A model generated the notes under the pieces. That model made no database searches. It saw only the letters and a list, made by a program, of their open reading frames with translations, and was not told the origin of the DNA. This document shows positions 1 to 64,000 of a DNA stretch of 64,000 nucleotides, one piece after another. The stretch's first letter is position 1; every line of letters begins with the position of its first letter. The stretch is from Paramacrobiotus metropolitanus (taxonomy: Eukaryota; Tardigrada; Eutardigrada; Parachela; Macrobiotidae): NCBI RefSeq assembly GCF_019649055.1, contig NW_026570226.1, positions 1,240,001 through 1,304,000 on the forward strand, given 5' to 3'. The position numbers and the translations under genes are program-made.

Positions 1-310
1 ATTTTCGGATTCCTTGAGAAATTCTGCACTAGAAAAGTGTAACAGAACTCTCGAAAAATTTTTCCATAATTTTTGGCGAATTATCGGCGAAAAACAACCG
101 CCATTTTGTCCAGCCGGAATTTTCGCGAAAAAGTCGCGTGACGTCAGCGTGGTGATTTTCCATAAAATTCTGACCAATCAGAACATGTGGGAAACTTCCC
201 CGTGTTATAACAGTCGTAGTGACTCATACTTTTTTGAATTTTTGCTCACGGCACGCTACTCGTGACGTAGAGCTTTTTGCAAGACCATTTCGTAACTGAC
301 GTCACACTGG
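1..310 (+). promoter_or_regulatory. Virus-like promoter region upstream of gag
   Basis: This A+T-rich stretch precedes the G+C-rich coding block. It has two exact CRE palindromes TGACGTCA (139-146 and 297-304), a CCAAT box in GACCAATCAG (about 173-182), a kappaB-like GGGAAACTTCCC (about 190-200) and a TATA-like TTATAA (205-210). This clustering resembles the U3 part of a retroviral-type LTR or a 5' promoter. The functional reading is inference. No second copy was found downstream. Confidence 0.5.
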
Positions 311-445
311 TCAGTAAAGTAAACTAGGGCCATAGGAAGCTAACGCTAAACCTGAGCTCTAGCGTACCTGACCAGCACCGACAGCGATCTAACCCAACGT
401 TCCGGTCCGGACCAAGACCAAAGAAACCTTCTAAGTCCCAATACC

Positions 446-1138
446 ATGGGCCAAACAGAAAGCGCCTTGGCCAAGGTGATGCCATACACCAGCCATGAGC
501 AACTCCAACGGAGAATGCTCAGTCCCATGGACAGGCGCCAACAAAATGACTATGCCAAGCCTCGCGGGAAGAACTATGCCACGCGCGAACCAACGGGGCC
601 TTACGGGCTCCGTAGCGCCAGGCCAACCAGTTCTGACCCGGACGAGCCAAACTCGGCCGGCTCTACGAGTTCGGTCGAGGCCAGAGCCAGGCGGGACAAC
701 CAAATCCTGCCGGCTGACCTGGAAACCAGCGACGAAAGTCTGGACGCCACCCGGGACGACACATTCCTGGAAGCGTCCGACGGGTTGTCCGAGGCCAACC
801 AGCCTCAGGACAGCCAACCTGGCGCCGATAAACCGGCCCAGGCCAACAGTGTCCCTCGGGACTTGGCACAACAACCGGCCATACCTGGTCCGGGCCAAGT
901 CCAACTTGAGGCGCCAACGGCGGCCACAAGTGAGGACAAGACACGCACCGATGGACCAGGGCCAAACAACTTGGCCCGGTCCAACCTTGACGTCCAGGAT
1001 CTGAAAACAAGTCCAACCCTATCGGGCTCGGACCAGATCCAACCTGAGGCACCAACGGTGACCAAAGGTGGACGCAAGGCCAAGGGCCAAGCCAAAAGGC
1101 TGGTCCAAAGGCACATGACCAGGGCCAACAGCCCGTGA
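446..1138 (+). CDS. gag: Gag N-terminal part with myristoylation-type start
   Basis: The ATG at 446 sits in a good context (ACCATGG) and the product begins MGQTES, which fits the N-myristoylation pattern (Gly at 2, Ser at 6) used by many retroviral matrix proteins for membrane targeting. The other ~225 residues are hydrophilic and apparently disordered, rich in Pro, Gln, Asp and Ser. The frame stops at 1136-1138, overlapping the next gag frame, which continues one base back. A GGG run at 1122-1124 lies in the overlap, so a 1-nt indel there would make the two frames one. Myristoylation is predicted from the motif only. Confidence 0.7.
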   Translation: MGQTESALAKVMPYTSHEQLQRRMLSPMDRRQQNDYAKPRGKNYATREPTGPYGLRSARPTSSDPDEPNSAGSTSSVEARARRDNQILPADLETSDESLDATRDDTFLEASDGLSEANQPQDSQPGADKPAQANSVPRDLAQQPAIPGPGQVQLEAPTAATSEDKTRTDGPGPNNLARSNLDVQDLKTSPTLSGSDQIQPEAPTVTKGGRKAKGQAKRLVQRHMTRANSP

Positions 1139-3582
1139 GTCAGTCGCCCATCATGTTTGAAGTCGATGGCTCAGCACAAACAACGCCATCGCCGACCAAT
1201 GACGTCATCGGCGCGTCTGGCCCGTCCAAACCGGACCATGAGCCAATTGTGGACCTGGCACAACTAAACAGGGCCACAGCCAGGATGGACCTTAATCAGC
1301 CCACCTGGGACATAAACAGCGCCAGCGTCACCCCGCCAAAGCTGATCCAGGCAACCCGGCCCGAGGAGATCGACGAAGTCGACCAACTTCGGACCACAGT
1401 ACGGGACCTGACTAAACAGCTGGCAGATATTACAGAGGCAACCCTGCTATCCGAACGTTGGATGCAGGACGAGATCTGCAGACACAAAGACCTTGCGGTC
1501 CAATCGGACGCAGAGGTTAAACGTGTCTCGGCCATACTGGCCCAGACCCAACTTGAGCTAACCCAGCTCAAGTTGTCACCATGTCCCAATGCTGAGCGAG
1601 ACCAGCTCGGCAGGACAATCCACAGCCTAGAAATGGCTGTGGCGGGACTCGAAGCTTTGCTCACCTCTACGAGGACTGAGCTGGCCAAAGCCAAGGATGA
1701 CTTGACTGCGGCCCGGACCACAATCGATGAAACCGATTCAGAGGCGGACCGCCTCTCGAACGAAAATGAGCGTCTTACCGACGACTTGGCCAACCTGCAG
1801 GACGAAATCAACCGCCTGCGGAACGGCTACAATCTTCTTTATGAGAGCCACCAAAATCTCATGAAGACGATCCAACAAGGAGGACTGTTGAGCCAAACGG
1901 TTCAACAGAAGGAGGCACAGAACGTGCAACTCCAGCAACAGATCGTTGCCCTCCAGAGCCAGCTCAAGACCGAATCAACCATTCGGGTCCAACTTGAGCA
2001 AAACAGCGCCATTGGACATCAAAACTTTGTCCAACTGGAGCAGGCCTTCAACCAAGCCAAACAGGTGATCCAGGGCCAACATGACCGGATCATCACTCTG
2101 GAGGCCAATAACGCCGGCCTGGTCAAAGACTACCAGGCGGCCACTCAACGTATAACCGAACTGAACGAGGACCTGGAAAGGCTAAGAACGGAAAACGCCT
2201 GCTTAGACGCGGAGAAATCACATCTCGAGAACTTACATTCTGAGATGTCCGCGGAGCCACCGTCCTATCACACCTTTCCGGACTCGGATACACAACGTCG
2301 ACAAGAAAAAGTCGACGAGGCTCTGCGGCAGGGCCAACGCTTCTACCGAGAGCCAGTGTATCACCAGCAGAACTATAACGTTCACATGGCTGTGGAAGGA
2401 CCATCGGTTGGACATCCCCCAACGGGGCCAACCATACCTACACCTCCCAGCCCAGTGAACCAGGGATCATCAACGGCGACAGTAACGCTGCCGCCACCAC
2501 CAATCCCGGTCACCACAACAGCCACTATTGGTCCAACGACGATAGTGACACCCGCAACGCAGACTCATGCGTCTACGTCAAGCGGGCCAGGCTTCGACCC
2601 AAGCCAGGCAATACCCAGCCACAGCTACTTTGGGTCAAGGCCATCGTACCCGTCCTTGTATCCGTCCATATTCCCGAACATGGACTTCACTTTTAGTCCA
2701 CACCCGGCTACAAGCCAGGCTCACACCAGCGGCATGGATCCAAACCGGACCAGCCTGCCGAGCCCAATGTTCGGGCCACCAGCCACACAAGGACAGATGG
2801 GAGGCCAAAGTGGTACACCAACGGTGCAACAACCACTAGTAGGCCAACTAAGCCTATTTGGCCCTCCTATCTCGGCGGCAGCCCAAACGGGCCAAGCTCA
2901 GCCGCAGATGGGCCAAACCACGCCCACGGGCCAAAACGTGCCCAACCCACCAGGCATACCGCCAACAGCGGCCATGCCACAAGGACCAGCAGCCCAACCA
3001 GGTCAGGGCCAAAATGCGCCCATGTTGGTCCAGCTCCCGAATGGAGCATACGCATGGATGGCGTCCAACGGGGCCATCCAGCTTATATCGGGACAGCCAA
3101 TGTTGGCTCAACCCCAGCAGGTGCCGCAGATACCACTGCAGCTAACACCTGCCCCGTCACCACCGGTCAGTCCAGCTCTCTCAACTAGAGAGCAAATCAA
3201 GGAGATGGCCCAAGAGATGGGAAAAGCCACCGCGAGAGCTCAAGTCCGCACCGTGTTGCCAAAATTTGATGGCAACAAAACAATGGTGAAAGGGTGGCTT
3301 GCACAGGTCCGACGGATCTGTAAGCAGTCGTCCGATCTGAACAAACCAGATCCGGACTTTATGAGCCGCATTTACATGGCCCTATCGGACCCTGTAAAAG
3401 AATGGTACACTGGCCAAGCCAACCGTGAAGACGAAGACGGCTGGACAGTGGAAGAGTGGCTCCAAAAATTCGCCACTCGCTACGGTGATGATAATCAGCA
3501 GGCAACTGCCATGGGGGAAATCACACACCGGTATTATCAGCACGGGCTGAAACCCCAGAGCAGTATTATGACGCCATGCTGA
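1135..3582 (+). CDS. gag: Gag middle part: long coiled coil, Pro/Gln-rich linker, capsid-like start
   Basis: This 815-codon open frame is a continuation of gag, not a separate gene: its first in-frame codon is GTG inside the overlap. Residues ~75-390 are a long heptad-rich coiled coil (many Leu, Gln and Glu, with blocks such as ERLTDDLANLQDEINRL). Residues ~410-680 are Pro/Gln/Thr-rich and low complexity. From about residue 690 a retrotransposon-gag-like domain starts (LPKFDGNKTMVKGWL, then VKEWY and FATRYGDD), with the spaced Trp, Phe and Tyr seen in the capsid region of Ty3-type gag. The frame ends at 3582, inside that domain. The domain carries on in the frame starting near 3556. The coiled coil is unusually long for a gag and may drive assembly. 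Confidence 0.75.
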   Translation: MSQSPIMFEVDGSAQTTPSPTNDVIGASGPSKPDHEPIVDLAQLNRATARMDLNQPTWDINSASVTPPKLIQATRPEEIDEVDQLRTTVRDLTKQLADITEATLLSERWMQDEICRHKDLAVQSDAEVKRVSAILAQTQLELTQLKLSPCPNAERDQLGRTIHSLEMAVAGLEALLTSTRTELAKAKDDLTAARTTIDETDSEADRLSNENERLTDDLANLQDEINRLRNGYNLLYESHQNLMKTIQQGGLLSQTVQQKEAQNVQLQQQIVALQSQLKTESTIRVQLEQNSAIGHQNFVQLEQAFNQAKQVIQGQHDRIITLEANNAGLVKDYQAATQRITELNEDLERLRTENACLDAEKSHLENLHSEMSAEPPSYHTFPDSDTQRRQEKVDEALRQGQRFYREPVYHQQNYNVHMAVEGPSVGHPPTGPTIPTPPSPVNQGSSTATVTLPPPPIPVTTTATIGPTTIVTPATQTHASTSSGPGFDPSQAIPSHSYFGSRPSYPSLYPSIFPNMDFTFSPHPATSQAHTSGMDPNRTSLPSPMFGPPATQGQMGGQSGTPTVQQPLVGQLSLFGPPISAAAQTGQAQPQMGQTTPTGQNVPNPPGIPPTAAMPQGPAAQPGQGQNAPMLVQLPNGAYAWMASNGAIQLISGQPMLAQPQQVPQIPLQLTPAPSPPVSPALSTREQIKEMAQEMGKATARAQVRTVLPKFDGNKTMVKGWLAQVRRICKQSSDLNKPDPDFMSRIYMALSDPVKEWYTGQANREDEDGWTVEEWLQKFATRYGDDNQQATAMGEITHRYYQHGLKPQSSIMTPC

Positions 3583-4610
3583 CTCTCCAGACGCGCGCCG
3601 GCCTAGACGACACGATGACCCTCCACTTTCTAAGGGAGAACGTGAAAGAGCCAGAACTGCGCCGCGCTCTGGACATCCGGATACCAAAGTCACCGGCAGA
3701 ATTCCGGGACTATGTCCGGCAATATACCATGGGAAAGCCGGAGTACGAGGGAAAGGCAGGCCGCGGATACCCAACAATCCGAACGGCCATACAAACGCCA
3801 CCAGCCCAAGTCGTACCACAACAACCGGCACCTTATCCCCCGCAGGCTACGCAAGCCCAAATTGAGGCAACATACGCCGCCATCGCGGCCTTGAACTTAG
3901 CCTCCCCACAACGTGGGTCTGAACCGCCCAACGGCGGTACTGGCGGCTATGGCCAGGCCCGAAACCAGGGCAACTATGGCTATAGCCAGGGCAATAGCGG
4001 CGGAGGACCAAAGGGCAAGTTCTTCAAGGGCCAAAACGCCAGCTTCACCGGAAGCCAAGGCGGCAATAGCCCTGGGGGACAGAACCGAAGCCCAGGAGGC
4101 CAGAGTGGCCAACGCCAGACTCTGAGCCCCGAAGGGGCCCGTAGACAAGAGGACATGTATATCGACCGAGTCGAGCGCATGTTCGAACGATGGGCCAAAG
4201 ATGGAATAATCACTTGCAGCCACTGCCTGTGGGGAAACCACACAACCGAAGGCTGTGGCTATGCAAACAGGCCATACGGCGAAAATCCGAACCGAAAATG
4301 GTACTTGGATTGGCGAAGCCGTTACACAAAGGGCTACCCTACCGGGTCAGCAAACCCTAACCGCTTCGGCTTAGTGCCACCCAAACAACCCAGACCACAA
4401 CGTGGTAATGGGGGGAATGGCAGCCGAAGACAGTCCACCGGCTCAGGAAATGGGTCCGGTGGCGGCAACCGGCAGAATGGTCCAAAACAGGGATACCAGA
4501 CGCCAGCCAATGAAAGGCCAGCGCTCCCACCTATACCGGACCAGCTGGTGAAGCCAAATGGTAGCGGAGGCGGCCCCAACCGGGCCAGCCCAACCGCGGG
4601 AAACGCTTAA
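3576..4610 (+). CDS. gag: Gag C-terminal part: capsid remainder and CCHC zinc knuckle
   Basis: The first ~55 residues complete the gag helical domain begun in the previous frame (TLHFLRENVKEPELRRAL, then IPKSPAEFRDYVRQYTMG). A Gly/Gln/Asn-rich segment follows. A zinc knuckle of the exact form C-x2-C-x4-H-x4-C (CSHCLWGNHTTEGC) is coded at about 4213-4254 and would bind RNA as a nucleocapsid. The end is Arg/Gly/Asn-rich and basic. The join to the preceding frame lies at a CCCC run (3553-3556). The frame stops at 4608-4610, just after a GGGAAA run (4598-4603), and the next frame is already open from there. Confidence 0.75.
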   Translation: MLTLQTRAGLDDTMTLHFLRENVKEPELRRALDIRIPKSPAEFRDYVRQYTMGKPEYEGKAGRGYPTIRTAIQTPPAQVVPQQPAPYPPQATQAQIEATYAAIAALNLASPQRGSEPPNGGTGGYGQARNQGNYGYSQGNSGGGPKGKFFKGQNASFTGSQGGNSPGGQNRSPGGQSGQRQTLSPEGARRQEDMYIDRVERMFERWAKDGIITCSHCLWGNHTTEGCGYANRPYGENPNRKWYLDWRSRYTKGYPTGSANPNRFGLVPPKQPRPQRGNGGNGSRRQSTGSGNGSGGGNRQNGPKQGYQTPANERPALPPIPDQLVKPNGSGGGPNRASPTAGNA

Positions 4611-4693
4611 GGTCGGGGAGTATCGGCAACTCACCTGACCTAAGACCGGAACCTAAACCGCCGGACATAACCCCTGTACAGTCACTAACCCAC

Positions 4694-6247
4694 ATGGATC
4701 CCAAATTAACCCACATGGCTCAACAGCCTCCTAGCGGATCCAGGCTTTGCGCCAAACCAGCGCCTAAGCCACCTGGCTCTAAAAATGATGCCAGGCCGAC
4801 AGTCGTCCAGCTGGCGACCAAGTCGTTTTTCGGAGCCTCAACTAACCCTAAGGCCAACCGATCCCCAAAACTCGGAGCCTCAACCAACCCTAAGGCCAAC
4901 CGAACACGTGGCAAAGCGAGACGTCGCACCACGAACATGACGTACCCACAATCGGCGTCAGACACATCCTCCGACAGCGCACCGGAAGGATGGTCCGTAC
5001 AAGATACGGACAGCGAGGTCGGATCCCTAAAAGATTGGAAAGCTGAACCTCTTGAGGCGTCAAGTCCCCGCACCTGCTGGCCCCAGACCGGTGGACGACC
5101 CCTCGGCACCACACCAACGGTGCGAACCATTAACAGCTCACGGACCTTCCTGAACACCAAAAATATGTTTTCGACCCTACGGGTAGCGGAAACATCACCG
5201 CAGGAAGAGTCTGTCCAACAGGAGCTAGCAGCACCCAAGTATGCTCCTGACGATCCAGGACCAGTGTCGCTAATCCCCATTGTACCGGTAATGCGGGAAG
5301 TGACAGTTGGTCTCGACGAAAATCGCAAACCAAAGACCGTCAGAGCATGGACGCACAAAGTCCAAATTGGACCAGTCCACACGCTCGCTATGCTGGACAC
5401 CGGAGCGGAGACATCCCTCATCAGCCAGCAATTCTGCACCACCAATGGCATCAAAATAGAGCCATTAGGACGGAACACCAAAATCCTTGGTGTTGGCGGA
5501 CAAACCGCCTTCGTGGTCTCCCACTGCTGCACCGTACCGGTGACACTGCAGGGATACAAGAGCCACCACACGTTCTTCGTCCAACCGACGTTAACGGACG
5601 TGCACGTACTACTTGGATGTGACTATCTCCACTCCAAGTTTACTTTCATCCTCAAGCCAAACGAAGAAATCGTTTGGGACGCGGTAAAGTCAATCCCGAT
5701 ACCAGAGGCACCGGGACCCGATGATGAAGTGAGAGTTAATCGGCTTGATCACCCGACGAGTTCTCCTTCTACCTGCTGGGAATGCCTGGACACCATTGAA
5801 AGCCTCATATGGGAGCTGCGCGTCCACAACGCAATCGAGCGTTACATGACTCAATTCCGTGCAGGCATACTCAAGCCAAATCACGGGATAGTAAAGACTA
5901 TCCCGATACCAGAGGCACCGGGCCAACGGCCGGTGCCTGACAGAGAGATTAAGGAGAAACTGGTCCAGCGATACAAAACTTGGTTTACGGGGGTTAGAAA
6001 CTTCCTCGAATACCGCGCTGGCCGGATCCTTGCCCTAGAAGAGGGCTGGCTTGAAGACAAAAGGCGCACCACTAACGTGGCCGCAGATTGCCGAACAATA
6101 CGGACCATTCGCCCAAGAACTGGACGACTTGGTCCAAGAAGGAGCTTTATGGGAGGACGAACGTCTAGCCCTAGTGTGGGAATACAGAGAGTACCACATG
6201 GAAGCTCCGAAAGCACTCCAAAAGATGTGCACGGATCTCTTCGATGA
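4694..6247 (+). CDS. pro: Retroelement aspartic protease region
   Basis: The frame is open from about 4600, although its first ATG is at 4694. It begins with a basic, disordered stretch holding two tandem copies of a short GASTNPKANR unit (4836-4911). The protease lies at about 5350-5640: the catalytic DTGA is at 5396-5407, with the following SLI and a downstream ILGVGGQT flap-like stretch, then VLLGCDYL, which matches the usual C-terminal hydrophobic-Gly motif of retropepsins. It would cut the polyprotein. A short IVKTIPIPEAPG-type segment occurs twice (about 5690-5715 and 5890-5925). After an AAAA run (6059-6062) protein-like reading passes to the +1 frame, so the last ~60 codons here are out-of-frame readthrough. 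Confidence 0.75.
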   Translation: MDPKLTHMAQQPPSGSRLCAKPAPKPPGSKNDARPTVVQLATKSFFGASTNPKANRSPKLGASTNPKANRTRGKARRRTTNMTYPQSASDTSSDSAPEGWSVQDTDSEVGSLKDWKAEPLEASSPRTCWPQTGGRPLGTTPTVRTINSSRTFLNTKNMFSTLRVAETSPQEESVQQELAAPKYAPDDPGPVSLIPIVPVMREVTVGLDENRKPKTVRAWTHKVQIGPVHTLAMLDTGAETSLISQQFCTTNGIKIEPLGRNTKILGVGGQTAFVVSHCCTVPVTLQGYKSHHTFFVQPTLTDVHVLLGCDYLHSKFTFILKPNEEIVWDAVKSIPIPEAPGPDDEVRVNRLDHPTSSPSTCWECLDTIESLIWELRVHNAIERYMTQFRAGILKPNHGIVKTIPIPEAPGQRPVPDREIKEKLVQRYKTWFTGVRNFLEYRAGRILALEEGWLEDKRRTTNVAADCRTIRTIRPRTGRLGPRRSFMGGRTSSPSVGIQRVPHGSSESTPKDVHGSLR

Positions 6248-7064
6248 CATAATAACACTTCGAAGACAAGTGGCCCAACATCCTGGCTTAACCGTCAGCA
6301 TATGGCCGAAATATGACCTGAGCCTGACCAACGTCAGGACCATACCAGAACCATTGCCAGAAGCAGCACCGCATATAGCGACAAAAGTGCGCTTCAATGA
6401 TGGCCCACACCCAGAACAGGGAGGCCATCGAAGGGACACCAGCCAGAATGAGCAGGACCCTTCATCGGAGGAAGTCCAACTGACTTGTCCTCTATGTGGA
6501 GACGGCGTTGAAGCGGTAATACGGGCTATACAAACCCGTTCGACTCAACGTTGGGCAAGAGGCCGACCAGCCTCGCCATTCCCTAACGGGAGCCGTCCAA
6601 CCACTTCGGCGGAACCGGACGAACCTGAGAAACAGGAAATCGCAACCGGGACGCCAGAGATCCAAAAAGAGGATCTTATGACCACACCGGCACCAACGGT
6701 GACCGGCAGGCCGCCAACCTCTAACGAGGACAATGGCGAGCCAAAACCTGAGCAGGACGATAAACCCGAGTCTACCGATTCGGACGTCCAAAGCTCAAGT
6801 GACTCACCGGACACGGACTCCGATAACCAATCATCGGAGGAGTCAAGTGATGACGAAGAGGACACAGAAATTCTCCAACTCCGAGCCGAGGCACCGATAA
6901 TCCGCAAACTGCGGACCGAACGTCCAACGGACTGCCTTAAGGAGGAGAGAGAAGTTGTCTTCGTTCATCAGCGGTACACTTACCAGCCTACTCAACTTGC
7001 TGGATTAAGGTCCGGTCCTATCGGACTATGGACCCGGGACGGCCAATCCACTTTAAATCGCTGA
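6051..7064 (+). CDS. Pol linker segment between protease and reverse transcriptase
   Basis: This frame carries the protein-like continuation after the protease: a helical block (WPQIAEQYGPFAQELDDLV, then DLFDDIITLRRQVA) followed by a CPLCGDG CxxC-type motif at about 6499-6519. An acidic Ser/Asp/Glu-rich tract (about 6745-6865) comes next, then LKEEREVVFVHQRYTYQP. I recognise no known domain. The frame stops at 7062-7064. A better continuation lies one base back, from a CCCGGG run (7033-7038), and runs to an in-frame TAA at 7163-7165. It is the only junction in gag-pol entered by an apparent +1 rather than -1 shift. Confidence 0.55.
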   Translation: MKTKGAPLTWPQIAEQYGPFAQELDDLVQEGALWEDERLALVWEYREYHMEAPKALQKMCTDLFDDIITLRRQVAQHPGLTVSIWPKYDLSLTNVRTIPEPLPEAAPHIATKVRFNDGPHPEQGGHRRDTSQNEQDPSSEEVQLTCPLCGDGVEAVIRAIQTRSTQRWARGRPASPFPNGSRPTTSAEPDEPEKQEIATGTPEIQKEDLMTTPAPTVTGRPPTSNEDNGEPKPEQDDKPESTDSDVQSSSDSPDTDSDNQSSEESSDDEEDTEILQLRAEAPIIRKLRTERPTDCLKEEREVVFVHQRYTYQPTQLAGLRSGPIGLWTRDGQSTLNR

Positions 7065-7165
7065 GACGACCACACCGCTTGGTCTTACCGATCGAAGCGG
7101 AGGTCCAAACTCGAAATAGCGAACATGCGTGGATCCAGGTCCAAAATAAGTCCCGACGCGACTAA

Positions 7166-8101
7166 ATCCTCCGCAAAGGTGCAAAGATTGGCCATAAGTA
7201 CTATAGCGACATTTATGAGCCAGACATCAAGGAGGATGGCGTAGATTGGACCATTCCCAATGCCGACGCCTTACCATGGCCAAAAGTGGCAGGGAATAAT
7301 CCAAACCGGTACCGCACCATTAACGACCATGCTATGGTCCGGGCAACTGTAAAAGTGGAACTCCCACCGGAGTCCATCACCCCGGTCCAACTTAGCATTG
7401 ACTTTCCTGTCGACCCAAGACAGAAACTCATGTACCTCGGAAGCCAAGACACCAAACGGAGTCTGGCCATGCTCGACGGACCAGTCCAGCATGATGGCAC
7501 TAGTTTCACCATACTGGTGTCAAACTACTCCAAAGAGCCCCATATACTCCGGAAAGGAGTCAACATGGGCCAAGTGGAGCCATACGAGGAAATCTCGGAT
7601 GAAGATTACGCCAAGATCAACTCCCTCCAAACCGGAGAGGAAGATCCAGAAGTGGAGCGTGAAATCCGCGCCCACATCGCCAACGCACATTTTGGCGACC
7701 ACCTGACCGAGGAGCAGACCGCTCTACTCCGTCAGGACTTATGGGAACTCAGGGCCATATTCCCGACGTCCAAAAAGCCTTACGGCGACGTCAAAGGAGT
7801 GACCCACGTCATAGAAGTTGGCGACGCTGCACCAATCAAAATGAACCCAACCCGAACGAGTTGGAAGGGACGAGAGTTCATAAATAAGCACGTCCAAGAA
7901 ATGTTGGACCAAGGCGTGATTGAACCGTCCATGGCAGCGTGGAGTTTCCCAGTGGTCCTCGCTTCGAAGAAAAACGGCGACGGGACCATGGGCACCAGGT
8001 TCTGCATAAACTACATAAAGCTGAACACGGTGACCACACATTGCCCAATCCAGACGAACTCCTGGATCAATGTGCAGGAAACGCCTACTACGGCAAGGTA
8101 G
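7166..8101 (+). CDS. pol: Reverse transcriptase, N-terminal part with upstream linker
   Basis: The frame is open on both sides of a TAA at 7163-7165. After the stop it encodes a beta-rich linker (DWTIPNADALPWPKV, then LDGPVQHDGTSFTILVSN) and then the start of Ty3-type RT: QEMLDQGVIEPSMAAWSFP and VVLASKKNGDGTMGTRFCI, the fingers region. The linker may match the dUTPase-like or G-patch-like spacer found before RT in some gypsy elements, but I cannot assign it. RT continues in the next frame from about 8040-8050, where a CCC run (8044-8046) lies at the junction. The last 15 or so codons here are out of frame. Confidence 0.8.
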   Translation: MLRKGAKIGHKYYSDIYEPDIKEDGVDWTIPNADALPWPKVAGNNPNRYRTINDHAMVRATVKVELPPESITPVQLSIDFPVDPRQKLMYLGSQDTKRSLAMLDGPVQHDGTSFTILVSNYSKEPHILRKGVNMGQVEPYEEISDEDYAKINSLQTGEEDPEVEREIRAHIANAHFGDHLTEEQTALLRQDLWELRAIFPTSKKPYGDVKGVTHVIEVGDAAPIKMNPTRTSWKGREFINKHVQEMLDQGVIEPSMAAWSFPVVLASKKNGDGTMGTRFCINYIKLNTVTTHCPIQTNSWINVQETPTTAR

Positions 8102-11100
8102 ACTGTCAGTCCGGATTCTGGCAAATCCCTATGGACCCAGCGTCCATGGACTACACTACCTTCGTGACTCCAGAAGGGATGTTCCGGTTCAAACGAATGC
8201 CGTTTGGCGTCTGCAATGGGCCAGCCACATTCCAAATGACTATGGACAAGATTATGGCGCCGGCCCGCAAACAAGGCGGCGTCTTCGCATACATCGACGA
8301 CGTGATATTCTTCGGCAAAACATTCGAGGAATTCAGGAAGGCGTTCAGAAACACGCTCCTCTGCCTCAGAGACGCCGGGTTCACGATAAAACCGTCGAAA
8401 TGCGAATTTGGAATGGAAAAACTCCAATTCCTTGGACACATCCTCAGCAAGGACGGTGTCCATACTGATCCCGAGAAGGTAGCGGCCATCGCCGAGAAAC
8501 TACCGCCCAAGACCGAGCGTCAACTTCGCTCGTTTCTTGGACTCGCTAACTATTACCGGAAGTTCATTCAGGGCTACGCCCAGAAGACTTCCAAGATGTA
8601 TGAACTCCTGCGGAAGGAAAGTTCGGTCAAGAACGACTGGACTGACGCCCACACCGCCGAGTTCAATGAAATCAAAAAGGCCCTAACGGAAGCCCCAATA
8701 TTGGCCAAATTCGATGCGACCAAGCAGACCACCATCGAATGTGATGCAAGTGGTGCCGGCATCGGAGCCATACTCAGCCAGGACTCGAGGCCAATTGCCT
8801 ACGCAAGTCGTGTCCTACATGGTGCTGAGAAGAACTACGGCGTGACCGAATGGGAATGCTTAGCCGTAGTATGGGCCGTCCAAAAGTTTAAACACTACAT
8901 CGACCACGGGCCATTCACAGTAAGGACGGACCATAGAGCCCTAACCAACCTGCTAAGATGCGAGTCTAACCGGCCCGGCATCAACCCTCGTCTTACTCGA
9001 TGGGCCCTCGCCTTACAGGGACGGGACATCACCATCGAGTACAAGCCAGGCACATTCTGCGACAATGCTGATGCTTTGTCCAGATGGCCACTCGAACGGG
9101 ACGATGACAAAGGCCCACACGAAGAGTTGGACCAAGTCCCTAACTTCGAGGATTATAAAGACGAGATCCCAGCACGCATCATAAAGGTGCGCAGGCTGCA
9201 AGTCACGGACGAGGACCCCGCAAATGAATGGGACAAGCCTCTCCTTCCCGATTGCAACGCAATCACAGATTGGGACCAGTTCAGCACGGCGGACATAAGG
9301 GTGATCAATGTACCGGCGCCCACACCGGGAGAGCCAGAGCCCGAAGTCCCACCGTGTCCAGAAAAAGTCACGGACCGCACCGCGCAAGAACTGCGACGGA
9401 TGCAACATCGCGACCCAACTCTGGCCAAGAAAATCCACGAGTTGGAACACCAAAGCGAAATGGATAAGAGGTCCAAATTACCCGAACATTACCAGATGGA
9501 CAAAGGTGTGCTCTACCGACTCACCGAAATCAACGCGAAACTCGAAAGGAGATTCGTTGTCCCTCTGTTCATGCGGAAAAACATTATCCAGTCCCTCCAT
9601 GATGGAAAAACAGGGAACCACTTTGGATACCGCAAGACCATCGAAGCAGCCAAACTCCGGTACTACTGGGACCGCATGAGCTGCGACATTCACGACTACA
9701 TCGACCGATGTCAGACGTGTATCTTCGGCAAAGTACCGCGGCGAGCTACCTACGGTAAGCTGCAGCCGACCGAAGCTGTTGCGCCTTGGTACCGCGTCTT
9801 CGCCGACTTCAAAGGACCTCTACCGGTGACCCAGACAAAGAAATACCGGTACATCGCTGTGGTGGTCGACCAAATGACGAAGTTCACCATAGCCCGGCCG
9901 ACCAAGACAAACTCGGCCAAAGAATTTGAGAAGTTCTTTGTCGAAGAAGTCGTACTAAAGTACGGCATGCCACATACAATGCACTCCGACCGGGGCACGC
10001 ATTTTACGGCAAAATCCTTCGCCAAGGTGGCGAAAATCTTCGGCATCGAGCAGACCTTCGGATCCGCTTATCACCCAGAGGGCCAAGGCCAAGTCGAACG
10101 CCAGATGCAAACCATCTGGGACGGAATTCGAAACTTTGGCGGCGCCGGCGACGAACATCGTTGGCACCGGGCCCTACCTTACGTGATCTCCGGCATGAAC
10201 CGTGCCGTTCACGCAACCACTGGATTCTCGCCATATCACATGTTATATGGACGAGAAATGACCATACCGCAAGACGTCCTCGCTGGGACCAACGTCCCAG
10301 AAACATTTACGACTAACAAACGTTACGTCAAGAGGATGCAACAGCGCCTGAACCGGGCGCATGAAATTGCGAAAACGCGGATCGAAGAAGGATTCCTCAG
10401 GGACGCGGCTATCTATAACAAAAAGAAGTCGCAGGCCGAGTTCCAGAAGCGGGACTTGGTCACCCTGAAGAACATGGTAGACGACCCGACCAACCCAAAC
10501 AAGTTCGAAGGCGTCTACATCGTCATCGGCATACCTAAGCCGAACACTTACTGGATCCGAGAGCGAGACACTGGTGTGGAACACACCGTATGTGTCGATC
10601 GCCTAAAGCCATACCTTAACCCGGAAGGCCCGAGTCGCAGAATAACTCGCTCAACCAAAAAGAGGGGCGGCGACGCGGAACCTCAACCCACAGAGTCGGA
10701 AAGGTGCAACAACAAGGCAGAGCCGGGACAAAACGCAGAGCTCTCATACGCCCAGAATAAATTGGAGGAGCTGCTGAAGAAGCAGAAGCCCGGAAAGGGC
10801 CCGTCCAAGAAACTTGTGGCGGAGCAGCAAAAGACTCTGCAAATCCCAGGCCATGGCCCACCTGATCCGAAGACATCAGACCCAGCGCCACCAATGAAGC
10901 GTGGCCCAGGCCGACCTCGAAAGGCCAAACCGGATTTCGAGACACCGGCCCTTCAAAAGCTTCAAAACCAGCCGTTAACCGTCATTGACCCAACTCTGGC
11001 CCCGGCGGAACCAGAAAAAGGACGTCCGCCACGGACAAGCCAGCGGCGACCGAAGAGCCAAAAGTGGTCGCGACGCCCAAAGAGAAGCCCAAAAGACCAA

Positions 11101-11148
11101 AAACGCCTAAAAAGCCTAAGGCAACCCTTACGGCCCAGCAGGTCCTAG
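7939..11148 (+). CDS. pol: Reverse transcriptase palm, RNase H and integrase
   Basis: In-frame protein-like sequence begins near 8045. RT palm: KVDCQSGFWQIPMDP, then MPFGVCNGPATFQ, and the catalytic YIDD at 8290-8301. RNase H: TIECDASGAGIGAIL at about 8731-8775, with a later TDHRAL. Integrase: His residues of the zinc finger near 9595-9640 and RCQTC at about 9707-9721, then a DD35E triad with Asp codons at 9805 and 9988 and Glu at 10096, which leaves 35 residues between the second Asp and Glu. A GVYIVIG segment near 10510 fits the C-terminal GPY/F module. This is a complete Ty3/gypsy catalytic set. A long basic Pro/Lys tail follows. It leaves this frame at an A5 run (11015-11019). Confidence 0.92.
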   Translation: MEFPSGPRFEEKRRRDHGHQVLHKLHKAEHGDHTLPNPDELLDQCAGNAYYGKVDCQSGFWQIPMDPASMDYTTFVTPEGMFRFKRMPFGVCNGPATFQMTMDKIMAPARKQGGVFAYIDDVIFFGKTFEEFRKAFRNTLLCLRDAGFTIKPSKCEFGMEKLQFLGHILSKDGVHTDPEKVAAIAEKLPPKTERQLRSFLGLANYYRKFIQGYAQKTSKMYELLRKESSVKNDWTDAHTAEFNEIKKALTEAPILAKFDATKQTTIECDASGAGIGAILSQDSRPIAYASRVLHGAEKNYGVTEWECLAVVWAVQKFKHYIDHGPFTVRTDHRALTNLLRCESNRPGINPRLTRWALALQGRDITIEYKPGTFCDNADALSRWPLERDDDKGPHEELDQVPNFEDYKDEIPARIIKVRRLQVTDEDPANEWDKPLLPDCNAITDWDQFSTADIRVINVPAPTPGEPEPEVPPCPEKVTDRTAQELRRMQHRDPTLAKKIHELEHQSEMDKRSKLPEHYQMDKGVLYRLTEINAKLERRFVVPLFMRKNIIQSLHDGKTGNHFGYRKTIEAAKLRYYWDRMSCDIHDYIDRCQTCIFGKVPRRATYGKLQPTEAVAPWYRVFADFKGPLPVTQTKKYRYIAVVVDQMTKFTIARPTKTNSAKEFEKFFVEEVVLKYGMPHTMHSDRGTHFTAKSFAKVAKIFGIEQTFGSAYHPEGQGQVERQMQTIWDGIRNFGGAGDEHRWHRALPYVISGMNRAVHATTGFSPYHMLYGREMTIPQDVLAGTNVPETFTTNKRYVKRMQQRLNRAHEIAKTRIEEGFLRDAAIYNKKKSQAEFQKRDLVTLKNMVDDPTNPNKFEGVYIVIGIPKPNTYWIRERDTGVEHTVCVDRLKPYLNPEGPSRRITRSTKKRGGDAEPQPTESERCNNKAEPGQNAELSYAQNKLEELLKKQKPGKGPSKKLVAEQQKTLQIPGHGPPDPKTSDPAPPMKRGPGRPRKAKPDFETPALQKLQNQPLTVIDPTLAPAEPEKGRPPRTSQRRPKSQKWSRRPKRSPKDQKRLKSLRQPLRPSRS

Positions 11149-11351
11149 AAGAGGACGTAGTTGCTGATGATGAGGCGGATAAAGACTTACTCACCCGCAT
11201 AACCACGGGACGGGAAAAATCTGAGAAAGTCTCAAAGGGCAAAAAGCAGAAGTCCAATACGGTCCTACCGGACGTATCGGACAAGTCCAGTACAGTCCCA
11301 CCGGACGTACTGGACAAGACGGTCGATAAGGCTGGACAGAATGTCGTTTAA
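11064..11351 (+). CDS. Basic C-terminal tail of pol
   Basis: This short frame carries the protein-like continuation of the integrase tail: a Lys/Pro-rich stretch (PKEKPKRPKTPKKPK), an acidic patch (EEDVVADDEADKD) and Lys/Ser-rich sequence ending at TAA 11349-11351. The first codon is GTG within the overlap, so it is not an independent start. Basic integrase tails often bind nucleic acid or chromatin; a chromatin-tethering role is inference only. A near-duplicate VLPDVSDKSST / VPPDVLDKTVD pair sits at the end. Confidence 0.55.
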   Translation: MVATPKEKPKRPKTPKKPKATLTAQQVLEEDVVADDEADKDLLTRITTGREKSEKVSKGKKQKSNTVLPDVSDKSSTVPPDVLDKTVDKAGQNVV

Positions 11352-11581
11352 AATAATATCCGATAGGATATCTGACACGGTAGACTTAGACGTCTCCGTG
11401 AGCTGCTACCGAAATTAACTAACCTAAATTTAACTAACCTAACTCTAAATGACCAGTAGCTTAAAAGTAGCTTAACTTGGTCCAATATCTGTAACCTTAT
11501 CTGACAGGGTAGCTTATAAGTAGCTGGCCGTACATTGAACTAACAAAGTAGGTAGGAGTCTAACACCGCGTGATTCGTCTC
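11352..11581 (+). other. Spacer between pol and the giant accessory ORF
   Basis: This 230-bp spacer has no ORF. It has direct repeats of CTAACCTAA/TTAACTAACCT (about 11415-11445) and of AGTAGCTTAAAAGTAGCTTAA (about 11456-11475), with AGTAGCT again at 11519. It is a candidate place for a second promoter or splice acceptor feeding the downstream ORF. I see no convincing TATA box. Confidence 0.4.
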
Positions 11582-14500
11582 ATGACAGCGCCCCATTCAA
11601 CGATGGAAGGACGCCGACGAACTGATCGCTCAGATGACTCCGACCGAAGCAACCGACTACATCCATATTCACGACCGGAATCCCGGTCGGGTGGATCCTC
11701 CACTCGGTCGTCTAACCGGCCTCCGAGTGTCCAGGTACCCAATATTAGAGCTAACTTAACCGCTGAGCAGCTGGCAACTATGTCAGTTGGCCCCCGTTCA
11801 CGGGCTGACACACCGCTACCGCGGGTCCAGCCTCTGCCACCTCGAGCCATTCCGCCACAACTCTGGCCGCCAGGGACATTCTCTGACGTCACTGGACTCT
11901 TGGTGAACGCAGCAGTAGCTGGCAGCCAGCCAAGCTCTACATCGGGCCAAACGGTCCGACGTTACCCTCAGGGCCCAACCGGCCCACCTCAACCAATCCT
12001 GTATGGTGGCCTACCGACCACTTCGGCAAATCAGCCGGTTTTTACAACTGCGGCAGTCGGGCCAACGGTCATGACTACGCCGGTCCATACTGGACCGCGG
12101 CCACAGTTTACCCCACCGCCATACTACAACCCACATTATGGATATCCACCGTATCCTGCGCCTGGACCTTCAAACCAGCCGCAGCCAGATCCAAACCAAT
12201 GGCGATACCCACCACCGTGGATGTATCCGCCAGGACCTTATGGATATCCACCGCCTTATGGCGGATATGGAGCATACGGCCAACCGCCGTATAGCCCACC
12301 TTCAGCGGCACAACCTGACCCTACGGGTCAGGCGCCGTCTGATTCATCCATTGAGCCTCCACGAGCGGGACCGGAAGCGTACGCAACTCCAGCGCCGCCG
12401 GAAACCCAGCCAAGCATATCACGGCCCGACGGGTTACGTGATTACCCATTACGGGTATTCGTGGACGGACGATTAACAATTTACAACCGGCCAGAAGAGG
12501 TCCCACCAACATTGGCGGCCCAACTTGGCCTAGCCGAACCGGAACCAGCGGCACAGCCAACGCCTAACCCAGCGTTGACTGTCCCATCAACCTGCATCAT
12601 ATCTGACATGGTTGAACCTATATCATCGCCAATGCCAGACGATGATGAAGATGAAGGGGACGTCCAGGTGGACCCAACCACTCCACCAATGAGGATTGAA
12701 TCCCCTACAGAACTTTTGGCCGACGGCCGGACTCCACTCTACCAACTTCAGGACAATCTGAAGGACGTAGAGAATGCCATCCAAGAATTGGAGGCCATGA
12801 TTCGAGAATTGGACAGGCGCAGCCCTCACTACCGTGAGTCGGCCCAGCGCATCCTCCTCGATCAAGAAGAGTTCCGGCGCCTCGCACACGAACTCAGCGA
12901 GGAAATTGCGACCCGCCAGGCTCAGCACGAGATATTTCCTCTGCATGACCAAACCGGTCAGGCATTGCTGGCGGCATCTCGCAGGCTGAGGGATCAGCTG
13001 GTACAGCACCGGACGGACAGACAGCTAAGGACAGAAGGATCCGTAGCACCAACACGTCCGCCACCAGCACCATCAGCATTGCCTCCAACGAACCCAACAG
13101 TCGTAGTTACCACTACGACTGGGGAATCTTCCGCGCCACCAGTGGCCCAGCCTACGTCTACCGACGAGGCAATGTTAATGGCCACTGGATTGGAACCGCG
13201 AGAACCAGCATCATCTCCGTACGACCTGAGGGCTTATCCAGACATACCGCCTCTGGAACGTGAACTTCACGCGGCGGAACTCCTAGAGGAGGAAATCCGC
13301 AAAGCCATCACCAGTCTGAAAGGCGTGGACATCGCCATTATGCGGAGAAAAGTCGCGTTGGACTTAGAATTCCAACGCGTCCTGGAATACATAACCAGGA
13401 TCCGACGGGCCATGCTGCGGTTTATGGATAAGCCATTAAATACGGCTAACGACGCGCCAGCATTGCGCGACTTCCGTAACCGGCAGTACCAGCTTGGCCT
13501 GATCGACGAAGCACTTAGGCGCGTGTTGCCTAAACCCCGACCGGGGCAGCCAACACGCGTCGGACAAACTGGACTTCTCACGCCGACATTTTCCTCAACA
13601 CGCCAACCGGCGGAAGAATTGAGGACGCGGTTTTTGAGAATTATGCGGATCCCGGCGGAGCGATTTGCAGCCGGACCGGCACTCAGTCGACCAGCCAGCG
13701 CGTCGGATACAGAAACCGACAGCGACATCGACTGGTTCGACACGCCAGATCCAATTCCAGTACCAGGATTAACAGCTCCGCCTGACCACATGGTCGCGCC
13801 AGAACGACAGGTCCACCCTAGACCAGGTTCACTGGCGCCGCCACCAGAAATAGCGGAACGCCTGGAACTGATTATGAGGGCCAACGTCTCGCAAGGCAGA
13901 CCGGCTTATGCGGACGACTTCCCTGTGTTAGGCCAATTGGCCAACGCCAATCAACCAGTCCCTCGGACTTTACGTCAACAGTGGGACGAAGAACAAGCAG
14001 CAGCGGACCAACGGTTACGCGAGGCTGACACCGGACCCATTAGGATGACGATCCCTCAGGCACTGAGGAATAGGAACCTCATTAGAGATGCCGAGGACAT
14101 TGAGCGTCGCCTAACTAACCAGATCCGAGATCTCAGCCCATTCGACCCAGAAGCGGTCAGGCTGACAGAACAGCAACAGAGCCTTACCCAACGGTTGGCT
14201 CTGCTCAGGGATCTTACTCCGAACAGTACGATGCCTACCGGCCAATCGTTAACTGTTTTGGACCATACCACAAGATGGATCCGTGAATTTATCGAAGATT
14301 ACTGGAAGGTCCAACGACCTGGCCCGTCAACGACGGCACGCCCCAGTGACTTCGATCCAGTAAACGAATGGCGACCATCACCAGTGTCTGCGCCAGCACC
14401 TTTGGCCCTGACACACGAACCGGCCGCCTTACCATCAGTTGGACAGCCAATTCCAGCTGAGTTGGCCCAGGCCCTAACGGTGCCTGGTCCAACATCAAGC

Positions 14501-17500
14501 CAATCCGTGGACACTGCTGGACCTGCCATAGCGGACAGCAGCAAAGAAGTTCCACCGCAGGACGTCGAAATGGACGTGAGCCTGCCCGACAATACCCTTG
14601 AGCTTTTGTCGGAAAAGTCAGCTGAAACGGAGTCGACACCAGCCCAACCGGCTGGTGAACCGATAAGTCCAATGGCTGTTGATGCGCCAACGGCGTCATC
14701 ACAGCGCATGTCGAAACCAATTGAAGGCGACATATCTGGTGGTACCCTTGTTGTCCGACCAACGGACAGAAAATCGACAGGAGGAAGGCCAGAACCAGCC
14801 ACTCCTGCCACAACAAGTGGTCCACAGTCGCCCAGGTTCAAGAAGAAGAAGAGGACTCCTCCAGAAGCCGAAGAGCCTCCTTCGCAGCGGTCACTCCCAC
14901 CTTGGAGAGAACCGCGTGAAAACCTGGAATTAACTCGTCCAATCAGGTCCACTCCACCAGCGTGGAGTGGCCCGCCAAGGGACTCAGACGCTCCCGGCCC
15001 TACCAGGCCTGGCCCGTCCATACTTAAACCGAAGAAGGCGGAACCACCGACTTTGATACTTCGTGGCCTACCGGCCAAGAAGAAGAAGTCGCCGCCGAAG
15101 AACTTTCCTGGCAAGGGACATGTGCTTTCCCCACCGGAAGCACCAGCGATTCCGTCAGGAACAACTCAGCCATTGCGGGACGAACCTCCAACGAGGCATC
15201 GTATCCGATTGACTCAAACGGAGTCATGGGATGACCCGCACAACCGGGCTGTAAGCGAGATCATAGAACTTGATCTACGCTTAAACCTGACTGAGGAGGA
15301 CATGCGCCAGCGACTACGCGCCGGCGATCCCACATTAACGGACCGCGAGATTGACCGCATCAACCGAGGTTGTCAATTGATGGTCCAAGAGCGGACAATC
15401 CTCATCAGAAGATTGATGGCCATGCGAAGCAGGAGCCAGGCCCTTCGCCAACGCAAGTTGCCTAGCGAAATCATTGAGCATGCCATCTATATCAGGGGCC
15501 CACACATTAACCCAAGGGCATGGACAGTAGAACCGCGCCCACGACCAGGCCAGCCAGTGGAAGACGAACTTCCACCGGAAGAGGCAGAAAGCGAGGACGA
15601 ACGTCCTCAACTGCCTGCGGCCTTCTGGGGCGTTACATCCAGCGAGGAGTCGGAGATCGAAGAAGATTTGGACGAACAAGTCCAAAGGGCGCTATATGAG
15701 ACCAGTCAGGTCCGGCCACCTTCAACGAAGGAATCGCCACGCCGAAGTCGATCTCCGTCAAAAAGGACTTCTCCTGGACGCGCCACATCAACCCCGGCGC
15801 GAATGCCTAGCATGCCGGCCATCGAACCGGCGCCTGCCAGGTTCACACCGAGCCGGCCAGGCAAATCCCCGACCAAAGAGAGGATGGACACCACACCTCC
15901 TCCAGAGCCAACCATGACCATTACTGTGGAACGAATCGCAGCACCTACGGTGTCTGCAGGTTCATCACTTGAGCCAGTAACGGTCACGGTTAGAACTCCT
16001 GCACCAGTGGTCGCAGAATCGGCCAGAATGATGGTGCAGATAACTCCGGCTGTCTCGGACCAAGAAGTGGAAACCGACACGGCCCTGATGCCCATGAGTG
16101 CTCTCACCCCTACCGAGCAGAGACACTTATACGTCCACTCTGACCAAAATGAGCGACGGCGATACCGGTTCCTGCTCACAAAGAGACAGGAGGCGAAGGA
16201 GCAGAATAACATGGAAGAATATGACATGTTATCTGAGATGCTCGCGCCATTAGTTTACCGAATGGTAAAAGATTACCGGACCCGTCGCAACCAAAGGGCC
16301 TTTCCCCCACCGGAGCAAGACCCAATGATGACTGAAGCCCTGCTGTCAAGTGCCCCACTGATTGTGGCACCGCCAAAGACGCAGGCATCTCCAGCTTCAG
16401 AACCAATGGATACTTCTCCGTCCGGACCTGTGGCCGTAGAGCCACAGCCAAAACCAGTCCAACCGGAGGAGTCACCGAAGGCCACTTCGTCGGCACAGGA
16501 ATCGGCAGGCCAAAGTCAGTCCGGAACAGGGTCAACGGCCGCTACTCCGACAATATTGACGAACATGCCCGCCAGTGTCGACGACATACCTTTTGGCCGT
16601 CCAGTAACTTTCCCCATAACCGGGACACTGGATAATTTGGCACTTGGCATGGGTGTGATCCACTCAGCTAACTCCCAACGGAGTAAGCAGCCAAGGAAGG
16701 CCAAAAACCCAGAGAGGGCCAGACCGGCCTCTCGTCCAGCTTCTCCTCAACCGAGGGCCAAACCGGCCACTCGTCCAAACTCCCCTCAACCGAGTGGAAG
16801 TCAGGCGGCCACACCTCGGCCAACATCTAACCCAGAGGCCGAAAGGAACCGCCAAAAGAAACAAGCGGCCAAGGACAAGAAAAGTCAAGAGGCCAAGATC
16901 GCCCAGCTCGAAAAGCGGCTGTCAGGCGATGAAGACGTCCAAGTCCTATCGGACAGTCCAGATAAACCAGCAGAGCCCGCATTAAATCGCTCACGGCGGG
17001 ACGAGGAGTATGAACCACGCTTCGGGCCAGAACCGCCCTCAGAAGAAGTCATGCTTCCCTCGCCCTGGGACGATGAGGCCGAGCTACCGGATCCTGGACC
17101 GGAGGCCACACACATAGAGGTCCCAGCGGATCACTATGTGCGATTAACTGTGGCAGCCGCCAGGGCTATGAGGCGCGCAACAGGACGGGACATGTACCAA
17201 TGCCTCGTCTGCGTCCTTAGGTCCCGTATGAAATATAAGGAAGAATACCAGGGCCTACCGCCAGCGGACCGTGTACTAACGGCACCCTTTATGCGGCGGA
17301 TGGTATCTCGGATTCTGGACATGGGACTTCTGGTCCGCACACACCGTGATTGGACCAGCATGATGGAACTACACGTGGCCCATCGGCCAGCAGGACTTTC
17401 CCGTAGCAGGGATTTTCCTTTCCATCAGATATGCAGGACCATCGCTTACCTGCACAACCCCAGAGGGTCCAACCTGACCGATATTGCCAGGACACTCAAC

Positions 17501-19210
17501 GCTCTCTATTACCAGGGAGAAGAGAATCTGGATAAACTCACTACCAGACTGGCTGATGAGTTAATTGCGCTGGTCAGGGAAGGAACCCTAGAAACGACCA
17601 ATGCACACAGGGCGGAACCAATTCGCTTCACCATCCCGGGATTCATCCCACAGAAGACCCAACGGTCTCTGTATGTGTCACATGACGTTGACACAAAATG
17701 GGATCCGGACAGAAAGAAAGCGGTTGGACCGCCGAAGGACAAGCTGACCGGCAGAGCCAAGGAGGCTTACTTAATCTCCCAAGAGGCCAAACTGCCAGGT
17801 CCAAAGAACTTGCCGGTTGAAAAGCCCCCTCGACCATCGGTCACTAGAAGGGAGAAGGCTGCACGGCAAGAAGTTGAAGAAGAGATGCGCGCGGCCGGAA
17901 TCCGACCCGTGCCAAGGGACACTGTGTCACTGCCTAACGCAGCTGGCCAGTCCAGACCTCCCTCACCGACTCCGTCAGCCACATCAACTAAGAGTCGGAA
18001 GACTACGGCCACAAAGGCCACGGCTGCAAAGAGGAGCGGGAGGAAGGGCCCGCTACCACCGGGCCGAGACATATCGGACTCTGAGGACTCCGAACCGGAG
18101 AACTCAGAGGAGGAACAAGAAGAGCCGGACCGGGACCAAAATATGGAATCCCAAAAGTCCGACTCGGATGACAATGACGATGATGACCAGAGCCCTGGTA
18201 AACTGACCATTAACGTCCCACCGGACCATGACATGGAAATTCCACCTGGTGATGAAAATCAGCCACCTAACGGTGACCAGGACATGGAGGACCAGGGCGG
18301 CGCAGAAGACGCCAGTCAGGACCAGAGCGGCGCAGAAGGCGCCGATCGGGAAAGTCAGGCCAGCGTAGAAGACGCTGAGCCAAGTGGAAGCGGTGCACAG
18401 CCCGAACGGGACAGAGTGCGAGACTCCACCTCACCAGAGTCGAATGACGGTGAGATTCAATGGACTTTACCCGACCCATGCCCGGCCAAACCGCGCATTG
18501 ATTATGTGCCGCCACCGAGAACCACGGTGGCGAGGAAATGGCCCGGCGGAGATCCATCAAAGAAGCCGAAGATCTCCAATACGGACGAGACGTGGGCATA
18601 CATTAAGGCAGCCTTAAAGGCGTTGTCCCAAACGGGTACAACCCTTGCTACAGGAGGCTTGGCCTTCCAACTTATCCAGAAATGGAATGGCCCACCAATC
18701 ACCAAGTCCAAGGTGATGAAATACATTAGAATGGCCTATGAAGAAGGAGCCATCCTTCGAACCCATCTGCCCAACATGCAGATGTTCTACACGTTCCCAC
18801 CGGAAAGACGTGATGAAGCACCTCAAGGCTACTGGGAATGGCGAAATGCCATCTTGGCGGTACTGACCACCACGCAACATCCCTTGGGCCTGACAAGAGG
18901 CGAAATGGCCAATCAACTCCTTGGACGATACGATGTACAACTTTCGACGTACGATCCTCAGCTGAGTGACGGGAATGAATATCCCCCTAGTCGCCCCAAC
19001 GGGTTGTACTACCTCAGCGAGGACGTGCGATACATCGTCAAAAAGATGCTGCGCGAAGGCTGGCTCGAGCAAACTGTCGACGAGCCAGAAGCCCAGCAGC
19101 GGTATCGGATGAAGAATAATCCACCGGATCGCTATGGCCCTCGTCCCACCGAACCCGCCTCCTTGGCCTCAACCAAGTCCAAGAAGAAGCGGCGCACTTA
19201 CCATCAGTGA
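11582..19210 (+). CDS. Giant accessory protein with C-terminal winged-helix-like domains
   Basis: The ORF runs uninterrupted for 2,542 codons from the ATG at 11582 (a second ATG is at 11603). I do not recognise the protein. Residues ~60-330 are Pro/Tyr-rich. Residues ~380-1650 are Pro/Thr/Ser-rich linkers broken by short Arg/Glu-rich helical modules (near residues 390-460, 560-650, 830-880, 1220-1290 and 1510-1570) that look like degenerate copies. Residues ~2080-2300 are strongly acidic. About four winged-helix-like units occur near residues 1855-1915, 1945-2030, 2335-2410 and 2420-2520. The clearest has LTRGEMANQLL, then VRYIVKKMLREGWLEQT, then a basic wing. DNA or chromatin binding is inferred from this fold-like pattern. 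The codon and word style (frequent CCAAC) matches gag-pol, so it belongs to the element. No signal peptide or membrane segment is seen. Confidence 0.8.
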   Translation: MTAPHSTMEGRRRTDRSDDSDRSNRLHPYSRPESRSGGSSTRSSNRPPSVQVPNIRANLTAEQLATMSVGPRSRADTPLPRVQPLPPRAIPPQLWPPGTFSDVTGLLVNAAVAGSQPSSTSGQTVRRYPQGPTGPPQPILYGGLPTTSANQPVFTTAAVGPTVMTTPVHTGPRPQFTPPPYYNPHYGYPPYPAPGPSNQPQPDPNQWRYPPPWMYPPGPYGYPPPYGGYGAYGQPPYSPPSAAQPDPTGQAPSDSSIEPPRAGPEAYATPAPPETQPSISRPDGLRDYPLRVFVDGRLTIYNRPEEVPPTLAAQLGLAEPEPAAQPTPNPALTVPSTCIISDMVEPISSPMPDDDEDEGDVQVDPTTPPMRIESPTELLADGRTPLYQLQDNLKDVENAIQELEAMIRELDRRSPHYRESAQRILLDQEEFRRLAHELSEEIATRQAQHEIFPLHDQTGQALLAASRRLRDQLVQHRTDRQLRTEGSVAPTRPPPAPSALPPTNPTVVVTTTTGESSAPPVAQPTSTDEAMLMATGLEPREPASSPYDLRAYPDIPPLERELHAAELLEEEIRKAITSLKGVDIAIMRRKVALDLEFQRVLEYITRIRRAMLRFMDKPLNTANDAPALRDFRNRQYQLGLIDEALRRVLPKPRPGQPTRVGQTGLLTPTFSSTRQPAEELRTRFLRIMRIPAERFAAGPALSRPASASDTETDSDIDWFDTPDPIPVPGLTAPPDHMVAPERQVHPRPGSLAPPPEIAERLELIMRANVSQGRPAYADDFPVLGQLANANQPVPRTLRQQWDEEQAAADQRLREADTGPIRMTIPQALRNRNLIRDAEDIERRLTNQIRDLSPFDPEAVRLTEQQQSLTQRLALLRDLTPNSTMPTGQSLTVLDHTTRWIREFIEDYWKVQRPGPSTTARPSDFDPVNEWRPSPVSAPAPLALTHEPAALPSVGQPIPAELAQALTVPGPTSSQSVDTAGPAIADSSKEVPPQDVEMDVSLPDNTLELLSEKSAETESTPAQPAGEPISPMAVDAPTASSQRMSKPIEGDISGGTLVVRPTDRKSTGGRPEPATPATTSGPQSPRFKKKKRTPPEAEEPPSQRSLPPWREPRENLELTRPIRSTPPAWSGPPRDSDAPGPTRPGPSILKPKKAEPPTLILRGLPAKKKKSPPKNFPGKGHVLSPPEAPAIPSGTTQPLRDEPPTRHRIRLTQTESWDDPHNRAVSEIIELDLRLNLTEEDMRQRLRAGDPTLTDREIDRINRGCQLMVQERTILIRRLMAMRSRSQALRQRKLPSEIIEHAIYIRGPHINPRAWTVEPRPRPGQPVEDELPPEEAESEDERPQLPAAFWGVTSSEESEIEEDLDEQVQRALYETSQVRPPSTKESPRRSRSPSKRTSPGRATSTPARMPSMPAIEPAPARFTPSRPGKSPTKERMDTTPPPEPTMTITVERIAAPTVSAGSSLEPVTVTVRTPAPVVAESARMMVQITPAVSDQEVETDTALMPMSALTPTEQRHLYVHSDQNERRRYRFLLTKRQEAKEQNNMEEYDMLSEMLAPLVYRMVKDYRTRRNQRAFPPPEQDPMMTEALLSSAPLIVAPPKTQASPASEPMDTSPSGPVAVEPQPKPVQPEESPKATSSAQESAGQSQSGTGSTAATPTILTNMPASVDDIPFGRPVTFPITGTLDNLALGMGVIHSANSQRSKQPRKAKNPERARPASRPASPQPRAKPATRPNSPQPSGSQAATPRPTSNPEAERNRQKKQAAKDKKSQEAKIAQLEKRLSGDEDVQVLSDSPDKPAEPALNRSRRDEEYEPRFGPEPPSEEVMLPSPWDDEAELPDPGPEATHIEVPADHYVRLTVAAARAMRRATGRDMYQCLVCVLRSRMKYKEEYQGLPPADRVLTAPFMRRMVSRILDMGLLVRTHRDWTSMMELHVAHRPAGLSRSRDFPFHQICRTIAYLHNPRGSNLTDIARTLNALYYQGEENLDKLTTRLADELIALVREGTLETTNAHRAEPIRFTIPGFIPQKTQRSLYVSHDVDTKWDPDRKKAVGPPKDKLTGRAKEAYLISQEAKLPGPKNLPVEKPPRPSVTRREKAARQEVEEEMRAAGIRPVPRDTVSLPNAAGQSRPPSPTPSATSTKSRKTTATKATAAKRSGRKGPLPPGRDISDSEDSEPENSEEEQEEPDRDQNMESQKSDSDDNDDDDQSPGKLTINVPPDHDMEIPPGDENQPPNGDQDMEDQGGAEDASQDQSGAEGADRESQASVEDAEPSGSGAQPERDRVRDSTSPESNDGEIQWTLPDPCPAKPRIDYVPPPRTTVARKWPGGDPSKKPKISNTDETWAYIKAALKALSQTGTTLATGGLAFQLIQKWNGPPITKSKVMKYIRMAYEEGAILRTHLPNMQMFYTFPPERRDEAPQGYWEWRNAILAVLTTTQHPLGLTRGEMANQLLGRYDVQLSTYDPQLSDGNEYPPSRPNGLYYLSEDVRYIVKKMLREGWLEQTVDEPEAQQRYRMKNNPPDRYGPRPTEPASLASTKSKKKRRTYHQ

Positions 19211-19400
19211 CCTAGGCGTAGAATTCGCATAGGGTCTAGGGGGTGAACCCGATATAATACACCGGGCAAGAAAAGCCTAGTTAACAAATCACACGTAAAA
19301 TCATAGGGACGTAAAATATAGGGCGTAATTACCATAGGGACCCGTCATAGAAAGTGGACTTAACCTTATTCTGCAAGTTTCATTTCTGTTACCACAGAGA
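19211..19400 (+). other. Spacer after the giant ORF
   Basis: This 190-bp spacer has three short near-repeats of CATAGGGACGTAAAATAT / CATAGGGACCC type (about 19300-19345) and a TATAATA at about 19252. It may hold a promoter or splice acceptor for the third ORF, but nothing decisive is visible. Confidence 0.3.
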
Positions 19401-20622
19401 ATGGGACTTACACCACAGCAGAAGTACGAACCGCGATGTTCGGACTGCAGGCGCAACAGCGGAGACCAAAACCGCCGGGACAACGCCCCACGGGAATTGT
19501 TCCCTTGCGCATACCACCTGCGGCCGGGCTTCCGCGACGAGTGACAGAGCCTACTGCTTCTACTTGGAAGTGGTGAGAGGCAACTTTGAGGCATACTGCC
19601 ACATGACCAGCCGCGATGGAAGCCACCTGTTTCCCCTACTGAGGGACCATGAGCAGATAGAGATCTACGATCTCTACATGCAACGCAGTGGTGACCGACA
19701 ACCTGGCTGGAGCAGTACCGGAACCCAGATTCCTCCACTCAGCCAATCGGCTCGAGAACGGAAAGAGGAACGAGACCGGGAACGTCGAGCCCGTAACACG
19801 GGTTCTGACCAGTCCTCAGGGCGCGGCCCAACGGCCGCCCCGAAAACATATGGACATCAGCAACGGCCATCGTCAGGCTCTCAATCCTACGGATATGAGA
19901 TGTCTACACCGACGACATACAACCAGATCCTGGAAAACATCAACAAAGCTATGGTTGACCAGGTGGCCAAACAGCTGATGGAAGGTGGACTGTTGGACGC
20001 CCTGAAAGGCCAATATCAGCCAGCGCGTACAGAGCAACGTACGCCACTGGCACCGCTACCGCGGAACCCAGATGACTTACGTCATCAGATCCACAGCCGC
20101 AACCAGGACCAAACTGGCCGCCGTAGCCAGCCCGAGGAGCGCCAAACGCGCACATCACCTGGGAAACGGGGCGAGGCAGAGTCCAGCCTGGTTGTCGCTC
20201 AGTCCACCAAGCGACCAGAAAGAAGCGTCAGCTCGGTGGCCCACAATATCAGCATCCAGATACCAATGGAGACGGAGTCCGCACCGCCGTCATCGGACCC
20301 ACCGGCCCGACAAGACGCAAGCGTCAGTGCCACGGACTTCGACCCATATAAACATGCTGAGGACCAGGGCATCAATATCCGGCCACGTCCCCATCGGGAG
20401 GTGACGGATTACATCATGGGCGCTATCCCATACCCTAGGGATCGATGGGCCCAAGTCAATGCCATGGTCCAGAATCTGCAAACCTTCGTCATCCGGTCCG
20501 GACTCGAGATGGAAATGCAGAAAAGGAGTGGCCCCGTGCTTTCAGCATGGCGGAACATATCGATAACCGCGAGGGCTACCCCATGGTCCGTGATAATGCT
20601 CTATCGAGCATCACGGACGTGA
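19354..20622 (+). CDS. Third ORF, first part (unknown protein)
   Basis: The convincing protein in this frame starts near 19537 (AYCFYLEVVRGNFEAYC). Upstream, a different frame from the ATG at 19401 gives a better N-terminus, MGLTPQQKYEP followed by a CSDC...PCAYH cysteine/histidine pattern, and breaks off at a stop near 19543. So the true start is probably 19401 with a 1-2 nt indel between. The rest is Arg/Gln/Ser-rich and disordered, with one helical segment (ILENINKAMVDQVAKQLME). Protein-like reading leaves this frame at an AAAA run (20521-20524) and continues in the next frame. I recognise no family. The position after pol resembles that of env in errantiviruses, but no signal peptide or transmembrane segment is visible. 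Confidence 0.5.
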   Translation: MDLTLFCKFHFCYHREWDLHHSRSTNRDVRTAGATAETKTAGTTPHGNCSLAHTTCGRASATSDRAYCFYLEVVRGNFEAYCHMTSRDGSHLFPLLRDHEQIEIYDLYMQRSGDRQPGWSSTGTQIPPLSQSARERKEERDRERRARNTGSDQSSGRGPTAAPKTYGHQQRPSSGSQSYGYEMSTPTTYNQILENINKAMVDQVAKQLMEGGLLDALKGQYQPARTEQRTPLAPLPRNPDDLRHQIHSRNQDQTGRRSQPEERQTRTSPGKRGEAESSLVVAQSTKRPERSVSSVAHNISIQIPMETESAPPSSDPPARQDASVSATDFDPYKHAEDQGINIRPRPHREVTDYIMGAIPYPRDRWAQVNAMVQNLQTFVIRSGLEMEMQKRSGPVLSAWRNISITARATPWSVIMLYRASRT

Positions 20623-21335
20623 ACTTACTCGGACAGCCCGTTACCAGACCGGACTGGAACGACTTGTGCCAACTGCACATAAAGGACGACCAACTCGACG
20701 TCGTCAAATACCTGGCCCAGTTCGTCCTACCGGACGCGAACGCCAGTTTCATAATGGCAGCCGCCAGAGCCGCCATGGAAATCCCATGCAAACCGGCTGA
20801 CCATAAGGATAACCCGGAAACGCAGATTTACTCGTACAACGGCACGATGTTACGCATCTTCGCCGCTAGACTCGGACACCTACGGTGCCACTGGGAACTT
20901 GAAGTTGCCTATCGGCAGGGGAAAATCATTCCTCGCTTATTGACCCAAGTGGCCCTCCTAGGAAACCAAATCCATGAAATCGAGGCGGGAGTCAAAATCC
21001 AAAGCGCCCTGAATGTTTTCAGGAGCCGCCCCAAAGACTACCGTTATCGCCATCCAACGGACTTCGACGACGGTGCGGAAGCGTTCGTTAACCGAACGGC
21101 AGCGCGGAAACTTCCAACGAAGTTTCGCACTCAACGATCCTCAACAGGATCGTCCGCACACGTCCAGACCCAGGCCGAACAGTCTGGCCCAGAAGTCCAG
21201 CCGACCAGCACCTCCAGCCAACATCAACATAACCTGACTGAACAGGAATTGGCGGACATGGAGGAAAGCGTCGTTGACCCACTCAACCCAGGGTTGGGCG
21301 ACGGCGACCAAGCCGGACAAGGAGGGCAGGAATAG
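20445..21335 (+). CDS. Third ORF, second part (unknown, helical)
   Basis: Protein-like from about 20525, this frame continues the previous ORF after a 1-nt offset at A4 (20521-20524). It encodes a mostly helical domain: DWNDLCQLHIKDDQLDVVKYL, FIMAAARAAMEI and MLRIFAARLGHLRCHWELEVAY, followed by a Gln/Ser/Thr-rich acidic tail ending at TAG 21333-21335. There are no Cys pairs, membrane segments or catalytic motifs I can name. A structural or nucleic-acid-associated role is possible but unsupported. Confidence 0.5.
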   Translation: MGPSQCHGPESANLRHPVRTRDGNAEKEWPRAFSMAEHIDNREGYPMVRDNALSSITDVNLLGQPVTRPDWNDLCQLHIKDDQLDVVKYLAQFVLPDANASFIMAAARAAMEIPCKPADHKDNPETQIYSYNGTMLRIFAARLGHLRCHWELEVAYRQGKIIPRLLTQVALLGNQIHEIEAGVKIQSALNVFRSRPKDYRYRHPTDFDDGAEAFVNRTAARKLPTKFRTQRSSTGSSAHVQTQAEQSGPEVQPTSTSSQHQHNLTEQELADMEESVVDPLNPGLGDGDQAGQGGQE

Positions 21336-21655
21336 GCCAACGGCCATTCCTGCATGTCGGCCCTAAAATTGGACCGGCATCGGCTGAACCGGACTTGAAC
21401 ACCATAGTGGGCACAATCCAACGGTTGTGACCCTCGCCCAACAAACGTGGCTTACAGCCATGTATCGTCCACCTCACCGGACCTTAATCCCTGGATCTTA
21501 ACCGGATTCCCCGGATTGGCTCTGGCTTAGCGGCTGGGACCATGAATTTGGCTCGGCCATCCCAGACCATCCGACGGAGTCCACCGGACCGAACTTGGCA
21601 CAAGGCCTGGTTCACCGGCATGGAAAGGATCCAGCGCCCAGAAGGCGGCGACGGC

Positions 21656-21785
21656 CCGCATAGAAGTTGCGACAAGCCGTGGATCGATCCTGGCCCGCAT
21701 AGAAGTTGCGACAAGCCAAGGATCAGCCTGGCCCGCATAGAAGTTGCGACAAGCCAAGGCCAAGTCCTGGCCCATAGAAGTTGGA
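21656..21785 (+). repeat. Tandem repeats of 37-39 bp around CATAGAAGTTGCGACAAGCC
   Basis: Four copies begin TAGAAGTTG at 21661, 21700, 21738 and 21775 (spacings 39, 38 and 37). The first three share CCCGCATAGAAGTTGCGAC. A further isolated CATAGAAGTTG occurs near 21876. The copies lie 320-440 bp after the last ORF. Confidence 0.8.
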
Positions 21786-22054
21786 CCAGGCCCACTATGC
21801 GTCTAACCGACCATAGATGGCTCACGAGTTCAGTTGCCATACCAAGGAACTGGGACAAGTGAGTTCGGGAGCCACATAGAAGTTGTGGTACACCCATTTA
21901 GCATGCCACGTCCAACATCCTCACCACGGACCGCCCAGAGGCCCATCCAAAAGATGCACCGCCCAGAGGCCAAATGAGGATGCTTCTAGTCAGTAGACCG
22001 ACTCCTTTGTGGAAAACGCCTACCGGCGCCCACAACTTAATTTTTTGGAATTTT

Positions 22055-22440
22055 TTTGGCCCGCCATACACCTTGGACCGTCGAAAAAACGACTAAGTCC
22101 TTTTGGCCCGCCATACACCTTGGACCGTCGAAAAAACGACTAAGTCCTTTTGGCCCGCCATACACCTTGGACCGTCGAAAAAACGACTAAGTCCTTTTGG
22201 CCCGCCATACACCTTGGACCGTCGAAAAAACGACTAAGTCCTTTTGGCCCGCCATACACCTTGGACCGTCGAAAAAAAACGACTAAGTCCTTTTGGCCCG
22301 CCATACACCTTGGACCGTCGAAAAAGCGACTAAGTCCATTTGGCCCGCCATCAATTTTGGCCCATCGAAAAACGACTAAGTTTTTTGGCCCGTCCAACGA
22401 CGTGGCTCATCAAAAAAACGACTAAGTCCACATCGGAGAG
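22055..22440 (+). repeat. 47-bp minisatellite with hairpin-forming unit
   Basis: Copies of TACACCTTGGACCGTCG start at 22067, 22114, 22161, 22208, 22255 and 22304. The spacing is exactly 47 bp except for one 49-bp step caused by two extra A's. Two degenerate copies follow, to about 22430. Each unit has GTCG-A(n)-CGAC, a 4-bp stem around an A-rich loop, then TAAGTCC. The near-identity of copies suggests recent amplification. Confidence 0.9.
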
Positions 22441-23640
22441 CCAAAACCTGTTATACAGGACCTCAACGTCCCACACCAGCCGGAGGTGAGCCATATCACA
22501 ATAGAACCTCGTATCCCGGCCCAGAGCATGTCAGAGACCGAGTTTGGACCGCCCCAACGGGTTTGGTCCATCACACCACCTCGGTCCTGGGACTTGGAAA
22601 ATTTTTCCATTGTGGCCCTCTTGGACTTAGAAGATTTTTGGACCTAGGCGCATGACCAAACTGGCATGCAAGGCCAAACCGGTCCAAGTTAGAGACCCAT
22701 GTGAACCACCCTAACGGGACTGGTCCAAAGCACCAATTTTGGCCACTGGGAAGGAATCCGACAGGACTCCCACTCCCGCCACACCAGGGACAACCCTAAC
22801 GGGTCAGGTCCAATAGAGGCATGTCAGACCAAAGCATGGCCATCCTAACGGAATTGGTCCAAGCATACTATTTTGGTCACAGGAGCACCTCTCCTGTCCA
22901 GAGGCAATACTCTGGCCCTATATGGACAGCCCAACCGGGCTTGGTCCACCATACTTGAACCAGGAAGGGGACAACCTGTCCTTGCGCATGCAACCGTGCC
23001 TTCCTTATACCGCACCGCTGGATTTACTCCACTGGACCCCTGTGGACATCTCTGGGAACCGTCGCCCCGGATCTACAGGACCAGACCAATCCTAACGGAT
23101 ACAGCGGACCGTTGACTAGGACCCCTGTGGACTAAAGTGGCCCTGTGGTAAACCTAGTCGGAATAAGCCATTTTTCGTCTAGTTTTTTAACCATACCTGG
23201 TTTTTCTAGACTTTATTAACCAAAGAATTAATGTTTTTATTTAGCCATTTAACCAAAGGAATTGGCTTTGGGATCTCTAACTATGATCTTACTTTCTTAA
23301 ATTCTCACCGAAATTGTGATTTTTTTTTTATTTCGATGTTTAACCCATGAGCCTTATAAACTTTATTTTTTTACCTGTTCGACCAACCGAGCCTTCAAAC
23401 CACACTGGAACCCCCAGCAACCAGAGTGCACTCCAGATTTCGGCCGTTCGGTGCACTGCACCGCGGGTCTGGAGGAACCGACCCTACCGGGTTTAGAGAC
23501 AAAGTGGCATCCGGCCCTACCGGGTATCGGATCCTGGCACCCTACCGGGTTGGCCAGGGGCAGAGTCGGAAGGTGCTCGCAGGAGCTCCCACTCCCGCCC
23601 AGAGGCATGTCAGAGACCGCACACTCGAGGCGGTAGACAC

Positions 23641-24959
23641 CTCTTGTGGCTTTGCTCTGTCGCCCGCCCGCGCACGGCTACTCCATTCGTGCCGCGCTAT
23701 TACGCTGCTCACTCAGCGTATACTTTGTCTACGCTGACCAATCAGCGCATTTCTGCACTCTTGGGGGCGTAGCCCAGCGCCTACGAGCGATTCTATGCTT
23801 TACGGCATCAGCTGTTGCGTACCCGCAGCACGCTGCATCATTACCACTTTTACTGACTTGCGCGCTCGCAGCTACTTTTTCCACAGTGATACCGCATTGG
23901 TTTTCTGTGTTTGTTTGTGGTTGCTTTATTGTTACCAATAAAGGCGATATTTGCCCCATTTTTCCATCTGCTTCTGTGTCATATCTGACAACCATGAGGG
24001 ACCGAGGGAAATCATGTTCCACGATTTTTAACAGCTGAGGCAGCTGAGTTTTATCGAGCACAATCATGTGAATGCCGCTGATACTAATCCACCCGTATTA
24101 ACCTCGACGATCCCAAAAACCGTGAATTTTAGGCGAATCTCAAACAATTTCGGACGTCGGTTTCAGAAAACTGCAAACCGAAGCGTGCACACAGGCTTAT
24201 AAAAAAGGCAGCGGAGTATTGTGTCCATGTAAACTTTTTACGTGGATTTTTCTTTTCTGCTTGATTATCACTTTATTAGTTATTACCGCCATGTTGCTTT
24301 CGAGTATAGATATGACTTTTAGGTACCCATACAGTTCTACACACCGAGCGTGCTGGTTTTGGAATTAACTGATGCTGATTAGATTATAAACACTAACGGT
24401 AATCCAACGAGCAATAACAACTTCCGTAGATTTTACAGCTTATCGTCAGTTTTTCAAATACTGTCACAGACAGTATCACTTCTATACCGCAAATTGCCAA
24501 TGACACCACAGCCGCGCCACGTGCGCCCGGATCCGAGTCCGCCCAGTGGAGGTTTGTTTTCTCAAGTATAATTCAAGTGTGGGAAAGCCGACGTTCAGTC
24601 TGGATAAAAACGTGCGTCGTACATGTAACGCCAACCTAATGTTTGTTAATTTGTTACAGTTGATCAACTAATTTTCGTATACAGTAAGTCCATATTAAAA
24701 CGCAATGCTTGTCGAATGTGGTATCCATCATCCATCATGAAGGATACCTCCGCATTTTCTAGACATGATTGCACAGTCTCCGAAATTGTACGCAGGTAGT
24801 ACACACAAACAAAACGGTATGAGAAGCAGTTTCATTTCTTGATTACAATCGTCAAAACTCAGAACCGATTAGTTCAACGTACAACTAACAGCAAACGAAA
24901 AATTTCGACCTACAGACGACTGCAAAACAGTGCCAAGTAAGATCGTCGAAGACGGTAAA
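23641..24959. other. Transition from G+C-rich retroelement to A+T-rich host DNA
   Basis: There is no gene. At 23640-24060 a stretch has a CCAAT box (GACCAATCAG, about 23737-23746) and a polyadenylation-type AATAAA at about 23937 followed by T/G-rich sequence, as an LTR or terminal exon would. It shares no visible sequence with 1-445. From about 24100 the DNA is A+T-rich, without coding signs. A short palindrome GGTATCC...GGATACC lies at about 24719-24748. Confidence 0.4.
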
Positions 24960-27900
24960 TCAGAATCGGGGACTTCTAATCACAAGAAATGTGGCTACTG
25001 CTCCCACAAGAAACGATGCCCCGCAAGAAAAATAAAGTTTCAGTGAATCTGAAGACTGACCAGAAATACTACTAGAATTCCGTGACTGGTCATCGCTAAT
25101 CAAGGCTTTGGTTTTTGGCATCACCGCCACTCCCTCATCTCCTTTCCGGCATTCAGGCAATGATGCAGCAACCTCGACGCTATAGGGGAAGGAAGCATTG
25201 TCAGACAATGGTAGCTATAAGAAAACGACAAAAACAACCAATCACACGCCCAAAATGTATGGTCATTAGTCACGTGACCGCCACCACAAAGCAAAATTTT
25301 ATTATCACCAAAAGCGAGAATTTTACTGAGTTAGGGGGGTCACAGCGACAAACACCACATTTCTAGCATGTGACCGGATCACATAAACAATCTCACTGAC
25401 CTTTCGCGGTTTCGGAACGTCCGATTCTGTCGGCTGCCAGGGCTGTGGTCCGTTGGGCTCGTTGTCAGCTGCGGTCCCGTTTGAGATACCATTCGCTGTC
25501 GGGGCATTACTAGTTGAACTTCCGTTTGGGAGACGGACATCAATCATGGGCGACGCGTTGGCTGAGGAATTGTTAGCCTATATAAAAAGCCAATTATTCC
25601 ACCTGATTTTAAGTCAATGAGTTTGTACTGAAAAATACAGCGATGAATGTTACACAATTTCAACAATTATCACTTAGAATTGCGGGTGTTGATGTTTAAC
25701 ATTCGGTGAAACTTACGTTCTTATTCAGATCATCCGTCACATCAGCCCCCTGTTTGAAGCCGGGCATCCCAAAAGCATCAACTTCCTTCATTGGAGCACT
25801 GATGTGGCGCTCTTCCGTAATCTGTCGCGGACTACCCTCGATTTGCACAGTACGAAACTAAAAATACCAAAACCAGATATGTTGAATTGAATCAAGTGTT
25901 GCTCCACTGTTGTTATAGTAGTAACTGGAGAGAGTTTCCTAATTTCCCGCTTACTGTTTCAGGCGCATTGATCCATGGGTCTTCGACATCATCAACGTTA
26001 AACGATGCAGAGGCCAAATCTTCACCCTAATCACAACAGCCAAAATGATAGCGCTCACGTACGCGGTAATTAATTCTTTGTAGTTAACAAACAGTAAAGT
26101 AAAACGCAGCAGCTATCCATGTTCAAAATTTGAATCATTTTGAGTAGTTCGACCACGGAAGCTGCTCTTTGCCGCTGTGATGACTACAGCCAAATAAATA
26201 CTGAAACTATCCATTGCCCTTATTTGTCCATACATACTTTATAATCCTTTCTGGACTCTACGCGCGGTGGGCTGCTCTCCGGGGTGTTTAATGCCGGATC
26301 ATTAATGAGTTTTTCCAGAATGCTGCCACCAATCATCTACATAATTATAAAATTGTCAATATAAATTGAACGCACAAATGCAGTCAGTCACTGCAAAATG
26401 CCTTACAGTGGGTGTCCCAGCCTGACCACGCAACTGCTCATTGACCAGTACTTGCCGCTGCAATGCCTTTTCGGTTTTATAAAACTTTTCAGAGATGACA
26501 TGCAGATCATCCTCTTTTTGCTAAAAATGGGAATAATATCAATCCATGGAACAATTTCCCAGATACATCAAAGCAAACCAATAATTGTGCGGGCCCTTTA
26601 CAAAGATCACGAACAATACATACCTTCAGAAGTGCTTCGCTAGCGGTGATATTTTCTCGCAGTGTCGGCAATTCAGCGACATCTCGGGACAGCTTTCTCA
26701 GTTGTTCTTCCGTTTTTTCATTGTTTTGGCGGAGCTCCCCGATGATTTTCTCCATACTTTCATTACTCCGTTTTAGCTCGTCAATCTGATGACATTTAAT
26801 AACCATCCCGTCAAACTGCTCCTGCAGGTCATGCTGTTTTCGTTTCAACTGCTGCATTTCTTCCGTGGATGTTGTCAGCTTGGCCATCAGGGCGCGATTT
26901 TCTTCTTCCAGTGTGATGCGCGCCGCTTTCAGCTTTTCCAGCAAAGCGCGTTCTTCTTCCAGTTCGCTCGGCGAAAGTTTCAGCTCTTGTCGCAGCGATT
27001 CCACCTCTGTACCTTCAAAACACGATAAAGTTCGCAATTAGCAGATTCATTTGACCTGTGATGCAGCCAGCCTCTTACTATCAACAACGGCGCTTTTTAC
27101 TAACGCCTCCTGTTGCAGAACCGTGTGATTTTTCAGTTCTTCAAGTTCCTTTTGGCTAAGCAACAGCTTATTCGTTAAATCAACTGTCTCTTGCTGCAGT
27201 GTTTCTTTTACGTTTGTCACAAATTCCAGCTCTGCCAGAGCATTTTTTAACTGTCCAACTTCAGACTGCAGCGACTCTTTCTCCGAGATGGCCGTTTTCT
27301 TCTCCTTTTCCATCTCCCGCACTAGTACAGTTTTCGCCTGTACGTCCTTCTTGGCCGAATCCAGATCCGATTCTAAAGTGACTACTTTCTGACGGATTGT
27401 ATCCAAATTAGCGGCATCCATTTTGAGAAGGGCGTACTTTTCAGCTGACTGCTGGCGCAAATCCATTAACTGTTGCTCCAATTCTGTCGCTCGGCTCTTT
27501 TCGACTTCCAGAGCGCTGATCACTGCCGACTGCGATTCCAATTCAGCCGCCAATTTTCGTTCGTGCTGCTCGTGAGCAGCAATGGCAACCTTAAGGTCGT
27601 GCACTTCCAACTTTGCACTACGGAGATCGTCGTTAGCCCGCTGATTGTCGGCAACCGCCTGTTGCAGCTCCCCTACGGCTTTTTCCCATTCTTCTTTGTA
27701 GCCGGGTGCAGTAGTGACCTTATGATCCTCGAACTGGAGAGAGGACTGACATGTGTCGGTCGAAACGATTACGACAGGAGGTGGATTATCCGACATCGAG
27801 CGATCATCTGAAGCAACGACGGGAGTGATATTCACCGAGTGAGCCTCTGGAAACGCCACGGGAGGCAAGTTGGCTAAATGATCACCTAAAATTAAGCAGG

Positions 27901-28753
27901 CCTATATTTAAGGCATTTATAATTACTGAATGCTGGCCACTGTACCCTTAATTAATTCACTCAGATGGAGATGGCACTGAGTATAAATGTTATTGAATAC
28001 AAAAGCCGATTGATCTTTTCCTATTCTTTTTGTGACGCAGGAGATACAAATCGAAATATAAAGATTAATTTGAATTGAAAATTTAAAAAACTCGATTATC
28101 CTGAAAATTTAAGAAATCGAAACAAAATATGCCAATATACACTTGTGCGAATCCGTATGCAGCATCCAGAATCACTTACCCGCACCAGCACCAGCAGAAG
28201 CCATCGGAGGAATCGGAGATCGCTTGCTTTTCTTCTTCTTGGGAACGGGTGAGCTTCCCTGTTTGGCAACCGGCGGCTTTCCGTCGGCAAATGAAATCGC
28301 AGAACCGCTTGACGATGGCTCGGTCAGTGAGATTCCCGTGGATCGTTTGATGTCCTGTTCCACAACCAGTGGAGTCGGCGACGGTGAGGGCTGCGGTGGT
28401 GAGGACACTGCACTGTCGTTTTTCTCAACGACTGCGGCCGATTCAACGGACGGCAAAGATTCCGCTGGTGTCGGTGATGGACTGTCCCCTTCCACTGATT
28501 CAACAGATTTGGACTTTCCTTTACGATTAATTCTGCGGCGCTGGGAATTGGTTAGATTGGAGCGTCTCTGTTTATAACACGTGCCAACTTTAATCGCAAG
28601 GAAATTAAGGGTTGCAATAGTTATTAGTTAAGGGGGTACAATTTAGGCGGGAACTCACCGGTTAACTTTTTACTAATAACCGCTATGCTCACTTACCGGG
28701 CCGTCGCCATTGTCGACACTATCGCTGCGGCTTAAATCATCGGTTGATCCCAT
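24960..28753 (-). CDS. Tail-anchored coiled-coil protein, 10 exons
   Basis: Proposed exons: 28753-28697, 28567-28180, 27885-27056, 27004-26624, 26520-26407, 26336-26238, 26026-25955, 25857-25717, 25577-25401 and 25214-24960, giving 837 aa in one continuous frame with GT-AG borders. All introns are phase 0 except the second. The N-terminus (MGSTDDLSRSDSVDNGDG) is followed by a basic KKKKSKR patch. Residues ~190-600 form a long coiled coil. A disordered Asn/Ser/Pro-rich part follows, and the protein ends with a hydrophobic segment (YFSCGASFLVGAVATFLVI) nine residues from the stop context RSPRF. That layout is a C-terminal membrane anchor with the coil facing the cytosol, as in golgins or ER-shaping coils. 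The family is not identified. The exon 3/exon 4 junction uses weak sites (GTCAAA donor). Confidence 0.75.
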
Positions 28754-31700
28754 TGTAGAACTGTCATCTTTATCGTCGGGTTTTGGGTTCAGCCTAAATC
28801 CGATAACAATCTTGACAACAATCAGTGATCGCGTTTATACTCGTAGTAAGTACGGCTTTATGAAAGCAAAGCATGGCGCGCATTTCACACATGCAACGCT
28901 TTAGCGCAGGCAGTCAATCATCGCGTCATGGCGCTTACTCTTTGGAGATTCGGGCGGGAAGGGAAGCCGCCTTTGCGGCTTTGGATGCCGGAACGGGAAT
29001 GAAGCCAACAGATGAGCTGACGTTGGAGTTTACGGGCTCCTGGCGGTTTCTATGCTTGCCCATACTGATCGCTTTCTTCAGGGACGGACTAAGCACAGAA
29101 AAAAGAACAGATATTTACTAGTGCTAGTTCACGAAACTGAATGGTTAGAATTAGTAAGACAATTTTTGTACGTCCGCAGAAATCTACAGCTATCGCTTTA
29201 AGTCGGAGACGCTCGTAAGAGTCCCAAGAAGAAATTTGTCAAACTGGACTTCCTCAGATGCCTGATAGAAATTAGAAAGGACTTATAAACGTAGGCTCAT
29301 TTATAAACGTAGATTAAACGTAGTCGACCTCAAAGTGTCGAACTACAGGTCAACAATAGCTTACGTTTTACAAGTCACAACTAACGCGACATCCGTATAA
29401 TCAATCGCCAGTCGCCACCATGCACACCGGGTGGAATTTTCAGCGTGCCAGACTGCCAGTGAAAATAAGGTTGCTAAATCAGCCTAAATGCCTAAATCAA
29501 CAAAGATGTACTTACTCTTGTACGCCTAAAAGAGGTGTGGACTCGTGGGCTGACTGGTGAGGTGTAGCATACCATCAAAACAAAATTTAATGATAATTAT
29601 TTATGACATAGTACGAACTAAGAACCGTGACCAGGCTATCACACTTCCTTTTAAAACTGAATATTGATTAATCCTTTTTTTCTGAATGATAACAAATTAT
29701 GAATAAAATATGAATATGTAGTTGCATATGTGAACGGCGATTGTAAAGCACAAGCTCTAACCCGATGCTAATGTACCTCGTATCTATTTATATCTATTAT
29801 TCTATATCTATACTCGTATATTAAAAACATATATATAGTTTAATCCCAATTTAATTGTCATAGTTGTCAGATCTTCTAAAATCTAAAGACTTGAGAAACT
29901 TTCTGTCCTGATAACAAAATCTGGTTACTACCTAAAACTATTCGGAGAGTCATGACTCACGAGGAACACCGAAGTGCAATCTTAATTAAAGTGTAACAAT
30001 AATAAAATTAAATTAATACGTGACAATAAAAATTAATTCAACTAATGCTAGAAAATCTTATGTGACACAGTGAAAGCAAAAACCAATAAATTAATGCGCT
30101 ACAGTTTACAGCAGTTGCACTTGTACTCGATAACCTCATTATAACCATTTATCCAGCCCCGTAAACTGCAGAAAATAGAAATATATCGAAATATAGTAGA
30201 AAACAGAAATAATTCTATGTACACACTACAGAGTATATAGATATATTTTATTATATTTATATTATAGTAAGTACATACTTTACTTTTTATAACTTATAGA
30301 TACATATCATGAAAATTAGCAAAGTCATAATAAGAATGAGGCAGAACTGTAAGAGTCTTGTATTACTTAGGCGTTGCTGCATTCATACTCGTACATTACT
30401 GATCACACACACTATTTCCTTCTGCTGCAGGTTGCTAAAACTTCAGCACTGGAATGTATCATCTGTGGAGGGTTTACATGGGTCCTTGTGGAAGGGAATG
30501 CTTCAATGCCGGAAAATTACTGCCGCAAAAACTATGCGAATACGCGAATGACGCAATCGCGACAGCACGCAAGGAAAAGATCAGCTTGTAACAAACCTGT
30601 GCAGCGTTGCAGTGTCTGCAGAGCGCTTTCATTCAGAGATAGCAGGCAGAACGATACCACCGCCAGGCAAAACCCAAAATAACGATGTCCAGGGTTGCTC
30701 ATCCGACGAGCCAACCAACGATACAGTAGTAACAAATCGAATCCTAATGACATGTTATTACTGCCGCAAACATTAACTTGCATAAAACAATAAAAGTAAA
30801 AATTGTAAAATCTTCGCGAAAAGCGATCCTCATGGTGCCACAATTCTGGCTGAAATTTCTACCGCGGCTTATGGGTAACCGTAAAACGGTAAAACGAAAA
30901 AATTTATCAACTCTTGCGCTTTTTAAGAAAATTCAACACTACGGTGCTTCAGTTCGGAAGGAAGGTTCTTACTAAGCGATCAAAACTTAAATTACCAATT
31001 AATATAGTAATCTCCAATTAGGCTGCTGCACACTCAAATGCATGTATAAAAACCAAAAGGCAAAAGATCGTGAACCGCTTATTTTTGCTCTCTCAGATGC
31101 TTACTTGAAGTATGATTTTCTCTAATTTTTCTAACTGTAAAAATAATATCACCAGACACCAGCAATTTCGATGAAGACCCATCTAATTAAGTGCCCCTCA
31201 CAGAGCACATCGCAGTACCGGTCTTACCCAAATTAGATCAACAAAATCAAAATGGGATCGGTATCAGTGAATAGTGGCTAACAAAATGCCAAAACTAACC
31301 AGAACTCATTGCACTCTGTAAACGATATAAGTTCGGATAAATAAAAATATTATGTAATCAGTTACTAAACTGCATCATTAACCGGAAATTGGAATGTTAA
31401 AACAAAAACTGAAAAGTCGGAAACCCAAATACGATTAACATTAACGATTAAAAAAGAATGAGTTGATGAACTGCGGAAACGGTGTCAAAATTATATTATC
31501 GGAAATTCGCACTACGGGCTGTACGTGCGAGTGGAGGCACAAGCACTGCGCAACACCAATCCCATCATAAGGTTTGCAAAGCCACACCCATACAAAAGCC
31601 GGCAAAGCGCGCGTTAACGTTGTTCTTACTTCTTGTGTTAACCACTCGTATTGAATTTTAGTCATTTCCGGTGATTCATTCACAATCAAAGATCGAAACT

Positions 31701-32809
31701 TTGAAAAACGATGTAAGAGGTAGAAAACGATGTAAGAAATACATGATGTAAGAAACAGCCAAGGTTTAAAATTGGCAGAATCTTGGCAGACTTTTGTAAA
31801 TAACCCGAACAAGACATCCTTCCATTACGGTGGTTCGAGACATCCTTCCATTACGGTGGTTCGAGCGCGAGGAATTGGTGTATCATGTACGCTACGCAGA
31901 TACAGTAACATGTGCACCCAGACAGCTACAGAGCTGAATTGTTTTTATTTAAAATAACAAAACTTATTTGTTTAGTCATCTTGACTATTTATTATCTATG
32001 TGAATGACGCCACGTTAGGAAGGTTTGACTTGAAGCGTAAGTACTGCAGTGATACAGCAATTATCGAGCTTCCAATCACGGATAATTACTGTACAGTGCA
32101 CTTGTACACTGTAGTCTGTAAATGCTAGATATACACTTACCTGCTTAGCATTTTTAGATGGAACAATCGAAAACGTATGAAAACTAAATCTGCTTTCGGT
32201 CTAATTATTATTATCAATGCAAAACAATCAAATGAGAATTAGTGCGGTAATCCAGTGCAGTGACTCCAGTAAATCATGATTTATGAATTGCATCTGCAAC
32301 CATGGAGGCACATAGCAGTGATAACACACACTAAATGGCAGCTGGAAAAAAATACACCCTCAAACGCTTCTGTCGCGACATGTTTAATTAGTCAGTAAAA
32401 TTCTGCATATCCAGCGTTCTCGATTTACATTCTGCTTAAAATTCGATACGCACACGAATATCAAGTTCAATCGGGCCAAGGAATTTATTTATAAACCATT
32501 ACTTAACGATACAACGGTATGCGAGTAAAAAGTTAAAAAAAGTCAAATCTAAAAATAGCCCACACATCGCTTGGAAGGCGCAGAACGATAACACAAATCA
32601 ACTCGTACTGCATTCACATCAACGGACTTCAAAACAAAACCACTTATACCTGGAAATGTACACAATTTTATCAAAAATTCAGATTTAACCAGAGAGATTA
32701 AACAATAAACGGTTCTTTAATTATACACTCGCGATGCTTTATCACATATTAAGTAGGCTGCGCAAAGGCCCAACGCGAACCCGTTTATCAAAACAAATTC
32801 CATCGAAGT
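28754..32809. other. Long A+T-rich intergenic stretch
   Basis: No gene is supported over about 4 kb. The first ~350 bases (28754-29100) are less A+T-rich and would be the promoter/5' region of the minus-strand coiled-coil gene. A TATAAACGTAG unit is repeated near 29284-29325. Small ORFs at 28873-29121, 30374-30682 (+) and 31441-31812 (-) lack domain or splice support. A 26-bp direct duplication lies at 31815-31866. Confidence 0.5.
31815..31866 (+). repeat. Direct duplication of 26 bp
   Basis: GACATCCTTCCATTACGGTG plus GTTCGA occurs twice back to back. It is a short, recent-looking tandem duplication without other context. Confidence 0.8.
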
Positions 32810-43932
<11,123 letters not shown>

Positions 43933-44427
43933 GATTATATAGAAGGTAGGTTCGATGTTTGAACTTCTTCCACGATAAACTGCTCATTCCAGATGCCCAT
44001 CAGATCATCCACAGGACCACATCCACTGTAGTGGCTGTACAAAACTCCTGTTAATGTGATCGTTCATGCTCAAAAGCTTTTGATCAGTAGTGAGTAGGTG
44101 TCAGATACAGTAACTTGAGTGTTCTGTCACCAACCATCCAAGTCATCCACAAATGGTTTATATGCGGTCTTAGCTGGAACAAATACAAACAGATACGTTC
44201 AAGATTGCTGTCGAGCACAGTACTTTTATGAATTAACAATTTAATAAGCTCTACTTGTTTTTACAATCAACTGTTTATTGCATTTTAATTTTTGCTTGCC
44301 AGTTTGCTGTTTGCGAAATCATTCTGATTGTTTTGGAGATTTCACCAAACCGCCGTCCGCCGGTCCGGTGCGGTGCTGCAGCCTGAAACAATTTTGGCAA
44401 TCCGGAAGTTTTAATTTTCGTCATGTC
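43933..44427. other. Region upstream of the pecanex start
   Basis: About 500 bp separate the pecanex ATG from the end of the DNA transposon, so this stretch should hold the pecanex promoter and 5' leader. No TATA box stands out in the right orientation and no gene is seen. Confidence 0.4.
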
Positions 44428-44698
44428 TACGCGCGAGAATACTCCCGCGCTATGAGTTTTGGCTACGCGCGAGAGTTTTTCGGCGCCACTATTTATGAAT
44501 ATAATCAAAACATTTCAACATAATTTCAGCTCTGGAGTTGTTTATATAGTGCATTATAATTGTCGCATCAGTCAATTTGCATCAAGTCAGCCACACCGCA
44601 GTCGTTCGGAAACCGGTAGGCATTCCCAGCCGGCGAATTATGGGCAGTACATCAGCTGCCGTTACTACAGCGTTATTTTTGGTCACAGAAGTTTTCCT

Positions 44699-46141
44699 TC
44701 AGGCGTTTCTTCCCTGTACTCGAGGAGGAGGTGTCAGTGCTCCTGTTTGTATTATATCTAAGAACCACTGTCGGAAATCCTCACCCCGGGCGTAATTTGC
44801 GCTCTGGATCTGTTTCCCAAGCAGAAGGTCATACGCATACGCAAAAGCGTGTACCAAGCAGTTGTTACTGCCGGGAGACTGGGCATACACAGGGACATAT
44901 TCGATGGCAACCTGGCCTTTGGTGTCGGGATAAGAGAACAGGAAGTTGAGTTGCAATTTCAAAGCATCGGTGGGCATTTGACCGGTGGAGCAGTATATGC
45001 GCACCACGCCAGGGTTTTGAGAATTAAAGAAGGCGCAAACATAATGATTGTCACCATTGTACAGCGGCTGTATGATGATACCTCCATGCATGCGGACATG
45101 AAAACGAATCCTAGCGTAACACTGGTCGTTATGCTGGCACAGAGCCAACTCTGCAGGAAGTTCTAGCCAGCCTCTTTGAGGAAATGCACTGCGTATCAGA
45201 TAAACTCCTGCGTTGAGTAATCTCAGCTTCAAATCCGAGCCGAACGTTTTCAGATTGTTGATGTCCTCGCGAAGCACCACTAATTCTTCCCCGAATCGGT
45301 GTACGACTTCATTCTGACCATCCGCATGTGTCTCAAGTATCCGAGCCGCACGCATAGCGGGTGTTTCTCCCGAACGCGGTGGACTGCGGGATATCCTGGC
45401 CGACTTCCGCCGCGGCATGCCCATTTCGTTCCTTGTTGCCGAGGGACTGTTCGAAACAGCGGCAACCGGTGTGTCGGCTGGCTGGGGCGTGGCTTGAATT
45501 GGCTTTGAGGACGTCACGGCTGTCTGATTGAACCGCTGATGGCGCCTTCCTTCCGACGGCCGTCCTTTGGGTTTAATGGTTCCGCGAGGTCTGACTCTGA
45601 ACGCAGAAAAATCAGGAGCGACGAAGTTTTCTGCGGCAGGAGGTTCTGGATTTGGCAAATCGCCTTCCGCTGCGGCTTCAGGGATTTCCGGCTGCTTTAA
45701 AGTTGTTTCAGGTGCCGATACCTTAGCCAGCAGGTCAGGATGACTAATTAACGGCACAGCTTCACTTCGCACTATATCCAGGTGTTGCTGCAGAGCTACT
45801 ATGTGTGTTTTGAACTCAACCGCTCCGAATTTAGCTAACTCGGTGGCGAGAGAACGTTTGCGAGAGAACGTTTGCTTCATGGTAGTGGTCTGAACGAAAA
45901 CGATGCGCAACGCATCTATTCCGTCTTCCGCCACAACTACATCATAAGTGCCGGTCGCATCTCTTTGCCTGTGTTGCCGCAGAAATTCCGTGAGAATTTC
46001 GTGCTCCTCCCGCCCTTGCTTCTTTTCCATGCGTATTTTCGTCCCCCGGTTGAAAATGTCCTTCGTGATGCAGACAGTGCCGGCTGTCCTGCTCGACCGA
46101 CGTGAAGCGTTAACAGTGCTCGCAATAATCCTCGGTGGCAC
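44699..46141 (-). CDS. Transposon-encoded protein with Ulp1-like C-terminal domain
   Basis: This 480-codon frame begins with a segment like the linker before a MULE/ZSWIM transposase (TVCITKDIFNRGTKIR, then ALRIVFVQTTTMKQTF). The sequence then passes straight into an Ala/Pro-rich linker with AT-hook-like KPKGRPSEGRR, so the DDE transposase and SWIM zinc finger expected here are missing. The C-terminal ~150 residues resemble the C48 cysteine-peptidase fold: GDNHYVCAFF supplies the His and QSPGSNNCLVHAFAYA the Gln and Cys. Where an Asp normally follows (IYDS) it has IYCS, so the classical triad is incomplete. The frame is open upstream of its first ATG and joins the N-terminal ORF only through a frame change near 46,110-46,210. 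Confidence 0.7.
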   Translation of the reverse strand: MPPRIIASTVNASRRSSRTAGTVCITKDIFNRGTKIRMEKKQGREEHEILTEFLRQHRQRDATGTYDVVVAEDGIDALRIVFVQTTTMKQTFSRKRSLATELAKFGAVEFKTHIVALQQHLDIVRSEAVPLISHPDLLAKVSAPETTLKQPEIPEAAAEGDLPNPEPPAAENFVAPDFSAFRVRPRGTIKPKGRPSEGRRHQRFNQTAVTSSKPIQATPQPADTPVAAVSNSPSATRNEMGMPRRKSARISRSPPRSGETPAMRAARILETHADGQNEVVHRFGEELVVLREDINNLKTFGSDLKLRLLNAGVYLIRSAFPQRGWLELPAELALCQHNDQCYARIRFHVRMHGGIIIQPLYNGDNHYVCAFFNSQNPGVVRIYCSTGQMPTDALKLQLNFLFSYPDTKGQVAIEYVPVYAQSPGSNNCLVHAFAYAYDLLLGKQIQSANYARGEDFRQWFLDIIQTGALTPPPRVQGRNA

Positions 46142-46573
46142 GCGGCTGCTCCACGGCCTTCTCCTCCGTGTCGGACAGCCGTCTCCTTTCCGGGAAGTGC
46201 TGTGCTATCGCCTGAGAGTCTGCGACACCTCGTGATTGTGGTCTTCTGCAGTCGGCACGTGGATGACTTCCAGCATTCCGTTGACCAGTTTCAGACGGAT
46301 AGCTGCTTGACAGTCGCTCTTCAGAGTGGTGGTGATAGACTTTTTCGTCGAAAGTGAGCCTCGCCGATGAGGACGATACACGCCGGCTTTCTTGCTTGCC
46401 AGTTTCACTGAACTGTACGGGAAGGTGTCGTGCAGTGGATGCGTTTTCGAAGTCTTTGCATTGCCACCGGGATTTATGAAGACCTGATGAGTGGATTCGC
46501 TCCATTCTTCGACTGCACGTAACGCCGCCGCGTAGGATTCGAATCTGTCGCCTATCTTAATTACTAGTGCCAT
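46110..46573 (-). pseudogene. N-terminal zinc-domain-like part of the same transposon protein, frame-broken
   Basis: From the ATG at 46573 a 122-codon frame gives KIGDRFESYAAALRAVEEW, KKAGVYRPHRRG and DCQAAIRLKLVNGMLEVI, ending at a DHNHEV His-pair typical of FLYWCH/FAR1/ZSWIM3-type N-terminal zinc domains. It stops at about 46205. A second frame (46505-46110) carries the usual next motif, HFPERRRLSDTEEKAVEQ, and a third carries the rest (44699-46141). At least two 1-nt changes have therefore broken the gene, so this copy probably makes no full protein. Confidence 0.65.
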
Positions 46574-46870
46574 TGTGTGGGCTAATTATTACAGAAACAC
46601 CGGTCAGCGCAATGTGCGAGATGCCGGTTCGATAGTATGATACTTACTTTATGATAATTACTTTCGTGTACGAAGGTGACTCCTACAGCATTTACAGGTT
46701 GTCATGACATGACAAATATGATAATCTACAAAGTATTATGGTAAATTATATTTTGTTATTTTTAATTTCGTTCCGCCCGAAAACTCTCGCGCGTAGCCAA
46801 AACTCATAGCGCGAGAAATTCTCGCGCGTAGCCAAAACTCATAGCGCGAGATGCTCTCGCGCGTAGCCAT

Positions 46871-47580
46871 TTCGTTTTCGTTTTCGCAGTATTAATGAGA
46901 GCACCTAACAACCTCGTAGTTTTTTCTGTTCGGTAATTCAAAGCTATGATTTTGCCTTTACGAAAATTTATTTTTGTGTGGGGTATGACCCCCCGAGCTG
47001 GCCCAGCAGCAGAAATCAGGTGTGTTCGCGGTGATGATAATACTGATAATACTCAAATAGTTTCTTCACTTTGTATAGAAGTATCGTTTCTCTGCATTCA
47101 TATTTTCCGTATTAGCTTACATTTCCCATCTTTGCAAAAAAAATTTTCTCAACGCATTTTACAGATTCACATAGACTTCGATATTCTCATATACGAATAA
47201 TCTAATTCGCAATATTGACTGGTTTAGAACTTTAGGCCTTAAAGTATTAATTTAAGCTAGGTTAACCGACGAATTCAACGACTTATTGCCGCTTGCAGTT
47301 CCTTCTTTTCGTTCTTTTATTAAACATTACTATATCATTTAACACGAGAGTTGCAAAAAAGTACGCAATTTGAAATTCAGTCTGATCACATATCACACAA
47401 CAAAAATAAAAAGACATGCATAAAATTTAAAACTTAAAACGGTTTACATTTCACAGCTTTCCTAAATTTTATCCATAATACTGTACAGGGAAGTGATAAA
47501 GTAAAACAAATTAGAAAACCATAAAACATGGCTAAAGGTCAACAACCCCAGAAGCCCGTTTGGCACAAAAATGCTCCTGT
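46871..47580. other. A+T-rich intergenic DNA
   Basis: Nothing coding is supported. It is the 3' flank of the minus-strand secreted peptide gene and carries several A/T runs, with AATAAAAAG at about 47405 as a possible upstream polyadenylation signal on the other strand. Confidence 0.35.
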
Positions 47581-48042
47581 CTACGGAGTGGCAGCGACAG
47601 AGCCCTTGGAAGAAAACTTGCTTTTCAGTCCTCCTAACAACGACATCCCTACTCCACCTGCTGCTCCAGCCGCCGCTCCCTGTTTCCAACTGACTCCAGG
47701 AATAATTGCTCCAGCGACAGCACCCAGCGCAGTACCCATCACGGCATTTTTTACTGCTCCACGCTTTTCGCGGCCATCGCATTCTGGCCCATCACAAGGA
47801 TGCGCAAAGCCTACAAAAGTCAACCAGAATAATATAAAATGTTATTATATGAACTGTTCTGTAATTGGGTTCAATTTATACTGTTGATTTCATCAGACAA
47901 AGGAACACCATGCTTGCTAGTCGCTGCTCAAATACGGTACTTATCGATAAAATGATAATTAGTAATTGTTAGGACACTTACATGACATTGTAGAGATGAT
48001 CAACATTCCGCAGAGAATGGCGATAACTGTGCGCATATCCAT
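47581..48042 (-). CDS. Small secreted glycine-zipper peptide precursor, 2 exons
   Basis: Exon 1 (48042-47982) encodes MDMRTVIAILCGMLIISTMS, a signal peptide. The GTAAGTG donor is phase 1. Exon 2 (47810-47581) follows an AG at 47811-47812 and ends at TAG, for 96 aa in all. After a short Cys-containing pro-segment (AHPCDGPECDG) there is a furin-type REKR site, then an Ala/Gly-rich stretch (GTALGAVAGAIIPG, later GAAAGAAGGVGMSLLGG) with Gly every four residues, as in glycine-zipper membrane helices, and a basic tail. It could be an antimicrobial or otherwise membrane-active peptide. No family is recognised. A plus-strand ORF over the same bases is its shadow. Confidence 0.75.
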
Positions 48043-48142
48043 TGTGCAGTGCAGGAGAAGAATTAGTTGTTGAACTTGCTGTTGAATTTTCAAAATAACC
48101 GTTTAATGATTAGAGTAAAAAATTCAAATTTTCGGCGACTGT

Positions 48143-48150
48143 TATTTATA
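48143..48150 (-). promoter_or_regulatory. TATA box of the secreted peptide gene
   Basis: TATAAATA reads on the minus strand at 48150-48143, about 100 bases upstream of the peptide gene's ATG. A start of transcription around 48115 would give a leader of roughly 75 bases. The match to the TATA consensus is good; function is inferred from position. Confidence 0.6.
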
Positions 48151-49287
48151 GGAACTGTGTGCAAGATGGGGAATAACCCACTCGGGAAGTTCAGTTGCGT
48201 CAGTTTACAATCAACAGAGTAACAACGACTGACCGAAGATTTGAATAAAGTCAGATCAGATTCACAATCTGTCAACGTATCCAACGATAGAACAACAGGA
48301 TCAGGTTCAAATTTCTGTGATTGCAGATACGAGTATTAAAGTAAAGTACGTACTTCTGTCCTTATCGTTACATACACGTACGTACGCAGATCTGCCATTT
48401 ATTTAAGCGAGCACTTTTAATAGTAATTTATACAATACAATACGAGTGCGCAGCCACTGCGCACGCATAGGTATTGTACGAATTTGTCGCTGTTGTTGGT
48501 TAAAAACGTTACGTTATTAATGTTTTCAGTTTATAAGTATATATTCGTAAATTCGTAGATATATTCGTAAATTAACTTACGGAATTACTTATATACAAGT
48601 ATTTATATTTGGTACTGTAAGTATTGAAGTACTTAGCACGCGTTTTCTTTAAACCGTCCAAAATTTTTTTCGTAATATCTATAATTATGGCATAACAGCA
48701 ACCATGATTATCAAACATTTATTATGCGGTACAAAACTCATACGGCTGCCCAACATCCTTGAGCTATACTTGTACACTCTCCTTGCCATGATAATGTTAC
48801 TAAACTCCCACACAAGCTCCCGAATTCCCGCAGTAAGCACCACACACCGGCACGTAATATGTATAACTGTAATCATGCCATTCTGTCGGCTAATATTCAA
48901 CATATGTACAGTACAAGTACTCTAATCAAGAGCCATCTTTCTGAATACATAGTGCACGTCATCGACTCTTCGTGCATCCTTAATTAAAGATCATTATTAA
49001 ATTACGTCGAATATACGTGTAGATCACCTGCGGGTGTCGGGTCACCCGCAGATCCACCGGAAATAAAAAATGTAGTAAATCCAAAGTAATAACAAGGGGC
49101 TTTGCGCATGCGGCCAGAGTTACAAATTACGGCATCAGCTGTAGACGGAGCCTGTAATTGGCACCGTTTCCGAGTCTGTAGTAAAATCTGAAATATGTCA
49201 ACATCTCGTCCAGATGTACATATTTGAATAGTGCCGCATAAAATATGGAATCTAAAAGGGCTGTTTGCGGCTATAGTCTGCAGAGAA
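48151..49287. other. Intergenic DNA with two short perfect hairpins
   Basis: No ORF is convincing. Two compact palindromes stand out: GTGCGCAG-CCA-CTGCGCAC at 48446-48464, and CTGCGGGTG-TCGGGT-CACCCGCAG at 49028-49051, flanked by GATC on both sides. Their role is unknown. They lie between the divergently read secreted peptide gene and the GPCR gene. Confidence 0.5.
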
Positions 49288-50250
49288 ATGACCCTAAACG
49301 GAAGCTGTCATATAGTTGACCTTTCCAACTCCAGTAACTATTTTTGCGCTCGTACGAATCACCCATTCTTACTTACTCTGTGGTATTACGCTTCCGTGAC
49401 AGTGTCCTACCTTGGCGCATTTATGTGTGCTTTAGTGATCGCGGCCATCATCATCCAGCATTTGGTGCGCAAAGGATCCCACTTTTTGATTATACATCTT
49501 TTCGCCATTATCTTTACGGTTAATGGTGTGATTCATCCCGTATTTACGGTATCCGGTTACTACGATTCCCTCCAGCTATCTAGCGCGGCCTGTCGCGGCA
49601 TGTACTTCATCTACACACTCTTCGGTTCCGTTGCGGTGTGGTCTGAGCTGTTCCTGAACATAAATCGCTTAACCGCCATTATCAGACCCCAGTCGCACTT
49701 TGTCAACACAGACGCACATCGTCGATCCGTCAAGGGCACCGTACTGGCCAGCTGGATGATTAGTCTGGCTTTGACGTGTCCGATTTTATCTCATAAAGTA
49801 ATGCAAGCCAACAGTGTGCAGCCGTGGGGTTTCTGCGATATACTCCCAGTATCGCGAGGTGGTCGGTGGTATTTCACTGTCTTTGGGACGCTGTCGATGA
49901 TGCTACCAGCTAGTGGCATGGTGCTGTCCTGTGCGGCACTGACGTTTATTCTCGTCAAGAAAAAGAACCGAATTCGTAATACTGGCTTACCGAATCGGGT
50001 TCTGGCGCGTAATTCCGCTGACCGTTTGATTTTGTCCAAGATATTTTTTGCTGCAGCTGTATGGACAATCACATGTTATTTACCGAGAATTATTGTGTCT
50101 GTTTATCATGGCAATAAGGTGTACCGGGACTATCCAACCCTAATGCTTCTGACAAGATGGTTTTCCTTCTTTGGAACACTGGGCTCACCGGTTAGTAACT
50201 GGCACATAAGATTAGCATGGGCAATTCTGGACCTGAATTATGTGAAATAG
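49288..50250 (+). CDS. Intronless rhodopsin-like GPCR
   Basis: The ATG at 49288 gives 320 aa. The frame is open upstream but without a better ATG. An extracellular N-terminus with NGS and NSS glycosylation sites precedes seven hydrophobic segments, e.g. TM1 ASVTVSYLGAFMCALVIAAI, TM3 to AVWSELFLNINRL and TM6 IFFAAAVWTITCYLPRIIV. A Cys before TM3 (SAACRGM) and one in loop 2 (WGFCDI) would form the usual disulphide. The DRY site reads NRL and the TM7 NPxxY site reads SPVSNW, so both activation motifs are altered. The ligand is unknown. It differs from its neighbours in having no introns. Retro-origin or a lineage-specific orphan receptor family are both possible. Confidence 0.85.
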   Translation: MTLNGSCHIVDLSNSSNYFCARTNHPFLLTLWYYASVTVSYLGAFMCALVIAAIIIQHLVRKGSHFLIIHLFAIIFTVNGVIHPVFTVSGYYDSLQLSSAACRGMYFIYTLFGSVAVWSELFLNINRLTAIIRPQSHFVNTDAHRRSVKGTVLASWMISLALTCPILSHKVMQANSVQPWGFCDILPVSRGGRWYFTVFGTLSMMLPASGMVLSCAALTFILVKKKNRIRNTGLPNRVLARNSADRLILSKIFFAAAVWTITCYLPRIIVSVYHGNKVYRDYPTLMLLTRWFSFFGTLGSPVSNWHIRLAWAILDLNYVK

Positions 50251-51345
50251 ACGCACATATCTATATACAGTACTTACTACGAGTAGATGATCAGACACTT
50301 CCAAATAACCAAATTCAGACTCCTAGCCTACCACAATTGCAGTACTTTATTCTGGTTTTACTATCAAATATAGTGAAAAATTCAATGATGGGTTTGCTAC
50401 TATCTGTACTACTTCAATAGGGGTTTGTATAATAATACAATAGTATAAACACTTTAATAGATAAACGTTTTTTGCAGGCGATGTTTCTTATGCTTGGAAA
50501 ATCGTATCGGCAAGGAGCTTACAAATGTTTGCACTTGATGGTACTATGCGTCTCCTGCAAAAAACAAAGCCCTGAACAACCAACGAATCTCGAATTAACT
50601 GGACGAACATGAGTAAATTTTCCTCCTGTCCTTTTCGAAACGTTTTGGTAAATACGGCACTGGAGTTATGTACGTAGTTGCTTTGATGTATCTGCACTAT
50701 TTTTTTGCTCTTTAGCCTTTGTTTTATGTTTTGAGTTTAAAACTTATTTTGATCAATCTATTACTCGGATTTATACTCGGATTTATCTTCGAAAGATTTA
50801 TGGTCTTGCCGGAGCAATTAAATTTACAAATTTTGCAGGACTTTACTGTACATACAGTTAGCAAATACTTTTAATACCCACCAACCATTTCCATTTGCCA
50901 TTAATTAACTAGCCATAACCGAATTAACGAACGTTGCAAGCCTGCTGTAGAGTTGCATGTATGTTATGTTATGTTACACAATTTTGCAATATTGTAAACG
51001 TTTGCCATATTGGTGGGATGTGCTATGGTAGCATGTCTTATATTATAATTACAAAATTTGGATTTTTAATGACATGCCGCTTGCTGTAATTTGTAATTAC
51101 AACACAAACCCTACTCAAACCGACGGTTGGGTAGAAGACAATTAAAAGATATGAGCCAGCGCCCAGCACAAGATAAAGTTACAGATATCCCGAGTAAAAC
51201 AACTTACAAAAAAGCGTTAGCTTAATTAAACGTTAGTTTACGGCCAAAACTGGGACACATCCGTTCCCTTAGCGGTAGTTAGTAGTTACACGTTAAACTA
51301 GCGTTGTTCCTGCAAGCTTTTTCACTCGGGTATGTACTTAATTGT
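50251..51345. other. Intergenic DNA between GPCR and carboxypeptidase
   Basis: About 1.1 kb of A+T-rich sequence lies between the 3' ends of two convergent genes. A small minus-strand ORF (50488-50697) has no support. Nothing else is seen. Confidence 0.4.
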
Positions 51346-54300
51346 TTATTTTGAGAAAAGGATGGAATTTAACATTCGCAAAGAAGCCTGCCCCTGGTCC
51401 GCCGGCAGCATATGCCCTCCGCGCAACATCCAGTAAAAGGAAAATGTCTTGTACTGTTTCGAAAAACCCACAACATAATCTGAAGTGTCCAAAGTCAGCG
51501 GTATGCGGCGCGCTGTAATAAAGTCCGGCAATCCTGGCCAGTGTAGCTGACTGACCCAAGCTTCCACACCAATGGAATCACAGATCAGATCCAACTGGCC
51601 GTTGTAGACTACTACTTTCAAAGCCGTGTTGTTGAGCAAATAGTCAACTAAAATCAAGTTAATTCATTATCGCATAATGCATATACATGACATAATCATA
51701 TAAATATACACAGATACATAATACGGCAATCATAATAATCACAATAACCATAATAATAGTCATAATAACTTACGATTAATACATACAATTAGCTGTACAG
51801 AAAGATAGCACTTGTATGTACCCCGCAGGATATAATAAATTTATATACCAGTCGTCGCCACAATAACTTTTTACCTGAATTAACGACGGGTTTCATAAAC
51901 TCCTCCGCTTGATTAGCAAAAACTTCACTAGACTGTCCACCCCACGTAACATTTCCCGGTATTATTTTGAGCTTCTGGCGGATAGGCCCGTTCATAAGAT
52001 CATCTAGTGCATCATTTTGATGCACAGCCATGCGGCGCTCGTATAAATTTTCTGAATTGAAATTCGAAAATAAGAAAATATCCGATAAATTAATTCGTAC
52101 AATTAAGCCATATTCTGGATTTTTCGGTTCGCTTACTGATTGCATGATTGGAAATGAGGCGGCTTTGGTGAAGTAGTTTGCGGCTTTGCCTAAGGCGACT
52201 GGAATGCGAATTCAGTGGATTCAGAATGTTGTACCAGTCCACTCCATCGGTGACCTTTACAAGAATTATGAATATGCACCGCGGATGCTAAATAGTTTGC
52301 TAAAAACCGTCTTTGTATAAAACTGCTGATTAGTTTTGCAGGTTATAATTAGCATTATAAATGCATATATATGTTATAACATTTAAAACTTTGTATTCAT
52401 GTTTACATCGCGACAAAACAGTCATGAGCCATATCACTACGGCCGGCACTGCACAATATAACACTGTTATAACATTAATACTTTACTACAGAATGTTGTA
52501 CCAGTCCATTCCACAACATTATTTACAAATTACGAGTGCAGTATATGCGGCATGTAGAGTTTATCTAGTTTTACTGTTAGTGTCATTCAAAACTGCTTCT
52601 AACATGTCTAGAAGATTATACGGTACACATTCTTGCGTGCAAATTCGTGATAATATATATAGTATTATGCACTCACACTACCAACAATGCCTTCCGCAGC
52701 ATCCCATAATTCAGTTGCCGCCGTCCAATTTTCATCTTGTATCGCTCGGCTGATATTATTAGCAGCTTGATTCACAATTTGCAGTCCAGGTTTGTCGATG
52801 AGAGACTGTCACAATTGCAAAACTCTGTGATTAAACAATTAAAACTTTGCAGTTCAAGCTGTTACAAAATTTTGTGAACTTTTACGCGGTGCGTTGGCTG
52901 ATTCTGGTGCAAATTAATTATTACAACGAGTAAAACTACGTATCTCGCAATTCAAACTATTATTAAGGAGGACTGTGACAGTATTATACGGATGTATCAT
53001 ACATGTATATATGCAAACACCTTACTTCGGTAAAAGTTATTATGGATTTTTCAACATCTGTATCACTGTATAATATAAAATTACCGTTGAATATAGGTAT
53101 AACCCCCAAGAATGCACTATCATTTCCGGGTGCACCCATGAGTCTCCTGTTTAAAACCAACAAAATTAATAATACTGCACAAATATAAGCTGCATGACAG
53201 ACACAAAATGAGTACGACTTAATGATACTCTATAATGCCTTTGCACGAAAAAATGGTGGTTAAGTTTACCCATGGCTACTCCCCGAAATTTGGCGTTTAT
53301 CAAGCCTTTTTGGACAGCTTTCCACAAGTGTACCGCAAACACTGCAGCCATTTTTCCGCCATAAGATTCGGAAAATATGAACAGCGGAGCATTCTATGAA
53401 ACGGAATGATGATGATCTCCGGTGACGCGTTTATTGTAATAGTAGATTAAAATCAAATCCGGTGAGCATTTCACCCACCTCTAATTCTGGTTTTTGCTGG
53501 TACAGCTGTATAAAGAGTGTTACCAAATCTTCGGCAATTTGATCCACCGTCTTGGCATATGCGCCAGGGTCGGTTACATAGCTATAGCCTGCGTAAAACG
53601 TATTAAAAAATTAGGAGGCAACGACAATGGCCCTTTTCTAATCACGCGGGTTTCAATTCCCAGCAATATTAACATAAGTACGAGTAAATACTGTGCTGTC
53701 TAACCAGCAACAACTTAAAATGATGTATTGAAAAATATACACTCTCCATAGAATACAGGTTACTACTTGTTATAATTCTGATTGACGGTAATTTTATTTG
53801 AGTTTATCTGGTTTAGGATAGTTCAGTATTGTAGCAGCCTGTCAATCAATTCTGTAATAAGCAGGCTTCGTATGACTTTGGTGACCAAATTCAAATTTCG
53901 GAAACCATATTTCAGTTATTTAAACTAAATTTATTTACGAAAATTTATACCGGCATGCTAAGAGAAGTTAAATTTTAAAATGCTATGAGACAAAAATTAT
54001 AAGTAAAAATTTAGGAACGATAGTTACCTGTGCCCACAGGGTTATCGACGAACAACAGACTGGCGCTCTTCAGCCAAGTAGTACTGCGCATCTTCAGGCT
54101 GATATCCAGAGGACCTATTTCGGCAAAATTCCCAAAACCTGTTCCAGATCCCCCCGGTCCACCCTGATAATACGTACAAAACACAGTAAAGTGATAACAT
54201 TAGGTTTGGTAGTTAATTAAGAGATAATGACAGAAATCTAGCAAGAGCCATTATCGTAATTATTATGCATGCTTAAGCTTGTAGTTGTGATATTACAAAG

Positions 54301-55153
54301 TATCTGCAAGTTATATATAAACGCGATAATCGAATCAACCACAATTACCACATTATGTATTACGTATACGGTATGTCAACAATATCATAATATTCGCCAG
54401 CACAAACTAAAGAAATTTAAAGGTCATGGGCACATTCTGTACATTAATAAATTGTATCTTTCTGCAAACGATACATAGACTACTTTTTATCCTATCACCT
54501 GTAGCCACAAAACCAGTGGAGTCGTGGATGCAGCCGTGTTTCGTTCGTCGTTGTTAAGCGAACCACTACTGGTACCAGGCCTAGGCTTTTTCATGTGGGC
54601 CGCGCCAGCAGGATAGTTGTACAGCCACCAGAACATATGAGCGTTTTCCTGTGATCAGTATTACTATTAATATATTGTTACGTACAATTAGCTAATTTCA
54701 CAGAATAACGGATTTCTGAACAAAAAAATATAGCTGTATAGACAAGCTGTATAGACCACTGGTAATACAAATTCGGTTGCAGTTTCAAGTTGATATACAT
54801 TGCCCATAATTATACTGTTATAAGGAGAACGGTGAAATTCTTTGCCGCGATAAAATCATAACTACCTCTCTAGAGTAGGTTGCAAGTGACTGACTTACCC
54901 TGACCGTAACGTATCCCCATTCCTCCTGTCCGTCCTTTGTGTGCATATGTCTCCGATTATGTTCATCGTCTGTAAAATTTAAATTTCTTACAATATTACT
55001 ACACGAAGATTAGGAGTATACAATTACATGATCAAAGAAATTTAATATCTTTTTACCGTCACTGGTCATGTACTGCTGGCCATGTCTGCAAGCTTCCGCT
55101 ATAGCACATATTATAAAAGCCAGTCCTAGTATTGATCTCTGCAACTGGCGCAT
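51346..55153 (-). CDS. Serine carboxypeptidase, SCPEP1-like, 11 exons
   Basis: Exons: 55153-55057, 54969-54899, 54648-54499, 54163-54028, 53588-53479, 53393-53270, 53146-53085, 52805-52677, 52254-52137, 52051-51875 and 51647-51346, giving 491 aa in one frame with GT-AG sites. A signal peptide (MRQLQRSILGLAFIICAIAEA) is followed by WGYVTVRENAHMFWWLY, GGPGGSGTGFGNF, FVDNPVGTGYSYV and the nucleophile motif ESYGGK. The charge-relay Asp lies in YNGQLDLICD and the His in GGHMLPADQ. The family (S10, close to retinoid-inducible serine carboxypeptidase) removes C-terminal residues in lysosomes or after secretion. All three catalytic residues are present. An upstream in-frame ATG at 55198 would add 15 residues before the signal peptide; I prefer 55153. 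Confidence 0.92.
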
Positions 55154-55198
55154 GCAAATAAGTAAAGTATTCAACAAAACTTGTAAACGTCTGACCAC

Positions 55199-56076
55199 GA
55201 ATGCTGTATTTCACGACCATTTTACCATTTCAGGCGTATACGGCGTTCCGGATGCCGACACGGTACCGATATGTTTGTTTGCGTTATAAATCCTCCGCGA
55301 TGAAGTCTAGATCTGCGCTAAAAATTTTTACATCCGTAGCTTTTCCTAGATGGGAAACTGTTTATTGGAACCAGTGAAGCCAGTTAAGCACGCTGCATGG
55401 TTGCACTAGATCGTTGTTGTTATTATCGCGTTAACCAAGAATAACCCCAACTACGTCCAGTAAGCAACCAAAAGTCGGCAATTACTTCGTGCAGATTAAT
55501 ACAAGTCCATTCGATCTTATCTGCAGCCAATTATCAACACTTACCGGAAAGCAAAATCACAACCAGTACAATACAAGTTATACTGTACAATCCAGTATAT
55601 GTATATACAAGTTATACTGTACGTTTAAATGATTAAATCCAGTGTTCGGGCTTCGTTTTGATAATAATTATAATATTTGTTCTGATACAAGAACTCTATT
55701 ATGTGGTTCACAATCAGTGGTGGGACTTGTGGCAACAATTTAAAAGGCATTACCTGCAATGAAATTCTGAAAAAATAAACCCTGTACCCCTGAGAATCCA
55801 GGGACAAGGATCCAAGTCTTTTATAAAGCCATCATCAACATTTCCAACAATTTAAGTAAACTTCCAGCAATCGTCATTAACAACGAACAAAAACGCGTCA
55901 ATACAATATTTTCGCATCGGGCGATTAACACAAGCCAAATGAAAGCCCAGTAACATACTTATTGCAGGTATATTACCGAGGATAGCAAGACTATCAAATA
56001 CTACAAGCCTGCTATCCCCCCATGCAGGAGGGGAATCCAGACATTTTGATTTTCGATTCAGTTGCTTGAATACAAC
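55199..56076. other. Intergenic DNA upstream of the carboxypeptidase
   Basis: This is the promoter side of the minus-strand carboxypeptidase and the 3' side of the Rh gene. A 17-bp near-repeat ATACAAGTTATACTGTA occurs twice (about 55571 and 55605). No gene is seen. Confidence 0.4.
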
Positions 56077-59000
56077 TCATCCCTTCAGACAGGATTCCAA
56101 ACCCCTCAGCTGGTCTTTCAACGCGACCGGATAGGCGGACTGCTGAGTAACCAACATTTTTTCCAGCTTGCCAATCATTTCCTTGACGTCAATCTCCTCA
56201 TCAAAGGACAATTCTCTCGGTATATTCCACAAATACTCGTCATCAAACATGTCCACTTGTTTATGCGGATCAAAATACTTTAGACGCAGAATCATGCCTG
56301 TAACATAATAGCGCAAGCATTTAATTTTGCCGTTTGAGAGTATTACTGTATTTACTTACAATGCCAAATTAAATAAACCAACAGACAAGGAATTCATTAT
56401 CATTATGGTTTTCACTGTTTATACAGATATTTCGAAAAGCCGCGTTGACTTTGGCTTATGTTGCAGTTACCGCAGAACAAGCCGGAAGCAACGGCGATCA
56501 GAACTGAAACCAGCAATGACAACAGCTGGAAAGCAGCTTGGAGGGCGGGAGTTCGGCCATAACCCGGCTTAATTTCCGGATAGGCAGTTTGTAAAGTGGA
56601 ATATAGGGGTGAACTGCTTGGAGGAACAACAGCCGGAAATGCTTCCCAGAAGCTGAAAATCAAAGTCGTGTATCTTTTTGAACGAATGAATGTATTTTAT
56701 CTAACAGCTAAAAAGGTTATACGTATTACAGTATCATAACACGTATGTTGATTATCAGAGAAAGCCGTCCACATAATTAAACGAGCAAATCACCAAGCCG
56801 GTTGCATTGTGCACTGCTAAAGCTGAGAGTAAAGACTAACCAATACAATTGTACCTTTACCGTTTATGAGTAGCTAACTTCATGACCAAATATTCAAATA
56901 ATAATCGATTCCAAACGTAATTAGTAAGAAGCCTATCAAGAAGGATGGCGCACCTTGAACCATACACTTCTTCGGTAGCCAGGCCGCACACTACAGCACT
57001 GGCCAAGCCGGCCAGAATCCCTGGCATACCATGGAGATACTGCACTCCACAGACATCCATGATCTTCAGCTTCTTCTCCACAATCGGCTGCAAAATATTT
57101 TTGAATATTAAGCCAAGCTTATCAGTCCTGCAAACGAATGCAACCTACGTTGACGAAGAGGAAACCCAATACTGCAATACATCCAGCGGAGAATCCCATC
57201 AAGAGAGCGACGTAAGGCTGAATCATGAGATCAGCGACGGCTCCGATTACAACACCACCCGCCAAGGCACCATTCTGAATCACTGTCTGGAAAAAAATTT
57301 CAATATGCGCTTGAAATTTTACCAAACATCATCAAAACATTAAACATCATCAAAACATTTCCGGTTGATGCCAGTGCCAAAGAATGCAGTACTCATCCCT
57401 GACTGACCATATGTCTAATCAATTTCGAACTCAGAACTGTCATTACACTAATCTGAAATATTTAAAACGTATGCAAATACGATAAAAAACAAGAAAGCCA
57501 AATTTATTAATTACCGAGTTTTGGCATAACAAACGAAACGTGCTGTAAGTAAGCGACCTCAAAAACGATACTTTTTACATCTGGAATTCAAATTAAAGGT
57601 AGTGCAATGCGGCATCTGTTTTTGTTTTTTGTCAGGAGTGTGGTCGAAGAGAATAAAACCGAAAATGGTTACGATTTTGCATTTTTCCCATCGTAAAGGT
57701 CATATTAACTACAGTGGTGGGATTTGGCTGCACCAACAACAAAAACAGAACCATACTGACAGTGAGTCTTATAATGCATAATATACCAAAACACGCAACG
57801 AAGCAATAAAACTGTGTTAATACATGATATATATCCATTACATTTTTTGCGAATTCTAGACTTTCAGTGAAGTAAACCACTTTAGTGCGACATTTACAGC
57901 CAACGGGGAACTCTATCTTATCGCAATAAGCGAAATTGCTCTCGGCAAGGACAAGAGACCCATAAAAACCATCGACAAACGAATGTCAACATAAACATTT
58001 GCCACAAAGGGCCACTAAAATTTTCAGCTCCCCATTGGACTACCACTTTTACGTACCGTAGAGTCCATACTTGTTTATCGCTTCGCTTGTGGAAACTTCT
58101 AAGAACTTTATGTAAATTATGAATTATGCCTGCGTTGGCCTTACTCACCGGAAACCATGCATATCAAGGTCTTACCATGCTAAATTTATCTTTGGTAAAA
58201 ACAGACGATGCCGTAAATGATCCCAAACATGACGCCAGCAAGGAGACGGCTGTGTTGATCACAGCACGATTTTGGAGATCGGCCGGGGCGAAAACACTGT
58301 TGAAACTAGGCCAATAGATGAAGAGAATCAGGGTTCCAACCATGGCGATCAGCTCGTTCCATTTTGACCCGAATTTCAGTTTATTTAACTCATCGATAAA
58401 CAGCTTGGGCCGGTAAATGGTTACGGAAACCGCTAAGCCGAAAAATGCCGCGAAAACGTGCAAGTACATGGAACCTCCCACATCCACAACCTTGAGAACC
58501 TTCAAACAGATCCATTCGTTCAGAGAATAGAAGGGCACTTCCATAAACGCCAACATCAAATACCTGCAAACGCAACGCAATCTATGTACTGAAGTAAAAA
58601 GAAAACAGTGAACATCATGGAATACTTTCACTGTATTGCCTACACAACTATTGTACAACGCATTATGACAATGCCTTTCACAAAGGTCATCAGCTGCATA
58701 GCCGAGAATGTCAACGTACTGCAAGGGGCTGACAGTGCCCAGGATAACGCAAGTGCTGATCAGTACTGCCGCCACGGCAAAATCAGCCGATATTAATCTG
58801 TAAACACAACCGAAAAGTGCGTTAATCAACAGATCGTAATCCATTATGATCATCAACACTACTGTGTTTGATCAACTCTTTAAAGCCCCCCTCCATACTC
58901 ACGTGACAATGCTAAACGGTATTTTTCCATTTTGTAAATTGAAAAATCCATGCATCAACGTCGACCACTCCACAACGAAAGCGGCCAACACAAAAGCAAT

Positions 59001-61251
59001 ACCTAAGCTTGAATATCCATATCTGCAAAAACATATCCGGTCTCGGAATAGTCAGCACACAGGAATCAGAAATCGGACTGTGCAAGAACATACCGTTTGA
59101 AGCAAGAAATTAGCATGCCGAACGCGCAAAATATCATAATCTGGACATCCCCATACACTGCAAATCAAATTTCTGTTAATAATTTCCATCGCTGATTACG
59201 ATACAAAAAGCACACCTAATCAACGTTTGCAGTCGTATTTTACTGTTTACAAATATGAGCAACTGCATACAGCTGAAATCCAGCTACATGGCATACAGCT
59301 GAAATCCAGCTACATGGCATACAGCTGAAATCCAGCTACATGAAATCCAGCTACATGACCTATTGCATATTCTAAAAAAATCTAGTGCCTACTACCTCTA
59401 ATATTTAATTAGATTTCTCTATTTCAGATTTCGGTGTCAACAGGTGTAGGCAGTCACTGCATTTGCACGACTGCACCATATGACACGTGTTGTATAATGT
59501 ATTCAACAACTGGTTTCATAATATTTATATCCCTCACAGGTCATATAAATTTACGTAAGTTTTCTACGCGAAGTTTGAAATACAAATATGTATAATAATT
59601 CAAAGGATGTAGTACAAAATAGTTTCTGACAACATCGTTTGCATCCCGATACTCAAATCGGCTTGTTTTTGCAACGGAAACTATATTGCCACTTATGGCA
59701 GCTGTATTTTCAGGATGATCGATGGTTATAGCTTGCGATGCCGATTCAGAAACAGTCTGCCATTTGAAAGTTATTTGCATCTCCCAAACCGCTTACGTCA
59801 ACAAAAATCTCATCATAAAAATAATCAAAGCCAGAATTTTACTTGACGTCAAGGTCACCCTAGGTCATTATGAATTTTGGATACGTATCGGGCCATCGGC
59901 TCATATCGAATTTCATGTAGGATATTGTATTTTAAATTTTTACTAAAGACCTTAAATAATCAAATAAATGCTGTCAGGCTTTCTCTTTTCTAAACCGGAA
60001 CATTTCCTGAACAAAAGCAAATACTCGCTAAGAGCTAGAATTTGAAAGTTAATCTAATTGTTCTCAAGACTGGTACGACAAACCGGTTTCAAACTGACAA
60101 ACACTGACAGGTAAGTATTTTTTCGGCTTTCTGAACTTCCTATCCTTAACAGTCTTTTTCGTGATTATAACTTATGCCCTTCAGTTTAGCTTTAATACTC
60201 ACTTTATGCTTCAAATAAACCAAAAAAATTTTAAAACAAGAGTTTTTTAACAAACTGAAAACAGAATTTCGAAAACTACCCATTAAGTGAAAATTCTAAC
60301 ATATAGTCTGCGTTCACAATAGTGTTCGTAATTAGAGTGGTACGCGAAGATACATTTTGCTCCATTTCGATTTTCCACAAATTATGCATAAAAATAATCG
60401 TAAGATTTCAAGTAGTAATGTTTAAAATCTATAACAGGCCTAAATCTATAACAAAAAATCTATAACAGACATTTCCAATCATACGATATCAATTATTTCA
60501 GCTACATATAGTCATATACCCGGTAGTATGCCGTAATAAATCGGAAACAGCCAACAAAAATGTTGATCTAACAAACTAACAATCACGTTTACAGAAATCA
60601 TATAAAAATTAACATCGACCACACCACCAATGATTGTGTTATTACGGCCTCGGCTACAGCAAATTTTAGTAAACTGTACAGGAATTAGATAATTAACATT
60701 TAACTGCAATAATTCATAAATCATACGGCGTCAGACGCAGTGAGCACAAACCATAAAAAATTCGCAAAACAGTAATCTAATATTTTGATTGATCAAAAAA
60801 GGAACTGACTATGCTAATTATTTCTTTTTGTGCTATATAGTAAGCAAGTGTTTATCGTTTTTCTTAATACGACTACAAATATTTTTGTTATACAGTATTT
60901 GAGTATTAGAATTACAAGTTACGACCATTGAATCACAACGAGCGCGGCGGTGTTTCATCACTAACTTGAATGATAATCACGTAATGAAAATCTGTCCTGC
61001 ATTCGGATATCCTTATCATTAATCGAGTGCGATGCCCCATCTAACGTTGTATTGGCTGATGTTTTTCGATGGTTGCTAGCGTCTGGAATTCTCTTGCTAA
61101 AGGGAAGAGCATCCCAGTCGTATTCGACAAAAACAGCGAAAAGCACAACAAAAGCGATTTGGAACAAGGCCAAAGTGCAACCGAACTTCCTGTTGTTCCA
61201 AGCAGCTCTTTTGGTTACTGGACTCTGTCCTGTTGCTGGCGGCAGGACCAT
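56077..61251 (-). CDS. Rh-type ammonium transporter, 9 exons
   Basis: Exons: 61251-60966, 59157-59094, 59022-58903, 58797-58720, 58563-58176, 57286-57149, 57087-56954, 56652-56471 and 56297-56077, giving 536 aa in one frame. Signatures: TM1 ending VLFAVFVEYD, then YGDVQIMIFCAFGMLISC, SPLQ-YLMLAFMEVPFYSLNE, VGGSMYLHVFAAFFGL with the first pore His, MVGTLILFIYWPSFNS, NGALAGGVVIGAVADLMIQP, and VQYLHGMPGILAG with the second pore His. The twin-His pore pair is therefore kept. The first extracellular loop has a possible glycosylation site (NTT). The cytosolic tail has FDDEYLWNIP. Rh proteins conduct ammonia (and perhaps CO2) across membranes. Intron 1 is 1.8 kb. The start is the only ATG in frame before TM1. 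Confidence 0.92.
59263..59345 (+). repeat. 26-bp tandem repeat in Rh intron 1
   Basis: Three copies of CATACAGCTGAAATCCAGCT plus ACATGG run from about 59263, followed by a partial fourth (TGAAATCCAGCTACATGA). Each contains an AGCTGAAATCCAGCT palindrome-like core. Confidence 0.85.
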
Positions 61252-61904
61252 TCTCAGGAAACTATGGTGGACGTATCCGGGAAAGATGACCGACCAATAA
61301 CGCACTGGACCTGGATGGATCCCACAGCAGCTGGCACAAACTCATCGGATTCCGATTACTATACAGTGTTTCAGAGAACACTGCCATAACTTCAGAAACA
61401 CTAGCGTGTTCTGATGGTGCAAAACAATTTAATTACAAAAGTTCCTCTTAAACCCAGCCCTGATAAACAAAGGAGAGATTGAACTTAACCCGTAACCGAG
61501 CTAAATTTTTCAGGCGATATCAGGTTCTTTGTTGGCCATACTTATGGGTAATAGCCCATGTGATAAACCACACGATGGATCGAACGACCGAAAACAGGTC
61601 TGACTGAAAGTGAAGGCACAGCTGATTTCCGATCTTTATCCAGTCGATGAATCATTCGAACTGCGCATGTTGTACGTGTTCAACTTTGTACCGTGTATGT
61701 ATGCGACACTATAAATATGAGACTCTCACAAAAATTACAGTACAGTTTAATAAATGCCTTTTAGTAAGTATAACTATACGCGTATGCGCATTCTATTGGT
61801 CCATTGCTGCACCAGTGTATTGTTGATGGGTAGAAAATCAGTGTTTACTAGGTGTAGGTGGGATCACTGGGATGGGCTATTCCTACAATTTTTACGAGCC
61901 AAAT
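61252..61904. other. Upstream region of the Rh gene
   Basis: This should contain the Rh promoter. A plus-strand open frame (61754-61987) begins ATGCCTTTTAGTAAGT, but its end runs into a simple repeat, so I do not call it a gene. Confidence 0.35.
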
Positions 61905-62000
61905 GCCATTTTCATAATGCAATGCAAAAAAAAAAAAATGCCATTTTCATAATGCAATGCACAAAAAAAAAAATGCCATTTTCATAATGCAATGCACAAT
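61905..62000 (+). repeat. Short tandem repeat (A-run plus ATGCCATTTTCATAATGCAA)
   Basis: Three copies of ATGCCATTTTCATAATGCAA followed by TGC and a run of about 9-12 A's lie head to tail. A fourth copy starts the second unit of the large duplication at about 62718, which suggests this unit mediated the duplication. Confidence 0.85.
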
Positions 62001-62456
62001 CACGCACATTTTAATTAATTATAACTCTCAATGAAATTAAAAATTTTGCCACGTTTTAATCAACGGTAGCAACGCTCTTTGCAGTTTTTATTAAAACGAA
62101 ATAAAGAAGGACAGAATAGTCTCGCACTCTGTACAATTACAAGTGCACAAAACTACTTACTCTTATTTCTGATCTCAAAATACAGTAATACTTCTACTAA
62201 TATTAATACAATTAATATTTAACCGCACTGGGTATCTTGGATTGTCAATCGTCTTCATGTGTGTAAACTTTACTCCATTTCCGGTCATTATTACTGACAG
62301 CCGAGCACTCACCATTACTCGAGTAGAGAGTCACTAGACACTGCAGTGAAAAGCCTATGACCGCTTTTGTAACGTACTACCGTAGTACAGTGAGTAAAAT
62401 TTACTGTAATTAATAATATATTATTCGTAATTATTATTTATTATATTATTATTATT

Positions 62457-62487
<31 letters not shown>

Positions 62488-62505
62488 AAAGAATAAGACT
62501 TTCAG

Positions 62506-62699
62506 AATTCCATTTCCATACAGTTCGCCAGGACTCTACACTGAACCAACCTTTGATAGCTATATACCATTCGATAGCCCTAAGTTTGTATATTTGCCAT
62601 CAAAAGCCAAAATTCAGAAAAGAAGTGTGGTTAGAAAGAAAAACAAGAAAGAACCTAACATACAAAGTCTACGGGAATGGCAGAAAAACCAAAAGAAAG
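62506..62699 (+). CDS. Candidate internal exon, copy 1
   Basis: After a TTTCAG acceptor an open stretch encodes FPYSSPGLYTEPTFDSYIP, then KFVYLPSKAKIQKRS and a basic NKKEPNIQSLREWQKNQKK, ending at AAAG|GTAACT. It is preceded by an (ATT)n tract. The amino acid composition looks protein-like, but I do not recognise it and cannot join it to other exons (entry phase 2, exit phase 1). Both copies lie inside the tandem duplication. Confidence 0.35.
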
Positions 62700-63249
62700 G
62701 TAACTGTAAAAGTTAAAAAATGCCATTTTCATAATGCAATGCACAATCACGCACATTTTAATTAATTATAACTCTCAATGAAATTAAAAATTTTGCCACG
62801 TTTTAATCAACGGTAGCAACGCTCTTTGCAGTTTTTATTAAAACGAAATAAAGAAGGACAGAATAGTCTCGCACTCTGTACAATTACAAGTGCACAAAAC
62901 TACTTACTCTTATTTCTGATCTCAAAATACAGTAATACTTCTACTAATATTAATACAATTAATATTTAACCGCACTGGGTATCTTGGATTGTCAATCGTC
63001 TTCATGTGTGTAAACTTTACTCCATTTCCGGTCATTATTACTGACAGCCGAGCACTCACCATTACTCGAGTAGAGAGTCACTAGACACTGCAGTGAAAAG
63101 CCTATGACCGCTTTTGTAACGTACTACCGTAGTACAGTGAGTAAAATTTACTGTAATTAATAATATATTATTCGTAATTATTATTTATTATATTATTATT
63201 ATTATATTATTATTATTATTATTATTAATTAAAAGAATAAGACTTTCAG

Positions 63250-63443
63250 AATTCCATTTCCATACAGTTCGCCAGGACTCTACACTGAACCAACCTTTGA
63301 TAGCTATATACCATTCGATAGCCCTAAGTTTGTATATTTGCCATCAAAAGCCAAAATTCAGAAAAGAAGTGTGGTTAGAAAGAAAAACAAGAAAGAACCT
63401 AACATACAAAGTCTACGGGAATGGCAGAAAAACCAAAAGAAAG
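63250..63443 (+). CDS. Candidate internal exon, copy 2
   Basis: It has the same sequence and splice borders as the candidate exon at 62506-62699, duplicated with its unit. Because the entry and exit phases differ, splicing both copies in series would change frame; only one could be used in a given transcript. Confidence 0.35.
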
Positions 63444-63689
63444 GTAACTGCCTGCACCGGTGTGTAACACAACCCCACGTAAATGTCATACCATAAAGGT
63501 TGACCAAAAGTAGATACTCGCTGTCAGTAATAACAATTCCCAACATTAACCACGGCGTTATCGCTGAGTTCTAAGGTTTCCTGATTTCGTTTCCACGTTT
63601 TCTATCCGTTTTGATCCCGAGCTTACAAAAATATACTGTATCATTTTGGGGGTTATGTAATTATCATACGTGTGTGGTGCTAACTGAGA

Positions 63690-64000
63690 ATGCCACCGCG
63701 GCGAAAGAGCTTGACTGGGCGGAGAGAAGCAAGCGCACGAAAGCAGAAAGCCACCCAAAGAAACTCCACAGAACGAGCTCAACAGCAGAAAAATGATCGC
63801 TTTCGTTACGCCAGGTATCCCTGAGTTGTTTTGCCATTTTTCGGTTAATTTTGTGCAGCACAAGTTTGTTTATCTTTTGCAGAAGAACTACCGTAAGTCG
63901 TCCAACAGAAAATGTACTGCAGTCGAATCAGTCTGCTGTAAATAATAACAAGTGGGTACTACAGTTTTCTTTCTTCCCTGAAATTCCTTCCCTTACAGCT
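63690..64000 (+). CDS. First exon(s) of an unidentified gene, cut by the window end
   Basis: The ATG at 63690 starts a basic frame, MPPRRKSLTGRREASARK then ATQRNSTERAQQQKNDRF, ending at 63814 (CCAG|GTATCC, phase 2). A TTTTGCAG acceptor at 63875-63882 restores the frame and leaves it open to the window end. Basic Arg/Gln-rich N-termini like this are common in transposon and helicase ORFs, but this one is too short to assign. The second exon's end cannot be set. Confidence 0.4.

Follow-up and report, generated by a model that had tools for sequence, protein, structure and literature searches.

A giant accessory gene predicted to encode serial winged-helix units in a ~25-kb Ty3/gypsy-type retrotransposon of the tardigrade Paramacrobiotus metropolitanus

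The window analysed here, a stretch of 64,000 nucleotides (C6:1240001–1304000) of the P. metropolitanus genome (169.8 Mb, 533 contigs), opens inside a long retroelement that sets itself off by base composition (GC 51–57% per 2-kb block over bases 1 to ~24,000 versus 35–48% elsewhere in the window). In window positions unless marked otherwise, the element comprises:

C6:1239051–1239432, 5′ long terminal repeat (LTR), ending 568 bases upstream of the window; 99.2% identical to the 3′ LTR
446–4610, + strand, gag region of ORF1, with an MGQTES start and a CCHC-type knuckle (read from the translation); three frames in this copy
4598–11351, + strand, pro-pol: protease, RT, RNase H, H2C2 and integrase; several frame breaks; end at 11351 by sequence reading
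11560–11588, + strand, 3′ splice-site-like signal 5′ of ORF2: CTAAC (11560–11564), 22 bases, AG (11587–11588)
11603–19210, + strand, ORF2, giant accessory protein; conserved start codon, 2,535 codons
19378–19397, + strand, 3′ splice-site-like signal 5′ of ORF3, TTTCATTTCTGTTACCACAG; pattern kept in 29 of 30 family loci (L009–L038, the exception being L032)
19401–21335, + strand, ORF3; frame broken here, open frames of ~666–680 codons in several other copies
22054–22429, + strand, tandem array of eight 47-bp copies, 3′ of ORF3
23607–23990, + strand, 3′ LTR, TGTCAGA...TCTGACA, then the 4-bp target duplication ACCA

The element is a Ty3/gypsy-type LTR retrotransposon: its Pfam domains follow the gypsy order (RVP, RVT_1, RT_RNaseH, Integrase_H2C2 and rve, all upstream of ORF2), its 384-bp LTRs start with TG and end with CA, and ACCA flanks it on both sides. 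Directly 3′ of the 5′ LTR lies TGGTAGCAGA, a candidate tRNA primer-binding site with a putative match to initiator tRNA-Met. Calculated from the listed LTR ends, the element is 24,941 bp long with an interior of 24,174 bp, and six of ten LTR pairs among the 40 LTRs listed, this copy's included, span 24.6–25.1 kb. Pol proteins from outside the tardigrades are 28–44% identical to that of the element (among 120 proteins listed). The four coding regions, as bounded here, occupy ~20 of 24 kb, with ORF2 making up nearly one third of the element. Gag–pol lies in several frames in this copy and ORF3 is broken as well; ORF2 is whole. The MGQTES at the gag start (446–463) resembles an N-myristoylation signal. 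The heptamer GGGAAAC (4598–4604), read G GGA AAC in the gag frame, sits three bases 5′ of the gag stop (4608–4610); with pol open in the −1 frame, it is a candidate −1 ribosomal frameshift site.

Pfam gave no match to ORF3. Near its start, ORF3 has a CxxC motif in this copy as in two sister elements; its C-terminal part is 32–38% identical across element groups. Farther 3′, a shorter array of 38-bp units (21653–21783) precedes the 47-bp array, and AGAGCATGTCAGAGACCGAG at 22523–22542 contains the first 12 bases of the LTR. Beyond the element, the window carries a 739-bp direct repeat (99.6% identity) at 61968–63450.

Between pol and ORF3, a single frame stays free of stops over 11564–19210 (+ strand; 2,548 codons). 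Across 300 first-order Markov simulations of this stretch, stop-free runs reached 341 at most, and we rejected a chance reading frame on this comparison. An earlier note on this DNA had described an uninterrupted giant ORF between a gypsy pol and a third ORF, as is indeed found here, with the protease-to-integrase domains upstream. Its placement of the start at 11582 (~2,540 codons) required correction, because that ATG falls inside the splice-acceptor-like stretch, between CTAAC and AG, and is missing from three of the five aligned copies; an M(E/D)GRRR start at 11603 is present in all five. Residue numbers of ORF2 are nonetheless counted from 11582.

The N-terminal arm is rich in proline (22% over residues 1–300), as the note had proposed. 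Its suggestion of degenerate helical modules in the middle part was recovered by half: a profile built from five sister-element modules detected one of the two suspected here (837–871; 6.9 bits, with shuffled sequences scoring 3.6 at most) but not the second, and an initial search for such modules was circular, as it recovered nothing beyond the seeds and copies of them. Pfam recognized no domain in ORF2. Applied to a 23-row ORF2 alignment, it gave sub-threshold matches only, including two winged-helix families (RPA_C in three rows, Linker_histone in one) as well as unrelated families such as TetR_C_16 (two rows). Among PDB sequences the same alignment had weak matches, the best being origin recognition complex subunit 1 (E 0.024), over the disordered part. 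Structure prediction covered residues 1837–2542, which with the C-terminal tail comprise the following features:

17132–17374, + strand, winged-helix-like unit 1 (residues ~1851–1931); basic (+8), weakest of the four
17417–17632, + strand, winged-helix unit 2 (residues ~1946–2017); linker-histone-globular-like
17681–18553, + strand, acidic low-confidence linker between the winged-helix pairs; net −21
18587–18793, + strand, winged-helix unit 3 (residues ~2336–2404); basic (+5), Fur/SAMD1/KAT6A-like
18818–19117, + strand, winged-helix unit 4 (residues ~2413–2512); linker-histone-globular-like
19175–19207, + strand, basic C-terminal tail KSKKKRRTYHQ; candidate nuclear localization signal

In the predicted structure, three helices are followed by a beta-hairpin wing, as in winged-helix domains, and the fold of the linker-histone globular domain is also present. 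The C terminus of ORF2 is thus predicted to hold three to four winged-helix units. They appear in both regions in which the earlier note had suspected them (residues 1840–2030 and 2330–2530), unit 1 being weak; the acidic tract that it had placed before all four lies instead between two pairs, units 1–2 (~1851–2017; domain A) and units 3–4 (~2336–2512; domain B). Foldseek searches with these regions returned no E-value below 0.09, and a viral structure library gave no match at E 0.001 or better. Pfam Linker_histone was the best hit of unit 2 of this copy, below threshold (15.8 bits; gathering cut-off 22.4), but matched none of the nine other unit-2 or unit-4 pieces scanned, sister units included. 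Against the PDB, a domain-A profile matched histone H1.0 weakly over unit 2 (E 1.1), with ribosomal L38e ranked above it (E 0.006), and a domain-B profile matched no PDB sequence. A test for duplication between the two pairs gave a weak signal (P 0.015, probability 3%).

The note had read the protein as a DNA-binding factor; the winged-helix fold and the two basic units (pI 10.5 for unit 1 and 9.8 for unit 3) fit this reading, binding itself being a prediction. Winged helices may also act as protein-interaction modules, in which case ORF2 could be a structural or particle component or a substitute for an envelope. ESCRT-II and MukF winged-helix proteins are among the Foldseek matches listed, units 2 and 4 are not basic and the basic tail is absent from sister rows, all of which would suit such a role, whereas the basic character of units 1 and 3 speaks against it and the ORF2 translation reads without a signal peptide or membrane segment; we consider it decidedly improbable. 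An envelope protein proper was rejected, given that ORF2 has no recognized domain and no membrane segment on reading.

ORF2 recurs across the genome as part of an element. In genome searches, in which all counts are lower bounds and family and sister groups are labelled by identity, a 400-aa piece of pol matched at least 104 rows (48 at 83–100%, one at 80% and 55 at 62–66% identity), and the last 758 residues of ORF2 had at least 65 matches (61–100% identity). We examined gene adjacency with all 104 pol rows (48 family rows and 56 others by rank, the 80% row among the latter) and with 54 of 65 rows for ORF2, 105 of 140 for ORF3 and 98 of 150 for the sister winged-helix domains; set aside were additional fragments of one locus, family members that appeared among the sister rows, and some rows of lower score. 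Among the matches listed, ORF3 lies within 6 kb downstream at 52 of the 54 family ORF2 loci and pol within 12 kb upstream at 31, both at 30 and at least one at 53. At the 98 sister loci, pol was listed upstream at 29, ORF3 downstream at 22, at least one at 43 and both at 8; these lists are too short for the remaining loci to be read as lacking pol or ORF3. Sister elements (pol 62–66% identical) carry an ORF2 of the same layout, seen in full detail for two (L043 and L044). Between family and sister elements, domains A and B are 29–42% identical, and the helical middle and linkers diverge far more by eye. Stop-free frames of 2,500 codons or more are found, with winged-helix domains, in at least five of the 65 family rows listed, and at no fewer than nine sister loci among 150 rows listed (longest, 3,302).

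By simple counting (dS being saturated in some pairs, and the copies sharing history), dN/dS was 0.18–0.23 for the whole of ORF2 (five intact copies, ten pairs), 0.05–0.23 for domain A and 0–0.16 for domain B in those five copies, and 0.09–0.18 over 515–709 C-terminal codons in seven pairs from three sister groups (b, c and d). A passenger would drift towards 1, whereas the whole-ORF2 and C-terminal values lie at 0.09–0.23; these ratios indicate purifying selection on ORF2 in four element groups (a–d). The synonymous divergence between this copy and the copy C6b jumps along the gene, from a dS of 0.30–0.33 in the first 1,836 residues to 0.75–0.95 in domains A and B, suggesting that ORF2 copies are probably mosaic through recombination between element lineages. 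Against C6:2325000–2333100 and C110, synonymous divergence of ORF2 goes up two- to threefold between the N-terminal and middle parts and the winged-helix pairs, whereas domain B hardly differs between C6b and C110.

Protein relatives were sought in 5.77 billion proteins. With words from residues 1770–2542, ORF2 matched none at E 0.01 among 7,178 candidates; a search with the 23-row alignment (7,997 scored candidates) gave five matches, all of them P. metropolitanus gene models. These models (P0121–P0125) are named armadillo-like helical domain-containing protein 4, SETD1B-like and coiled-coil domain-containing protein 9-like, with two uncharacterized. The pol search of the same database returned 5,714 relatives with P. 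metropolitanus at the top, and hence the database includes this organism. The search scores only candidates that have short exact words in common with the query and fit it in length, and genomes are often annotated with their transposon genes masked, so the negative result for ORF2 should not be taken as absence from other tardigrades. At the sensitivity of the two protein searches, ORF2 has no homologue outside P. metropolitanus. The annotation can also be corrected, since pieces of ORF2 currently bear the names of an armadillo-like protein and of a SETD1B-like methyltransferase.

These gene models, together with the one family locus at which neither pol nor ORF3 is listed alongside, are what might be expected if ORF2 were a captured host gene, a passenger or a gene-prediction artefact with no role in the element. 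We regard this as very improbable in view of the low dN/dS in four element groups, the same gene order in diverged elements and the long stop-free frames at both family and sister loci. A free-standing host gene, which in the earlier note would have spoken against an element-borne protein, is contradicted within this genome by the adjoining pol or ORF3 at nearly every family locus listed, and was rejected. The giant accessory protein encoded by ORF2, with its serial predicted winged helices, is real, conserved and carried by the element.

How ORF2 may be expressed is suggested by signals around it. CTAAC, 22 bases and AG precede its start in all five family copies, and three of three sister loci have, by eye, CTAAC, a pyrimidine-rich stretch and AG 9–12 bases 5′ of the ORF2 ATG. 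In the 5′ leader, a donor-like CGGTAAGACC occurs in six of seven copies and CGGTGAGACC in the seventh, a change that retains the donor consensus; the GT of this candidate donor lies at C6:1239878–1239879. From these conserved donor- and acceptor-like sites we infer that the element makes spliced subgenomic mRNAs. Trans-splicing, which occurs in tardigrades, is an alternative that would use the same acceptors in place of leader-donor splicing. At the other end of the protein, KKKRR is found in eight of eight family rows and in none of the nine sister rows that reach the C terminus. This tail is a candidate nuclear localization signal, and its absence from the sister rows means that it supports nuclear entry in this family only.

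An element that carries splice sites would need to export its intron-bearing genomic RNA, and ORF2 might be a CERV- or Rev-like nuclear factor that binds and exports the unspliced form. Besides the conserved sites themselves, this possibility draws on Cer1, whose genomic RNA depends for its export on CERV, a protein that is likewise made from a spliced mRNA and has part of its coding sequence after pol (PMC10309623). CERV is laid out differently, however (517 aa; predicted H, M and G domains), Pfam recognized no RNA-binding domain in ORF2, and the winged-helix matches listed are mostly DNA-binding or chromatin proteins. An export role is, in our estimation, on the unlikely side.

We tentatively propose, at slightly less than an even chance, that ORF2 serves a group of ~25-kb Ty3/gypsy-type elements as a functional accessory gene and encodes a nuclear factor that acts on chromatin. 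A spliced mRNA would run from the 5′-leader donor to the acceptor before ORF2, skipping gag–pol. The protein would enter the nucleus, in this family perhaps through its KKKRR tail. Its basic units 1 and 3, together with the histone-H1-like units 2 and 4, would bind DNA or nucleosomes, and its long Pro-rich, helical and acidic arms could recruit or exclude other factors. Most likely it would act on the chromatin of the element itself, to drive or de-repress proviral transcription or to sustain expression of the long unspliced RNA; target-site choice is a second possibility. A dedicated version of the latter would have ORF2 tether the pre-integration complex to chosen chromatin. Chromodomains control target sites for chromoviruses, and the units resemble the winged helices of linker histones, SAMD1 and KAT6A, which come from structures bound to chromatin or DNA; ORF2 is nonetheless a separate protein with no fusion to integrase, and we rate tethering as fairly improbable.

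A narrower proposal would make ORF2 a linker-histone mimic, with paired winged helices, two of them H1-like, docking on nucleosomal DNA and displacing or replacing host H1 on the provirus, thereby keeping it transcribable or steering integration. The ORF2 units are 16–25% identical to the globular domain of linker histone H1/H5 (five top rows per comparison), and the H1-like units, unlike H1/H5, are not basic and are set within one very long protein. We think such mimicry unlikely; if true, it would define a giant gypsy clade that carries its own chromatin-architecture protein.

More broadly, if ORF2 binds chromatin, it would be a type of regulator that our literature searches did not turn up in any retroelement, and would give a means of studying how an RNA genome of 25 kb can afford a gene of 7.6 kb. 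Among the papers listed, these searches yielded no retroelement-encoded winged-helix protein by title or start of abstract and no paper combining 'Paramacrobiotus' and 'retrotransposon'; the giant element group was likewise not found described there, and the excerpt of a tardigrade repeat paper lists Gypsy among its LTR families without using the word giant. The earlier note knew of no retroelement family with such a protein, and protein, fold and literature searches gave nothing to contradict it; the kind of gene is not new, because accessory ORFs after pol are known (TRP28 of Retand and CERV of Cer1).

Among known systems, Retand has a long region between pol and the 3′ LTR, and its TRP28 protein probably can bind DNA (excerpts of PMC11963269 and PMC7264820). 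The TRP28 ORFs are antisense and the whole pol–3′ LTR region spans 2.9–6.6 kb in the same excerpts, whereas ORF2 is in sense orientation and measures 7.6 kb alone. A TRP28 element was rejected, as ORF2 lies on the pol strand and has no TRP28 (transposase 28) match in Pfam up to E 1. Ogre elements of plants also have additional ORFs, but owe their size largely to long LTRs (excerpt of PMC6431247). With LTRs of 384 bp, the 24.2-kb interior found here nearly reaches the 25 kb given for the interior of the largest gypsy-like elements, the Burro elements of planarians, which exceed 30 kb including LTRs (excerpt of PMC6431247). The extra domains of Burro (ankyrin, BIR, BCL2-like, MATH and Env-like) lie mostly within one polyprotein, as described in that excerpt, whereas the extra protein here is a separate ORF after pol. 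Membership in Burro was rejected on its marker domains, a Pfam scan of ten ORF pieces giving no ankyrin, BIR, BCL2-like or MATH match up to E 1. In Cer1, a Ty3/gypsy element of Caenorhabditis elegans, CERV is a spliced accessory protein shown to act in the nucleus, with N-terminal exons in the gag frame, a GTPase-like G domain and no obvious homology outside nematodes (excerpt of PMC10309623). ORF2, with its 2,535 codons and predicted winged helices, is set apart from CERV by that description; in position, between pol and the 3′ LTR, it corresponds to CERV in Cer1, and its conserved splice-like signals suggest that it may also come from a spliced mRNA.
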